64,000 bases of DNA from Thermomonas sp. Lineage in GTDB: Bacteria > Pseudomonadota > Gammaproteobacteria > Xanthomonadales > Xanthomonadaceae. The notes under the pieces are model-generated. The model did not search any database, was not told where the DNA came from, and worked only from the letters and a program-made list of their open reading frames with translations. The stretch spans positions 62,001-126,000 of the forward strand of contig JADKKV010000002.1 of NCBI GenBank assembly GCA_016720345.1. The letters run 5' to 3'. Positions 1 to 64,000 of the stretch are shown here, piece by piece (within the stretch, counting starts at the first letter, position 1; each line of letters starts with the position of its first letter). A program made the position numbers and the translations under genes.

Positions 1-735
1 CAGGGTGGGCCGCCCGGGTTGCACCGCGCGTTCGTCGATGCCCAGCGACAGTTCGTGCAGGCGCCGGCCCCAGCGGCCGAACCGGCGTTCCAGCGCGTCA
101 TCGCCGAATGCGCGCAGGTCGGCGCAGGTGGCGATGCCAAGCTCGGCCAGCTTCGCCTCCATCACCTTGCCCACGCCCGGCAGCTTGCCTACCGCGAGCG
201 GTGCCAGGAACGCATCGACCATCGCCGGCTTCAGCACGAACTGGCCGTCCGGTTTGTTCCAGTCGCTGGCGATCTTGGCCAGGAACTTGTTGGGTGCGAT
301 GCCGGCCGATGCGGTGAGCCGGGTCTCCTCGCGGATCGCGTCACGGATCGACGACGCGATCGCGGTGGCGCTGCCGAGGTCATGCTTCGGCGCGCTGACG
401 TCGAGGTAGGCCTCGTCCAGCGACAGCGGTTCGATCAGGTTGGTATGGCGCTCGAAGATGCCGCGTACCTGCCTTGAGACCGCCTTGTAACGCAGGAAAT
501 CCGGCGGCACGAACACCGCCTGCGGGCACAGGCGTTCCGCGCGCACCGCCGGCATCGCCGAGCGCACGCCGAACACGCGCGCTTCGTAACTGGCGGCGCA
601 CACCACCGAGCGCGCGCCGCGCCAGGCCACCACAACGGGCTTTCCACGCAGCGATGGATCGTCGCGCTGTTCGACCGACGCGTAGAACGCGTCCATGTCG
701 ACGTGGATGATCTTGCGTTGCGGCGCTTCGCTCAC
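1..735 (-). CDS. dinB: DNA polymerase IV (Y-family), 3' end cut by window edge
   Basis: Error-prone translesion polymerase. The 245 visible codons start at a GTG (735) that gives MSEAPQRKIIHVDMDAFYAS, the usual DinB beginning. Catalytic residues are present: D13 in HVDMD, the FY steric-gate pair at 17-18, and D107-E108 in SLDEAYLD. A helix-hairpin-helix region (GKLPGVGKV) follows near residue 200. The little-finger domain and the stop lie beyond the left edge. I see no convincing LexA operator in the 30 bp upstream. No frameshift is visible, so the truncation is due to the window and not to decay. Family assignment is firm; the GTG start is chosen because the conserved N-terminus begins there. 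Confidence 0.95.
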   Translation of the reverse strand, partial: MSEAPQRKIIHVDMDAFYASVEQRDDPSLRGKPVVVAWRGARSVVCAASYEARVFGVRSAMPAVRAERLCPQAVFVPPDFLRYKAVSRQVRGIFERHTNLIEPLSLDEAYLDVSAPKHDLGSATAIASSIRDAIREETRLTASAGIAPNKFLAKIASDWNKPDGQFVLKPAMVDAFLAPLAVGKLPGVGKVMEAKLAELGIATCADLRAFGDDALERRFGRWGRRLHELSLGIDERAVQPGRPTL

Positions 736-766
736 GCCGCGATTCTAGGCCGTGCGCGTCGCAGGA

Positions 767-2083
767 TCAGCGCCAGAACGCAATGGCGTCGAAGCCGGGA
801 TCCGGGTTGTCGTTGTCCGGTCTGCGGTCGCCACGAGGCGGGCGCGCGATGCGCAGGTCGTGGCGACCCGGCGCGAGGTTTCGCACGTCGATCATCGCCA
901 ACAGCGCGGGGCGGTCGGTCCGCGGGTCGCTGGCGATCTCGTAGCGCAGGCCCGGCAATGGCTTGCCGTCGAGCGAGACCGGGTGCAGCGCCTGCAGGCA
1001 GGCGAGCCTGGCGGTCGCCAGGGCATCGCCCTGCAGGAGGCGGGCGTGCGCGCAGTGCGTGCGCATCGCGGGCTGGTCGCGGTCGGGCCGGTACGGCACC
1101 AGCAGCTTCACGTAAGGGCCGGTGATCACGGCGGACTGCACGAAGGGAAGGGCCGCGTCACGGGCGGGATTGCGCTGGTCGTCGTAGTGTTCGGAACGCA
1201 GCTGCAGGTGTCCGGAATCGGGGAACAGGGCGTAGCTTCCGATCGCGCCCGGACTGCCCATCGCCGTGTAGGCGGCACCGACGCCCAGGAGTGCGGCAAC
1301 CATGATGCCGACCACCACCGCCATCATCCGGCGTTCGCCGCCATTGCTGGTCAACAGCGCCACGACGTGGCTGTTCCGGCGGCCCATGCCGATCCGCGTG
1401 TAGAACCGCAGCGTTGCGGCGATGACGCGATGCGTGGCCCCGCCGGGCCGCAGGCGGTCGCCGCGGAACTGGTCGATCATGCTGGCGGCCATGAACGGGA
1501 GCATGAGCGCGCCGAAGAGGCCCAGCATGACTTTCAGCGGGTCGATCGGCCAGTCGAACGACTGCGCAAGCAGGTTCACCAGCAGCAGCGAGCCGCAGAA
1601 GAAGATGCAGATCGATGCGATGATCAGGGCGATGCTGACGCCGATCGCGAACAGCACGCTGGCCCGGTTGTCCGCGCGTTCGATGGCGTCGGCGCTGCTT
1701 TCCGGCCGTGCTTCCTCGATGGCGCGCTGGATCGGTCCCATCCGCAGCCGGTCGAGCTGCACGCCTTGTGGATACACCGAGTCCATGCCCACCAGTGCGA
1801 TCCATTGCGCACGCAGCAGCAGGTGGATCGCGAAGGTGACAGCCAGCACCACGGCCGTGCTCTTCGAGTAGATGTAGAACAGCAGCAGCACCGGCCGCCA
1901 GTCGCTGCCCACGCGCGGCTCCAGTGCGAACATGCGGTCGTCGAGCCAGCCCGGCAACTGCAGCATGGCGAACACGGCCACGCCGGAGATCAGCAGTTCG
2001 ACCTCCCAGGTGGGCGTCGTGCGGGCGGAAAGGGCGGGTGGGCGGCGGGCATCCATGGCCGCGCATGGTGCGGGCCATGGCAT
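767..2083 (-). CDS. Multi-pass membrane protein of unknown function
   Basis: I do not recognise this 438-aa protein. It shows about five hydrophobic segments: near residues 28-46, 62-90 (rich in Leu and Val), 145-175, 185-210 and 255-275. A soluble C-terminal part of roughly 150 residues follows, probably periplasmic, with two Cys (in HCAHARLLQG and LACLQALH) that could form a disulfide. The start is uncertain: Met at 2083 has no clear ribosome site and Met at 2056 (MDARRPP) is as likely. It follows the GntP permease on the same strand after 16-43 bp, and dinB follows it after 31 bp. No catalytic motif was found, so no function is proposed. Confidence 0.7.
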   Translation of the reverse strand: MPWPAPCAAMDARRPPALSARTTPTWEVELLISGVAVFAMLQLPGWLDDRMFALEPRVGSDWRPVLLLFYIYSKSTAVVLAVTFAIHLLLRAQWIALVGMDSVYPQGVQLDRLRMGPIQRAIEEARPESSADAIERADNRASVLFAIGVSIALIIASICIFFCGSLLLVNLLAQSFDWPIDPLKVMLGLFGALMLPFMAASMIDQFRGDRLRPGGATHRVIAATLRFYTRIGMGRRNSHVVALLTSNGGERRMMAVVVGIMVAALLGVGAAYTAMGSPGAIGSYALFPDSGHLQLRSEHYDDQRNPARDAALPFVQSAVITGPYVKLLVPYRPDRDQPAMRTHCAHARLLQGDALATARLACLQALHPVSLDGKPLPGLRYEIASDPRTDRPALLAMIDVRNLAPGRHDLRIARPPRGDRRPDNDNPDPGFDAIAFWR

Positions 2084-2099
2084 TGCGCTGGCAAGGACT

Positions 2100-3503
2100 T
2101 CAGGTCAGCCCGAAGGCGTAATACAGGCCGATCACCACGAACACCGCCATGGTCTTGATGCAGGTGATCGCGAAAATGTCCTTGTAGGCCTGCCGATGGG
2201 TCAGGCCGGTCACCGCAAGCAGGGTGATCACCGCGCCGTTGTGCGGCAGCGTGTCCATCCCGCCGGAGGCCATCGCGGCGACCCGGTGCAGGACTTCCAT
2301 CGGGATCCCGGCGGCGTTCGCGTTGGCGATGAAGGTCTCCGCCATCGCCGCCAGCGCGATGCTCATGCCGCCGGACGCGGAACCGGTGATGCCGGCCAGC
2401 GCAGTGACGGTGACCGCTTCGTTGACCAGCGGGTTCGGGATCGATCCCAGTGCGTTGGCGACCACCAGGAACCCGGGCAGGGCAGCGATCACCGCGCCGA
2501 AGCCGTATTCCGAGGCGGTGTTCATGCCGGCCAGCAAGGCGCCGGAAATGGCCGACCTGCTGCCTTCCGCGAAGCTGGTCGTTACCGGCTTCCACGCGAA
2601 CAGCAGCACGCAGGCAATGCCCGCCAGCAGAGCGCCTTCCACCGCCCAGATCGCTGCCACCTTCGAGACTTCCTGCACCACCGGCGCGGCGCTGCCGATC
2701 ACCGCCGGGTCGAAGCTGTGGCTGGCGCCGTAGTGTTGCGGGATCCACAGCGTCAGCAGCTTGTTGACGATGCCGACCACCAGCAGCGGCAGGATCGCAA
2801 CGGCGGGATTGGCAAGCTTGCCGCCGGCGAACGGCACGGGCTCGTTGAACAGGCTGGCGGCATCGCCGTAGCCTTCGCCCGCCTCCAGTGCGGCGCGACG
2901 GCGCGATTCGAGGTACAGCATGCCCAGGATCAGGATGAAGATGCCGCCCAGCGTGCCCAGCACCGGCGCGGCCCAGGTGTCGGTGCCGAAGAAGGTGGTG
3001 GGGATGATGTTCTGGATCTGCGGGGTGCCCGGCAGCGCATCCATGGTGAAGGTGAACGCGCCAAGGGCAATGGTGCCGGGGATCAGCCGCTTGGGGATGT
3101 CGCTCTGGCGGAACAGTTCGGCGGCGAACGGATACACCGCGAACACCACCACGAACAGCGACACCCCGCCGTAGGTCAGCAGCGCGCACACCAGCACGAT
3201 CGACAGCATCGCCCGCTGCGCGCCGACCACCCGGATGGTGGCGGCCACGATCGACTTCGAGAAACCGGACAGCTCGATCACCTTGCCGAACAGCGCGCCC
3301 AGCAGGAACACCGGGAAGTACAGCTTCAGGAAGCCGACCATCTTGTCCATGAACAGGCCGGTGAACATCGGTGCCACCAGCTGCGGGTCGGTCAGCAGCA
3401 CCGCGCCCAGCGCCGCCACCGGCGCGAACAGGATCACGCTGTAGCCGCGGTAGGCCACGAACATCAGGAAGCACAACGCGGCGAGCACGATCAGGAATGC
3501 CAT
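2100..3503 (-). CDS. GntP-family (gluconate-type) proton symporter
   Basis: A 467-aa inner-membrane permease with about 12 hydrophobic segments and the GntP-like features of the ion transporter superfamily: an N-terminal MAFLIVLAALCFLMF helix, a GGVSLFVVVFAVYPFA segment, and a late ASGGMSIALAAMAETF stretch with small residues. Family members import gluconate and related sugar acids or D-serine, but the substrate here cannot be read from sequence. The start at 3503 is preferred over the longer frame because a GGAG ribosome site lies 6-9 bases upstream and the first helix begins there. It diverges from a TonB-dependent receptor across 161 bp, which suggests that the pair moves one ligand across both membranes. 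Confidence 0.85.
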   Translation of the reverse strand: MAFLIVLAALCFLMFVAYRGYSVILFAPVAALGAVLLTDPQLVAPMFTGLFMDKMVGFLKLYFPVFLLGALFGKVIELSGFSKSIVAATIRVVGAQRAMLSIVLVCALLTYGGVSLFVVVFAVYPFAAELFRQSDIPKRLIPGTIALGAFTFTMDALPGTPQIQNIIPTTFFGTDTWAAPVLGTLGGIFILILGMLYLESRRRAALEAGEGYGDAASLFNEPVPFAGGKLANPAVAILPLLVVGIVNKLLTLWIPQHYGASHSFDPAVIGSAAPVVQEVSKVAAIWAVEGALLAGIACVLLFAWKPVTTSFAEGSRSAISGALLAGMNTASEYGFGAVIAALPGFLVVANALGSIPNPLVNEAVTVTALAGITGSASGGMSIALAAMAETFIANANAAGIPMEVLHRVAAMASGGMDTLPHNGAVITLLAVTGLTHRQAYKDIFAITCIKTMAVFVVIGLYYAFGLT

Positions 3504-3514
3504 CTGCCGCTCCG

Positions 3515-3582
3515 GGCAACCGACTGAGGGATGCGAGTGTGGTTGCCGAGGGGGGCGCGGCCCATTGTCCGAATGTCCAATG
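3515..3582. promoter_or_regulatory. Candidate operator sites between permease and TonB receptor
   Basis: The 161-bp divergent gap holds two inverted repeats. One is GGCAACC at 3515-3521 with GGTTGCC at 3541-3547 (19-bp spacer), next to the permease start. The other is CATTG at 3563-3567 with CAATG at 3578-3582, in which TGTCC also occurs twice. Both could be operator half-sites for a local regulator, but no regulator gene lies beside them and no clear -35/-10 pair was assigned. This is inference from symmetry only. Confidence 0.3.
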
Positions 3583-3664
3583 CCGCGGTGCCGCCCATCC
3601 ACGCACCATGCGCTCAACCGCGGCGCCCGTCCGCAGCGTTCGATGTGCCCTCAGGAGGGGAAAG

Positions 3665-5893
3665 ATGAAGCGCAAGCAATTGAGTCTGGCGATCCATGGC
3701 GTGCTGGCCGTGTCGCTGCTGGCAACGATGCCCGTGATGGCCCAGGACGCCGCCGCAGCCGATGCTGGCGGGCAGAAGACCACCACCCTCGAGTCGATCA
3801 AGGTGACCGCGCGCAAGCGCGAGGAAACGCTGCAGGAAGTGCCGGTCGCGGTGACCGCGTTCACCGCGGACACCCTGGACAAGCTCAACGTCCGCGACCT
3901 GTCCGATCTCGACGCACAGGTGCCGAACCTGACCATCTATGCGGCGCGCGGCTCCAACAGCACGCTGACCGCCTACATCCGCGGCGTCGGCCAGTCCGAT
4001 CCGCTGTGGGGCGTCGACCCCGGCGTCGGCCTGTACATGGACGACGTGTACATCGCGCGGCCGCAGGGCGCACTGCTGGACGTGTTCGATGTCGAGCGCG
4101 TTGAAGTGCTGCGCGGTCCGCAGGGCACGCTGTACGGCAAGAACACCATCGGCGGCGCGATCAAGTACATCTCCAGGGGCCTGCGCTCCGACTTCAACGG
4201 CTTCGGTTCCCTCACCATCGGCAACTACGGCCAGCGCGACATCAAGGCGGCGGTGGGTGGCGGCCTCGGCGGCAGCGAATACCTGCGCGGCCGGATCTCG
4301 ATCGCCGACCTGCACAACGACGGCTTCGGCGAGAACATCGTCACCGGCGACCCGGTCAGCGACAAGGACGTCACCGCGTACCGCCTCAGCCTCGGCGCCT
4401 ACGTCACCGACAACTTCGACCTGCAGTTCGCGCTCGACCACATGAAGGACGGCTCCGGCGTGCGCGGCGCGCAGATGCTTCAGGCCAACCGCAACGTGCC
4501 CAACACGCCGCCGCTGGAGAGCCGCTACGACGTCCGCAACGGCATGCCGAACGTCAACGAGACCACCATGAGCGGCGCCTCGGTCACCGCGAACCTGCGC
4601 GCCAGCGACGACTGGACCTTCAAGTACGTGCTGGCCAAGCGCGAGTCGGATACCGAGACCAACATCGACTTCGACGTGACCCAGTCCAAGATCGCCGACG
4701 TCAAGGCCTTCTACGACGACGAGCAGGTCACCCACGAGCTGCAGGCGATGTACGACGGCGGCGGGCGCTCGCGCGGGGTGATGGGCGTGTACATGTTCGA
4801 CGGCTACGCCGGCGGGCAGGTGCTCAACAACTTCTTCAACTTCCTGTTCGGCGACACCCAGGGCAATGTCTACACCGAAAGCTACGCCGCCTACGCCGAC
4901 TGGACCTTCGACGTCACCGAGCAGTTCAAGGTCGACGTCGGCGCGCGCTACACCAACGAGGAAAAGCATGCGGTGGTGCTGAACCGCGGCTACTCGGACG
5001 CCACCTACACAAGGCCGATCTCGGTGGCCGCCGACTTCGACAAGACCATCAGCTTCAACAACTTCTCGCCCAAGATCTCGCTGGACTACCAGGTCACGCC
5101 GGACATCCTCGTCTATGGCCTTGCCAGCCGCGGCTTCAAGTCCGGTGGCTACAACATCCGCGCCCAGGCCACGGCCGTGCCCCGTTCGGCGGAGCCGTTC
5201 GACGACGAGCAGGTGGACAGCTACGAGGCCGGCACCAAGATGGGCCTGCTCGACGGCTCGCTGTTCCTCAACCTGTCCGCCTTCCACAACAAGTACAAGG
5301 ACATCCAGCTGTCGGTGTTCACCGCCTACGACAGCAACGGCGACGGCACCGAAGACGCCTTCTTCGGCGACTTCACCAATGCCGGTTCCGGCACGGTCAA
5401 CGGCTTCGAAGTCGAGTACCAGTGGCTGCCGAGCCAGCACTGGCTGGTCAGCGGCAACCTGGCCTGGCTGGACACCGAGTACGAGGAGTTCATGTTCGCG
5501 GGCGTCAACATCGCCGACGAGCAGGAATTCACCAACGCCCCGGATTTCTCGGGCGCCTTGAACGTGGAATACCGGACCCCGGTCGGCGCCGGCGACATTT
5601 CGGCGCGGATCGGCTACAGCTACCAGGCTTCGGTGGTTGCCACCACCGAGATCAACCGCGCGGAAGTCCCGCCGAACGGTCGCCCGCCGATCTCGCAGGA
5701 CGGTTATGGCCTGCTCAATGCCGGCGTGATCTGGAACATCAACCCGGCCTGGACGGTGTCGCTGCAGGGTACCAACCTGACCGACAAGCAGTACCTGACC
5801 ACCGGCTACAACCTCAACCGCGCATTGGGCGTGTACACCGGGTTCTACGGTCCGCCGCGCCAGTACAGCCTGAGCGTGCGCTACAACTTCTGA
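3665..5893 (+). CDS. TonB-dependent outer-membrane receptor
   Basis: A 742-aa receptor for energy-driven uptake across the outer membrane. A signal peptide spans about residues 1-24, ending at VMAQ before DAAAA. A TonB-box-like stretch (LESIKVTARKREE) follows, then a plug domain to about residue 165 with the usual RGVGQSDP and VEVLRGPQGTLYGKN motifs, and then a beta barrel ending in the outer-membrane signature SVRYNF with terminal Phe. The start at 3665 has a very strong AGGAGGGG site four bases upstream and is the only start that leaves the signal peptide at the N-terminus. The ligand is unknown. The divergent GntP-type permease hints at a sugar acid or other small carboxylate. Confidence 0.93.
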   Translation: MKRKQLSLAIHGVLAVSLLATMPVMAQDAAAADAGGQKTTTLESIKVTARKREETLQEVPVAVTAFTADTLDKLNVRDLSDLDAQVPNLTIYAARGSNSTLTAYIRGVGQSDPLWGVDPGVGLYMDDVYIARPQGALLDVFDVERVEVLRGPQGTLYGKNTIGGAIKYISRGLRSDFNGFGSLTIGNYGQRDIKAAVGGGLGGSEYLRGRISIADLHNDGFGENIVTGDPVSDKDVTAYRLSLGAYVTDNFDLQFALDHMKDGSGVRGAQMLQANRNVPNTPPLESRYDVRNGMPNVNETTMSGASVTANLRASDDWTFKYVLAKRESDTETNIDFDVTQSKIADVKAFYDDEQVTHELQAMYDGGGRSRGVMGVYMFDGYAGGQVLNNFFNFLFGDTQGNVYTESYAAYADWTFDVTEQFKVDVGARYTNEEKHAVVLNRGYSDATYTRPISVAADFDKTISFNNFSPKISLDYQVTPDILVYGLASRGFKSGGYNIRAQATAVPRSAEPFDDEQVDSYEAGTKMGLLDGSLFLNLSAFHNKYKDIQLSVFTAYDSNGDGTEDAFFGDFTNAGSGTVNGFEVEYQWLPSQHWLVSGNLAWLDTEYEEFMFAGVNIADEQEFTNAPDFSGALNVEYRTPVGAGDISARIGYSYQASVVATTEINRAEVPPNGRPPISQDGYGLLNAGVIWNINPAWTVSLQGTNLTDKQYLTTGYNLNRALGVYTGFYGPPRQYSLSVRYNF

Positions 5894-5919
5894 CCCTTCG
5901 CGGTACCACGCGGACCAGG

Positions 5920-5945
5920 CGGCGGCGGGCTTCGGCCCGCCGTCG
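5920..5945 (+). terminator. GC-rich hairpin after the TonB receptor
   Basis: GGCGGGC at 5924-5930 pairs with GCCCGCC at 5935-5941 across a TTCG tetraloop. The stem extends outward to about 11 bp with one G-U pair. It lies 27 bases after the receptor stop. There is no U tract, so it may be a transcript-end stabiliser more than an intrinsic terminator. Confidence 0.5.
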
Positions 5946-5992
5946 CGTTATGCTCGCCGGCAGATGCGGATCGATGACCAACGCCTCCCGAC

Positions 5993-8900
5993 ATGCCTGA
6001 TGGTGGCGCGATGCTGAGCGTCGCCGCGGTGGTCGCCGCGGCGTTGGCGTGGCTCGGCCTGCTGTTCGGCACCGGCCTGTACGCGGAGCGCCACCCGGGC
6101 GTGTTCGCGAAGCACTGGCGGCATGTGTACGCGCTGTCGCTGGCGGTGCACTGCACCTCCTGGACCTTCTACGGCACCGTCACCCAGGCCGCGCGCTACG
6201 GCTGGCCGCTGCCGCCGACCTTCATCGGCGCGATCCTGTGCTACGCGCTTGCGGTGTTCTTCATGATCCGGCTGGTGCGGCTGGCGCGCGAGAGCAACGC
6301 CACCTCGCTGGCCGACCTGATCGCGACCCGGCTCGGCAAGGATGCGTGGCTCGCGGCCACGGTCACCCTGGTCGCGGTGCTCGGGCTGATTCCCTACATC
6401 GCCCTGCAGTTGCAGGCGATCACGATGAGTTTCTCGACGCTCACCAGTGGTGCCGGCGCCGCGGGCCAGGGCGCGCCACCGGTATTGCGCGACGGCGCGC
6501 TGTACGTGGCGCTGGCGATGGCGCTGTTCGCGATCCTGTTCGGAACCCGTCGCGCCAGTGCCGCGGAGCACAACCGCGGGCTGGTGCTGGCGATGGCGTT
6601 CGAGTCGCTGTTCAAGCTGCTGGCGATGCTGGTGCTGGGCGCGTTCGTGTGGTTCGGGCTGGACACGCTGCCGGCGGTGCCGCACGCGCAGGCTGCCGCG
6701 CCGGCCGGGGGCTTCGTGCCGCTGGTGATCCTCGGCGCACTGGCGATGTTCCTGATGCCGCACCAGTTCCATGTCGGCGTGGTGGAATGCCGCGACGATC
6801 GCGACGTGCGCACCGCGCGCTGGCAATTCCCGCTGTACCTGCTGCTGATCGCGTTGCCGGCGTTGCCTCTGGCGCGCGCCGGTGCCAGCCTGTTCGGCGA
6901 GCGGGTGCCATCCGACATGTATGCGCTGGCGCTGCCGCTGGCGCAGGGCAACCAGGGGGTTGCGCTGCTGGTGTTCCTCGGCGGCCTCAGCGCTGCCACC
7001 GGCATGGTGATCGTCAGCACCCTGACCCTCAGCCTGATGATCGGCAACCACTGGTTCGCGCCCGGCCTGCTGCGCGGCGCGTGGGCGCGCGGCATCGGTG
7101 ACGACGGTTCCGGTGACCACCGCGGCGACCTGCTGCTGCTGCGCCGCGCCGGCATCATCGCGATCATGCTGCTCGGTTGGGCCTACAGCCGGCTGGTCAG
7201 CGGCAACGAGGCGCTGGCTGACGTCGGCGCGGTCTCGTTCTCCGCGTTGGCGACGCTGGCGCCGGCGCTGGCGTTCGCGGTGTGGCGCCCGCAGACGCCT
7301 GCGAACGCGGCCAGCTTCGGCGTGCTGGCGGGGTTCGCGGCGTGGTCGTGGGTGATGCTGGTGCCGTTGATCGCGGCGACCATCGGTGCCGACCCCGCGT
7401 GGCTGCGCGAGGGTCCGTTCGGCATGCACTGGCTGGCACCCGAGGCGCTGTTCGGGTTGACCGGCTGGAGCCGGCTTGGCCGCGCGGTCGGGGTCAGCCT
7501 GTTCGTTGGCAGCGCGACAACCGTGCTGCTGGCCAGCCTGCGCGGCACGCCGCGCCGTCGCGAGGCGCGTGGCTCCGACCTGCTCACCCTGCGCAACGCC
7601 GGCCGGCGCTTCCTGCCGGCGCAGCGGGTGGACGAACTGTTGCGCGCGGCACCGGCGAAGGGGCCGGTGCCAGCCGTGATCGAATCGCGCCTTGAACACG
7701 AACTGGCTGCGATCCTGGGCAGCGCCTCGGCACGCCTGCTGCTGGATGCCGCGCGGCGCGATGCGGCGGCGGTTGACCGCAGCGGCGCCGACCTCGACAC
7801 CGTCGCCGCGATCGTCGGCGAGGCCAGCGAGGACCTGCGCTTCAACCAGCGGGTGCTGGAGGCTGCGCTCGAGAACATGAGCCAGGGCATCAGCGTGGTC
7901 GATGCCGACCTGCGCCTGGTGGCCTGGAACGGACGCTACGCGGAGCTGTTCGGCTTCCCGCCGGGGATGCTGCGGGTCGGCCTGCCGATTGCCGAGGCCT
8001 CGGCGTGGGCGCTGCGCGAGGTGGCCGGCATCGACCGCCACGGCGATGCCCTGCAGCGCCGGCTGGAACACATGCGCGCCGGCACCACCCACCTGTCCGA
8101 ACGCGTGTTCCCGGACGGCAGCATCATCGAGATCCGCGGCAACCCGATGCCGGGCGGCGGTTTCGTCGCCACCTTCACCGACGTCACCGCCTTCCGCCAG
8201 GCCGAGGCCGGGCTGATGCGGGTCAACGAAACCCTGGAGCAGCGGGTGGCCGAGCGCACCGTGTTGCTGGAGACCGCGAAGCGCGAAGCGGAGCATGCCA
8301 ACGATGCCAAGAGCCGCTTCCTCGCCGCGATCGGCCACGACCTGCTGCAGCCGCTGCACGCCGCCCACCTGTTCGCCGACACCCTGCAGCAGCGCGGCGA
8401 TGGCGAGCAGCGCGCGCTGGCGGTCCAGATCGGTGGCGCGCTGGATTCCACCACCGACCTGCTGAGCACCTTGCTGGACATGTCGCGGCTGGAGGCGGGC
8501 GGGCTGGTGCCGGAGCCGCGCCCGTTCCCGCTGGCGGACGTGCTGGATCCGCTGGTCGCGCAGTTCGGGGTAATGGCCGCGGAGCGCGGCCTGCGGCTGC
8601 GGTTCGTGGCCACCCGGGCATGGGTTCGCAGCGACCCGCAACTGCTGCGCCGGGTGCTGCAGAACTTCCTTGCGAACGCGTTGCGCTACACGCCATCAGG
8701 CAGCGTGTTGCTGGGCGTGCGCCGGCATGGCGACCGGCTGCGCATCGAGGTGCACGATACCGGCCCCGGCATCGATGCCGACCAGCGCGAGGCGATCTTC
8801 GAGGAGTTCCGCCGCGGCGACGATGCGCCCGGGCAAGGCCTGGGCCTGGGCCTGGCCATCGCCCAGCGCATCGCCGGGTTGCTCGGATCCGCGGTGCTGT

Positions 8901-9367
8901 TGCGGAGCGCGCCGGGCCACGGCAGCACGTTCGCCATCGAGGTGCCGCGCGCCAGCGCCGCGCATCCGTCGCATGCCGCGCCGCGCGGCCTGGCCGGGCT
9001 GCGGGTGCTGGTGGTCGACAACGAGCCGCAGGCGCTGGACGCGCTGGCCGGCGTGCTGCGCGGCTGGGGGTGCGACGTGGTCGCCGTGGCCGACGGCGAT
9101 GCGGCTGCGAAGGCGCTGGCGGCGCGCGCCTGTGCGTTGTGGATCTTCGACTACCACCTCGATGCCGGCGACGATGGCGTCAGCCTGCATGCGCGCCTCG
9201 CAGGTCGCTTCGGCAACACGCCCTGCCTGATCCTCAGCGCCGACCAGACCGGCGCGGTGCGCGTCGCGGCGCAGGAGGCAGGCCTGCCGCTGCTGGTGAA
9301 GCCGCTGCGGCCCTTGGCGTTGAAGTCGGTGCTGGACCGGATGCTGGCGGCGCGGGCGGTGGCTTAG
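5993..9367 (+). CDS. Transporter-linked hybrid histidine kinase (SLC5-STAC-PAS-HisKA-HATPase-REC), CrbS/MxtR-like
   Basis: An 1124-aa membrane sensor. Residues 1 to about 520 form a sodium:solute-symporter (SLC5) region with some 13 helices. A STAC-like linker (LLTLRNAGRRFLPAQRVDEL onward, about 530-590) follows, then a PAS domain (from about 628), HisKA with phosphoacceptor H782 in AIGHDLLQPL, an HATPase with the N box (NFLANALRY), the G1 box (DTGPGID) and a GLGLGLAIAQ box, and a C-terminal receiver with acceptor D1053 and Lys in LLVKPLRP. This is the architecture of CrbS/MxtR, which controls acetate use in Vibrio and Pseudomonas. The matching NarL-type regulator lies 1.2 kb downstream. Start 5993 versus Met-7 is not decided. 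Confidence 0.93.
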   Translation: MPDGGAMLSVAAVVAAALAWLGLLFGTGLYAERHPGVFAKHWRHVYALSLAVHCTSWTFYGTVTQAARYGWPLPPTFIGAILCYALAVFFMIRLVRLARESNATSLADLIATRLGKDAWLAATVTLVAVLGLIPYIALQLQAITMSFSTLTSGAGAAGQGAPPVLRDGALYVALAMALFAILFGTRRASAAEHNRGLVLAMAFESLFKLLAMLVLGAFVWFGLDTLPAVPHAQAAAPAGGFVPLVILGALAMFLMPHQFHVGVVECRDDRDVRTARWQFPLYLLLIALPALPLARAGASLFGERVPSDMYALALPLAQGNQGVALLVFLGGLSAATGMVIVSTLTLSLMIGNHWFAPGLLRGAWARGIGDDGSGDHRGDLLLLRRAGIIAIMLLGWAYSRLVSGNEALADVGAVSFSALATLAPALAFAVWRPQTPANAASFGVLAGFAAWSWVMLVPLIAATIGADPAWLREGPFGMHWLAPEALFGLTGWSRLGRAVGVSLFVGSATTVLLASLRGTPRRREARGSDLLTLRNAGRRFLPAQRVDELLRAAPAKGPVPAVIESRLEHELAAILGSASARLLLDAARRDAAAVDRSGADLDTVAAIVGEASEDLRFNQRVLEAALENMSQGISVVDADLRLVAWNGRYAELFGFPPGMLRVGLPIAEASAWALREVAGIDRHGDALQRRLEHMRAGTTHLSERVFPDGSIIEIRGNPMPGGGFVATFTDVTAFRQAEAGLMRVNETLEQRVAERTVLLETAKREAEHANDAKSRFLAAIGHDLLQPLHAAHLFADTLQQRGDGEQRALAVQIGGALDSTTDLLSTLLDMSRLEAGGLVPEPRPFPLADVLDPLVAQFGVMAAERGLRLRFVATRAWVRSDPQLLRRVLQNFLANALRYTPSGSVLLGVRRHGDRLRIEVHDTGPGIDADQREAIFEEFRRGDDAPGQGLGLGLAIAQRIAGLLGSAVLLRSAPGHGSTFAIEVPRASAAHPSHAAPRGLAGLRVLVVDNEPQALDALAGVLRGWGCDVVAVADGDAAAKALAARACALWIFDYHLDAGDDGVSLHARLAGRFGNTPCLILSADQTGAVRVAAQEAGLPLLVKPLRPLALKSVLDRMLAARAVA

Positions 9368-9383
9368 GGCAGGGCCCGGCGCG

Positions 9384-9938
9384 CTACCAGACCAGGTCGT
9401 CGGGTACCTGGAACTGCGCGTAGTAGGCGTCGTCGTCGGAGCTGGCGGGAGCAGGCCCGGCGTCCGCGCCAAGGCCGTGGTCGAGCACGACCATGCCGGG
9501 ATCGCGTTCTCGCACCTTGTCGCCGGCCGCGCGCGGCAGCAGCTCGTGGCGTTCGCCATGGCGGACGATCACCAGCAGGCCGGAGGACAGTTGCCTGCGC
9601 TGGTCGTCGCTGACCAGGATCGCGCGGATCGCGCCGTCGGCGGTGAAGCGGTATTCGCTGTCGCCGGCCCCGGCCACTTTCTTGTCCTCGATGATCTGCC
9701 GTGCCTGTGCACGCAGTTCCATGGTGCGCGCCTGCGCCTTGCGTTCGAGCGAGAGCGCGCGGTCGCGCTCGGCCTTGCCGGCGCGTGCACGCTCGGCTTC
9801 CAGCGCGATCTCGCTGGGCCCGGACGCTGCCCTGGCATGCTTGGCCTTGTGCTGCTCGCGCGCCACCTCGGCCAGCTTGGACTTCTTGACCAGGCCGGCC
9901 TTGAGCAACTGTTCCTGCAGTGGATTCGGCTTGGCCAT
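9384..9938 (-). CDS. DUF2058 family protein (YaiL-like)
   Basis: A 184-aa soluble protein. It opens with MAKPNPLQEQLLKAGLV, the typical DUF2058 N-terminus, followed by a charged, probably coiled helix rich in Lys, Arg, Glu and Ala (about 20-85). A small beta-rich domain (SEYRFTADGAI to about 160) and an acidic tail with DDDAYYAQFQVPDDLVW close it. E. coli YaiL has been linked to nucleoprotein/polysaccharide annotations, but its function is not established. The start at 9938 has an AGGAAA site about 8 bases upstream. It is convergent with the kinase, with a 16-bp gap, so it is not in that transcript. Confidence 0.85.
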   Translation of the reverse strand: MAKPNPLQEQLLKAGLVKKSKLAEVAREQHKAKHARAASGPSEIALEAERARAGKAERDRALSLERKAQARTMELRAQARQIIEDKKVAGAGDSEYRFTADGAIRAILVSDDQRRQLSSGLLVIVRHGERHELLPRAAGDKVRERDPGMVVLDHGLGADAGPAPASSDDDAYYAQFQVPDDLVW

Positions 9939-10003
9939 GACCCGGTTTCCTGTTGGTGGACGCGGCGCCATGATAGCGGCCAACGCCGCCGGCACTTCGA
10001 CGC

Positions 10004-10501
10004 ATGGACGCCCTGAAATACCTCGCCGGCTATCCGCCCGCCCTGCAACTGCAGGTGCGCGAACTGCTCGCGCAAGGACGCGTTGGCCCCATGCTTGCGG
10101 AGAGGTACGGCGAGCCGCATGCCGTGCGCAACGACGGCCAGCTGTACGCCTACGTGCAGGCGCTGAAGGATCGCCACCTGCGCAAGTCGGTGCCGCTGGG
10201 CAAGGTCGCCTACGACGGCAAGCTGCAGGTGATGAAGCATGCGCTCGGCACCCACGCCGCCACCTCGCGGGTGCACGGCGGCAGGCTCAAGGCCAGCCGC
10301 GAGATCCGCATCGCCTCGGTGTTCCGCGACGCCCCCGCTGCATTCCTGAAGATGATCGTGGTGCACGAACTGGCGCACCTGAAGGAATTCGAGCACAACA
10401 AGGCGTTCTACCAGTTGTGCACGCACATGGTGCCCGACTACCACCAGTTGGAGTTCGACCTGCGCCTGTACCTGACCCACCTCGAGGCCAAACCGGCTTG
10501 A
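10004..10501 (+). CDS. YgjP-like zinc metallopeptidase domain protein
   Basis: A 165-aa protein with the HELAH zinc motif in VVHELAHLKEFEHNKAFY, plus a downstream His (EHNKAF) as third ligand, which is the pattern of the YgjP/WLM-type minigluzincin peptidases (DUF45). There is no signal peptide, so it is cytoplasmic. The substrate is unknown. It starts 65 bp from the divergent DUF2058 gene and ends 19 bp before the convergent response regulator. The start at 10004 is the first Met and no strong ribosome site is visible. Confidence 0.85.
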   Translation: MDALKYLAGYPPALQLQVRELLAQGRVGPMLAERYGEPHAVRNDGQLYAYVQALKDRHLRKSVPLGKVAYDGKLQVMKHALGTHAATSRVHGGRLKASREIRIASVFRDAPAAFLKMIVVHELAHLKEFEHNKAFYQLCTHMVPDYHQLEFDLRLYLTHLEAKPA

Positions 10502-10520
10502 GGCCGGTTGGCAGCCGCGC

Positions 10521-11186
10521 TCAGCCCTCGATCTGGCGCGCCGGGTCGGACAGTTCCAGTTCGCGCAGGACCACCCCGGCCTGGGTGCGGTTGCGCACGC
10601 CCAGGCGTTCGAAGATCGCGGTCAGGTGCGCCTTGACCGTGCGTTCCTGCACGTCCAGGCGGTCCGCGATCTGCTTGTTGAGCAGACCCTCGGCGACCAG
10701 CACCAGCACCCGGAACTGCTGCGGCGACAGGCTGGCCAGGCGCGCGGCCAGCGCCGCGTCGTTGGGCGAGCTCTGCGCGCGCGTGACCGAGGCACGCAAC
10801 GCCGGCGGCAGCCAGGTGTCGCAGGCGAGCACGCAGCGGATGGCATCGCGCAGGTCGTCGAGGCCGGCGCTCTTCGGCAGGTAGCCGGCGGCGCCGTGGT
10901 CGAGCGCGCGCCGGATCACGCGCGGATCGTCGTTGGCGGAGATCACGATCACCGCGACCCCCGGATACTGCGCGCGTACCGCCGCAAGGCCAGCCAGGCC
11001 GTGGTTGCCGGGCATGTGCAGGTCGAGCAGCACCAGGTCCACCTGCGGTTGCGCATCGAGCAGGGCCAGCACCGCCTCCAGGGTGCCGGCCTCGAACAGC
11101 TCGACTTCGCCCAGCGCATCGCGCGCGGCCTGCCGCAAGGCGGCGCGGAACAGCGGATGGTCGTCGGCGATGACGAGGGTGGGCAT
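10521..11186 (-). CDS. NarL/LuxR-type response regulator, CrbR/ErdR-like
   Basis: A 221-aa regulator. The receiver domain (1-120) has ADDH acidic residues and phosphoacceptor D55 in VLLDLHMPG, with Lys in LPKSAG. A LuxR helix-turn-helix spans about 150-215 (LNKQIADRLDVQERTVKAHL). The overall form and DDHPLFRAAL start resemble ErdR/CrbR/AgmR, the partners of SLC5-linked kinases such as the one at 5993-9367. It begins 10 bp after the stop of the 3-hydroxybutyrate dehydrogenase gene on the same strand, so the two are very likely co-transcribed. This placement suggests that it controls C2/C4 and polyhydroxybutyrate metabolism, which is an inference. The start at 11186 sits where receiver homology begins. 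Confidence 0.9.
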   Translation of the reverse strand: MPTLVIADDHPLFRAALRQAARDALGEVELFEAGTLEAVLALLDAQPQVDLVLLDLHMPGNHGLAGLAAVRAQYPGVAVIVISANDDPRVIRRALDHGAAGYLPKSAGLDDLRDAIRCVLACDTWLPPALRASVTRAQSSPNDAALAARLASLSPQQFRVLVLVAEGLLNKQIADRLDVQERTVKAHLTAIFERLGVRNRTQAGVVLRELELSDPARQIEG

Positions 11187-11196
11187 CGCGCCGGGC

Positions 11197-12021
11197 CTAT
11201 TGCGCGGTCCAGCCGCCATCCACCGGCAGCGAGGCGCCGGTGATGTTGTGCGCCTCGCGCCGGCACAGGAACACCGCCAGCGCGGCGATCTCGGCGGGCA
11301 GGCTCATGCGCAGGCTGGGCTGCTTCTCGGCCAGCAGCGCACGCACGCCGTCATCGCGCGAGCCGCCGGCCATGCGCGCCTCGATCTGCGGCTCGATCAG
11401 CGGCGTCTCCACCCAGCCGGGGCAGACGCAGTTGACGGTGATCCCGCCGGAGTCGCGCGACCCTTGCGCGGCGTATTCCAGCGCGGCGACCTTGCTGAGG
11501 CCGACGATGCCGAACTTGCTGGCCACGTACGGCGCCTTGTCCTTCGATGCCACCAGCCCGTGCACCGAGGCGATGTTGACCACCCGGCCGTAGCCGCGCG
11601 CGGCCATCGCCGGCATCGCCGCGCGCATGGTGTGGAACGCGGACGACAGGTTGACCGCGATGATGTCGTTCCACCTCGAGACCGGCATCTCGTGCAGCGG
11701 CACCGCGTGCTGGATGCCGGCGTTGTTGACCAGGATATCGATGCCACCGTTCGACCAGGCGTCGAGGTCGGCCATCATCGCCGCGATCGCGTCGGCATCG
11801 CGCAGGTCGGCGCCAAAGTGGCGGGTGCCGCCGTTGCCCGCGGCATCGACGGTGGCGATCGCCGACGCGACCTGCTCCGGCGTGCCCAGCCCGTTGATCG
11901 CAACCTTGCTGCCGGCCGCGGCCAACGCAGTGGCGATCGCGAGGCCGATGCCGGAGGTGCTGCCGGTCACCAGTGCGGTGCGGCCCTGCAGGAAAGTGTC
12001 TCGGTGGGTGGGGTCGTTCAT
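11197..12021 (-). CDS. bdhA: 3-hydroxybutyrate dehydrogenase (short-chain dehydrogenase)
   Basis: A 274-aa SDR enzyme that interconverts (R)-3-hydroxybutyrate and acetoacetate with NAD. It has the Rossmann motif TGSTSGIG (near 20), NNAGIQ, the catalytic Ser in NIASVHG and the YVASK Tyr-Lys pair. The tail AEKQPSLR...LPVDGGW is the BdhA pattern. The start at 12021 (MNDPTHRD) is preferred, since upstream Met codons would add an unconserved Arg-rich extension. It is first in an operon with the response regulator and diverges from a PHB-oligomer hydrolase. This enzyme uses the product of that hydrolase, so the divergon makes a short degradative route. An alternative is another SDR of the family, but the C-terminus argues for BdhA. 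Confidence 0.92.
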   Translation of the reverse strand: MNDPTHRDTFLQGRTALVTGSTSGIGLAIATALAAAGSKVAINGLGTPEQVASAIATVDAAGNGGTRHFGADLRDADAIAAMMADLDAWSNGGIDILVNNAGIQHAVPLHEMPVSRWNDIIAVNLSSAFHTMRAAMPAMAARGYGRVVNIASVHGLVASKDKAPYVASKFGIVGLSKVAALEYAAQGSRDSGGITVNCVCPGWVETPLIEPQIEARMAGGSRDDGVRALLAEKQPSLRMSLPAEIAALAVFLCRREAHNITGASLPVDGGWTAQ

Positions 12022-12094
12022 CGCGGTTCCATGTCGCCGTGCGCCAGCGGCATACGCTAGCAGGCCGCGGCGAAGGATGCCGTTGCCGGCACTG

Positions 12095-12133
12095 GTACGA
12101 AGGTACGATGCGGCGCGGCCGCGGGCGTCGTAC
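12095..12133. promoter_or_regulatory. Three GTACGA half-sites in the bdhA/hydrolase divergent promoter
   Basis: GTACGA occurs at 12095-12100 and again at 12103-12108. Its reverse complement TCGTAC is at 12128-12133. The first two are direct repeats 8 bp apart; the second and third form an inverted repeat. All lie within 50 bp of the hydrolase start and about 75-110 bp from the bdhA start. This spacing fits a shared operator. The NarL-type regulator encoded in the bdhA operon is the obvious candidate, but that assignment is inference. Confidence 0.45.
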
Positions 12134-12142
12134 TGTCCGCGC

Positions 12143-13930
12143 ATGAACATCCTCCGTCATGGCGCCTGCGCCGCCGCCATCGCCCTGTTGTCCGCCTGCG
12201 CGGGCGTGCCTGCATCCTCCGGGAACCCGTCCATGTTCAGCCAGCAACGCACCACCGAGCATCGCGACGGCGACGACCTGCTGACCGCAGGGCTTGGGCT
12301 GGAGGGGCTGCGCGCGATGCTCCCGCCGGCGTTCGCCGACGCCGATCATCCAACCCCGGCCGAGTTGCGCCGGCGCGCGCTGTGGAGCAACTGGCGCGGG
12401 ATCGCCGACCTCGCCCCGGGCGGCGGCTATGGCGAGGTCTACGGCAGCGTGGCCAGCGTCCCGGGCCGCGAGTTCAGCGCGTTCGCGCAGGTGCCGGGCG
12501 CGACCCAGCCGCACCGCGTGCTGCTGCAGGTGCCGGATGCGTTCGATGCGAAGAAGCGCTGCATCGTGGTGGCGGCCTCTTCGGGATCGCGCGGGATCCA
12601 TGGCGCCATCGCCGTCGCGGGTGCGTGGGGCCTGCCGAAGGGCTGCGCGGTGGCCTACACCGACAAGGGCGCAGGCACCGACTACTTCGACCTGGATGCG
12701 GGGCAGGGGATCACCGCGGACGGAACGGCGGCGGCCACGGACGCGAAGCTGGCGTTCAAGCCGGGCGCGACCAGCGGCACCGGCGTTGCCTACAAGCATG
12801 CGCATTCGCAGGACAACCCGGAAGCCGCCTGGGGCCGCCACGTGAAGCAGGCGGCGCAGTTCGCACTGGAGTCCTTGGATGAGGCCCTGCCGGCGCAGGC
12901 GCCTTTCACCTTCGGCAACACGCGGGTGATCGCGGTCGGCATTTCCAACGGCGGTGGCGCGGTGCTGCGTGCGGCGGAGGACGGCGATGATTGGCTGGAT
13001 GCCGTCGTGGCTGGCGAACCCAACGTGCTGGTGGGAGGCCACGGCGCGCGCAACCTGTTCGACTACAGCAGCGATGCCGCATTGCTGATGCCCTGCGCGT
13101 TGCCGCAACTCGGCATCCCGGCGATGCCGGGGCTGGAGGCCAAATGCGCCGCACTGGCGGTGCGTGGCGTGCTCGCAGGCGACACCTTCGAGGCCCGCCA
13201 ACAGGACGCGCTGGCCAAGCTGCGCGCCGGCGGCTGGACCGATGCCGCGCTGCGCGCAGGCTCGATCAGCGTGGCCTTCGACCTGTGGCGCGCGGTCGGC
13301 GTGGGCTATGCCTCGGCTTACGGCCGCTATCCGCATGACGCGCATCCCTGCGGTTACCGCTATTCCGCGATGAACCCGGATCTCAGCGTGCGCGCGGCCA
13401 CCACGGCCGAACGCGCGGCATGGGTCGCGGATGCAAGCGGGATTCCGCCCGGCGCAGGCGTGGGCATCATCGATCCGCAAGCGCCCGCCGACATGGGCCT
13501 CACCGGCCTGCAGTGCCTGCGTGCCCTCTGGACGGCCGACAGCGCGGATGCGCGACGCGTCCGCAAGGGCATCGAGGAGACCCGTGCCGGCCTGCCGCGC
13601 AAGGGCCTGCCGGTCGTGGTGATCCATGGCACCGACGACGGCCTGGTGCCGCAGGCGTTCTCCAGCGCGCCGTACGTGGCGATGGCGAAGTCCGCGGGCC
13701 GCGACGTGCGCTACTGGCAGGTCCGCAACGTGCAGCACTTCGATGCCTTCCTGGGCTTCCCGCAGTACGGCGCGTTCTACCTGCCGCTGCTGCCCTACGT
13801 CTACAACGCACTGGACCGGGTGGACGCGTACCTGGACGGCAACGGCACGCTGCCGGCCGACGCGGTGATCAGCACCATTCCGCGCGCCGGGAAACCGCTG
13901 GCGGGCGACAACCTGGCGATGCCGCGCTGA
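12143..13930 (+). CDS. 3-hydroxybutyrate oligomer hydrolase, predicted lipoprotein
   Basis: A 595-aa hydrolase of the D-(-)-3-hydroxybutyrate oligomer hydrolase family, which splits soluble PHB oligomers to monomers. A signal sequence with lipobox LLSAC (Cys near residue 17) predicts a lipid-anchored envelope protein. The nucleophile lies in VGISNGGGA near residue 270, an Asp in IHGTDDGLVP and a His in VQHFDAF close to the end complete a plausible triad. The protein is somewhat shorter than the roughly 650-700 aa of the Ralstonia enzyme. The start at 12143 places the lipobox correctly. The divergent bdhA would oxidise the released monomer. An extracytoplasmic location, if real, means that it acts on imported or extracellular oligomers more than on granules. 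Confidence 0.87.
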   Translation: MNILRHGACAAAIALLSACAGVPASSGNPSMFSQQRTTEHRDGDDLLTAGLGLEGLRAMLPPAFADADHPTPAELRRRALWSNWRGIADLAPGGGYGEVYGSVASVPGREFSAFAQVPGATQPHRVLLQVPDAFDAKKRCIVVAASSGSRGIHGAIAVAGAWGLPKGCAVAYTDKGAGTDYFDLDAGQGITADGTAAATDAKLAFKPGATSGTGVAYKHAHSQDNPEAAWGRHVKQAAQFALESLDEALPAQAPFTFGNTRVIAVGISNGGGAVLRAAEDGDDWLDAVVAGEPNVLVGGHGARNLFDYSSDAALLMPCALPQLGIPAMPGLEAKCAALAVRGVLAGDTFEARQQDALAKLRAGGWTDAALRAGSISVAFDLWRAVGVGYASAYGRYPHDAHPCGYRYSAMNPDLSVRAATTAERAAWVADASGIPPGAGVGIIDPQAPADMGLTGLQCLRALWTADSADARRVRKGIEETRAGLPRKGLPVVVIHGTDDGLVPQAFSSAPYVAMAKSAGRDVRYWQVRNVQHFDAFLGFPQYGAFYLPLLPYVYNALDRVDAYLDGNGTLPADAVISTIPRAGKPLAGDNLAMPR

Positions 13931-14050
13931 TCCCTGCTGCAGTCCTGCGTGGCCCAGCTCGGGCCGTGGCAGCTGCATCCGCTGGTGCTGGTGTTCGCGC
14001 TGTCCGGTTCGCTGATGATCAGCAAGACCCTGCGGATCCCAAAGCGCTGA
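13931..14050 (+). pseudogene. C-terminal remnant of a membrane enzyme, probably CDP-alcohol phosphatidyltransferase
   Basis: Directly after the hydrolase stop, and in the same frame, 39 codons encode a hydrophobic stretch ending LMISKTLRIPKR before a stop at 14048. No start codon or upstream part exists, since the region before belongs to the hydrolase. The ending resembles the last transmembrane helix and tail of phosphatidylserine-synthase-like proteins, recalled from memory and not searched. Most likely this is debris of a gene cut by a rearrangement when the polyester genes came together. A read-through extension of the hydrolase is less likely. Confidence 0.4.
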
Positions 14051-14117
14051 CCCGCGTGCGTTGACGTGGCATCGTCATGACCGCATTGCTAGCATGGCTG
14101 CAACGCGTGGAGGTCAC

Positions 14118-15170
14118 ATGGCACAGGGTTCCAACGATTTCGAGGCGCTGGCGCGCCAATACTGGGGCATGTGGGGCGATGCCGTGCGCGGTGCGATCCC
14201 GCAGGCAGGTGCCGATGCGGGCGTGCAGGGCTTCCGCGATGCACTCGGCGCGTGGACCAGCATGGCCGGAGGCGGAAACGGCGGGATGGACGCCGTGCTC
14301 GGGCATTTCAACCGCCAGAACAGCGACTGGTTCGCGCAGATGCAGCAGGTTGCCGCGCAATTCGCCGGCCGCGAGCACAGCGCGCAGGACGTGGCCAGGG
14401 CCTGGCAGCAGATGCTGGGCGGCAACCCGTTCCAGGGCCTGATGCACGGCATGCGCGGCCCCGGCCTGCAGGACCTGGAGCAGTGGAGCCAGTCTGCCGC
14501 GCCGTGGCTGCACAACCTCCGTAGCGAAGCGGCGAGCACGCTCGGAATGCCGGCCTTCGGGTTCGCCCGCGAGCACCAGGAGCGGCTGCAGGCCCTGGGG
14601 CAGGCGCAGCTGCGCTGGCAGGATGCGTTGTCCGAGTACAACAGCCTGATGGCGAAGACCTCGCAGGACGCGTATGCACGCTTCGAGTCGAAGCTGGCCG
14701 AGCGCGAGGAACCGGGACGCCAGCTGGGCAGCGTGCGCGCCCTGTTCGACCTCTGGGTCGATGCCGCGGAAGAAGCCTATGCCGCAAGCGCGTTGTCCCT
14801 CGAGTACCGCAAGGCCTACGGCGAACTGGTCAATGCGCAGATGCAGTTGCGTTCGCGCGCGCAGGTGATCGCCGAGCAGGCGTCGATGCAACTGGGGATG
14901 CCGGGCCGCACCGAACTCGACAGCGCGCATCGAAAGATCGCGGAACTGGAACGCCAGCTGCGGCGCCTCCAGCGCAAGGCTGAGGCTGCCGAACCGACCG
15001 CTGTGGTTACCGCTGCAGGTAAGCCGGCATCCAAGGCGAAGCCCGCCAAGAAAACGGCGAAGGGAGCGGCGAAGAAGGCAGCGAAACCGGTCGCCACGAG
15101 GGCTGCAGGAAAGGCAGTGAAGAAGGCGACCGCGCGCAAGCCGGCCAAGCCCGCCGCGAGGAAGCGCTGA
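14118..15170 (+). CDS. phaE: Class III polyhydroxyalkanoate synthase, PhaE subunit, with Lys/Ala-rich tail
   Basis: A 350-aa non-catalytic subunit that activates PhaC. The N-terminal part (FEALARQYWGMWGDA, repeated Trp-Gln helices) and the middle helices match PhaE. A coiled-coil of about 25 residues follows (HRKIAELERQLRRLQRK, near 285). The last 45 residues are nearly all Lys, Ala, Pro and Arg (AKPAKKTAKGAAKK and similar), like the histone-H1-type tail of the phasin PhaF. Such a tail could bind DNA and tie granules to the nucleoid. The start at 14118 has GGAGG seven bases upstream, and TTGACG at 14061 may be a -35 element. It is followed by phaC after one base. Confidence 0.93.
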   Translation: MAQGSNDFEALARQYWGMWGDAVRGAIPQAGADAGVQGFRDALGAWTSMAGGGNGGMDAVLGHFNRQNSDWFAQMQQVAAQFAGREHSAQDVARAWQQMLGGNPFQGLMHGMRGPGLQDLEQWSQSAAPWLHNLRSEAASTLGMPAFGFAREHQERLQALGQAQLRWQDALSEYNSLMAKTSQDAYARFESKLAEREEPGRQLGSVRALFDLWVDAAEEAYAASALSLEYRKAYGELVNAQMQLRSRAQVIAEQASMQLGMPGRTELDSAHRKIAELERQLRRLQRKAEAAEPTAVVTAAGKPASKAKPAKKTAKGAAKKAAKPVATRAAGKAVKKATARKPAKPAARKR

Positions 15171-15171
15171 C

Positions 15172-16248
15172 ATGGATGCATTCGGGCCACTCAACATCAC
15201 CGCCGAGTCGCTGGCGCTGGAAGCGGACACCATCCGGCGCAAGCTGGAGGCCGGGATCGGCACCCTGCGTGCAATGGATCCGGTGGATTTCGGCGTCACC
15301 CCGCGCGAGGAAGTCTGGCGCGACGGCAAGACCGTGCTGTACCGCTTCCGCGTCGATCGCGCACCCACCGCGAAGGTGCCGCTGCTGGTCTGTTACGCGC
15401 TGGTCAACCGTCCGTACATGGTCGACCTGCAGGCCGATCGCTCGCTGGTGAAGGGGCTGCTGGAGCGCGGCGAGGACGTCTACATCATCGACTGGGGCTA
15501 CCCGGACCGCAGCGACCGCTTCCTCACCCTGGAGGACTACATCGAACGCTTCATCGGCGGTGCGGTCGACCACCTGCGCAAGGCCCACGCGCTGGACGCG
15601 ATCAACCTGCTCGGGATCTGCCAGGGCGGCGTGTTCTCGCTGTGCTATGCGGCGCTGCACCCCGGCAAGGTGCGCAACCTGGTCACCATGGTCACCCCGG
15701 TGGATTTCCATACCCCGGACAACATGCTGTCGAACTGGAACCGCGAGATCGACGTCGACCTGCTGGTCGACACGCTGGGCAACATCCCCGCGGACATGAT
15801 GAACCTCACCTACCTGATGCTGAAGCCGTGGCGGCTGTTCGCGCAGAAGTACGTGGGCATGGTCGACATCCTCGACGACCGCAAGGCGATGGAGGATTTC
15901 CTGCGCATGGAGAAGTGGATCTTCGATTCGCCCGACCAGGCTGGCGAAGCCTTCCGCGAATTCGACACCCAGTTCTTCCAGGGCAACGGCTTCGTCAACG
16001 GCGGCGTGCGCATCGGCGACGAGGAGGTGCACCTGGGCCTGGTGGAAATGCCGATCCTCAACATCTTCGCCGAGCAGGACCACCTGGTGCCGCCGGACGC
16101 CTCGCGCGCCTTGCGCGACCTCGCCGGGACCCGCGACTACACCGAGCTTTCGTTCAAGGGCGGCCACATCGGCATCTACGTGTCCGGGCGTGCGCAGAAG
16201 GAAGTGCCGCAGACCATCCACGAGTGGCTGGCCAAGCGTTCGCGCTGA
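15172..16248 (+). CDS. phaC: Class III polyhydroxyalkanoate synthase, PhaC catalytic subunit
   Basis: A 358-aa alpha/beta-hydrolase-fold synthase that polymerises (R)-3-hydroxyacyl-CoA. The size is right for class III, as class I enzymes are about 590 aa. The lipase-like box has the nucleophile Cys, C150 in GICQGG. D303 in AEQDHLVPP and H332 in GGHIGIYV complete the triad. It starts one base after the phaE stop, so translation is likely coupled. No phaA, phaB or phaR lies in the window, so precursor supply is encoded elsewhere. Confidence 0.97.
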   Translation: MDAFGPLNITAESLALEADTIRRKLEAGIGTLRAMDPVDFGVTPREEVWRDGKTVLYRFRVDRAPTAKVPLLVCYALVNRPYMVDLQADRSLVKGLLERGEDVYIIDWGYPDRSDRFLTLEDYIERFIGGAVDHLRKAHALDAINLLGICQGGVFSLCYAALHPGKVRNLVTMVTPVDFHTPDNMLSNWNREIDVDLLVDTLGNIPADMMNLTYLMLKPWRLFAQKYVGMVDILDDRKAMEDFLRMEKWIFDSPDQAGEAFREFDTQFFQGNGFVNGGVRIGDEEVHLGLVEMPILNIFAEQDHLVPPDASRALRDLAGTRDYTELSFKGGHIGIYVSGRAQKEVPQTIHEWLAKRSR

Positions 16249-16250
16249 AC

Positions 16251-16724
16251 ATGCAGGCGGACATCGGGTCTGCAACGGCCAGGCGCTGGGTGTTGCGCGT
16301 GTTGCAGGCGCTGGGCGTGGCCTGGGCCCTGCCATACACGGCGCTGGGGCTGGTCGCGGGCGCGGCCAGCCTCGCGGCCGGCGCGCATGCGCACCTCAGT
16401 GCACGCGGCTTCGCGGTGGTGTTCCACAAGGTGCCATGGGGGCCGGGCGGGGCGCTGACCCTGGGCAACGTGATCTTGCACTCCGGCGACAGCCTGGAAT
16501 CGCCTTGCGCGACCTATGCGCACCGCGCCGGCCATCGCGTCGAGCCCAGCATCGTGATCGGCGACCACGAGCGCGCGCACGTCTACCAGTACATGGTGCT
16601 GGGCCCGCTGTTCCTGCCGCTGTATTTCCTGTTCGGCGGGATCGGCGTGCGCAACCGCTTCGAGCGTGCCGCGGATCGCTACGCACTGACCGGGCGCGGT
16701 TGGTGGCCGTGGCCGAGGCCCTGA
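16251..16724 (+). CDS. Small membrane protein with HERAH motif, function unknown
   Basis: A 157-aa protein with an N-terminal hydrophobic stretch (VLQALGVAWALPYTALGLVAG, about 15-35) and a second near the C-terminus (GPLFLPLYFLFGGIG, about 118-132). HERAHVYQY at about 105-113 has the HExxH form of zinc peptidases, placed just before the second hydrophobic segment. I do not recognise the family with certainty. It starts two bases after phaC and is probably carried on the phaEC transcript, so a granule or envelope link is possible but unproven. Confidence 0.72.
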   Translation: MQADIGSATARRWVLRVLQALGVAWALPYTALGLVAGAASLAAGAHAHLSARGFAVVFHKVPWGPGGALTLGNVILHSGDSLESPCATYAHRAGHRVEPSIVIGDHERAHVYQYMVLGPLFLPLYFLFGGIGVRNRFERAADRYALTGRGWWPWPRP

Positions 16725-16755
16725 CGCCCACCGCCCGACGAACGGTCGGATGAAT

Positions 16756-16914
16756 GCGCCCGGCTTAGCTTTTTCCTAACGGGCGCGGGCGTAGCGTCCC
16801 CTCGTCGGAGAAAAACTTCGCGGGATCGAAAGAGACCTCGGACAATCGCTCCGGCCACAGAAGGCCCGATCCCCTCCAGACACTCAGCTGTCCGCGAGAT
16901 CGGGTCTTCCCTTT
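16756..16914 (+). ncRNA. Structured non-coding stretch, possible small RNA
   Basis: The 248-bp gap between the phaC-linked gene and tRNA-Leu has no coding frame worth calling. It contains GCGCCCG (16756-16762) pairing with CGGGCGC (16780-16786), with an inner TTAG/CTAA pair. Near 16863 CCCGATC pairs with GATCGGG near 16901, followed by TTCCCTTTT, which would act as a rightward terminator. I tested it by eye against 6S, SRP and RNase P RNA and saw no match. It could be a small RNA or just the 3' end of the phaEC transcript. Confidence 0.3.
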
Positions 16915-16941
16915 TGCGCCCCGCGAAGAGCGCGCAAACGA

Positions 16942-16966
16942 GAAAGCCACGCGATGCGTGGCTTTC
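16942..16966 (-). terminator. Intrinsic terminator of tRNA-Leu
   Basis: GAAAGCCACGC (16942-16952) and GCGTGGCTTTC (16956-16966) form a perfect 11-bp stem with a 3-base loop. Read on the minus strand it is followed by TCGTTTG, and it begins seven bases after the tRNA 3' CCA. Confidence 0.85.
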
Positions 16967-16972
16967 GTCATC

Positions 16973-17058
16973 TGGTACCGGTGAGAGGACTCGAACCTCC
17001 ACGACATCGCTGCCGGCGGATTTTGAGTCCGCTGCGTCTACCATTCCGCCACACCGGC
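16973..17058 (-). tRNA. tRNA-Leu (anticodon CAA, reads UUG)
   Basis: The minus strand gives an 86-nt tRNA with encoded CCA. The acceptor stem GCCGGTG pairs with CACCGGT, with a first G-U pair as in E. coli tRNA-Leu of this group. The anticodon stem GCGGA/TCCGC encloses loop CTCAAAA, so the anticodon is CAA. A long variable arm and the T loop GTTCGAGTC are present. It has its own promoter and terminator. Confidence 0.96.
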
Positions 17059-17069
17059 GCGGGAGGCGA

Positions 17070-17075
17070 AGTATA
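17070..17075 (-). promoter_or_regulatory. -10 element of tRNA-Leu
   Basis: TATACT on the minus strand ends 11 bases before the tRNA 5' end, a normal spacing for a stable-RNA promoter. No good -35 hexamer is visible 16-18 bases upstream. Confidence 0.65.
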
Positions 17076-17127
17076 GCCGAGCGGCGCGCCGATGCGATCC
17101 AGTCGGTGGCCAGCCAGGCCACCTTGA

Positions 17128-17165
17128 CCGGACTTCAGGTCCGGCGGCTGGATGGTCATCCAGCC
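17128..17165 (-). terminator. Tandem hairpins after metX
   Basis: Two adjacent stems lie 31 bases past the metX stop: GGCTGGAT/ATCCAGCC (17146-17165, 4-base loop) and CCGGAC/GTCCGG (17128-17144, 5-base loop). There is no U tract. They probably end or protect the metX transcript and isolate the tRNA promoter. Confidence 0.5.
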
Positions 17166-17195
17166 GATGCGGTTCCTTCTTGCGCGGCATGGTCC

Positions 17196-18308
17196 TCACA
17201 GCGCTTGGAGGAACCTGCGCACCGCCGGGCCGAATCGCTCGATGTCGACCAGGAAGGCATCGTGGCCCTGCGGCGATTCCAGCGCCAGGAACGCCGCGTC
17301 GCAGCCGCCGGCACGCAGGCCTTCGGCGATCTCCTCCTGCTGCTGCAGGGGGAACAGGATGTCGGTGCGCACGCCGATCGAAAGCGCGCGGTCGATCCGG
17401 ATGGATGCAAGCCCGTGCAACACGTCGCCATGGCAATGCTCACCGGCGTCGAACCAGTCCATCGAGCGGCTCAGGTAGAGGTAGCAGTTCGGGTCGAAGC
17501 GGCGCACGAAGCGGCGGGCGTGGCCTTCGAGGTAGCTTTCGACCTCGAATTCCAGGCCGAAGGCATCATCGTCGCGGCGGTCGGACTCCAGGCGCACCCG
17601 GCCGAAGCGGCCGTCCCATTCCAGCGCCGAGCGATAGGTGATCACGCCCAGCTTGCGCGCCATCCGCATGCCGGATTCCGGATAGGTGGCGTCGTCGTAG
17701 TCGCCGTTGTTCCAGTTCGGGTCCAGCCGGATCGCCTCGCGCTGCAGCGAGCGGATCGCGATCGAGAACGGCAGCGCGCGCGCCGCCCCGGAGATGTTGA
17801 CGTGGCTGCGGGCGATGCCCGGATGCCGCTGCAGCAGCGCCAGCGCGGTCATGCCGCCCATCGAGTTGCCGATCACGCACGCCAGGCGCTCGATGCCGAG
17901 CCCGCGCACGACCGCGGCCGCCGCATCGGCGCCGTCTTCCACCGACAGTTCCGGGAAGTCGAGCCGGTACGTCTGCCCGGTGTCGGGATTGGTGGACGCA
18001 GGCCCGGTCGAGCCCTTGCAACTGCCCAGCGAATTCACGCACAGCACGAACCAGCGGTCGGTGTCGATCGGCTTGCCGGGGCCGAGCATGGCCTCCCACC
18101 AACCCGGTTCCGGATCGCCGGCATTCGAGGCTGCATGCGCGTCCGGCGACAGCCCGGTGACGATCAGGATCGCGTTGCTGGCGGTGGCATCGAGCGCGCC
18201 CCAGGTCTCGTAAGCGATGCGCGCGCCGTGCAACGCGCCGCCGCGCTTCATCGGAAACGGCGAGGGCAGGTCGAACCAGCGCGTGCCAGGGGGAATGAAT
18301 TCGGTCAT
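17196..18308 (-). CDS. metX: Homoserine O-acyltransferase, MetX family (probably succinyl-specific)
   Basis: A 370-aa alpha/beta-hydrolase enzyme that activates homoserine for methionine synthesis. The N-terminus MTEFIPPGTRWF and long stretches match, from memory, the Xanthomonas MetX described as a homoserine O-succinyltransferase (MetXS type). The nucleophile Ser lies in GNSMGGM, Asp in GVRTDILFP and His in SPQGHDAFL. The start at 18308 is fixed by the conserved N-terminus; the longer frame is only Arg-rich upstream sequence. No metB, metC or metY partner is adjacent. The gene lies just after a 113-bp palindromic element that would be part of its leader. Confidence 0.95.
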   Translation of the reverse strand: MTEFIPPGTRWFDLPSPFPMKRGGALHGARIAYETWGALDATASNAILIVTGLSPDAHAASNAGDPEPGWWEAMLGPGKPIDTDRWFVLCVNSLGSCKGSTGPASTNPDTGQTYRLDFPELSVEDGADAAAAVVRGLGIERLACVIGNSMGGMTALALLQRHPGIARSHVNISGAARALPFSIAIRSLQREAIRLDPNWNNGDYDDATYPESGMRMARKLGVITYRSALEWDGRFGRVRLESDRRDDDAFGLEFEVESYLEGHARRFVRRFDPNCYLYLSRSMDWFDAGEHCHGDVLHGLASIRIDRALSIGVRTDILFPLQQQEEIAEGLRAGGCDAAFLALESPQGHDAFLVDIERFGPAVRRFLQAL

Positions 18309-18328
18309 GGGTGAAGTGTATCCGGGGC

Positions 18329-18441
18329 GCACCGCTGCCCTGCCATGGGTGTCGCGCCGCTTAGGCTCCGCATCCCGCTCCGATGCGCGGGCGCAGGCCA
18401 TCCATGGCCTGCTCGCGACACCCACGGCAGGGCAGCGGTGC
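18329..18441. repeat. 113-bp palindromic element with 28-bp arms
   Basis: The left arm (18329-18356) and right arm (18414-18441) are reverse complements at 27 of 28 positions; the left begins GCACCGCTGCCCTGCC and the right ends with its complement. The 57-base centre contains smaller stems: GCATC/GATGC and GGCCAT/ATGGCC. It fills nearly the whole gap between the ccmI stop (18442) and the metX start. It could end the ccm transcript, fold in the metX leader, or be a miniature mobile element. No target duplication is obvious. Confidence 0.8.
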
Positions 18442-19446
18442 TTATCGAGGGTTGCCGATCACCAACTCCACCGGCGACGCTGCGGGCAACACGACGCGCA
18501 CCGGCTTCGATTCGATGTCACCGTCCTGGCGGTTGCCTTCGCCACTTTCGGACAGGCGCGCGACCAGTTCGACCTCGCGCTGCTGCGACAGCTTGCCGGC
18601 CGGCATCGGGCTGTCGCCATCATCGAGCGTGGCGGTGAACGGCAACTCGGACACGCGGCGCTTTTCGACCGCGACCGGCATCGGCGGTCCGTCCGTTGCG
18701 CGCGCAATCACGAACACGCTGGTGTCGCCACGCAGGCGCACGCGCTCGGCAAAGCCGGGGGCCAGGGCGACCTTCACCTGCAAGCCGGAGGCAGGCGCGG
18801 CGGGTTCCGCCCCCGGCAGCGGCGGCATGCCGGCGGCGATCCGGGCATTGTCGATCTCCCGGCGAAGGCTGGCGGCGGTCGCGGCGTCCACGCGCGCCAG
18901 CAACGGTTCCCAGGTCGCGGCGGCGGCGGCGTTGTCGCCGGCCTGGCGTTGCGCGATGCCGAGGAACCAGCGTGCACGCTGGTGCTCGGGTTCCACCTGC
19001 AGCGCACCTTGCAGCAGTGCGACCGCCTCGGCATCGAACAGGCGACGGTCGTCTGCCAGCGCGCGCGCCTGCGCCGCCTCGGTGGCGAGATCGGCCGACT
19101 GCGGGGAAAGCTTGACCGCCCGTGCGAACGCGTCGCGCGCCTTCGCGGGGCGGTTGTCGCGCTGGTAGGCCTGGCCCAGTAACTGCCAGCCTTCGGCCTG
19201 GCCTGGATTGCGCTGCAGCTCGGCTTCGAGCTGCGCGATCGCATCGCCCAGGGTTTCCGGTGCCTTCAGGTTCGCCGGATCCAGCGCCGGCGGGGTGCCG
19301 ACCATGCGGTACAGCAGACCGGTCGAGGCCAGCACGACCACCGCGACCCCGACCGCAACGCCACGCGCATCGCGCCACAACGGCCGCAGCAGCACCAGCA
19401 GCACGGCGAGCGCCAGCAGCGCGGAGAGCGCAAGGAAGACGTTCAT
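18442..19446 (-). CDS. ccmI: Cytochrome c maturation protein CcmI (TPR)
   Basis: A 334-aa protein that holds apocytochrome c for heme ligation. It has two N-terminal membrane helices (about 3-22 and 33-52). A TPR region follows (LGQAYQRDNRPAKARDAFARA and later helices, about 75-190), then a periplasmic beta-rich domain from about 225 to the end. It is last in the ccm operon. Its ATG overlaps the ccmH TGA by one base, so the genes are coupled. No terminator other than the large palindrome follows it. Confidence 0.93.
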   Translation of the reverse strand: MNVFLALSALLALAVLLVLLRPLWRDARGVAVGVAVVVLASTGLLYRMVGTPPALDPANLKAPETLGDAIAQLEAELQRNPGQAEGWQLLGQAYQRDNRPAKARDAFARAVKLSPQSADLATEAAQARALADDRRLFDAEAVALLQGALQVEPEHQRARWFLGIAQRQAGDNAAAAATWEPLLARVDAATAASLRREIDNARIAAGMPPLPGAEPAAPASGLQVKVALAPGFAERVRLRGDTSVFVIARATDGPPMPVAVEKRRVSELPFTATLDDGDSPMPAGKLSQQREVELVARLSESGEGNRQDGDIESKPVRVVLPAASPVELVIGNPR

Positions 19447-19883
19447 CACCACTCCTGTCCATCGTCGGCGGGCAGTCCCGGCGGCGTTCGCTTGCGCACG
19501 ATCGCCGTGACCACGCCTGCACCGGCCAGCAGCAGCAGCGCCGGACCCAGCCACAGCAGCCAGGTGCGGCCCGCGACCCGCGGCTGGTACAGCACGAATT
19601 CGCCGTAACGCTGCACCAGGAAGTCCTTGATCTCGCCGTCGCGCTTGCCTTCGCGCATCAGGTCCAGCACTTCGCGGCGCAGTTCCAGCGCGATCAGCGC
19701 GTTGGAATCGGCCAGCGACTGGTTCTGGCACATCACGCAGCGCAGCTCAGAGGCCAGGGCATGGAAGCGGGTTTCTTCGGCGGCATCGCGGAACTGCAGG
19801 GGCGCGGCGTCGGCCTGCTGGTTCGCCTGCGCGGACGCGGGAACGGTGGCGACCCACAGCAGCACGGCCAGCAGCCAGCGCAT
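19446..19883 (-). CDS. ccmH: Cytochrome c maturation protein CcmH (CycL)
   Basis: A 145-aa thioredox protein that reduces the apocytochrome CXXCH cysteines. It has a signal peptide (1-19, ending ASA), the CXXC motif CVMC in LRCVMCQNQS near residue 50, and a C-terminal membrane anchor (LLWLGPALLLLAGAGVV, about 107-123) followed by a short cytoplasmic tail. Its start overlaps the ccmG stop (ATGA). Confidence 0.96.
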   Translation of the reverse strand: MRWLLAVLLWVATVPASAQANQQADAAPLQFRDAAEETRFHALASELRCVMCQNQSLADSNALIALELRREVLDLMREGKRDGEIKDFLVQRYGEFVLYQPRVAGRTWLLWLGPALLLLAGAGVVTAIVRKRTPPGLPADDGQEW

Positions 19884-20428
19884 CAGCGCGCGCCCTCGCT
19901 CTTCTGCAGCGCCGGCATCAGTTCGCCGGCGATGATTTCGTCGGTCAGTGCGCCCACGTGCTTCCAGAGCACCACGCCGTTGCGGTCCACCAGGAAGGTC
20001 TCCGGCGCGCCGTAGATGCCCCAGTCGATCGCGCTGCGGCCCTCGACGTCGGCCAGCACCAGCCAGAACGGATTGCCGTACTGCTCCAGCCAGCGCAGTG
20101 CATCCGCAGGCTCGTCCTTCCAGTTGTAGCCGACCACGCGCAGGCGGCGGGTCTCGGCGAAGCGGGTCAATACCGGGTGCTCGACGCGGCATTCCACGCA
20201 CCAGCTGCCCCACACGTTGAGCAGGAACGGCTGGCCGCGCAGCTGCTCCAGGGTCACCGTGCGCTGCGGTTCGTGCAGTACCGGCAACGCGAACGCCGGC
20301 GCCGGCTTGCCCAGCAGCGGCGAGGGCAGCGCATCGCGGTCCGGCTTGCGGCTCATCCACACCCCGGCCGCGAGCAGCGCGGCCAGCAGCGCAAAAAGGG
20401 CAAGCGGCAACCAGCGCGACATCTTCAT
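19883..20428 (-). CDS. ccmG: Thiol:disulfide interchange protein CcmG/DsbE
   Basis: A 181-aa membrane-anchored periplasmic thioredoxin. A single N-terminal helix (about 5-24) is followed by a thioredoxin fold with WCVEC active site in NVWGSWCVECR. The conserved GAPETFLVD stretch with cis-Pro follows. It keeps CcmH and the apocytochrome reduced. Start 20428 (MKMSRW) is used; Met two codons later (20422) is equally possible. The start overlaps the ccmF stop by four bases. Confidence 0.96.
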   Translation of the reverse strand: MKMSRWLPLALFALLAALLAAGVWMSRKPDRDALPSPLLGKPAPAFALPVLHEPQRTVTLEQLRGQPFLLNVWGSWCVECRVEHPVLTRFAETRRLRVVGYNWKDEPADALRWLEQYGNPFWLVLADVEGRSAIDWGIYGAPETFLVDRNGVVLWKHVGALTDEIIAGELMPALQKSEGAR

Positions 20429-22365
20429 GCAACCTCCCGGCGCGAGGGGCGGAAGCGACGATCGGCGGCGGTGACGAACGCGCCCAGCGCCATCAACAAC
20501 GCGCCGAACCAGATCCAGGCCACGAACGGCTTGGTGTGCACGCGCAGCGCCCATGCCTCGCCGCCAAGCGATTCGCCAAGCGCGACGTAGACGTCACCGA
20601 ACACGCCGGAGGCGATCCCGGATTCGGTCATCACCTGGCCACCGGCCGCGTAGCGACGCTTCTCCGGGTGCAGGGTGGTGACGTCGCGGCCGTCGCGCAG
20701 GACCTGCACCGTGCCGCGATCGGCGGTGTAATTGGGGCCACTGGCCTCGGCGACGCCATCGAAACGGAATGCATGCCGGCCGAGTTCGAGCGTCTGCCCC
20801 GGTTTCACCGCCAGCTCGCGCTGCTGGCTCAGGCCTTCCACCAGCAATGCGCCGACCAGGAAAACGGCGACGCCCAGGTGCGCCAGCACCATCCCGAGCA
20901 TTTCGCGCGTGAGGCGCGTGCCTTGCGACCGTTGCTTGCCGCTGCCAAGCCTGGACCACAGGAAGCGCAGGGTGCCGAGGCCGACCCAAAGCGCGCCGGT
21001 GATGCCGGCGGCGGCCTTCCACTGGCCCTGCGGCGCCAGCAAGAACGCGACCACGCCGGCACCCACCGCCAGCACCGCCCACGGCAGCAGCATGCGCAGT
21101 GGCGAGGCGGGCTCCTCGCGCTGCCAGCGGGTCAGCGGCCCGAGCGGCAGCAACGCGACCAGCGGCGCCATCAGCAGCAGGAACATCAGCGAGAAATAGG
21201 GCGGGCCGACCGAGATCTTGCCCAGCTCCAGCGCATCCGCCAGCAGCGGGTACAGCGTGCCCAGCAGCACCATCGCGCAGGCCGTGGTCAGCAGCAGGTT
21301 GTTGAGCAGCAGCAGGGTTTCGCGCGAACTGGCGGCAAAGGGCTTCGCGTTCGCATCGGCATCGGGTGCACGCAGTGCGTACAGCAGCAGCGAGCCGCCG
21401 ATCACGACGCCGAGGAACACCAGCACGAACAGGCCGCGGGTCGGGTCTGCGGCGAACGCATGCACCGAGGTCAGCACCCCCGAGCGCACCAGGAAGGTGC
21501 CAAGCAGCGACAGCGAGAACGCCGCGATCGCAAGCAGCAGGGTCCAGCCGCCGAAGCTGCCGCGCTTCTCGGTCACCGCCTGCGAATGCAGCAGCGCCGC
21601 GCCGGCCAGCCACGGCATGAAGCTGGCGTTCTCCACCGGATCCCAGAACCACCAGCCGCCCCAGCCCAGTTCGTAGTACGCCCACCACGATCCAATCGCG
21701 ATGCCCAGGGTCAGGAACCCCCACGCGACATTCGTCCACGGCCGCGTCCAGCGCAGCCACTGCGCGTCGACCCGGCCCTCCAGCAACGCCGCGATCGCGA
21801 ACGCGAACGGCACCGCGAAACCCACGTAGCCGAAGTACAGCATCGGCGGATGGATGATCATCCCCGGATCCTGCAGCAGCGGGTTGAGGTCGCGGCCATC
21901 CGCCGCCGCCGGCAGCAGGCGCTCGAACGGATTGCTGGTGAAGATCAGGAAGGCGAGGAAGCCGACCGCGACCACCCCCATCACCCCCAGCACGCGCGCG
22001 ACCACCGGCATCGGCAACGATCTCGAGAATCCGGCGACCGCGGCGGTCCACGCGGCCAGGATCAGCGCCCACAGCAGCAGCGAGCCTTCGTGCGCGCCCC
22101 ACACCGCGGTGTAGCGGTACACCATCGGCAGCAGCGAATTCGAATTCTCCGCGACGTAGCGCAGCGAAAAATCATGGATCACGAAACCGTGGGTGAGGAT
22201 CGCGAACGCCAGCGCGACCAGCGCGAACTGCAGGAACGCGGCGGGCCGCGCGATCGCCATCAGCGGCGCGATCCCGCGCTGCGCGCCCAGCAGCGGCAGC
22301 AGCGCCTGCAGCAGCGCCACCATCAGCGCCAGCACCAGCGCTACCTGGCCGAGTTCGGCCAACAC
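20425..22365 (-). CDS. ccmF: Heme lyase CcmF
   Basis: A 646-aa polytopic membrane protein that, with CcmH and CcmI, attaches heme to apocytochrome c. It carries the heme-handling tryptophan-rich motif GWGGWWFWDPVEN (near 235), conserved histidines around it, and about 15 helices. It begins at a GTG (22365) directly after the ccmE TAG with no gap, so translation is coupled. Length equals the family norm. Confidence 0.97.
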   Translation of the reverse strand: MLAELGQVALVLALMVALLQALLPLLGAQRGIAPLMAIARPAAFLQFALVALAFAILTHGFVIHDFSLRYVAENSNSLLPMVYRYTAVWGAHEGSLLLWALILAAWTAAVAGFSRSLPMPVVARVLGVMGVVAVGFLAFLIFTSNPFERLLPAAADGRDLNPLLQDPGMIIHPPMLYFGYVGFAVPFAFAIAALLEGRVDAQWLRWTRPWTNVAWGFLTLGIAIGSWWAYYELGWGGWWFWDPVENASFMPWLAGAALLHSQAVTEKRGSFGGWTLLLAIAAFSLSLLGTFLVRSGVLTSVHAFAADPTRGLFVLVFLGVVIGGSLLLYALRAPDADANAKPFAASSRETLLLLNNLLLTTACAMVLLGTLYPLLADALELGKISVGPPYFSLMFLLLMAPLVALLPLGPLTRWQREEPASPLRMLLPWAVLAVGAGVVAFLLAPQGQWKAAAGITGALWVGLGTLRFLWSRLGSGKQRSQGTRLTREMLGMVLAHLGVAVFLVGALLVEGLSQQRELAVKPGQTLELGRHAFRFDGVAEASGPNYTADRGTVQVLRDGRDVTTLHPEKRRYAAGGQVMTESGIASGVFGDVYVALGESLGGEAWALRVHTKPFVAWIWFGALLMALGAFVTAADRRFRPSRREVA

Positions 22366-22830
22366 CTAATTGGCGCCCGCGCCGGCTGGCGCCTGCACGT
22401 CGTGCTTCTTGTGCGCGGCGCCCATCTTGTCGGCGACTTCCTTCGGCATGTAGGTCTCGTCGTGCTTGGCCAGGACTTCCTCGGCGACGAACACATCGCC
22501 CTGCATGCGTCCGGTGGCGACCACCGCCTGCTTTTCGCGGAACAGGTCGGGCAGGATCCCGGTGTAGACGACCGGCAGGGTGGCATCGCCGTCGTCCACC
22601 GCGAAGTGCGCTTCCATCGAGCCTTGCGCGCGCTTGAACGAGCCGGCCGCGACCATCCCGCCGAGGCGGAAGCGGGCGTGCTGGCCTGCCTCGCCGCGCA
22701 GCACTTCGCTCGGGGTGTACAGGTAGGCGACATTGCGTTGCAACGCCATCGCGATCAGGGTGGTCGCGATCGCGGCCGCGGCCACCACGGCCAGCACCAG
22801 CCACAGGCGGCGCTTGCGGGTCGGGTTCAT
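22366..22830 (-). CDS. ccmE: Heme chaperone CcmE
   Basis: A 154-aa membrane-anchored periplasmic chaperone that binds heme covalently. N-terminal helix at about 9-30, then an OB-fold domain. The heme-binding H123 and Y127 stand in the motif HDETY (HXXXY). The start at 22830 overlaps the end of ccmD by four bases. The Ala-rich tail is short. Confidence 0.97.
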
Positions 22831-22991
22831 CGTTGCAGCTCCGTTGGCGGGTTGCGGGTGGCGGTGCGCGATGCGCGCAGGCGCGCGGCGCGCAGGGCGG
22901 CGCGGACCTGCAGCTTCGGCACCACGTAGTCCCACAGCAGGACGATGGCGAACACCGCGTAGGCGGCGATCACGTATTCGCGGTAGCTCAT
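22827..22991 (-). CDS. ccmD: Heme exporter subunit CcmD
   Basis: A 54-aa single-helix protein (helix about 5-23, [20 protein letters not shown]) with a strongly basic C-terminal cytoplasmic tail. CcmD releases holo-CcmE from CcmABC. Position between ccmC and ccmE, with four-base overlaps on both sides, supports the call. Confidence 0.93.
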
Positions 22992-23752
22992 GGCGTGCCC
23001 CCGGACAGCCTGGCCACCCAATCCTTGCCGGCCTCGCGGCGCAGGTTGTCGGCGCGGGCGCGGCTGAGCAGGGAACCGAGGAACCACAGCTTGGTGCCGA
23101 TGATCATCCACGCCAGTGGCGCGAGCATGCTGGCATCCATCGAGGATTCACCGAGCAGGCGGATGGTCTGGCCCTGGTGCAGCGAGTTCCACCACACCAC
23201 CGACCAGCGGATCACCGGCAGCAGGGCGACCCCGACGATGGCCAGGAACCCGGCCGCGCGGGCGGCGTTGCGGCGGTCGTCGATCGCCGCATACAGCCCC
23301 ATCACGCCCAGGTACAGGAACAGCAGGATCAGCTCGGTGGTCAGGCGCGGGTCCCAGTCCCACCAGGTGCCCCACATCGGCTTGCCCCATATCGAACCGG
23401 TGGCGAGGGTGACCAGGGTGAAGGCGGCGCCGGTGGGCGCGCAGGCCATCGCCAGGATCTCGCACAGCTTGATCCGCCAGACCAGCGCGATGGCCGAGTA
23501 GAACGCCATCGCGGCGAAGATCGCCATGCTCATCCACGCCGCCGGGACGTGGATGTAGAGGATGCGGAAGCTGTCGCCCTGCTGGTAGTCGGCCGGGACC
23601 TGGAACAGCGCGCCGTACAGGCCGACGGCCATCGTCGCCAGGCCAAGCAGGTACGCCCATGGCGCCCAGCGCGTGGCGAAGCGATCGAAGTAGGGTGGCG
23701 AACCGAGTTGGTGGAACCAGCGGACCAGCCGGTTCTTGGCGGATAAGTTCAT
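22988..23752 (-). CDS. ccmC: Heme exporter subunit CcmC
   Basis: A 254-aa protein with six membrane helices that presents heme to CcmE. The motif [11 protein letters not shown] (WWD domain, near 120) is intact, with flanking histidines in LYIHVPAAW and WNSLHQGQ. The start at 23752 is chosen over the longer frame since conserved sequence begins with [13 protein letters not shown]. Four bases separate it from the ccmB stop. Confidence 0.96.
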
Positions 23753-23756
23753 TGGG

Positions 23757-24428
23757 TCAATTATGGGCGATGCGCAGCGCCGCCGCAGCTGCCAATGGCG
23801 CCAGCACCAGCGCAATCACCAGCCCGGCGGCGAGCAGCAACAGGGCCCCCACCGCATCCAGGCCCTGCGCCGAGGCTGCCACCGCGCCCGCGCCGAACAC
23901 CAGCACCGGCACGTACAGCGGCAGCGCCAGCAGGGCGACCAGCACCCCGGCGCGGCGCATGCCCACCGTGAGTGCGGCCACCACCGCGCCGAGCAGGCTC
24001 AGGACCGGCGTGCCCAGCAGCAGGCTGGCCATCAGCACCGGCAGTTGCGCGCGTGGCAGGTGCAGCAGTTCGCCGAGCAGCGGGACGGCCACGATCACCG
24101 GCAACGCGGTGGTCAGCCAGTGCACCAGGGTGCGCACCAGCACCAGCCACCAAAGCGGCACCGGCGCCAGCATCCATTGCTCCAGAGAGCCGTCCTCGGC
24201 GTCGCCGCGGAACAGGCTGTCCAGCGCCAGCAGGCCGGCCAACATCACCGCCAGCCACAACACCGCGGACGCCACCGGCGCCAGCGATTCCGCTTCGCCA
24301 CCCAGCCCAAGCGCGAACAGCACCACCGTCAACAGGGCGAACAGGGCCGGTTGCAGCGCATCGCCGCGGCGCACCCACAGCAACTGCAGGTCGCGCCGGA
24401 GCAGGGCGCGGGCGGCCTGGCGCATCAT
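23757..24428 (-). CDS. ccmB: Heme exporter permease CcmB
   Basis: A 223-aa ABC permease with six helices that works with CcmA. It has the CcmB-type sequence [19 protein letters not shown] in the centre. Start 24428 overlaps the ccmA stop as ATGA; the next codon is also Met. Confidence 0.95.
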
Positions 24429-25069
24429 GCGGCGGCCCCGAGCTGGAGCATCCGCGTCCGCACCGGTGGTGCCGCGTAGGCGCCATGGGTGGTGATCAGG
24501 GCCGCGCCGCCGCTGCGCAGGTGCGCCTGCACCATGCGGTTGACCAGGTTGATGCCATCCAGGTCGAGGTTTGCGTAGGGCTCGTCGAGCAGCCACAACG
24601 GGGCCGGCGACAGCCACAGGCGGGCCAGCCCGAGCCGCTTTTTCTGCCCCGCCGAAAGGGTGCGCGCGGCCGCGTCCTCGTAACCACCCAAGCCGACGAT
24701 GCCCATCGCCGCCTCCGGCGCCTGCGCCTTGCGACGGCCATGCAGGCCGCACAGGAACTCCAGGTTCTGCAGCGCGCCGAGATCGGCCTTCAGCCCGGGC
24801 AGGTGGCCCAGGTAGGCGATGTGGCGCGCGCGCGATTCGGCGCGCGCAGGAAGGCCCTCGATCTCGACCACACCGGCATCGGCGCGCAACAGGCCGGCCA
24901 GCACCCGCAGCAGGGTGGTCTTGCCGGCACCATTGCCGCCCTGCACCAGCAGCGCCTCGTTGGCGTCCACCGAGAAATCCAGCGGACCGAAGACCGGCGT
25001 CTCGTCGCGGGAAAACGCCAGCCCGCGCACGGCGAGCAATGGGCTGGGGGAGACGTCGTGGTCAGGCAT
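24425..25069 (-). CDS. ccmA: Heme exporter ATPase CcmA
   Basis: A 214-aa ABC ATPase whose ATP hydrolysis releases heme-loaded CcmE. Walker [10 protein letters not shown] (about 44-52), signature LSAGQKKR, Walker [13 protein letters not shown] and the H-loop in ITTHG are all intact. It is the first gene of the nine-gene ccm operon. The promoter must lie in the 88-bp gap shared with the divergent aminotransferase gene; no consensus hexamers were confident. Confidence 0.97.
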
Positions 25070-25157
25070 GCCGGGTCGATTCTACCGGCATGGCCAGTGC
25101 GCGGACCGGGTGGCGCGGATTTCGTAAACTCGCCGGATCGCAACGGACAACGCCTCG

Positions 25158-26321
25158 ATGCCCACATCCCCACCCATGCCCGCCAGCAAGCTGCCGAAGG
25201 TCGGCACCACCATCTTCACCGTGATGTCGCAGCTCGCCGTGGAGCACGGCGCGGTCAACCTGGGCCAGGGCTTCCCCGACTTCCCGGTGCCGGAACGGCT
25301 GGTCGACGCCCTCGGGCGGGCGATGCGCGCCGGCCACAACCAGTATCCGATGATGACCGGGATCCCGGCGCTGCGGCAGGCGATCGCCGCCAAGACCTGG
25401 CGCTGTCATGGCTGGCGGCCCGACCCCGACAGCGAAGTCACCGTCACCAGCGGCGCCACCGAGGCGATCTTCGACGCCATCCACGCGGTGGTGCGCGCCG
25501 GCGAGGAAGTGATCGTGCTCGACCCCTGCTACGACTGCTACGAACCCGCGATCGAACTGGCGGGGGCGAGGGCGGTGCACGTGGCGCTGGACCCGGCGAG
25601 CTTCGCCCCGGACTGGGCCGCGGTGCGCGCCGCGATCACCCCGGCCACCCGGATGCTGATGATCAACAGCCCGCACAACCCCTCGGGGGCGATGCTGGGC
25701 GACGCCGACCTGCGCGAACTGATCGCGATCCTCGACGGCACCGACATCCTCCTGCTCAGCGACGAGGTCTACGAGCACATCGTGTTCGATGGCGCGCGCC
25801 ACGAATCGGTGCTGCGCCATCCGCAACTGCGCGAACGCGCGTTCGTGGTGTCCAGCTTCGGCAAGACCTACCACTGCACCGGCTGGAAGCTCGGCTACTG
25901 CATCGCGCCGCCGGCGCTGACCGCGGAATTCCGCAAGGTCCACCAGTACAACACCTTCTGCAGCTTCAACCCGGCCCAGCACGCCTTCGCCGAGATGATC
26001 GAGCAGGAGCCGGAGCACTACGAGGGGCTCGGCGCCTTCTACCAGGCCAAGCGCGACCGCTTCCGCGAACGACTGCTGGCAACCAGGCTGAAGCCGCTGG
26101 CGGTGCCGGGCGGCTACTTCCAACTGGTCGACTACAGCGCGGTCAGCGACCTCGGCGACGTCGACTTCTGCCGCTGGCTGACCATCGACAAGGGCGTCAC
26201 CGCGATCCCGCTGTCGCCGTTCTACGAAACCCCGCCGGCCGGGCAGCGCCTGGTGCGGCTGTGCTTCGCCAAGAACGAGGCGACCATGGACGCCGCGATC
26301 GAACGCTTGCAGGCGCTATGA
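25158..26321 (+). CDS. PLP-dependent aminotransferase, YbdL-like (methionine/glutamine transaminase type)
   Basis: A 387-aa class I aminotransferase. PLP Lys lies in SSFGKTYHCTGWKLGY. The Tyr-Asp and Asn signatures NSPHNPSG and LLSDEVYEH are present. YbdL-type enzymes transaminate methionine and its keto acid KMTB. The gene overlaps the following omega-amidase gene by the ATGA, the pairing known for glutamine-transaminase/omega-amidase salvage of KMTB. Start 25158 versus Met-7 (25176, MPASKLP) is open; homology begins near the second. Confidence 0.93.
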   Translation: MPTSPPMPASKLPKVGTTIFTVMSQLAVEHGAVNLGQGFPDFPVPERLVDALGRAMRAGHNQYPMMTGIPALRQAIAAKTWRCHGWRPDPDSEVTVTSGATEAIFDAIHAVVRAGEEVIVLDPCYDCYEPAIELAGARAVHVALDPASFAPDWAAVRAAITPATRMLMINSPHNPSGAMLGDADLRELIAILDGTDILLLSDEVYEHIVFDGARHESVLRHPQLRERAFVVSSFGKTYHCTGWKLGYCIAPPALTAEFRKVHQYNTFCSFNPAQHAFAEMIEQEPEHYEGLGAFYQAKRDRFRERLLATRLKPLAVPGGYFQLVDYSAVSDLGDVDFCRWLTIDKGVTAIPLSPFYETPPAGQRLVRLCFAKNEATMDAAIERLQAL

Positions 26322-27124
26322 ACAACCTCCGCGTTTCCATCGTCCAGGGCGAAACCCGCTGGCACGATCCTGCCGGCAACCGTTCCCATTACGGCGAGCT
26401 GATCGCGCCGCTGCACGGCACCACCGACCTTGTGGTGCTGCCGGAGACCTTCACCAGCGGGTTCTCCAACGATGCCATCGGCGATGCCGAGACCATGCAT
26501 GGCCCGACCGTGGCCTGGATGCGCGAGCAGGCCGTGAAACTCGATGCCGCGGTCACCGGCAGCGTGCAACTGCGTACCGACGCAGGCGTGTTCAACCGCA
26601 TGCTGTTCGCAACGCCCGACGGCGGGCTGCTGCATTACGACAAGCGCCACCTGTTTTCCTTCGCCCGCGAGCACGAGCGCTACGCGGCCGGGCATGCGCG
26701 CGTGATCGTCGAATGGAAGGGCTGGAACATCCTGCTGCAGGTCTGCTACGACCTGCGCTTCCCGGTGTTCTCGCGCAACCGTTTCGACGTGGCACGCGAG
26801 CGGCTGCCGGACTACGACCTGGCGCTGTACGTGGCCAACTGGCCGGCGGCGCGCAGCTATCCGTGGAAGACCCTGCTGCGCGCACGCGCGATCGAGAACC
26901 TCTGCTACGTGGTTGGCGTCAACCGGGTCGGCAGCGATGGCAACGGCCTGCAGTACAGCGGCGACAGCGCGGTCATCGACTTCCTTGGCCACCCGTTGAG
27001 CGAGGCGACCGACCAGGAGGTTGTGTCGACCATGCTCCTGCAGGCCGCGCCGCTGGTGGAGCATCGCGCACGCTTCCCGGCGCTGCTGGATGGCGACGCC
27101 TTCCAGCTCGGTACCGGCGGCTGA
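26318..27124 (+). CDS. Omega-amidase (nitrilase family, YafV-like)
   Basis: A 268-aa nitrilase-fold amidase. The catalytic triad is Glu in VLPETFTSGF, Lys in YDKRHLFSF and Cys in LLQVCYDLRFP. YafV-type enzymes hydrolyse 2-oxoglutaramate, the product left when glutamine donates its amino group, and so pull the preceding aminotransferase towards methionine. The start overlaps the aminotransferase stop. Together with mtnA at 42989 this places two parts of methionine salvage in the window. Confidence 0.93.
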   Translation: MNNLRVSIVQGETRWHDPAGNRSHYGELIAPLHGTTDLVVLPETFTSGFSNDAIGDAETMHGPTVAWMREQAVKLDAAVTGSVQLRTDAGVFNRMLFATPDGGLLHYDKRHLFSFAREHERYAAGHARVIVEWKGWNILLQVCYDLRFPVFSRNRFDVARERLPDYDLALYVANWPAARSYPWKTLLRARAIENLCYVVGVNRVGSDGNGLQYSGDSAVIDFLGHPLSEATDQEVVSTMLLQAAPLVEHRARFPALLDGDAFQLGTGG

Positions 27125-27128
27125 GGGT

Positions 27129-29165
27129 TCAGCCCGCCGGCACCGGCGAACCGCCGTAGACCACCCGGTTGCGGCCGCTGTTCTTGGCGCGATACAGCGC
27201 CTCGTCGGCTTCGGCGAGCAGCGCATCCATGTCGTCGGTGGAAAATGCGGTTGCGACCCCGATGCTGACCGTGATCGGGATCGCCTTCGACTCGAACGGC
27301 ACCGGCGCGGCCGCGACCGCCGCACGCAGCGCCTCCGCGATCGCCCCCGGCTCGCGCCCGGCGGCGCCCTCGAGGATGGCGATGAATTCCTCGCCACCCC
27401 ATCGACCCAGCAGCGCGCCCGGCGGCAGCACTGCGCGCATCCGCGTGGCCACTTCGCGCAACACCGCGTCGCCGGCCTGGTGGCCATGGCTGTCGTTGAT
27501 CCGCTTGAATTCGTCGAGGTCGAGCAGCATGACCGTCAGTGGTTCCGGGACCCGGCCGAGCCGCTCGCCCAGCGCACGCGTCGCCGCGTAGCGGTTCGCA
27601 AGCCCGGTCAGGGCATCGGTGTTGGCCACCCGCTCCAGCGCATCGCGGCTGGCGCGCAGCTCGTTGCGCAGCCGCAGCGCGCTGCGGTAGCGCGCATACA
27701 GCAATGCCGCTCCCGCCAGCACCAGCGCCAGGCCGGCCAGCAGCGCGATCGCGATCACCCGCTGCCGGTTCAGGCGCAGGGCCTGGATGTCGTTGTCGCG
27801 CTGCAGAAGCTGGCGCTCCGCCTCGGTGCGCTCGCGCTCCAGGCTGGACTCCAGCAGCGCGATCCGGCGCGCCGCGACGTCGATCGCCAGCTCCTTGTCC
27901 AGCTGCTGGTGCGCCTTGCGGGTGGCGAAGGCGCTGGCGGCATCGCCGGCGCGCAACTGCAGTTCGGACAGCAGGTCGAGCAGGGAACGCTCCAGGATGC
28001 GGTCGCCGAGGTCGCGCACGTCCGCCAGCACCACGTCGGCTTCCTTCAGCGCCTGCGCGGTGTTGTTGCGCGCGGCGAGCACGCGCAGGCGGCTGATGCG
28101 GACCAGGGTCTTGTCGCGCACGGCGACGTGGTCGTAGGAGGCATTCGCCCTCTCGACCCACTGTTCCGCCTCGTCGATGCGCCCCTGCAGCAGGCGCAGC
28201 TCCGCGACCCGGGTGAAGGCGTTGACCTTGTTGGGGTGGCTCCCGGAAAGCTCGGCCAGGCGCACCGCCTGCTGGCCGTGGTGCTCGGCCTCCGGCAGTT
28301 TCTCGAGCCGGGTGAACGCACCGATCAGCTCGCCATGCAGGGCGATCGCCTCGCGCCGGTTGCGTTCCTCGACGTAGCTCAGGGCCTCCAGCAGGTAACG
28401 GCTCGCCAGTTCCTCGTCGTCCAGGTTGCGATAGAGCACGCCAAGCATGCGCAGGCTGCGCGCGGTCTCGGCCTTGTCGCCGGCCTTGCGTGCCATCGCC
28501 AGCGCATCGCCATGCATCGCAACCGCATCCGAGAAGCGACCGGTGCGCCCGTCGAGGTTGCCGATGGAATTCAGTTCGCGCGCCTCCGCCACCGCGTCGC
28601 CGGTGGCGTGGAACAGCGAGCGCGCCTGCAGGAACAGGCTGCGGGCCTCCTCGAAGCGGCCCTGCTTGCGCTCCAGCACGCCGCGTTCGTGCAGCCATTG
28701 CGCGCGCCAACGCGGGTTGTCGCCGGCCTCGACCATCGCCTGCATCTGCTTGAGGACCGCTTCCGTCTCCTTCGAGCGACCGCGGTTGACCAGGATCGTG
28801 GACAGCCGGATCAGCGCCTCGAAGCGCAGGTCGGGCAGCTTCAGCGCGTCCGCCTGTGCAATCGCCTGGTCCAGTCCCGCCAGCGCGGCTTCGGCATGTT
28901 CCTGGTCGTTCGCGGCCTCGGCTTCGGCAAGGGTTGCCCAGGCCCGGAACTTCGGGTCCTGCGACCCGGCGCGCAGGCGCGATGCCTCGGCTTCGAGCTG
29001 GGCGGCGGTCCGCGACTGGTCGGCGCGCAGCGCGGCGATCGCGGCCGGTTCGCTGGGGTTGGCGGTCGCGGCGACAACCGGCAGGGCGACGCACAGCAGC
29101 ACGACCGCGAGGCCACGCCTCAGCAGGGTGCCAACATCCACGTACCGGTGCGCATACCCTGGCAT
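27129..29165 (-). CDS. Diguanylate cyclase with periplasmic TPR sensor region
   Basis: A 678-aa protein. A signal-anchor (about 14-32) is followed by a long helical TPR-like region (about 60-440), a coiled coil, a membrane helix (VIAIALLAGLALVLAGAALLY, about 480-500) and a GGDEF domain. The active site is GGEEF in GRWGGEEFIA, with LDLDEFKRIND upstream, so it should make c-di-GMP. The RxxD inhibitory site that normally lies five residues before GGDEF is absent (PPGA there), so product inhibition at that site is not expected. It is convergent with the omega-amidase gene (gap 4 bp). Confidence 0.93.
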   Translation of the reverse strand: MPGYAHRYVDVGTLLRRGLAVVLLCVALPVVAATANPSEPAAIAALRADQSRTAAQLEAEASRLRAGSQDPKFRAWATLAEAEAANDQEHAEAALAGLDQAIAQADALKLPDLRFEALIRLSTILVNRGRSKETEAVLKQMQAMVEAGDNPRWRAQWLHERGVLERKQGRFEEARSLFLQARSLFHATGDAVAEARELNSIGNLDGRTGRFSDAVAMHGDALAMARKAGDKAETARSLRMLGVLYRNLDDEELASRYLLEALSYVEERNRREAIALHGELIGAFTRLEKLPEAEHHGQQAVRLAELSGSHPNKVNAFTRVAELRLLQGRIDEAEQWVERANASYDHVAVRDKTLVRISRLRVLAARNNTAQALKEADVVLADVRDLGDRILERSLLDLLSELQLRAGDAASAFATRKAHQQLDKELAIDVAARRIALLESSLERERTEAERQLLQRDNDIQALRLNRQRVIAIALLAGLALVLAGAALLYARYRSALRLRNELRASRDALERVANTDALTGLANRYAATRALGERLGRVPEPLTVMLLDLDEFKRINDSHGHQAGDAVLREVATRMRAVLPPGALLGRWGGEEFIAILEGAAGREPGAIAEALRAAVAAAPVPFESKAIPITVSIGVATAFSTDDMDALLAEADEALYRAKNSGRNRVVYGGSPVPAG

Positions 29166-29256
29166 CTGCGGTCCCCAAGATCCGCCGCCAGCATGCCAGA
29201 TCCGCCCGGTTGCGCGAAGCGCCGCCGGTCGCGGGTTTGCGCCGGTGGCCGGGTTG

Positions 29257-30144
29257 TCAGCGCGCCGGCATCTGCCCGAACTTGCCGCTGTTGAAATCGT
29301 CGATGGCCTCGCGGATTTCCTGCGGGCTGTTCATCACGAACGGCCCGTAGCCGACCACCGGCTCGTCGATCGGTTCACCGGCGAGAAGCAGCAGCTTCGC
29401 ATCACCACTGGCCTCGATGACCACGCCGGTGCCGGTGGTGGACAGCGTCGCCATCTGCTTTTCGCCCAACACCGATTCGCCGCCAAGCCTCACCGAACCC
29501 GCCAGCACCACCAGCAGGGTGGTCCAGCCCTCCGGTTGCGGCAATGCGGCTGATGCACCGGCGGCCAGCCGCACGTCCAACACGTTCATCGGGCTGAAGG
29601 TGCGCGCGGGACCGGCGGCGCCCGCGTAGGCGCCCGCGATAATGCGCACCGTGCCGGCGCCATCGGGCAGGGCAACCGCGGGGATCTGTGCGTCGAGGAT
29701 GGCCTGGTAGCCCGGGGCAGTCAGCTTGTCCTGCTTCGGCAGGTTGACCCACAGCTGCACCATCTCGAACGGGCCGCCGCGCTTGCCGTAGTCGGCCGAA
29801 TGGAATTCCTCGTGGAGGATGCCGCTGCCGGCGGTCATCCACTGCACGTCGCCCGGGCCGATCACGCCCCCCTGGCCGGTGGAATCGCGGTGCTCGACCT
29901 CGCCGTCGTAGACGATGGTGACGGTCTCGAAACCGCGATGCGGGTGCTGGCCCACGCCACGCCGGCGGGCGGTGGGTTCGAAGCGGGTCGGGGCCGCGTA
30001 ATCCAGCATCAGGAACGGGCTGCGCTGGGGCACGCCGGGGCCGCTGTAACCGAACATGCCATGCACCGGGAAGCCGTCGCCGACCCAATGCCGGTCGGGG
30101 GCGCTGGTGACGTTGAGGATGCTTTTCATGCGCATGGTCGTCAT
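29257..30144 (-). CDS. Pirin family protein
   Basis: A 295-aa double-cupin protein. The N-terminal cupin has the metal ligands in HPHRGFETV, EHRDSTG and GSGILHEEF. Bacterial pirins include quercetin 2,3-dioxygenases and regulators of pyruvate metabolism, and the specific role is not readable here. Start 30144 is chosen since GGAG lies seven bases upstream; Met at 30135 or 30129 is possible. The 5' region has strong dyad symmetry. No regulator gene is adjacent. Confidence 0.92.
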   Translation of the reverse strand: MTTMRMKSILNVTSAPDRHWVGDGFPVHGMFGYSGPGVPQRSPFLMLDYAAPTRFEPTARRRGVGQHPHRGFETVTIVYDGEVEHRDSTGQGGVIGPGDVQWMTAGSGILHEEFHSADYGKRGGPFEMVQLWVNLPKQDKLTAPGYQAILDAQIPAVALPDGAGTVRIIAGAYAGAAGPARTFSPMNVLDVRLAAGASAALPQPEGWTTLLVVLAGSVRLGGESVLGEKQMATLSTTGTGVVIEASGDAKLLLLAGEPIDEPVVGYGPFVMNSPQEIREAIDDFNSGKFGQMPAR

Positions 30145-30208
30145 GGCGTGGCTCCGATGCGAACCGGCGGAGTGCCGGATGTCATGGCGAGGCACGGTAG
30201 ATTACGAC

Positions 30209-30256
30209 CACCAGTGATACTAGCTGGTTGCAATGTATCGAATTGTTCCACTGGTG
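30209..30256. promoter_or_regulatory. Nested inverted repeats upstream of the pirin gene
   Basis: CACCAGTG (30209-30216) mirrors CACTGGTG (30249-30256). Inside, GATAC (30216-30220) mirrors GTATC (30235-30239). The area is AT-richer than its surroundings. It lies 65-112 bp upstream of the pirin start, a normal operator position. Pirin genes often have a LysR- or HxlR-type regulator next to them, and here it would have to be encoded elsewhere. Confidence 0.5.
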
Positions 30257-30300
30257 CGATAATCATCCGGCCACGCCGGACGCCATCGCGCAAATGCGAA

Positions 30301-30318
30301 GGGTGCCCTTGGGCACCC
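30301..30318 (-). terminator. Terminator-like hairpin after rluB
   Basis: GGGTGCCC (30301-30308) and GGGCACCC (30311-30318) form a perfect 8-bp stem. On the minus strand it lies 13 bases after the rluB stop and is followed by TTCGCATTT. Confidence 0.65.
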
Positions 30319-30331
30319 CTGCAACCTTCGA

Positions 30332-31993
30332 TCAGCGATTGCCGCCCTGGTGCCCACCGCCGCCGCGCGGACCGCGACTGCCGCCAGGCCTGGGGCCGCG
30401 CGGACCGCCGGGACCCGGCCGGTTGCCGGCCGGGCGCGGACCCGCGGGTCGCGTGCTGCGCGGACGCTCCGCGTACGGATTGAATCCGCCCGGGTTGGCG
30501 TGGTCCGACGGGAAGCTGGGCGCATTGCCGGGATGGCCATACGGCCGGGCCGGGCGCGCGGGACGGCCTTCGCCATGGCCGGGGCCGCCTTCGCGACGTG
30601 GGCCACGATCCCCGGCGCCGGGGCCACCTTCACGGCGTGGACCGCCGGGCCCGCGGGCACCCGCCGGGCGTGGACCGCGATTCTCGCCATAGGGGCGCGG
30701 TGCCCCGGGGCCGCGCGGCGCACCGGGCCGGCTTCCGCCAGGCTTGTTGCCATAGGGCTTGCGCGGGCCGCCCGGGCCATCCGGGTTGCGATGCCCGCTG
30801 GGTCCGGTGTCGACACCGTCCGGCACGTACCAGGTCCGCATCTCGGCCGGATTCTCGCCGCGCTGTTCACCCGGGCGCAGGCGCTGGCCCTGCGGGCGCG
30901 GCCCCTTCGGCTTGAACGCCTTGTTTGCCTGCTTCGCGGCTGCCTCGCCGCTCACGGTCAGGCCGCCGGGCTTGCGCGGACCACCGCGCCCACGACCGCG
31001 GTCTTCACGCACGTTGTCGAAGCGGCGCAACTCGCGCCCTTCGTCGGCGGTGCTGTGGCCGCCAACGTACCCCGGCGCGCGCGCATGGCCGCCGACGTGC
31101 ACGGTGGCCTTGCTCGCCTTGCGCTGGCCCAGCACCGGCATCAGGGTCAACGCGGACGGCGGGCCGTCCTCCAGCCCCACGGCCTTGCGCAGTCCATCCA
31201 CCTCGGCCTGCGGAAGCTCCTGCGACTGCCCGCGCAGCAGCGGCTGCGGCAGGCGCACGTCGCCGTAACGGATCCGCTTCAGCCGGCTGACCTGGCAACC
31301 CTGCGATTCCCACAGGCGGCGCACCTCGCGGTTGCGGCCCTCCTTCAGCAGCACGCGGAACCAGTCATGGGAATCGGTGCCGCCGATGCGCTCGATCTCG
31401 TCGAACTTGGCCGGGCCGTCGTCCAGCGCCACGCCGCGGGCGAGGCGGTCGATGATCTTCTCGCTGACCACGTCCTCGCCTTCCGGCGCGCGCACGCGGC
31501 AGACGTACTCGCGGGCGACCTCGAAGCTCGGATGCATCATCGCGTTGGCCAGCTCGCCATCGGTGGTGAGCAGCAGCAGGCCGGTGGTGTTGATGTCGAG
31601 GCGGCCGATCGCGATCCAGCGCGCGCCCTTCAGCGAGGGCAGGGCGTCGAAGATGGTCGGGCGGCCCTCGGGATCCTCGCGGGTGGTGACCTCGCCTTCC
31701 GGCTTGTTGTACATCAGCACGCGCGGCGCGTCGGTCAGCGCGCTGGCGACGAAGGTCTTGCCGTCGATCTCGATCTTGTCGCCGCCGGTCACGCTCATGC
31801 CGGTGCGCGCCACTTCGCCGTTGACCCTGATCAGGCCATCGGCGATGCGCTGCTCCAGCGCGCGGCGCGAGCCCAGTCCGGCCTGCGCCAGCACCTTGTG
31901 CAGGCGTTCCTCGATGCGCGGCGCCTCGGCCTCGGGCGTGGCCTTGGCCTTCAGGCTCAGCGGGCGGCGGGTGGATTCGTCGTTCTTGCTCAT
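30332..31993 (-). CDS. rluB: 23S rRNA pseudouridine synthase RluB with long Gly/Pro/Arg tail
   Basis: A 553-aa enzyme that makes pseudouridine in 23S rRNA (2605 in E. coli). An S4 RNA-binding domain (about 27-75) precedes the catalytic domain, with catalytic D133 in GRLDINTTGLLL. Homology ends near residue 285. About 270 residues then follow, composed almost only of Gly, Pro, Arg, with repeated GGPR, RPG and PRREGGPG. E. coli RluB is about 290 aa plus a shorter tail. The tail is probably disordered and RNA-binding. It is third in the scpA-scpB-rluB operon and overlaps the scpB stop (ATGA). Confidence 0.95.
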   Translation of the reverse strand: MSKNDESTRRPLSLKAKATPEAEAPRIEERLHKVLAQAGLGSRRALEQRIADGLIRVNGEVARTGMSVTGGDKIEIDGKTFVASALTDAPRVLMYNKPEGEVTTREDPEGRPTIFDALPSLKGARWIAIGRLDINTTGLLLLTTDGELANAMMHPSFEVAREYVCRVRAPEGEDVVSEKIIDRLARGVALDDGPAKFDEIERIGGTDSHDWFRVLLKEGRNREVRRLWESQGCQVSRLKRIRYGDVRLPQPLLRGQSQELPQAEVDGLRKAVGLEDGPPSALTLMPVLGQRKASKATVHVGGHARAPGYVGGHSTADEGRELRRFDNVREDRGRGRGGPRKPGGLTVSGEAAAKQANKAFKPKGPRPQGQRLRPGEQRGENPAEMRTWYVPDGVDTGPSGHRNPDGPGGPRKPYGNKPGGSRPGAPRGPGAPRPYGENRGPRPAGARGPGGPRREGGPGAGDRGPRREGGPGHGEGRPARPARPYGHPGNAPSFPSDHANPGGFNPYAERPRSTRPAGPRPAGNRPGPGGPRGPRPGGSRGPRGGGGHQGGNR

Positions 31994-32730
31994 TGGTTCT
32001 GCTCCGACGATGCGGGGTTCGCGTCGTCTCCGTGGTTGTCGGCGTCGGGTTCGATGTCGGCGATGGATTCGCCGTTGTCGATATCGGACTCGGGTTGGGG
32101 TTCGGGTTGGCCGCCGTTGTCGGCAGCGGTGTCATCGCCATTGGCAAGGCCGGCAGGAATTGCAGGCGCGAACGGCAGTTGCGGTTCCAGTTCGCCGATG
32201 TCCTTCAGCTCGGACAGTGGCGGCAGTTCGTCCAGCCGCTTCAGGCCGAAGTAGTCGAGGAAGGTCTTGGTGGTGGCCAGCAGCTCCGGCCGGCCGGGCA
32301 CGTCGCGGTGGCCGACCACGCGGATCCATTCGCGTTCCTCGAGCGCCTTGATGATGCTGCTGTTCACCGCCACCCCGCGCACCTGTTCGATCTCGCCGCG
32401 GGTGATCGGCTGCCGGTAGGCGATCAGCGCAAGGGTCTCGAGGGTGGCGCGGGTGTACTTGGTCTGGCGTTCGGTCCACAGCCGCGCCACCCACGGGTGC
32501 ACGTCGGCCCTGACCTGGAAGCGCCAGCCGGAGGCCAGTTCCACCAGTTCCACCCCGCGCGCCTCGCAGGCGGCCTGCAGGTCGACCAGCGCGGCTTCCA
32601 CGCTGCCTTCCGGCGCCGGTTCGTCGAGCGGGAACAGGGCCTGCAGCTGCACCGCTGTCAGCGGCTGGTTGGCCGCCAGCAGGGCGGCTTCGACGATGCG
32701 GGTGACGAGGGTCTGGTCCATGTGGCTCAT
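31990..32730 (-). CDS. scpB: Segregation and condensation protein ScpB
   Basis: A 246-aa subunit of the Smc-ScpAB condensin complex. Two winged-helix domains are visible: residues 5-90, and 95-165 with YTRATLETLALIAYRQPITRGEIE. An acidic tail rich in Asp, Glu and Asn (from about 195) follows. Start 32730 overlaps the scpA stop; Met-4 is possible. The smc gene lies about 2 kb to the right on the other strand, so all three subunits are encoded nearby. Confidence 0.95.
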   Translation of the reverse strand: MSHMDQTLVTRIVEAALLAANQPLTAVQLQALFPLDEPAPEGSVEAALVDLQAACEARGVELVELASGWRFQVRADVHPWVARLWTERQTKYTRATLETLALIAYRQPITRGEIEQVRGVAVNSSIIKALEEREWIRVVGHRDVPGRPELLATTKTFLDYFGLKRLDELPPLSELKDIGELEPQLPFAPAIPAGLANGDDTAADNGGQPEPQPESDIDNGESIADIEPDADNHGDDANPASSEQNQ

Positions 32731-33650
32731 TCGGGGGAATCGTTGGCGGCGCCGTCGTCGTCGAACTCGCTCGACAGCTCCAGCGCGGCCGGGGCGTCCT
32801 CGCCGGACGCGAGGGATTTCACGTAGATCGGGGCAAGCGGTGCTTCCTGGACGATGTCCACCAGCTGCTCCTTGGCCAGCGTGAGCAGGCCGAGGAAGGT
32901 GACCACCACGCCGAGCTTGCCTTCCTCGGCGGTGAACAGCGACTCGAAGCGGTGGAACGCGCCGTCGGCCATGCGCTCCAGCAGTTCGCCCATGCGCTGG
33001 CGCACGCTCAGCGCATCGCGCTTGATCGCATGCTGGGTGAACAGCTCGGCGCGCTTGAACACGTCGTGCAGGGCCAGCAGCATTTCCCTGAGCTCGACCG
33101 GCGGCGGCAGGCGCACCGCGGCGCGATCCGGCACGAACGCGCTGGCCGGGGCGGTATCGCGGTCCTGCCGGGGCAGGGCGTCGATGTCCTCGGCGGCCTG
33201 CTTGAAGCGCTCGTACTCCTGCAGGCGGCGAACCAGTTCGGCGCGCGGGTCATCTTCCAGCCGCTCGTCGCCGGGCGGGCGCGGCAACAGCATGCGCGAC
33301 TTGATCTCGGCCAGGATCGCGGCCATCACCAGGTATTCGGCGGCCAGCTCGAAGCGCATCTCGTGCATGGCCTGGATGTAATCGACGTACTGGCGGGTGA
33401 TCTCCGCCACCGGGATGTCGAGGATGTCCAGGTTCTGCCGGCGGATCAGGTACAGCAGCAGGTCGAGCGGGCCCTCGAACGCATCAAGGATGACTTCCAG
33501 CGCGTCCGGCGGGATGTACAGGTCCTTCGGGATTTCCAGCAACGGCTGGCCAAGCACCGTCGCCAGCGCGATTTCCTGCTGCTGCGGACGGGTGCTCGGA
33601 TGTAGGACTGGTGCGTCGGCGCTTGCGCCGGAGCCGGGTTCGGATGTCAT
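32727..33650 (-). CDS. scpA: Segregation and condensation protein ScpA
   Basis: A 307-aa kleisin subunit that bridges the Smc heads. The typical FEGPLDLLLYLIRRQNLDILDIPV stretch is at about 60-83 (cited here as two pieces: FEGPLDLLLYLI and RRQNLDILDIPV), and the C-terminal winged helix with VVTFLGLLTLAKEQLV at about 255-270. The first 40 residues are poorly conserved. Start 33650 is used; Met at 33680 or 33725 cannot be excluded. It leads the scpA-scpB-rluB operon. Confidence 0.93.
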   Translation of the reverse strand: MTSEPGSGASADAPVLHPSTRPQQQEIALATVLGQPLLEIPKDLYIPPDALEVILDAFEGPLDLLLYLIRRQNLDILDIPVAEITRQYVDYIQAMHEMRFELAAEYLVMAAILAEIKSRMLLPRPPGDERLEDDPRAELVRRLQEYERFKQAAEDIDALPRQDRDTAPASAFVPDRAAVRLPPPVELREMLLALHDVFKRAELFTQHAIKRDALSVRQRMGELLERMADGAFHRFESLFTAEEGKLGVVVTFLGLLTLAKEQLVDIVQEAPLAPIYVKSLASGEDAPAALELSSEFDDDGAANDSPE

Positions 33651-33906
33651 CGGTTGGCGGCCCCCTCCGGGCCACACCATGTCGCTATGACCGCAGGGCG
33701 GCCGGGCTTGTGCTGCATGTTGCATTCGCCATGCCGGTGCGCGCGCCAGTCGAAGGTGGCGTCGGTAACGGGTGGCGGGACAGGCCTGGTCGGCGTGCGC
33801 GGTGCGGCGTGGGGGCCGGAAGTCGCGCGGGGCCGCAAGGATCAGGCCAAAAGCAAGGATCCGGGAAGGTTACGGGCTGGCGGCGCGCCTGTCCACTTCG
33901 GCCGCC

Positions 33907-33912
33907 TACAAT
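33907..33912 (+). promoter_or_regulatory. Candidate -10 element for yciI-bolA
   Basis: TACAAT lies 31 bases before the ATG of the YciI-like gene in the 292-bp divergent gap with scpA. No good -35 is seen at the right distance. The rest of the gap (33651-33906) holds nothing that I can identify. Confidence 0.4.
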
Positions 33913-33942
33913 GCGCGGACCGGTTCATGGAGTGCGGCGTTG

Positions 33943-34242
33943 ATGTGGTACGCGATCGAGGGATTCGACGGATCCGATGTGTTGCCCCGGCGGCTGGCCG
34001 CGCGGCCCGAACACCTGGCCCGGCTGACGGCCCTGCGTGACGAAGGCCGCCTGTTGCTGGCCGGCCCGTGCCCGGCCATCGATGCCGAAGACCCGGGCCC
34101 GGCCGGGTTTTCCGGCAGCCTGGTGATTGCCGAGTTCGGCTCCCTCGACGCCGCCCGCACCTGGGCCGAGGCCGACCCGTACGTGGCCGCGGGCGTGTAC
34201 ACCCGGGTCGAGGTCCGTCCGTTCAGGCGGGTGTTGCCGTGA
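33943..34242 (+). CDS. YciI family protein
   Basis: A 99-aa dimeric alpha/beta-barrel-type protein. The conserved [10 protein letters not shown] start, the [19 protein letters not shown] core and Asp-Pro in [12 protein letters not shown] define the family. The His-Asp pair is thought to be catalytic in some members, but the function is not known. The stop overlaps the GTG start of bolA, so the two are co-translated. Confidence 0.9.
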
Positions 34243-34550
34243 GCGCCGGCTGGACCGAGGCCGACATCCCGCGCCTCAACCCGGGGCGGGTGGCGCGGAT
34301 GCAGGCCCTGCTGGAGGCCGCGCTGGCGCCCGTCGCGCTGGAGGTGACCGACGACAGCCACAAGCATGCCGGCCACGCCGGCGCCCGCGGCGGGCAGGGC
34401 CACTTCAGCGTCGACGTGGTCAGCGCCGCGTTCGCCGGCAAGCTGCCGCTGGCCAGGCACCGGCTGGTATACGCCGCGCTCGGGGCGATGATGCAGACCG
34501 ACATCCATGCGCTGGTGATTCGCGCCAGGACCCCGGACGAGGCTGCCTAG
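34239..34550 (+). CDS. bolA: BolA family protein
   Basis: A 103-aa BolA-fold protein. The N-terminal helix ([15 protein letters not shown]) is followed by [11 protein letters not shown], with the invariant His, and the [19 protein letters not shown] and IHALVIRA segments. BolA proteins pair with monothiol glutaredoxins in Fe-S trafficking and stress responses. It starts at a GTG that overlaps the YciI stop. A longer in-frame ATG exists inside the yciI gene but would break the conserved N-terminus. Confidence 0.93.
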
Positions 34551-34556
34551 CCTCGT

Positions 34557-34562
34557 TATACT
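34557..34562 (+). promoter_or_regulatory. Candidate -10 element upstream of smc
   Basis: TATACT lies just after the bolA stop. CGGACG 17 bp upstream (34534-34539) is a weak -35 with three matches. A transcript from here would carry a leader of about 110 nt that includes the AT-rich dyad. Confidence 0.4.
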
Positions 34563-34593
34563 CGCCCATCGGGTGCCGCAAGATGCCCACGCT

Positions 34594-34628
34594 CTCCTAA
34601 TTAAAACAATTGGTTAGGAGATATATCT
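34594..34628. promoter_or_regulatory. AT-rich dyad in the smc leader
   Basis: CTCCTAA (34594-34600) mirrors TTAGGAG (34614-34620) around TTAAAACAATTGG. The perfect 10-bp palindrome AGATATATCT follows at once (34619-34628). This 35-bp stretch is about 70 percent A+T in a window of about 70 percent G+C. Start of smc is 53 bp downstream. It looks like a protein-binding site or a start-region melting element; no binder is known to me. Confidence 0.5.
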
Positions 34629-34680
34629 AATCGTTTTTCGCAAGCCAGCGGCGGTGCCGCTGCAGGATCGACAACGCCGC

Positions 34681-37600
34681 ATGCGCCTGTCCACCATCAA
34701 GCTGTCCGGCTTCAAGTCCTTCGTCGACCCGACCACCCTGCACCTGCCGACCAACATGACCGGCGTGGTCGGGCCGAACGGCTGCGGCAAGTCCAACATC
34801 ATCGACGCCATCCGCTGGGTGATGGGCGAATCCGCCGCCAGCCGCCTGCGCGGCGATTCGCTGACCGACGTGATCTTCTCCGGCAGTTCGGCGCGCAAGC
34901 CGGTCAGCCAGGCCACCGTCGAGCTGATCTTCGACAACAGCGACCACGCCATCACCGGCGAATACGCTGCGTTCAACGAGATCTCGGTCAAGCGCCAGGT
35001 CAGCCGCGACGGCCAGAGCAGCTACTACCTCAATGGCGGCAAGTGCCGCCGCCGCGACATCACCGACCTGTTCCTCGGCACCGGCCTCGGCCCGCGCAGC
35101 TACTCGATCATCGAGCAGGGGATGATCTCGCAGGTCATCGACGCCAAGCCCGAGGAACTGCGCGTCTACCTCGAGGAAGCCGCCGGCATCTCCAAGTACA
35201 AGGAGCGCCGCAAGGAGACCGAGACCCGGATCCGCCACACCCGCGAGAACCTGGACCGCCTCAACGACCTGCGCGAGGAAGTCGGCAAGCAGCTGCAGCA
35301 CCTTGCGCGGCAGGCCAGGCAGGCCGAGCAGTACACCGCGATCCAGGCCGAACGCCGGATCAAGGACGCCGAATGGAAGGCGCTGGAGTTCCGCGCGCTG
35401 GACGGCAAGTTGCAGCGCCTGCGCGAGAAGCTGGCCAGCGAGGAAACCCGCCTTGAGCAGCTGATCGCCGAACAACGCGAAGCCGAGCGCGAGCTGGAAA
35501 CCGGCCGCGGCCGCCGCGAGGCCGCCAGCGATGCCCTGAACGCGGCGCAGGCTGCCGTCTACCAGGTCGGCAGCACGCTGGCGCGGGTCGAACAGCAGAT
35601 CGCCCACCAGCAGGAACTGTCCGCGCGCCTGCAACGCGCCCGCGAGGAAGCGCAGACCGCGCTGGCCGAACTCGGCACCCATATCAGCGGCGACCAGCAG
35701 CGGCTGGACGTGCTGCGCGCCTCGGTGGCCGAGGCCGAACCGAAGCTCGAACGACTGCAGGCCGATGACGGCCAGCGCCAGATCGCATGGCGCGATGCCG
35801 AGACCCGGCTGGCCGACTGGCAGCAGCGCTGGGATGCGCACAGCAAGGCGCAGGCGGAAGCCGCGCGCGCGGGCGACGTCGAACGCACGCGCATCGAACA
35901 CCTGGACCGGCAGATCCTGGATGCGGACCGCCGCCGCGAACAGCTCACGGCCGAACGCACCGGCCTCGACCTCGCCGCGCTGGCCGAGGCCTTCGCCGCG
36001 ACCCAGTCGCAGCACGACACCCAGAAAACCTCGCTCGATGGCCTCAACAACGACGTCGAAACCCGCAAGCAGGCGCTCGCATCGCTGCAGGAGCAGCAGC
36101 GCAGCCGGCAGTCCGAACTGGCCGACCTGCGCAAGCAGGCGCAGGCCGCGCGTGGCCGCCTGGCCTCGCTGGAAACCCTGCAGCACGCCGCGCTCGGGCA
36201 GGAACAGGGCGCCGCCGCCCAATGGTTGAAGGCACAGGGGCTGGACAGCGCCGCCCGCGTCGGCGAGCGCCTGGCGGTCGAGGCCGGTTGGGAAAACGCG
36301 GTGGAAGCCGCGCTTGGCCAGTTGATCGAAGCGGTGATCGTCGATGCGCCCGAACAACTGGTCGATGCGCTGGGCGAGCTGGGCGAAGGCCGGCTTGCGC
36401 TGGTGTCGTCCGCGGCCGATGACGGGACGTATGCCGCGACCTGCCTGGCGTCGAAGGTCCAAGGTCCGCGCGCGATCCGTCGCCTGCTGGCGCGCCTGCA
36501 CGCCGCGGAATCGCTTGCCGAGGCGCGCAGCCTGCAAGCCGGACTGGGTGCCGGCGAGTCCGTCATCACCCGTGCCGGCGAACGGCTGGGCGATGGCTGG
36601 GTGCGCATCGTGCGTTCCGGCGCCGCCAAGCAGGGCGCGCTGCTGCGCGAGAAGGACATCCAGTCCCTGCGCGCGGAGATCGAACGCCACGTCGCCCGCG
36701 AGCGCGAGCTCGAGAGCGGGCTGACCCATCTGCGCGACCAGCTGCTCGCCGCCGAACAGCAGCGCGAGGACGCGCAGCGTGCGCTGTACCTGGCGCATCG
36801 CGGCGTGTCCGAACTGGCCGGCCAGTTGCAGAGCCAGCAGGGCCGGCTGGATTCGGCACGCAGCCGCATCGAGCGCATCGACGCTGACCTCGAACAACTG
36901 GCGGCCGTGTTGGAGACCGGCCGCGAGCAGGTACGCGACGCCCGCAAGCGCGTCGAGGAGGCCGTCGCCCGGATGGGCGAGCTGGAAACCGCGCGCCAGG
37001 CGCTGGACAGCGAGCGCCGCGAACTCGCGCAGGCCCGCGACGACGCCCGCAATGCCGCCCGCGAATCGCGCGACGCCGCGCATGCGCTCGCCCTCACGGT
37101 GGAGTCGCAGCGCGCGCAGATCGTCGCGCTGGCGCAGGCGCTGGACCGGATGGGCGGCCAGCGCGGGCAACTGGACTCGCGGTTGGGCGATCTCGCCGCG
37201 CAACTTGCCGATGGCGACGCGCCGGTCAAGGCGCTGGAAGCGGAGCGCCAGGCCGCTTTGAACGAGCGCGTGCGCAGCGAACGCGAACTGGCGGCCGCGC
37301 GCTCGGCGCTGGAGGGCATCGACGCAGAGTTGCGCAACTTCGAGCAGACCCGCCAGCAGCGCGATGCGCAGGCGCTGGAGCAGCGCGAGGTGATCGGCCA
37401 ACGCAAGCTGGACCAGCAGGCGCTGGCGATGAAGGCCGAGTCGTACGCGACTGCCGTGGCCGAAGCCGGTTTCGTGGTCGATGACCTGATCAACACGCTC
37501 GCCGACGACGCCGACGTCTCGCAGTGGGAAAAGGCGGTGGCCGACTTCGACGGCAGGCTGCGCCGGCTGGAACCGGTCAACCTGGCCGCCATCGCCGAAC

Positions 37601-38184
37601 ACGCCGAGGCGGCGCAGCGCAAGGACTACCTGGATGCGCAGGACGCCGACCTGACCTCGGCGCTGGACACGCTGGAAGAGGCGATCCGCAAGATCGACCG
37701 CGAGACCCGTGGCCGCTTCAAGGACACCTTCGACCGCGTCAACGCGGGCGTGCAGGAACTGTATCCGCGCCTGTTCGGCGGTGGCCACGCCTACCTCGAA
37801 CTGACTGGCGAGGACCTGCTGGATACCGGCGTGGCGATCATGGCGCGCCCGCCCGGCAAGCGCGTGTCCAGCATCTCGCTGCTGTCCGGCGGCGAGAAGG
37901 CGATGACCGCGGTGGCGCTGGTGTTCGCGATCTTCCGCCTCAACCCCGCCCCGTTCTGCCTGCTGGACGAGGTGGACGCGCCGCTGGACGAGGCCAACGT
38001 CGGCCGTTTCACGTCGTTGGTCAGCGAGATGAGCGAGCAGGTACAGTTCCTGTTCGTCACCCACAACAAGGCCACGATGGAAGCCGCGCAGCAGCTCTCG
38101 GGCGTGACCATGCGCGAGCCGGGCGTCAGCCGCCTGGTCTCCGTCGACCTGGCTGAAGCCGCGCGCCTGGCGGGCGCGGCATAA
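34681..38184 (+). CDS. smc: Chromosome segregation protein Smc
   Basis: A 1167-aa condensin ATPase. The N-terminal head has Walker A GPNGCGKSN (about 33-41). Two long coiled-coil arms flank a hinge (about 510-640). The C-terminal head has signature LLSGGEKAMTA and Walker B CLLDEVDAPLDE, with a D-loop and a final HNKATME. Start 34681 (MRLSTIKLSG) matches the conserved beginning; the upstream Met at 34654 is not used. Downstream order smc-zipA-ligA is typical of this group. It is the partner of ScpA and ScpB encoded 1-4 kb away on the other strand. Confidence 0.98.
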   Translation: MRLSTIKLSGFKSFVDPTTLHLPTNMTGVVGPNGCGKSNIIDAIRWVMGESAASRLRGDSLTDVIFSGSSARKPVSQATVELIFDNSDHAITGEYAAFNEISVKRQVSRDGQSSYYLNGGKCRRRDITDLFLGTGLGPRSYSIIEQGMISQVIDAKPEELRVYLEEAAGISKYKERRKETETRIRHTRENLDRLNDLREEVGKQLQHLARQARQAEQYTAIQAERRIKDAEWKALEFRALDGKLQRLREKLASEETRLEQLIAEQREAERELETGRGRREAASDALNAAQAAVYQVGSTLARVEQQIAHQQELSARLQRAREEAQTALAELGTHISGDQQRLDVLRASVAEAEPKLERLQADDGQRQIAWRDAETRLADWQQRWDAHSKAQAEAARAGDVERTRIEHLDRQILDADRRREQLTAERTGLDLAALAEAFAATQSQHDTQKTSLDGLNNDVETRKQALASLQEQQRSRQSELADLRKQAQAARGRLASLETLQHAALGQEQGAAAQWLKAQGLDSAARVGERLAVEAGWENAVEAALGQLIEAVIVDAPEQLVDALGELGEGRLALVSSAADDGTYAATCLASKVQGPRAIRRLLARLHAAESLAEARSLQAGLGAGESVITRAGERLGDGWVRIVRSGAAKQGALLREKDIQSLRAEIERHVARERELESGLTHLRDQLLAAEQQREDAQRALYLAHRGVSELAGQLQSQQGRLDSARSRIERIDADLEQLAAVLETGREQVRDARKRVEEAVARMGELETARQALDSERRELAQARDDARNAARESRDAAHALALTVESQRAQIVALAQALDRMGGQRGQLDSRLGDLAAQLADGDAPVKALEAERQAALNERVRSERELAAARSALEGIDAELRNFEQTRQQRDAQALEQREVIGQRKLDQQALAMKAESYATAVAEAGFVVDDLINTLADDADVSQWEKAVADFDGRLRRLEPVNLAAIAEHAEAAQRKDYLDAQDADLTSALDTLEEAIRKIDRETRGRFKDTFDRVNAGVQELYPRLFGGGHAYLELTGEDLLDTGVAIMARPPGKRVSSISLLSGGEKAMTAVALVFAIFRLNPAPFCLLDEVDAPLDEANVGRFTSLVSEMSEQVQFLFVTHNKATMEAAQQLSGVTMREPGVSRLVSVDLAEAARLAGAA

Positions 38185-38197
38185 GGAGGAACCCACG

Positions 38198-42018
<3,821 letters not shown>

Positions 42019-42019
<1 letters not shown>

Positions 42020-42039
42020 GGCCACCGCGGCGGTGGCCT
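42019..42039 (+). terminator. Hairpin overlapping the epmA stop
   Basis: AGGCCACCG (42019-42027) and CGGTGGCCT (42031-42039) form a perfect 9-bp stem with a 3-base loop. There is no U tract. It may end the smc-zipA-ligA-epmA transcript. Confidence 0.5.
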
Positions 42040-42158
42040 GAATGCGGGATATCCAGGCGGGCCAAGGGTGTGGCATCTTTTCCTTCCGTTAATGCGTGCC
42101 GCCTAAAGTAAGCCACCAGATCGGTCCATCCCGGGCCGAGGGATGAGGAGCCAGGTCC

Positions 42159-42914
42159 ATGCGTGCCTTGATCGCCACCACTGTCGCCGTGCTTGCCGCG
42201 TCAGCCGCGGCGCCGGCCGCTGCCCAGTCCTACGGCAACACCTATGGCCATGGCGACGGCGGCGTCATCCGTTGCGAATCCAGCGATGGCCGCACCCGGG
42301 AATGCGCGACCGGCGGCGGCCGGGTGGTGCTGGAACGCCAGCATTCCAGGGCGGCCTGCATCGAGGGGCGCACCTGGGGCTACGGCCGCGACGGAATCTG
42401 GGTCTCGGACGGCTGTCGCGCCGATTTCCGTGTCTTCGGCGATGGCGACCGCTACGGTGGCTACGACAACTACGGCGGCTATGACGACTACGGCTACGGT
42501 TCCACCATCCGCTGCGAATCCGACGATGGCCGTACCCGGCGTTGTTCCACCGATGGCCACGGGCGCGCGCAACTGGTTCGCCAGCTCTCGCGCGCGGCCT
42601 GCATCGAGGGCCGCACCTGGGGCTCCGATCGCGGCAGTGTGTGGGTGTCGCAGGGCTGCCGCGCCGAATTCGCGCTGGATCGCCGTGGCTACGACGGCGG
42701 CTGGAACAATTCGGGCTACGGTTACCACAACCAGTTGTTCCGTTGCGAGTCCAACGATGGCCGCGTCCGCGAGTGCGTGGCCAATACCCGTGCAGGCGTG
42801 CAACTGGTGCGCCAGCTGTCGAGGGCAGCATGCATCCAGGGCCGCACCTGGGGCTATGGCCGCAACGGGATCTGGGTTTCGCAGGGGTGCCGCGCGGAAT
42901 TCCGCACCTACTGA
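42159..42914 (+). CDS. Secreted triple-repeat DUF3011 protein
   Basis: A 251-aa exported protein. Signal peptide about 1-22 (ending AAAQ). Three DUF3011 repeats of about 55 residues follow (near 36-85, 115-165 and 193-251). Each has four Cys in the order [22 protein letters not shown] and VSxGCRAEF, so two disulfides per repeat are expected. Linkers are rich in Gly, Tyr and Asp. DUF3011 proteins are frequent in this family of bacteria but have no known function. A GAGGAG ribosome site precedes the ATG. It forms its own transcript with a strong terminator. Confidence 0.9.
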
Positions 42915-42938
42915 TTGCGCGAAGCGGGACTCCCGCGC

Positions 42939-42966
42939 CGGCGCCCACGTGGCGCCGGTTTTGTTT
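42939..42966 (+). terminator. Intrinsic terminator after the DUF3011 gene
   Basis: CCGGCGCC (42939-42946) and GGCGCCGG (42952-42959) with a 5-base loop, followed by TTTTGTTT. This is a textbook Rho-independent terminator, 25 bases past the stop and just before mtnA. Confidence 0.9.
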
Positions 42967-42988
42967 GGCGATGGCGGATAATGGCGGC

Positions 42989-44047
42989 ATGAACGCCACC
43001 ATCGATTTCGACCGCTACGACCACGTCCGTCCGATCCGCTGGACCGGCGAAACCCTTGCGCTGCTGGACCAGCGCCAACTGCCGTTCGCGGTGGAATACG
43101 TCGCCTGTCGCGGCAGCGACGAAGTCGCCGAAGCGATCCATGCCCTGACCGTGCGCGGCGCGCCGGCGATCGGCATCGCCGCTGCCTGGGGCGTGGTGCT
43201 GGGCACTCGCGCGATCGATGCGGCGGACGGCGCCGAGGCCGCGCGCAAGCTGGAGCCGGCGATGCAGCGTCTCAACGCGGCGCGGCCGACCGCGGTCAAC
43301 CTGGCCTGGGCGCTGGCGCGGATGCGTCGCGTGCTCGGCGAGGCCGGACCCGACTGGCGCGACGTAATCGAACGCGAAGCACGCGCCATCGAAACCGAAG
43401 ACCTGGCCGCCAACCGCCACATGGGGGCGCTGGGTGCGGGCCTGATCGCGCCCGGCAGCGGCGTGCTCACCCATTGCAACACCGGCTCGCTGGCGACCGC
43501 CGGCTTCGGCACCGCGCTGGGCGTGATCCGCGCCGGCGTGGCTGCCGGCCGCATCGAACGCGTGTTCGCCGGCGAGACCCGGCCATGGAACCAGGGCGCG
43601 CGCCTGACCGTGTGGGAACTGCAGCAGGATGCCATCGACGCCACCCTGATCGCGGATGCCGCCGCATCGCACCTGATGAAGACGGGGCAGGTGCAGTGGG
43701 TGGTGGTCGGCGCCGACCGCATCTGCGCGAACGGCGACACCGCCAACAAGATCGGCACCTACCAGCTGGCGATCGCGGCCAGGCACCACGGCGTGAAGTT
43801 CATGGTGGTGGCGCCGTCCTCGACGGTGGACATGGCCACCGCGTCCGGCGACCTGATCGAGATCGAGGAACGCGATCCGGCCGAATTGCTCGCCTTCCGC
43901 GGCGAGCGCACCGTGGCCGAAGGCGTGCGCGCCTGGAACCCGGTGTTCGACGTCACCCCGCACGACCTGATCGATGCGATCGTGACCGAGAACGGCGTGG
44001 TCGAACGCCCGGATGCGGTGACGATGCGGGTGGCATTCCCCACGTAG
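42989..44047 (+). CDS. mtnA: Methylthioribose-1-phosphate isomerase
   Basis: A 352-aa eIF2B-like sugar isomerase of methionine salvage that turns methylthioribose-1-P into methylthioribulose-1-P. The catalytic Cys lies in [10 protein letters not shown] and Asp in [16 protein letters not shown] and the [13 protein letters not shown] stretch mark substrate binding. Start 42989 (MNATIDF) fits the frame; a Met six codons upstream is possible. Other mtn genes are not adjacent, although the aminotransferase/omega-amidase pair of the pathway is at 25.2-27.1 kb. Confidence 0.95.
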
Positions 44048-44056
44048 GACCCCACT

Positions 44057-44135
44057 GGCAGAAATGGCCGTGGCGGGTGTTCGCACAGCGGCGTTTCGAG
44101 CCGCGCAGCGAATGCCCGCCACGACCATTTCTGCC
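44057..44135. repeat. 79-bp palindromic element between mtnA and gyrA
   Basis: The left arm (44057-44084) and right arm (44108-44135) are reverse complements at 25 of 28 positions. The left starts GGCAGAAATGGCCGTGGCGGG. A smaller stem GCGGC/GCCGC closes the centre. It begins nine bases after the mtnA stop, so it may end that transcript. It has the size and form of a REP or miniature inverted-repeat unit. A core GGGTGT-CGC is shared with the element at 18329-18441. Confidence 0.75.
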
Positions 44136-44182
44136 GGCCAGAAAATCGCGTGTAACTTCTTGTTTCTCCGTCGAAATCGGCA

Positions 44183-44211
44183 GTGCCGAAGCGCGGCGCA
44201 AATGCTACAAT
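44183..44211 (+). promoter_or_regulatory. Probable gyrA promoter
   Basis: TACAAT (44206-44211) lies 17 bp after GTGCCG (44183-44188), a weak -35. The start site would be near 44218, giving a leader of about 88 nt. Confidence 0.55.
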
Positions 44212-44236
44212 TTCACGTTGCTTGAACTCCCTCGAA

Positions 44237-44278
44237 ATGCCCGCCGCGGAAGGCCTTCCGCGGGTCGTTCGCGGGCAT
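44237..44278 (+). promoter_or_regulatory. Stem-loop in the gyrA leader
   Basis: ATGCCCGC (44237-44244) pairs with GCGGGCAT (44271-44278). Within it, CGCGGAAGG/CCTTCCGCG (44245-44262) is a perfect palindrome. The structure ends 27 bases before the gyrA ATG and could affect transcription or translation start. Supercoiling control of gyr promoters is known elsewhere, but any role here is inference. Confidence 0.45.
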
Positions 44279-44305
44279 CGAATACCGCATCGAAATGGAC
44301 ACCTG

Positions 44306-46900
<2,595 letters not shown>

Positions 46901-46924
46901 CCGCCACCGAGCGGCGATCGCTCG

Positions 46925-46950
46925 ACGGGCGGCCGCGGGGCCGCCCGTTT
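46925..46950 (+). terminator. Intrinsic terminator after gyrA
   Basis: ACGGGCGGCC (46925-46934) and GGCCGCCCGT (46939-46948) form a perfect 10-bp stem with loop GCGG and a short T run. It lies 24 bases past the gyrA stop, between convergent genes, and may serve both. Confidence 0.8.
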
Positions 46951-46967
46951 CCGCGGCCGAGGCCGCG

Positions 46968-47447
46968 TTACTCCAGTTCCGCCAGCACGTGCTCCGCGGA
47001 CGAGACCCGGAACTCGCCGGGTGCCTCCACGAACAGCTGGCGAACGACCCCGTCCTCGGCATACAGCGCGAAGCGCTTGCTGCGGGTGCCCATGCCGAAG
47101 GCGCTGGCATCCATCTCCAGGCCCAGCTTGCGGGTGAACTCGCCATTGCCGTCGGACAGCATTTGCAGCCCCTCCGGCACGTGCTGGCTCTCGCCCCAGG
47201 CCTGCATCACGAACGGGTCGTTGACCGCCATGCAGGCGACGCCGATGCCCTTGTCGTGGAAGCTACCGAAGTGCTCGACGAAGCCCGGCAGGTGCCGTTC
47301 GGAACAGGTCGGGGTGAACGCGCCGGGCACCGCGAACAGGACCAGCTTGTTGCCCTTGAACAGGCTGGCGGTATCGACCTTCTGAACGCCATCGCGGATG
47401 CATTGCAGGATCGCGTCCGGGATCCGGTCGCCGGGTTGGATCGACAT
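46968..47447 (-). CDS. Peroxiredoxin, Prx5 family
   Basis: A 159-aa thiol peroxidase that reduces peroxides. The peroxidatic Cys lies in PGAFTPTCSERHLPGF near residue 48. A second Cys is in VACMAVND (about 71). There is no glutaredoxin domain at the C-terminus, which some proteobacterial Prx5 enzymes carry, so an external reductant is needed. Convergent with gyrA. Confidence 0.94.
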   Translation of the reverse strand: MSIQPGDRIPDAILQCIRDGVQKVDTASLFKGNKLVLFAVPGAFTPTCSERHLPGFVEHFGSFHDKGIGVACMAVNDPFVMQAWGESQHVPEGLQMLSDGNGEFTRKLGLEMDASAFGMGTRSKRFALYAEDGVVRQLFVEAPGEFRVSSAEHVLAELE

Positions 47448-47546
47448 CGTGGTGCTCCTCGTCGGTGGGGAACCCGGAGTCTAAACCTTGCCCGCGCCGG
47501 CATCGGATAATCTGGCAGGGTAGGCAACGAGGCGTCACGGACCAGC

Positions 47547-48464
47547 ATGGAATTCAAGGACTATTACGGAATCCTCGGGGTCGAGCCGAGTGCGGGCGAT
47601 GCCGAGATCAAGACCGCCTATCGCCGGCTTGCGCGCAAGTTCCATCCGGACGTCAGCAAGGAACCCGGCGCCGAGGAGAAATTCAAGGCCGTCAACGAGG
47701 CCTTCGAGGCACTGCGCGATCCTGCCAAGCGCAAGGCCTACGACCAGCTGCGCGCGGGCGGCTATCGTCCCGGCGAGGAGATCAGGCCACCGCCCGGTGG
47801 GTTCGGTCGCGGTCCGGGCGGGCAGCCGGACTTCGACTTCGACGAGATCTTCGCTGGCGGCGGGGCCGGTGGCGGCTTTTCCGACTTCTTCGAGAGCATG
47901 TTCGGCCGCCAGCGGGGCGCGGGCGGTCCCCGTGGACCGCAGGCGCAGGGCCGCGCCGCGGACGGTGTCACCCGCGCCAAACTGGCGGTGCCGCTGGAAT
48001 CGGTCTACAACGGCGCCGGCGTGCGCATCAGCGTCAACGGCCGCACCCTTGAAGTGCGGGTTCCGAAGGGGGTCAGGCCCGGGCAGTCGATCCGCCTGGC
48101 GCGGCAGGGCAATGGCGGTGGCGACCTGCTGCTGGAAATCGAATACGCGGCGCACCCGCAGTTCGAGGTCGACGGCCGCAACGTCATCCATGTGCTGCCA
48201 GTGGCGCCGTGGGAAGCGGCGCTGGGCGCGACGATCAGCGTGCCGACCCTGGGCGGCCCGGTGGAGCTCAAGATCCCGGCCGATTCCGAGGCGGGCCGCA
48301 AGCTGCGCTTGCGCGGGCGCGGCCTGCCGGGAGGCGCGCAGGGCGCGGATGGCGACCAGATCGTGGAGCTGGAGATCCTCGCGCCGAAGGCGCACGACGG
48401 CGCCCAACGCGAGGCCTACGCGCGCATGCGCGATGCGTTCGGCGACGATTGGAGGCGTGGCTGA
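47547..48464 (+). CDS. cbpA: DnaJ-class co-chaperone CbpA
   Basis: A 305-aa Hsp40. The J domain (about 4-70) has HPD in ARKFHPDVSK. A Gly/Phe-rich linker (about 76-140) follows, then two beta-barrel substrate domains and a C-terminal dimer region. There is no zinc finger, so it is the CbpA (class B) type that stimulates DnaK. It diverges from the peroxiredoxin gene across 99 bp. No cbpM modulator gene follows. Confidence 0.93.
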   Translation: MEFKDYYGILGVEPSAGDAEIKTAYRRLARKFHPDVSKEPGAEEKFKAVNEAFEALRDPAKRKAYDQLRAGGYRPGEEIRPPPGGFGRGPGGQPDFDFDEIFAGGGAGGGFSDFFESMFGRQRGAGGPRGPQAQGRAADGVTRAKLAVPLESVYNGAGVRISVNGRTLEVRVPKGVRPGQSIRLARQGNGGGDLLLEIEYAAHPQFEVDGRNVIHVLPVAPWEAALGATISVPTLGGPVELKIPADSEAGRKLRLRGRGLPGGAQGADGDQIVELEILAPKAHDGAQREAYARMRDAFGDDWRRG

Positions 48465-48540
48465 GCCAAGGCGACCGCCGGCGACCAGGCCGGCATGGGG
48501 AGCGATGCCGGCGGCGCGGCGTCGACAGCGGCGGCGGCGA

Positions 48541-48918
48541 TCAGGCCGCCGGTGCGCCGCCCAGGTACTGCGCGATCAGCTCCGACAGTTCGGTTTCGCT
48601 GAACGGCTTGGTGATGTAGGCCTTCGCGCCCTGGCGCAGGCCCCACATGCGGTCGGTGTCCTGGTCCTTGGTGGTCACCAGGATCACCGGGATGTGCTTG
48701 GTGCTGGGCTCGCGGGTGATCGACCGGGTGGCCTGGAAACCGTTGAGGTTCGGCATCACCACGTCCATCAGGATGAGGTCCGGGATCTCGCGCTTGGCGG
48801 CTTCCACGCCGGCGGCACCATCCTCGGCGGTCAGCGCGTCGTGGCCGAGTTTTTCGACGATGCGGCGGATGCCCATGAGCTGGGAAGGCGAGTCGTCGAC
48901 GATCAGGATGCGTGCCAT
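48541..48918 (-). CDS. Single-domain response regulator, PilH-like
   Basis: A 125-aa stand-alone receiver. Acidic pair in IVDDSPSQ, phosphoacceptor D52 in LILMDVVMPNLNG, Thr in LVTTKDQD and Lys in YITKPFSE. It closely resembles Xanthomonas PilH, the CheY-like protein of the type IV pilus Chp system. PilG, PilI, PilJ and ChpA are not adjacent, so either this gene was separated from the cluster or it is a paralogue. Start 48918. Confidence 0.9.
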   Translation of the reverse strand: MARILIVDDSPSQLMGIRRIVEKLGHDALTAEDGAAGVEAAKREIPDLILMDVVMPNLNGFQATRSITREPSTKHIPVILVTTKDQDTDRMWGLRQGAKAYITKPFSETELSELIAQYLGGAPAA

Positions 48919-48988
48919 GTAGGTCCCCGTGGTTGGCAGGCCGATTGTAGCGGCAGGCGGTGCGCCCGCAAGCGGGTTGGCCGTTATT

Positions 48989-49977
48989 TTAGAGCTGGAC
49001 CACGGTCCGGCCCAGCGAACCGCCGGCCAGCATGCTGGCGAACACCGCCGGCAGGTCGTCCAGGGAGGCTTCGCGGGTGCAGATGGCGTCCAGGTTGCCC
49101 GGTTTCCAGTCACTGGCCAGCCGCCGCCAGACCTCGTCGCGGATGTCGCGGGCGGTGCCCGCCGAGGCCACGCCCAGCAGCGAGACGCCGCGGATGATGA
49201 AGGGCATCACCGTGGCATGCAGCTCATGCGAGGCGGCCAGGCCGCAGCTGGCGACGTTTCCGTAAGGTGCGGTCTGCGCCAGCAGCGCGGCCAGCATCGG
49301 TCCGCCGACGTTGTCCAGGCCACCGCCGAAGCGGACGCTGTCCATCGGCCGGGGCGTTGTCAGTGCCTCGCGGCCCAGCACTTCCGAAGCGCCGAGCGAC
49401 TTCAGGTAGTCCGCGTGCTCCGGCTTGCCGCTGATCGCGTGGACCTCGTAGCCGGCCTTGCGGAAGATCGCGATTGCCAGCGAACCCACGCCGCCGGTGG
49501 CGCCGGTGACGGCCAGCGGCCCCAGGTCGGGCGCCTGCCGGTTCTCGGTCATCCGCAGCAGGCCCAGCGCTGCGGTGAAGCCGGCGGTGCCCAGTATCAT
49601 CGCCCCGCGCAGGGTGAGGCCAGCGGGCAGCGGGATGACCCAGCGCGCGTCCAGCCGGGCGTACTCCGAATAGCCGCCGTCGCGGGTCTCCGACAGCCCG
49701 CTGCCGGTGACCAGCACCGCGTCGCCCTCGCGGAACGCAGGACTGGTGGAGGCCACCACGTGGCCGGCAATGTCGATTCCGCCGACCAGCGGGAAGCGGC
49801 GCAGGATCTTGCCCTTGCCGGTGCCGGCCAGCGCGTCCTTGTAGTTGACCGAGGAGTACGCGGTCTTGACCACCACTTCGCCGGCATTGAGCTCGTCCAG
49901 CGACACCGCCTCGATGCCGCTGCGGTAGCCGTCGACATCGTCATGGATGCGGAAGGCGCGGAACGTCGCCGGAACGG

Positions 49978-49981
<4 letters not shown>
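48989..49981 (-). CDS. acuI: Acryloyl-CoA reductase / quinone oxidoreductase family (AcuI/YhdH)
   Basis: A 330-aa zinc-free MDR reductase. NADPH-binding motif VTGATGGVGSLA (near 150) and GGLDNVGG are typical of the AcuI/YhdH group, which reduces acryloyl-CoA with NADPH. Start 49981 overlaps the LOG gene stop (ATGA). An alternative is another small enoyl reductase of the family; the substrate is not proven. Confidence 0.9.
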
Positions 49982-50589
<608 letters not shown>

Positions 50590-50618
50590 GCGTCGATTAT
50601 CGCCCGGCGGAAACGGAA

Positions 50619-50646
50619 ACGGCGCACCGGAGTGCGCCGTGCTTTT
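50619..50646 (-). terminator. Terminator of the sucAB-lpd operon
   Basis: ACGGCGCAC (50619-50627) and GTGCGCCGT (50632-50640) make a perfect 9-bp stem with loop CGGA. Read leftward, GCGCCGT is followed by TTCCGTTTCC; read rightward, by GCTTTT. It lies between the lpd stop and the LOG gene. Confidence 0.75.
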
Positions 50647-50704
50647 CGCGTTGCGAGGGGTCAACTGGAGGGCACATCGCGGCGCTTGAGGCGACGTGCC
50701 AGCC

Positions 50705-52150
50705 TCAGTTGGCCTTGTGGATCGCCCGCTTGTGCACTGCCATCGCGGCGTCGTGCACGGCTTCGCTCAGCGACGGATGCGCGTGGCAGATCCGCGCCAG
50801 GTCGTCGGCGCTGCCCTTGAACTCCATCGCCAGCACGCCTTCGTGGACCAGCTCGGAGACGTTCACGCCGACCAGGTGCATGCCCAGGATGGTGTCGGTC
50901 TCGGCATGCGCCAGCACCTTCACGAAGCCCGCCGGCTCGGCCATCGCCACCGCGCGGCCGACCGCCGCGAACGGGAAGCTGCCGGCCTTGTACGGGATGC
51001 CCTCGGCCTTCAGCTGCTCCTCGGTCTTGCCGACCCAGGCGATTTCCGGCTCGGTGTAGATCACCCACGGAATGGTGTCGAAGTTGACGTGGCCCGGCAG
51101 GCCGGCGATCAGCTCGGCCACCGCGATGCCTTCCTCGAAGCCCTTGTGCGCCAGCATCGGCCCGCGCACGCAGTCGCCGACCGCCCACACGCCATCGACG
51201 CCGGTGTGGCAATGCGCGTCGACCTCGATCTGGCCGCGCTCGTTGAGCTTGACGCCGGTGCCTTCGGCCAGCAGGCCCTTGGTGGCGGCGCGGCGGCCCA
51301 CGGCCACCAGCAGCTTGTCGACCACCAGCGACTGTTCGGCGCCCTTGTCGTCGGTGTAGCTGACGTGCACGCCGTCCTGCTTCACCTCTGTGCCGCCGAC
51401 CTTGCAGCCCAGCTTGATGTCCAGGCCCTGCTTCTTGAACTCGCGCGCGGCGACCTTGCCCACTTCGGCGTCGGCGGCGGCAAGGAAGGTCGGCAGGCCT
51501 TCGAGGATGGTGACCTCGGCGCCCAGGCGCTTCCACACGCTGCCCAGTTCCAGCCCGATCACGCCGGCGCCGATCACGCCCAGCCGCTTCGGCACGGCTT
51601 CAAGGTCCAGGGCGCCGACATTGTCGATGATGTGCTCGCCGAACCTGGCGAACGGCAGCTCGATCGAATCGGAACCGGCGGCGAGGATGACGTTGGTGCC
51701 CTTCAGTTCGACTTCGGAACCATCGTGCTGCTTCACCTTCACCACGTTGCCCGGCTGCAGCTGGCCGAAGCCATGGAACGCGGTGACCTTGTTGGCCTTG
51801 AACAGCGCGGCGATGCCGCCGGTGAACTGCTTCACGATGCCGTCCTTGCGGGCGACCATCTTCTTCACGTCGATCGCCGGCTTCTCGAAGCTGATGCCGT
51901 GCTGGTCGAAGATGTGGCCCATGTTCCAGTACTGGCGGCTGGAATCCAGCAGCGCCTTGGACGGGATGCAGCCCACCCGCAGGCAGGTGCCGCCAAGCGC
52001 CGGCTTGCCGTCCTTGCCCAGCGCGGCGTCGATGCAGGCGGTCTTGAGGCCCAGCTGCGCGGCGCGGATGGCGGCGTGGTAGCCGGCGGGGCCGGCACCG
52101 ATGACGACGACGTCGAAGGCTTGTTGTTGAGAGGCGGGTACTTCGCTCAT
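50705..52150 (-). CDS. lpd: Dihydrolipoamide dehydrogenase (E3)
   Basis: A 481-aa FAD disulfide reductase that reoxidises the lipoyl group of 2-oxoglutarate dehydrogenase. FAD motif GAGPAGYHAA, redox pair in GTCLRVGCIPSKALL, NAD motif GAGVIGLELG and the catalytic His in HAHPSLSE. Start 52150 (MSEVPASQ); the longer frame is upstream sequence. There is no lipoyl domain at the N-terminus, unlike some Xanthomonas E3 forms for pyruvate dehydrogenase. Last gene of sucA-sucB-lpd. Confidence 0.97.
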   Translation of the reverse strand: MSEVPASQQQAFDVVVIGAGPAGYHAAIRAAQLGLKTACIDAALGKDGKPALGGTCLRVGCIPSKALLDSSRQYWNMGHIFDQHGISFEKPAIDVKKMVARKDGIVKQFTGGIAALFKANKVTAFHGFGQLQPGNVVKVKQHDGSEVELKGTNVILAAGSDSIELPFARFGEHIIDNVGALDLEAVPKRLGVIGAGVIGLELGSVWKRLGAEVTILEGLPTFLAAADAEVGKVAAREFKKQGLDIKLGCKVGGTEVKQDGVHVSYTDDKGAEQSLVVDKLLVAVGRRAATKGLLAEGTGVKLNERGQIEVDAHCHTGVDGVWAVGDCVRGPMLAHKGFEEGIAVAELIAGLPGHVNFDTIPWVIYTEPEIAWVGKTEEQLKAEGIPYKAGSFPFAAVGRAVAMAEPAGFVKVLAHAETDTILGMHLVGVNVSELVHEGVLAMEFKGSADDLARICHAHPSLSEAVHDAAMAVHKRAIHKAN

Positions 52151-52176
52151 TGCAGGTGTCCTTTGCGTTGAAACGA

Positions 52177-52200
52177 GAAGCCCCGCTTGCGCAGGGCTTC
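52177..52200 (-). terminator. Hairpin between sucB and lpd
   Basis: GAAGCCC (52177-52183) and GGGCTTC (52194-52200) pair around a 10-base loop with inner GC pairs. On the minus strand it starts seven bases past the sucB stop and is followed by TCGTTTC. It could be a partial terminator or an mRNA-processing site that sets the E2:E3 ratio. Confidence 0.55.
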
Positions 52201-52206
52201 GTGCAA

Positions 52207-53385
52207 TCACATGCCCAGCAGCATCCGGTGCGGATTCTCGAGCTGGTTCTTGATGTCGACCAGGAACAGCACCGCGTCCTTGCCGTCGATGATGCGGTGG
52301 TCGTAGCTCAGCGCGATGTACATCATCGGCGCGGCGATCACCTGGCCGTTCTCGACGATGGCGCGCTCCTTGATCGCGTGCATGCCCAGGATCGCGCTCT
52401 GCGGCGGGTTGACGATCGGGGTCGACATCAGCGAGCCGAAGGTGCCGCCGTTGGTGATGGTGAAGGTGCCGCCCTGCAGGTCTTCGAGCTTCAGGCCGCC
52501 CTCGCGCGCCGCCTTCGCATAGGTGGCGATGCCGGATTCGACGTCGGCGAAGCTCATCCGCTCGACGTTGCGCAGCACCGGCGTGACCAGGCCCTTGTCG
52601 GTGGACACCGCCACCGAGATGTCGGCGTAGCCGTGGTAGATGACGTCGTTGCCATCGACCGATGCATTGACCACCGGGTACTTCTGCAATGCGTTCGCCG
52701 CGGCCTTGGCGAAGAAGCCCATGAAGCCGAGCTTGATGCCGTTGGCCTTCTCGAACTGCTCGCCAAGTTCCTTGCGCATCTGCATGACCTTGGCCAGGTT
52801 CACCTCGTTGAACGAGGTCAGCATCGCGATGGAGTTCTTCGACTGCATCAGGCGTTCGGCGATGCGGGCGCGCATGCGGGTCATCGGCACGCGTTCTTCC
52901 GGGCGCGCGCCGCCGGCCACGCCGGCGGTCTTGCCACTGGCGTAGTTGACGATGTCTTCCTTGGTGACCATGCCGCGGCGGCCGGTGCCGGCCACGTCGG
53001 CCGGGTCCACGCCGCTGGTGGTGGCGGCGAAGCGCGCACCCGGGGGCAGCGCGCCGCTGGCGGGAGCGGAAGCCGGTGCGGCCGGAGCCGCGGCGGCAGG
53101 CGCCGGGGCAGGTGCCGCTGCGGCGGCGGCTGGGGCGGCGGCAACCGCGCCTTCCTCGATCACCGCGACCACCTGCTGGCTGTTGACGGTGGCGCCGGCC
53201 TCGAAGCGGATCTCCTTGAGCACGCCGTCGACCGGCGAGGGGACTTCCAGCACGACCTTGTCGGTCTCGAGGTCGAGCAGGTTCTCGTCGCGGCGGACCG
53301 CGTCGCCGGCCTTCTTGTGCCAGCTGGCGATGGTGGCGTCGGAAACGGATTCGGGGAGAACCGGGACTTTGACTTCGGTGGCCAT
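52207..53385 (-). CDS. sucB: 2-oxoglutarate dehydrogenase E2, dihydrolipoyl succinyltransferase
   Basis: A 392-aa core enzyme. Lipoyl domain (1-75) with lipoylated Lys in [11 protein letters not shown]. An Ala/Pro-rich flexible linker (about 80-115) and an E3-binding domain ([16 protein letters not shown]) follow. The catalytic domain ends with His in [12 protein letters not shown]. It lies 46 bp after sucA. Confidence 0.97.
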
Positions 53386-53431
53386 GCGGGCGTCCTGTCG
53401 GGAATGCGGTGTTGAAAGGGGAGGTGGTGGC

Positions 53432-56260
53432 TTATTCCGGGCAGATTTCGCCGGCGATCGGGTTCACCAGCGCATCGGCGACCAGCGCGCTGTGCTCTTC
53501 CACGTGCTCGGCCATGTGGCCGGCGGCGGGCGAGGGCGAACGCGCGCGGCCGGCATAGCTGAGCGACTGCCCGGGCTGCAGGCAGGCGCGCAGGTGGTGC
53601 TGGATCTGGTACCACGCACCCTGGTTCTGCGGCTCTTCCTGGCACCAGACGACTTCGGTCGCGGCAGCGAAGCGCTGCAGTTCCGCCGCCAGTTCCTGGC
53701 GCGGGAACGGATACAGCTGTTCGACGCGGACCAGGGCGACGTCGTCGATCCCGTTCCGCTGCGCTTCCTCCAGCAGGTCGTAGTAGACCTTGCCGGAGCA
53801 GGCAACGACGCGTCGCACGGCCTTCGCGGTTGCGGTGGTGTCCGGGATCAGCCGCTGGAACTCGCCATTCGCGAGTTCGTCCAGGCTCGACACCGCCAGC
53901 TTGTGGCGCAGCAGCGACTTCGGCGTCATCACCACCAGCGGCTTGCGCGTGCGCATGCGCATCTGCCGGCGGATCATGTGGAAATCCTGCGCCGGGGTGG
54001 TCGGCGCGCACACGATCATGTTGTCGAGCGCGCACAGCTGCAGGAAGCGCTCCAGCCGCGCCGAGCTGTGTTCCGGCCCCTGGCCCTCGTAGCCGTGCGG
54101 CAGGAACAGGGCGAGGCTGCACAGGCGGCCCCACTTCGCTTCACCGGCGGCGAGGAACTGGTCGATCACCACCTGCGCGCCATTGGCGAAGTCGCCGAAC
54201 TGCGCTTCCCAGATGTCCAGGGTCATCGGGTCGGCGGTGGCGTAGCCGTATTCGAAGGCCATCACCGCCTCCTCGCTGAGCAGCGAGTCGATGATGGCGA
54301 CATCGGATGGGTTCGAAACCAGCCGGCGCAGCGGCAGCACGTATTCGTCGCTGGTCTGCTCGTGCAGGATCGCGTGGCGGTGGAAGAAGGTGCCGCGGCC
54401 GCAGTCCTGCCCGACCAGGCGCAGGCGGTAGCCTTCGTCGAGCAGGCTGGCGTAGGCCAGGTTCTCGGCGAAGCCCCAGTCGCCCGGCAATTCGCCGGCC
54501 GCCATCTTGCGGCGGTCCTCGTAGATCTTGGCGACCCGCGGGTGCAGCTTGAGGTCGTCCGGGATGTGGTTGATCGCATCCGCCAGCGACTTCAGGCGGG
54601 TGCCGTCGAAGCGGGTATCGACCGCATCGGCGAGCTTGCCGGCCATGAACGGCGACCAGTCGACCGCGAATTCGTCGGGGGTGCGGGCGACCACCTCGGT
54701 GGTGACCTCGCCGGCGTCGAGCCGGTCGCGGTAGGCGTCCACCAGCGCCTGCGCCGCGTCCGCGGCGATCGTGCCTTCGGCGGCCAGCCGGTTCGCATAC
54801 AGCTCGCGGGTGGTCTTCATCGCGCGGATCGTGCGGTACATCAGCGGCTGCGTCGCCGCCGGCTCGTCGGCCTCGTTGTGGCCATGGCGGCGGTAGCAGA
54901 CGAGGTCGATGACCACGTCCTTGCCGAAGCGGTTGCGGAAGTCCAGCGCCAGTTCGGCGCAGAACACCACCGCTTCCGGGTCGTCGCCATTCACGTGCAG
55001 CACCGGCGCGCCGACCATCTTGGCGACGTCGGTGCAGTACAGGGTGGAGCGCGCGTCCTGCACCGCGCTGGTGGTGAAGCCGACCTGGTTGTTGACCACC
55101 ACGTGGACGGTGCCGCCGACTGCGAAGCCGCGGGCCTGCGACATCTGCAGCAGCTCCATGCCCACGCCCTGGCCGGCGAACGCAGCGTCACCGTGGATCA
55201 GGATCGGCAGCACCTGCGCACGGCCGTGCCCGCCGCGCCGGGTCTGGCGCGAACGCACCGAGCCGGCGACCACCGGGTTGACGATCTCCAGGTGCGACGG
55301 GTTGAACGCCAGCGCCAGGTGGACCGGGCCGCCCGGGGTGGCGACGTCGGCCGAGAAACCCATGTGGTACTTGACGTCGCCCTGGTGGGCCAGGTCGCTA
55401 TGGACGTGCTCGAACTTGCCTTCGAATTCGTCGAACAGGTGCTGCGCCGGCTTGCCGAGGGTGTTCACCAGCACGTTCAGGCGGCCACGGTGGGCCATGC
55501 CGATGACCACGTCCTTCGCGCCCTGCGCGCCGGCACGGCGGATGGTGGTGTCCATCAGCGGGATCAGCGAATCACCGCCTTCCAGCGAGAAGCGCTTTTG
55601 CCCCACGTACTTGGTGTGCAGGTAGCGCTCCAGGCCTTCCGCGGCGGTCAGCCGCTCCAGGATCCGCTGCTTGTCCGCAGGCGTGCGCCCGTAATTGCCG
55701 GCCGCGGCCTCAAGGCGTTCATACACCCAGCGCCGCTGCTCGACGTCGGTGATGTGCATGAACTCGGCGCCGATGCTGCCGGTGTAGGTCGCCTTCAGGG
55801 TGGCGAGCAGCTCGCCGAGCTTCATGCGCTCGCGGCCAGCCACGCCGCCGGTGCTGAATTCGGCGCCGGCATCGCCCTCGGACAGGCGGTGGAATGCCAG
55901 CGCCAGGTCGGGTGCATCCGGCTTGACCGCCATTCCCAGCGGATCCAGGTTGGCGGCCAGGTGCCCGCGCGAACGGTAGGCGGTGATCAGCTTGCCGACC
56001 GCGCGTTCGCGCTCGTCACCGCCGCCACTGGCGACGACCCCGCGCGCGGCCCGGCGGCCGGCCTCGGCGATCTGTTCGATCACCACCGAATGCGGGACGT
56101 CGCCGGCTTCGCGGCCCTTGAGCCCGTCGAAGTACTGCTTCCACTTCGGCCCGACGCTTTCCGGCGCGACCAGGTACTGCTCGTAGAGGTCCTCGATGTA
56201 GGCGCCGCTGGCGCCAAGTTGCGAGGACTGGGCAAACTGCTTCAGGAGACTGTCCACCAT
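53432..56260 (-). CDS. sucA: 2-oxoglutarate dehydrogenase E1
   Basis: A 942-aa thiamin-diphosphate dehydrogenase that decarboxylates 2-oxoglutarate. N-terminal [14 protein letters not shown], ThDP motif GDAAFAGQG...NNQVGFTT with conserved HVNGDDPE, and the C-terminal [11 protein letters not shown]. Start 56260 ([13 protein letters not shown]) matches the family; the longer frame lacks homology. The start has a poor ribosome site. First gene of the operon. Confidence 0.97.
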
Positions 56261-56351
56261 GGCGTCGAGGGCGACCTGGAGATAAGTGATTGATCCGGGA
56301 GGAGCGATGTCCAGCCGGTGCCCGCTGAATGGGAGGGCGAAAGGACGGGAA

Positions 56352-56357
56352 TTATAG
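56352..56357 (-). promoter_or_regulatory. -10 element of the suc operon
   Basis: TATAAT on the minus strand, 92 bases upstream of the sucA ATG. The -35 region is weak (TGCAGT at 17 bp), so an activator may be required. Upstream of it CGTCTT/AAGACG (56384-56389 and 56396-56401) forms a small dyad, and GCCGCTAGCGGC is a 12-bp palindrome. Confidence 0.6.
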
Positions 56358-56438
56358 CCGCAGGCGGTTGCGCACTGCACCACGTCTTTTGTCTAAGACG
56401 GCCTCCAGCCGCTGGCCGCTAGCGGCACCGGCCGTGCT

Positions 56439-57362
56439 TCACAGCCCGAGTGCGCGGTATTCGCTGACCGGCCGCGAACGCTCCCAGGCCTCGTCGAAGG
56501 CCGCGCGCAGCTGGCGCACGCGTGCCGGGGCATGCGGTTCGGCCTCGCCGTCGATCCGCTCGCCCATGCTGCGCAGGTAGTAGCCGCCGCCATCGCCCGC
56601 GATGAATGCGGCAGGGTCGTCGCGGTCCACCGGGTCCTGCAGCTCGCGGAACTGGAAGATGCTCGGCAGCCGTTGCGCCAGCGCCAGCAGGGGGGCTTGC
56701 GAACGTTGCGGGGTGGCGACGTCGTGCAGCAGGATCCGCACCTCGCCGCCGCGGCCGGCGGTTGCGAACCGGCGCAGGGCCTGCAGCACGCCTGAATCCG
56801 TATACAGCAATGGGTCAAGATCGCGGCTGCGGATCCAGATGCTGCGGCGGGCGCTGTCGATGGCGTTCAGGGTCGCCTCGACCCCGGCGGCGCGCGACTC
56901 GATGCGTTGCGGACCATCCAGCATCCGCAGCATCGCCTGGTGCTCGATCCCGGCTTCCATGAAGCGGTCACCTTCGGGCTTGAACCCATGGCGCTCGTAG
57001 AACCCGAGCGCCGACACCTGCGAATTCAGCCGGACTTCGGTCCAGCCGCGTTTGCGGGCCTCCGCGACCAGTGCCAGCAGCAGCGCATCGCCGACCCCGC
57101 GGCCGCGCCACGGCGCGCGCACCGCCATCCGCCCGATGTGCTGGTCCGGGGTCAAACGCGCGGTGCCGATGGTGGTGCCGTCCAGCAGCCGCGCGATCAC
57201 GTGCGTGCATGCCGGATCCAGCGCATCGTGCTCGATCTCGACCGGGACGCCCTGCTCGCCGACGAAGACCTCGTCGCGCACTGCGCGCAGTTCGGCCAGC
57301 GCCGCCTGGAAATCGACGACGCTGACATGGAACGGTTGCAGGCCTGGATCATTGGGGTTCAT
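56439..57362 (-). CDS. GNAT acetyltransferase with extra C-terminal domain
   Basis: A 307-aa two-domain protein. Residues 1-155 form a GNAT fold with acetyl-CoA loop RAPWRGRGVGDALL and LGFYERHGF. Residues 160-307 form a second domain (IDSARRSIWIRSRDLDPLLY, then VRILLHD), reminiscent of phospholipase-D-like folds but without an HKD motif. Function and substrate are unknown. It overlaps the ribosomal oxygenase gene by four bases and ends the purB operon. Confidence 0.88.
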   Translation of the reverse strand: MNPNDPGLQPFHVSVVDFQAALAELRAVRDEVFVGEQGVPVEIEHDALDPACTHVIARLLDGTTIGTARLTPDQHIGRMAVRAPWRGRGVGDALLLALVAEARKRGWTEVRLNSQVSALGFYERHGFKPEGDRFMEAGIEHQAMLRMLDGPQRIESRAAGVEATLNAIDSARRSIWIRSRDLDPLLYTDSGVLQALRRFATAGRGGEVRILLHDVATPQRSQAPLLALAQRLPSIFQFRELQDPVDRDDPAAFIAGDGGGYYLRSMGERIDGEAEPHAPARVRQLRAAFDEAWERSRPVSEYRALGL

Positions 57363-58546
57363 TGCGCGTCCTCCGCCAGTTGCAAACGGTAATGGCCGGC
57401 ATCGAGCAGCGCGAACACGGCGTCGCGGCCGGCCTGGCCCAGGCTGTCGTACAGCGCGGCATCCACCGCCTCGGCGGCGGCCAGCCGCCGGGCGTCGCGC
57501 ACCGGCAGCGCGAGCACGCGGCCACCGGCATACAGGCGGCCGCCGCGCTTGCCGTGTGCGCGCCGCCACGCCATCCGCGACCACGGATGCCGCAGGATCA
57601 CGGCACCGTGCGCAAGGTCCCATTCGACCTCGATCCGCGCGCGCCCGGCGTCATCCGCGGCCGGTTCCACCGCGCAGCGGTAGGTGGTGATGAAGGCACC
57701 GAACCAGTCGCCAAGGGCGTCGGCATCGTTCATCCGCAGCAGGTTGAGCGCCTCCACCACCCGCGCCATCGCCGCGCCGTCGATCTCGTTGGCGTCGCTG
57801 GCCGGCGCAAGGCCGGGATCGGTGTAGCGCAGGTCCTCGGGCGCATCGGCGGCAAGGGTGTCGACGAAATCGCCGAGCAGTTCCGCCGCCGAGGGCGCGC
57901 GCATGCCGACCGAGAACGTCAGGCAATGATCGACCGCGATGCCATGGTGCGGCACGCCGGGCGGCAGGTAGAGCATGTCGCCGGGTTCCAGCACCCAGTC
58001 GTGGGTGGGATGGAATTCGCGCAGCAGCTTGAGTTCGACATCGGGGCGGAAACCCAGCGGCGGGTTCGCGCTGGCGTCGATCTGCCAGTGGCGGCGGCCC
58101 TGCGCCTGCAGCAGGAGCACGTCGTACTGGTCGATGTGCGCGCCAACCGAACCGCCGGCGGCGGCGAAGCTCACCATCACGTCATCGATCCGCCAACGCG
58201 GCAGGAACGCGAAGTGGGCGAGCAGGCCGCGGATATCGGCGTCCCACTTGTCCATGTCCTGCACCAGCAGGGTCCAGTCGTGGTCGGGCAGGGTGGTGAA
58301 ATCGGTCTCCGCGAACGGCCCGTGGCGCACGCGCCATGAATCGTCGGCCTTGTCGTGTTCGATGAGCCTGGCCAGCACGCCATCCTCGCAGGCCAGCCCG
58401 GCCAGGTCTTCCGGCTGCACCGGCGACACGAAGCCGGGGAAGGCATTGCGGATCAGCAGGGGTTTCTTCTGCCAGTACTCGCGCAGGAACTTCGCCGGCG
58501 ACATGCCCAGCGGCTGCGGCCCACTGGCGGCATCGATCTCGATCAT
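57359..58546 (-). CDS. roxA: Ribosomal oxygenase RoxA/YcfD (JmjC cupin, uL16 arginine hydroxylase)
   Basis: A 395-aa Fe(II)/2-oxoglutarate oxygenase. JmjC iron ligands are HID in VGAHIDQYDV and a distal His in PPGVPHHGIA. The N-terminal WQKKPLLIRNAFPGF is conserved in YcfD. The enzyme hydroxylates an Arg of ribosomal protein L16 in E. coli. Genes for this family often lie next to purB, as here. It overlaps both neighbours by ATGA. Confidence 0.93.
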   Translation of the reverse strand: MIEIDAASGPQPLGMSPAKFLREYWQKKPLLIRNAFPGFVSPVQPEDLAGLACEDGVLARLIEHDKADDSWRVRHGPFAETDFTTLPDHDWTLLVQDMDKWDADIRGLLAHFAFLPRWRIDDVMVSFAAAGGSVGAHIDQYDVLLLQAQGRRHWQIDASANPPLGFRPDVELKLLREFHPTHDWVLEPGDMLYLPPGVPHHGIAVDHCLTFSVGMRAPSAAELLGDFVDTLAADAPEDLRYTDPGLAPASDANEIDGAAMARVVEALNLLRMNDADALGDWFGAFITTYRCAVEPAADDAGRARIEVEWDLAHGAVILRHPWSRMAWRRAHGKRGGRLYAGGRVLALPVRDARRLAAAEAVDAALYDSLGQAGRDAVFALLDAGHYRLQLAEDAQ

Positions 58547-59451
58547 GGCGGTGCCTCCTTGGCTTCGCGGTCCAGGCGCTTCTGCAGGTTCTGCAAACCG
58601 GTGGTGGCCAGCGCCCGGCACGCGCCCGCGCTGCCCATCGGTTGCTCGCCGCGCAGGCGCGGCCACAGGTCGCTGACGGACGGATGCGGGGTCAGCAGGA
58701 TGTCGCAGGGCTCGATGCCGGCAAGCGCCTGCATCCCGGCCTTGAAAGCCGTGCCGTAGTCGGGATGGTCGCGATACAGGTATTCGCCATCCGCCAGTGC
58801 GCTCACGCTGTCGGCATAGACGACCTGCCTGCAATCGGTGCCTGCGCAGCTGCGCCAGCTGAAGCTGGTGCTGCCGGGCGCATGCCCGGGCGTGGCATGC
58901 ACCTGCACGGACAGCGGTCCCACCTGCACGTGCGCGTCATCGGCGATGGCGCGTGCGCCGGGAACCGCCGGGAACGGCTTCAGCTCAAGGTGCTGCGGAT
59001 CATTGCGTTCGCTGCGCCCGCTGCGCAGGACCGGCAGCGCGGCTGCGCGCGACAGCACCTGCGCGCCACTCAGTTGCTGCAAGCGGGCGATGCCGCCGGC
59101 ATGGTCGAAGTGTTCGTGCGTATTGAGGATGACGCGCACGTCGCGCATGCGATGCCCGCTGGCCTCGATGCTGCGCGCCACGCCGCCGGCGGCGGCCTCG
59201 GTCGCACCGTCGATGAGGATGTGTCCCGCGGGCGAGGTGATCAGGATCGCGCTGATCCCGCAGCTGCCCACGTACCAGGTATTGGCGAACACGTGGCGCG
59301 GCGCGGTCGCCTCGTCCCAGTCGCCTTCGTCCTTGCAGGGCGCGACCACGGGCACCGCGGTCGCGACACGCTGAATGGCTTCGACGCCCGGCGCCGGCGC
59401 GGCGCATGCAACCAACAGCAGTGTCGCCACGCACGAACGAGGGGCACTCAC
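58543..59451 (-). CDS. Subclass B3 metallo-beta-lactamase family, predicted lipoprotein
   Basis: A 302-aa metallo-hydrolase. Zinc ligands are complete for B3: HEHFDH (in NTHEHFDHAGG), His in TPGHAPGSTSF and His in LLTPHPSVSD. The start is a GTG (59451) with GGGAG eight bases before it, one base after the purB stop. It gives a signal peptide with lipobox LVAC (Cys 16), so a lipid anchor is expected. The longer ATG frame overlaps purB and buries the signal. B3 enzymes include L1 of Stenotrophomonas; whether this one hydrolyses beta-lactams is not shown, and other envelope substrates are possible. Confidence 0.9.
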   Translation of the reverse strand: MSAPRSCVATLLLVACAAPAPGVEAIQRVATAVPVVAPCKDEGDWDEATAPRHVFANTWYVGSCGISAILITSPAGHILIDGATEAAAGGVARSIEASGHRMRDVRVILNTHEHFDHAGGIARLQQLSGAQVLSRAAALPVLRSGRSERNDPQHLELKPFPAVPGARAIADDAHVQVGPLSVQVHATPGHAPGSTSFSWRSCAGTDCRQVVYADSVSALADGEYLYRDHPDYGTAFKAGMQALAGIEPCDILLTPHPSVSDLWPRLRGEQPMGSAGACRALATTGLQNLQKRLDREAKEAPP

Positions 59452-59452
59452 C

Positions 59453-62307
<2,855 letters not shown>

Positions 62308-62308
62308 A

Positions 62309-62337
62309 CCCGGCCCGGCGCAGCACGCCGGACCGGG
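62309..62337. terminator. Bidirectional terminator-like hairpin
   Basis: CCCGG-CC-CGGCG pairs with CGCCG-GA-CCGGG (62309-62320 with 62326-62337) around loop CAGCA, about 11 pairs. It fills the 37-bp gap between convergent fumC and the DUF2884 lipoprotein. No T run on either side. Confidence 0.6.
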
Positions 62338-62344
62338 ACAACCA

Positions 62345-63034
62345 TCAGTTGCTGGTGACGCTGACGCCGTTGCCGGTCTTGTGCTTGCCGCAATCGTCGA
62401 TGTCTTCCTGGGTCATCCGCGCATACGGCTGGAACGCGGGCAGCGAGGCCGCAAGCGCCTGCTGGCTCGCCAGCAGCCCCGGCAATTGCGTGCAAAGCTT
62501 CATCGCTTCGGCCTCGATCTTCTTGCCCTGCGCCTGCATCCGCTGCTCGAAGGCCTGTTCGCCCTCCTTGCCACCGAAGATCGCGCCGGCCACGCCGGCG
62601 ATCGCCTCGCCGGCGATGTCCGCACCCTGCACGCCGATCGCCATGCCGGCCTCGGCAAGGCCGATGATCCGGCCGCGGTAGTCGAGCAATTGCTCGCGCT
62701 GCCCGGCGCTGACCGGCACCGCCTTGCCCTCGACCAGCAGGTCGCCCTGCGGGGTGATCTCCGCCTTCGGCAGCCCGGCGTCGGTGGTGTGCACCTGCGT
62801 GCCGTTGACGTTCAGGTTGAAGCCGTCGCTGATGCTGATGTTGCCGTTGCGCAGCTCCTGGCGGGCTTCGGTGATCGCCTTCTCCACCTCGCGACCGATG
62901 AAGCCCTTCGGGGACGCGCTGCCCGCGGGCGGCGCTGGTGGGGCGGGCGGCGCCGGCGGCGCGGGGGGCTCGCTGCAGGCGAGCAACGTGGTGCCGGCAA
63001 GCAGGGCGAGGGCGAGGGCGTGGATCTGCTTCAT
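62345..63034 (-). CDS. DUF2884 (YggN-like) lipoprotein
   Basis: A 229-aa exported protein. Signal peptide with lipobox LLAC (Cys about 20), then a Pro/Ala linker of PPAP repeats (about 23-38) and the DUF2884 domain. Shared features with the next protein are LPKAEITPQGDLLVEGK and the pair LDYRGRIIGLAEAG. Two Cys (LCTQLP and DDCGKH) are conserved between the two. Function unknown. It lies 16 bp after its paralogue. Confidence 0.85.
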   Translation of the reverse strand: MKQIHALALALLAGTTLLACSEPPAPPAPPAPPAPPAGSASPKGFIGREVEKAITEARQELRNGNISISDGFNLNVNGTQVHTTDAGLPKAEITPQGDLLVEGKAVPVSAGQREQLLDYRGRIIGLAEAGMAIGVQGADIAGEAIAGVAGAIFGGKEGEQAFEQRMQAQGKKIEAEAMKLCTQLPGLLASQQALAASLPAFQPYARMTQEDIDDCGKHKTGNGVSVTSN

Positions 63035-63050
63035 TGCGCGTGGCTCCGGG

Positions 63051-63719
63051 TCAAAGTGATGCGAAATCGCGGCGGACCTGCTTTTCGCAGTCGTCCACGT
63101 CACCCGCTTCGAGGGTGGCATAGGGCCGGAACTGCGCGAGGCTGGACGCCAGTCGCTGCTGGGCCTGCAGCAGCGCCGGCAGTTGCCGGCAGATGCCGCG
63201 CACGCCGGGCTCGACTTCCGCCCTGACCAGGCGCTCGATGCGGCGTTCCAGGCTTCCGGTCATCGCGCCCACGACAAGTCCGAACAGGGACCCATTGCCG
63301 ACCGCATCCAGCGCCGCTTCGGCGCTGCGCTGGCCGATGTCGATCCCGCTCTTGGCGATGCCGATCACCTGGCCGCGGTAGGCCAGCAGCTGACGGCGCT
63401 GGCCGCCGTCGATGGCTTGCGGCTTGCCGTCGATCAGGAAATCGCCGCGCGGGGTGATTTCAGCCTGCGGCAGCGCCGTGTTGCGTGCCTGCTTGCGCGT
63501 GCCGTCCTGGCCGAAGCGCAGGCCCTTGTCCAGGCGCAGGTTGTCGGTCTCCAGCTCGCGCCTGGCCTTGGCCAGGTCGATGCGCACTTCCTTGCGCGCG
63601 TCGGCGAGTTCGTGGCGGATCTCGGCACCGATGCCGACCTGGGTGCCATGGTTGCCGTGGGCCTGCACACCGGACAACGGGGCGCTGGCGAGCAGGGCGA
63701 CGGCGAGGATTCGCTTCAT
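63051..63719 (-). CDS. DUF2884 (YggN-like) periplasmic protein
   Basis: A 222-aa protein with a cleavable signal peptide (about 1-20, ending VQA, no lipobox Cys). A helical charged region (EIRHELADARKEVRIDLAKA, about 28-50) is followed by the DUF2884 core with LPQAEITPRGDFLIDGK. It is a tandem paralogue of the lipoprotein downstream and the pair is co-transcribed. Function unknown. Confidence 0.85.
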   Translation of the reverse strand: MKRILAVALLASAPLSGVQAHGNHGTQVGIGAEIRHELADARKEVRIDLAKARRELETDNLRLDKGLRFGQDGTRKQARNTALPQAEITPRGDFLIDGKPQAIDGGQRRQLLAYRGQVIGIAKSGIDIGQRSAEAALDAVGNGSLFGLVVGAMTGSLERRIERLVRAEVEPGVRGICRQLPALLQAQQRLASSLAQFRPYATLEAGDVDDCEKQVRRDFASL

Positions 63720-63757
63720 GTCAGGGTCCTGTGTTGGGGTCGGGTGGAACGAGGGCC

Positions 63758-64000
63758 TCAGCCCTCGTCCCTCCAGCGGCGCAGGCGGATCGCGCCGGTG
63801 ATCATCGCAATGCCCGCCGCCGCGCCGATCCACAGCTGGGTGGTGGCCAGCACCGAGTACATCGCCTTCAGCGCATCCAGGTGGCCGAACATGTCGCCCG
63901 GGGTCTTGAAGCGCAGGCCGTCGGTGTTGGCGACGTCGATCCAGGTGCCCGGGAACACGCCGCCCAGCAGGCGGGCGACCACGTTCTTCCAGAACCAGCC
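63758..64000 (-). CDS. C-terminal end of a membrane protein, 5' part off the window
   Basis: The last 80 codons of a gene that begins beyond the right edge. It contains one clear membrane helix (LWIGAAAGIAMITGAIRL) and a basic cytoplasmic tail RLRRWRDEG. Too little is visible for a family call. It is upstream of the two DUF2884 genes on the same strand (38-bp gap) and may belong to their operon. Confidence 0.7.
   Translation of the reverse strand, partial: GWFWKNVVARLLGGVFPGTWIDVANTDGLRFKTPGDMFGHLDALKAMYSVLATTQLWIGAAAGIAMITGAIRLRRWRDEG

What the first reader, a model, noticed from the sequence alone, without database searches (positions are those of the whole stretch)
5993..12021. An acetate-switch-like kinase/regulator pair built into a polyhydroxybutyrate locus
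The hybrid kinase has the full SLC5-STAC-PAS-HK-REC layout of CrbS/MxtR, and the NarL-type regulator looks like CrbR/ErdR. In Vibrio and Pseudomonas these control acetyl-CoA synthetase. Here the regulator is the second gene of an operon whose first gene is 3-hydroxybutyrate dehydrogenase, opposite a PHB-oligomer hydrolase and upstream of phaEC. The layout suggests that carbon-status sensing controls polyester breakdown, a link I do not know to be described.
Basis: partly seen in the sequence, partly recalled or inferred. Interest (0 to 1): 0.72.

Follow-up and report, generated by a model that had tools for sequence, protein, structure and literature searches.

The report
Dedicated 3-hydroxybutyrate sensor beside PHB genes
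A membrane sensor and its partner regulator, cousins of the bacterial acetate switch but a separate branch, appear to control the genes that use the building block of a natural polyester, giving many soil and water bacteria a likely dedicated sensor for that compound.

Summary
Kinase (5993-9367), NarL-type regulator (10521-11186), bdhA (11197-12021), oligomer hydrolase 3HBOH (12143-13930) and phaEC are as described. But this Thermomonas genome also carries the canonical acetate set elsewhere (acs-crbR, crbS nearby, actP). The window pair is a second, parallel system whose regulator and kinase form clades of their own, apart from the acs-linked ones and, where an order is named, seen only in Lysobacterales. 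Its genomic partner is 3HBOH (next to the regulator in 68 of 80 named relatives; 0 of 50 other family loci); a 3-hydroxybutyrate dehydrogenase-type gene lies between in 30 of 80, from two subfamilies. I found a likely operator in the 3HBOH/bdhA divergent promoter: TAC-N4-GTA, first of 832 palindromes tested, related to but distinct from the acetate operator (GAC-N4-GTC at 9 of 10 acs promoters). It lies between 3HBOH and bdhA in 24 of 25 Thermomonas genomes, also where the regulator is 10 kb away. Sensor-pocket positions mapped on CbrA differ from acetate-type kinases. Best reading: a dedicated 3-hydroxybutyrate switch, a new-specificity branch of the SLC5/STAC family, not acetate sensing wired to PHB. 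Ligand, binding and phosphotransfer are inferred, untested.

The parts
5993..9367 (+). Hybrid sensor kinase 'kinB': SLC5 transporter-like domain, STAC-like linker, PAS, DHp/CA, REC
   Evidence: Pfam/NCBIfam; PDB profile match; model and fold search; clade
10521..11186 (-). NarL/LuxR-type response regulator 'rrB' (ATG 11186; an upstream in-frame ATG at 11219 also exists)
   Evidence: alignment A1; tree
11197..12021 (-). 3-hydroxybutyrate dehydrogenase bdhA, likely first gene of an operon with rrB
12093..12108 (-). Predicted operator TCGTACCTTCGTACCA (core TAC-N4-GTA, 12096-12105) in the divergent bdhA/3HBOH promoter
12143..13930 (+). 3HB-oligomer hydrolase (PF10605), with a lipoprotein-like signal (LSAC)
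14061..15170 (+). PHA synthase class III subunit PhaE (neighbour; no operator of its own found in the window)
15172..16248 (+). Alpha/beta hydrolase, inferred PhaC of a class III synthase (neighbour)
3371..5893 (+). TonB-dependent receptor upstream of the kinase; relatives of it are in view in 41 of the 49 named loci that show a kinase
9384..9995 (-). DUF2058 protein, probably a passenger
10004..10501 (+). YgjP-like metallopeptidase, probably a passenger

Best explanation
The window pair is a dedicated two-component switch for 3-hydroxybutyrate (3HB), a branch of the CrbS/CrbR (SLC5/STAC) family that runs in parallel with the acetate switch of the same cell. Proposed mechanism: 3HB (or a close relative) enters the transporter-like pocket of the kinase's SLC5 domain; the change is relayed through the STAC-like and PAS parts to the kinase core (inferred from CbrA/CrbS); the kinase phosphorylates the regulator; the regulator binds TAC-N4-GTA in the divergent promoter and raises 3HBOH on one side and bdhA-regulator on the other, a positive loop. 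3HBOH cuts oligomers to 3HB (often with a lipoprotein-like signal, so perhaps outside the cytoplasm) and BDH oxidises 3HB to acetoacetate. Shown by sequence: architecture, separate clades of both partners, conserved link to 3HBOH/BDH, a distinct conserved palindrome in that promoter. Inferred: the ligand, phosphotransfer, that this regulator binds that palindrome, and the sign of control.
For: (1) A canonical acetate set is elsewhere in the genome: actP, DUF485, porin, acs-crbR, crbS. (2) Regulator tree, 111 rows: B clade of 65 rows, SH-aLRT 96; every row with a stated order is Lysobacterales, six MAG rows name no order; acs-linked Lysobacterales regulators lie in another clade, 99, with one row from outside the order. 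Kinase tree, 60 rows: B clade of 37 rows, 100. Both partners part from the acetate pair. (3) 3HBOH lies divergently next to the regulator in 68 of 80 named loci and in 0 of 50 other family loci; acs is directly upstream in 23 of those 50 and in 0 of the 80. (4) A BDH-like gene sits between in 30 of 80: 15 orthologous to the window's, 15 of another subfamily, 36-44% identical to it; the three divergent ones scanned (L063, L066, L148) all pass the TIGR01963 3HB-dehydrogenase cut-off; at least 4 changes of kind on the regulator tree among 21 rows. (5) TAC-N4-GTA is first of 832 palindromes, in 55 of 87 intergenics against a shuffle mean of 0.7, maximum 2; it or TAC/GAC variants in 63 of 69 (shuffle mean 12.9, maximum 25); acs promoters GAC-N4-GTC in 9 of 10, TAC-N4-GTA in 0 of 10. 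(6) The near-exact site lies between 3HBOH and bdhA in 24 of 25 Thermomonas genomes; in T. flagellata it does so although the regulator is 10.5 kb off. (7) Of 8 CbrA pocket positions, 73 (L/I/V/M in 37 of 37 B; F/Y in 17 of 17 others) and 248 (G in 37 of 37; A/S in 18 of 18) do not overlap between groups; positions that separate A from B cluster in the membrane half, 25 of 124 conserved columns against 3 of 66 in the kinase core.
Against: No expression or binding data. The kinase is not always near: in view in 43 of 61 named loci with 9 kb downstream. No BDH in the slot in 50 of 80. 12 of 80 lack 3HBOH there (2 of them cut short); in S. maltophilia L134 an AMP-dependent acyl-CoA ligase takes its place, and weak acs matches say the same of L136 and L142, all three with TAC-N4-GTA, so the ligand may differ or be wider than 3HB. 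Six of 69 loci with 3HBOH have no site of this form, and 20 of 69 only mixed or GAC forms. The window BDH passes one of two BDH cut-offs. Pocket mapping rests on an alignment to CbrA and on a weakly occupied density in a preprint; group differences also build up by descent alone (pocket enrichment p 0.006 by one count, 0.04 by the other). The kinase core hardly differs between A and B, so cross-talk is possible.
Confidence: 0.6

Rival explanations
1. One reading: an acetate (carbon-status) switch that has been wired to polyester breakdown, so acetate controls bdhA, 3HBOH and phaEC.
For: Family membership; best NCBIfam match ErdR; kinase core and REC nearly unchanged between the two types (3 of 66 and 1 of 20 conserved columns differ).
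Against: The genome has its own acs-crbR and crbS; separate clades; different palindrome and recognition helix (R before T in 80 of 80 B rows, A in 23 of 23 acs-linked); changed pocket positions. With up to 2 mismatches the site was found four times in this genome: at bdhA/3HBOH (0 mismatches), at two identical places beside probable rRNA operons (1 each), and inside a purA-like gene (2); none at phaEC.
Confidence: 0.12
2. Same dedicated switch, but the sensed compound is not 3HB itself: acetoacetate, crotonate, butyrate, 3HB dimers or medium-chain 3-hydroxy acids.
For: In S. maltophilia L134 the partner gene is an AMP-dependent acyl-CoA ligase; the pocket changes suggest only a different, perhaps roomier ligand.
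Against: 3HBOH in 68 of 80 and two different BDH subfamilies in the same slot point to 3HB.
Confidence: 0.2
3. The regulator mainly controls itself; bdhA and 3HBOH are bystanders in a convenient place.
For: The regulator lies in the bdhA operon, and where no dehydrogenase is in between it is itself the first gene opposite 3HBOH.
Against: In T. flagellata the site lies between bdhA and 3HBOH although the regulator is 10.5 kb away, and no site of this form is in the 250 bp upstream of that regulator.
Confidence: 0.06

Closest known systems
CrbS/CrbR (MxtR/ErdR), acetate switch of Vibrio and Pseudomonas (PMC5715377: passages and section 16; PMC8402216: passages)
   Same: SLC5-STAC-PAS-kinase-REC plus LuxR-type regulator; regulator often beside a short-chain-acid enzyme; inverted-repeat operator of similar form (ACTU motif)
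   Different: Different clade for both partners, partner gene 3HBOH/BDH not acs, palindrome TAC-N4-GTA not GAC-N4-GTC, helix QER not SEA, pocket positions changed
RpuS/RpuR of Sinorhizobium fredii, pyruvate switch (PMC9100948: passages)
   Same: A second SLC5/STAC pair beside CrbS/R in one genome with its own substrate and target
   Different: Alphaproteobacterial; target is the pyruvate symporter MctP; 'hydroxybut' occurs 0 times in the paper
CbrA of Pseudomonas, histidine transceptor (PMC13022988: passages and section 7; PDB 10ed_A taken to be it)
   Same: SLC5-STAC part aligns over 4-558; the Na2-site lysine K196 corresponds to K208, invariant in the 55 kinases compared
   Different: Works with CbrB, a sigma54-type regulator (recalled); binds histidine; no REC in the kinase (recalled)
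PA2005, sigma54 enhancer-binding regulator of bdhA in P. aeruginosa (seen only as cited in passages of PMC13390443)
   Same: Controls a 3HB dehydrogenase
   Different: Sigma54 activator, not an SLC5/STAC two-component pair
Human SMCT1 (SLC5A8)
   Different: Transporter only, remote in sequence (14% identity)

Membership tests
SLC5/STAC histidine kinases | SLC5-fold sensor domain fused to the kinase | tested here: met
SLC5/STAC histidine kinases | STAC four-helix domain between SLC5 and PAS | tested here: inconclusive
   Helices 530-538, 543-549, 561-575, 577-592 in the model; the alignment to 10ed_A reaches 558 only; no STAC model of its own was run
CrbS (acetate-type kinase) | PAS-DHp-CA-REC hybrid kinase layout | tested here: met
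CrbS/CrbR acetate switch | Groups with acs-linked CrbS/CrbR rather than apart from them | tested here: not met
   Separate clades for regulator and kinase; quick trees, SH-aLRT only
CrbR/ErdR | Over the curated cut-off of NCBIfam NF041830 | tested here: not met
   226 bits against 390; but the genome's acs-linked regulator also fails it (240 bits), so the model is narrow: 1 of 274 genomes of the class passed it, at 434.9
CrbS/CrbR acetate switch | ACTU-type operator, GAC-N4-GTC, at the target promoter | tested here: not met
   Window has TAC-N4-GTA; 5 of 69 B loci hold a GAC-N4-GTC somewhere in the region
CrbS/CrbR acetate switch | Needed for growth on acetate and acs induction | not testable with these tools
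   needs mutants
3-hydroxybutyrate dehydrogenase | Match over a curated cut-off | tested here: met
   NF009093 277.5 over 258; but TIGR01963 280.3 under 307

The most novel reading that the evidence does not exclude
A subfamily of transporter-fused sensor kinases spread through an order of bacteria is dedicated to the PHB monomer: the first two-component sensor for 3-hydroxybutyrate, split from acetate sensing with matching changes in pocket, recognition helix and operator, and acting through very few operators, perhaps one, per genome.
Probability: 0.45. Interest if true: 0.72.

Novelty: new variant of a known kind. Interest (0 to 1): 0.6.

Why it matters
Few SLC5/STAC kinases have been studied (acetate, histidine/glucose, pyruvate), and how they choose ligands is open. 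Here one genome holds two related pairs, one with acs and one with 3HBOH/BDH, that differ at a short list of sensor-pocket, DNA-reading and operator positions. That makes ligand choice and paralogue insulation in this family directly testable, would give polyester breakdown a dedicated sensor, and could serve as a 3HB biosensor.

Tried and rejected
Pfam SSF as the test of SLC5: it misses the kinase, so a PDB profile match and a structure model were used. The idea that the window pair is this genome's only CrbS/R was dropped. That B arose by recent duplication of the local acetate pair was dropped. An exogenous-PHB reading resting on an extracellular depolymerase: PF10503 has no match in this genome (10 of 25 Thermomonas genomes match, 5 over the cut-off, most weakly), whereas intracellular PhaZ (PF06850) is in 25 of 25, here at C5:109924, with no site within 40 kb. 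17196-18425 looked like a PHB hydrolase but is MetX. Of four operator matches in this genome, two identical ones (C5:1023317, C6:198313) lie beside what look like rRNA operons and one (C5:66227) lies inside a purA-like gene; I set them aside (rRNA not formally tested, purA named by recall from its sequence). PDB 10ed did not appear in the fold search; it may be later than that library. An Alteromonadales-like second copy (L228, L232, L235, L241; order guessed, genomes unnamed) is sister to B on the regulator tree (93) but not on the kinase tree, so I claim no such tie.

L172 lies outside the B clade; it is in the 80 but not in the B rows. One search left L206, L210, L080 and L081 (B-type) out of the non-B set. 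One search used 111 regulators after dropping those over 86% identical to one kept. One search used a wrong-frame acs query, corrected; the acs promoter stretches were cut from those approximate matches (about 480 bases each, longer than the B intergenics), and no shuffle control was run for them. Named and unnamed loci overlap (for example L060 and L094), and dereplicated 94 intergenics only to 87, so they are not independent; one search uses window and named loci. The pattern was taken from this locus, so weaker sites elsewhere would be missed. One search scanned 3 divergent BDHs, of which L148 is among the 15 named ones and L063 looks like the genome of L107. The lipobox count (60 of 91) is a crude regular expression. 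Group C has 10 kinases, 5 from loci with acs directly upstream; group A has 8, of which 7 have residues in the TM2-3 columns.
Full report
WHAT IS THERE. The described genes are real and in place. Kinase 5993-9367(+), DUF2058 9384-9995(-), YgjP 10004-10501(+), regulator 10521-11186(-), bdhA 11197-12021(-), 3HBOH 12143-13930(+), phaE 14061-15170(+), phaC-like 15172-16248(+). The bdhA stop and the regulator ATG are 10 bp apart, so one operon is likely. The kinase has PAS, HisKA, HATPase and REC by Pfam. Pfam's SSF model fails on its membrane part, but a profile of 34 orthologous N-termini finds PDB 10ed_A, a histidine kinase, at E 2.5e-83, and the AlphaFold2 model is an SLC5 fold. I take 10ed_A to be CbrA because residues quoted in PMC13022988 (Y51, S53, W55, K196) fall at the right numbers in the alignment; the entry itself says only 'histidine kinase'.

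TWO PAIRS, NOT ONE. The genome has a second regulator with a better ErdR score (240 bits against 226) and a second full-length kinase, 44-46% identical. They lie together on contig C5, with acs directly upstream of the regulator and actP, DUF485 and a DcaP-type porin opposite. That is the canonical acetate arrangement. The window pair (B) is therefore an extra system. The genus name Thermomonas comes from the nearest named relatives.

TREES. On 111 regulators the window regulator is in a clade of 65 rows, SH-aLRT 96. Every row there with a stated order or family is of Lysobacterales; six metagenome rows name no order. acs-linked regulators of Lysobacterales form another clade (99, with one row from outside the order). 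On 60 kinases the window kinase is in a clade of 37 rows with support 100. These are quick trees without bootstrap. In a draw of 398 genomes of the phylum, 147 have a match to the B profile at E 1e-50 or better, but matches of 300 bits or more were seen only in the window's order.

NEIGHBOURS. In 80 named loci (genera include Thermomonas, Lysobacter, Luteimonas, Stenotrophomonas, Pseudoxanthomonas, Arenimonas, Silanimonas, Rhodanobacter, Dyella, Dokdonella, Wenzhouxiangella) 3HBOH lies divergently within 2 kb of the regulator in 68 (66 of 76 with at least 2 kb of sequence there); a dehydrogenase is in between in 30; a kinase is in view in 43 of the 61 loci with 9 kb downstream; of all 49 loci with a kinase in view, 41 also show a relative of the TonB receptor. 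Of 50 non-B loci none has 3HBOH there, and 23 have acs directly upstream, against 0 of the 80. The dehydrogenase slot is held by two kinds: 15 orthologous to the window's (66-88% identical) and 15 that are 36-44% identical. The three of the divergent kind that I scanned (L063, L066, L148) pass the TIGR01963 3-hydroxybutyrate dehydrogenase cut-off (341, 358, 349 bits; cut-off 307), which the window's own does not (280), though it passes that of NF009093. On the regulator tree the kind changes at least 4 times among 21 rows. Replacement of one 3HB dehydrogenase by another in the same slot is hard to explain unless 3HB oxidation is what is regulated.

OPERATOR. Reading the divergent promoters side by side showed CATCGTAC[C/T]TT[C/G]GTACCAG. 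Counting all 832 three-base palindromes with spacers 0-12 in 87 intergenics put TAC-N4-GTA first, in 55 of 87 against a dinucleotide-shuffle mean of 0.7 and maximum of 2 (30 shuffles; related sequences). In the named set plus window with 3HBOH, 43 of 69 have TAC-N4-GTA, 63 of 69 that or a form with one or two GAC/GTC half-sites (shuffle mean 12.9, maximum 25), 6 of 69 none. Ten acs promoters: GAC-N4-GTC in 9 (the tenth locus is cut short), TAC-N4-GTA in none, in line with the published ACTU motif (PMC5715377, section 16). More distant B loci tend to mixed or GAC forms, which suggests a stepwise change from an ancestral site. In the window the site is 12093-12108, centred about 80 bp upstream of bdhA and 42 bp upstream of 3HBOH. 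Within 64 kb it is the only match with under 3 mismatches. Across 25 Thermomonas genomes, a search allowing one mismatch gives one site in 24 and three in the window's genome. In 24 of 25 the site lies between 3HBOH and bdhA (22 by the script's test, and two in loci cut by a contig end, by their coordinates). One of the 24, T. flagellata, has the regulator 10.5 kb away. The 25th, T. hydrothermalis, has a weaker form there (TAC-N4-GTC) and its one search hit elsewhere. The recognition helix has R before T in 80 of 80 B regulators (QER in 74) and A there in 23 of 23 acs-linked ones.

SENSOR. Comparing 37 B kinases with 8 acs-linked kinases of the A clade and 10 others: columns conserved in both B and A but with different residues are 25 of 124 in residues 1-500 and 3 of 66 in 746-1000. 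Eight residues line the histidine pocket of CbrA (PMC13022988, section 7). Two of their counterparts do not overlap at all between B and the rest: position 73 (CbrA F71, the lid) L/I/V/M against F/Y, and 248 (CbrA F248) G against A/S. Position 55 is T in B, S in A and mostly T in the others; 77 is F in B, Y in A and mixed in the others. The lysine that fills the sodium site in CbrA (K196; K208 here) is invariant. Smaller residues at 73 and 248 would make room for a larger acid than acetate; this is inference.

MECHANISM AND CONFIDENCE. Architecture, the separate pair, the conserved 3HBOH/BDH link and the palindrome are shown. Control of that promoter by this regulator I hold at about 0.85; 3HB or a close derivative as ligand at about 0.6; the full model at 0.6. 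The sign (activation) and a positive loop are taken from CrbR. 3HBOH has a lipobox-like start in 60 of 91 loci by a crude test, so the pathway may serve 3HB oligomers met outside the cytoplasm as well as the cell's own PHB; the intracellular depolymerase is elsewhere, with no site near.

LITERATURE. Searches of the held open-access library listed no paper whose title or abstract start describes an SLC5/STAC or other two-component system for 3HB. 'hydroxybut' occurs 0 times in PMC5715377, PMC9100948, PMC13022988 and PMC8402216. Two listed papers that hold both CrbS and hydroxybutyrate, PMC8871633 (a CbrAB review) and PMC8694187 (PAS and Cache domains), were seen only as listings. In P. aeruginosa bdhA is under a sigma54 activator, PA2005 (as cited in passages of PMC13390443). 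RpuS/R (PMC9100948) is a precedent for a second SLC5/STAC pair with another substrate, which is why I call this a new variant and not a new kind. Most subscription papers are not in that library.

Noticed in passing
L200, L201, L206, L210 (genome G223): One genome of the window's family holds four regulators of this family: with acs, with 3HBOH-bdhA, with 3HBOH plus an AMP-dependent acyl-CoA ligase, and with a porin, a D-serine-dehydratase-like protein and a GntP permease. Suggests the family radiates by substrate.
   Followed up: partly
L134, L136, L142 (Stenotrophomonas maltophilia): B-type regulator and kinase with a TAC-N4-GTA site, but no 3HBOH; the divergent gene is an AMP-dependent acyl-CoA ligase (NF004837, scanned in L134; weak acs matches in the other two).
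   Followed up: partly
L228, L232, L235, L241: Genomes of one unnamed gammaproteobacterial family (f150) have a second pair beside a TonB receptor and a MetX-like hydrolase, with a GntP-type permease in those looked at (L228, L232, L235); ligand unknown.
   Followed up: partly
window 767-2083(-) and 2100-3617(-): Two long open frames with coding-like base composition; no Pfam or NCBIfam match at the thresholds used.
   Followed up: no
G000 C5:1023317 and C6:198313 (L276, L277): Two identical near-operator sequences TCGTACTTGCGTACGA in duplicated stretches that look like rRNA operon surroundings.
   Followed up: partly
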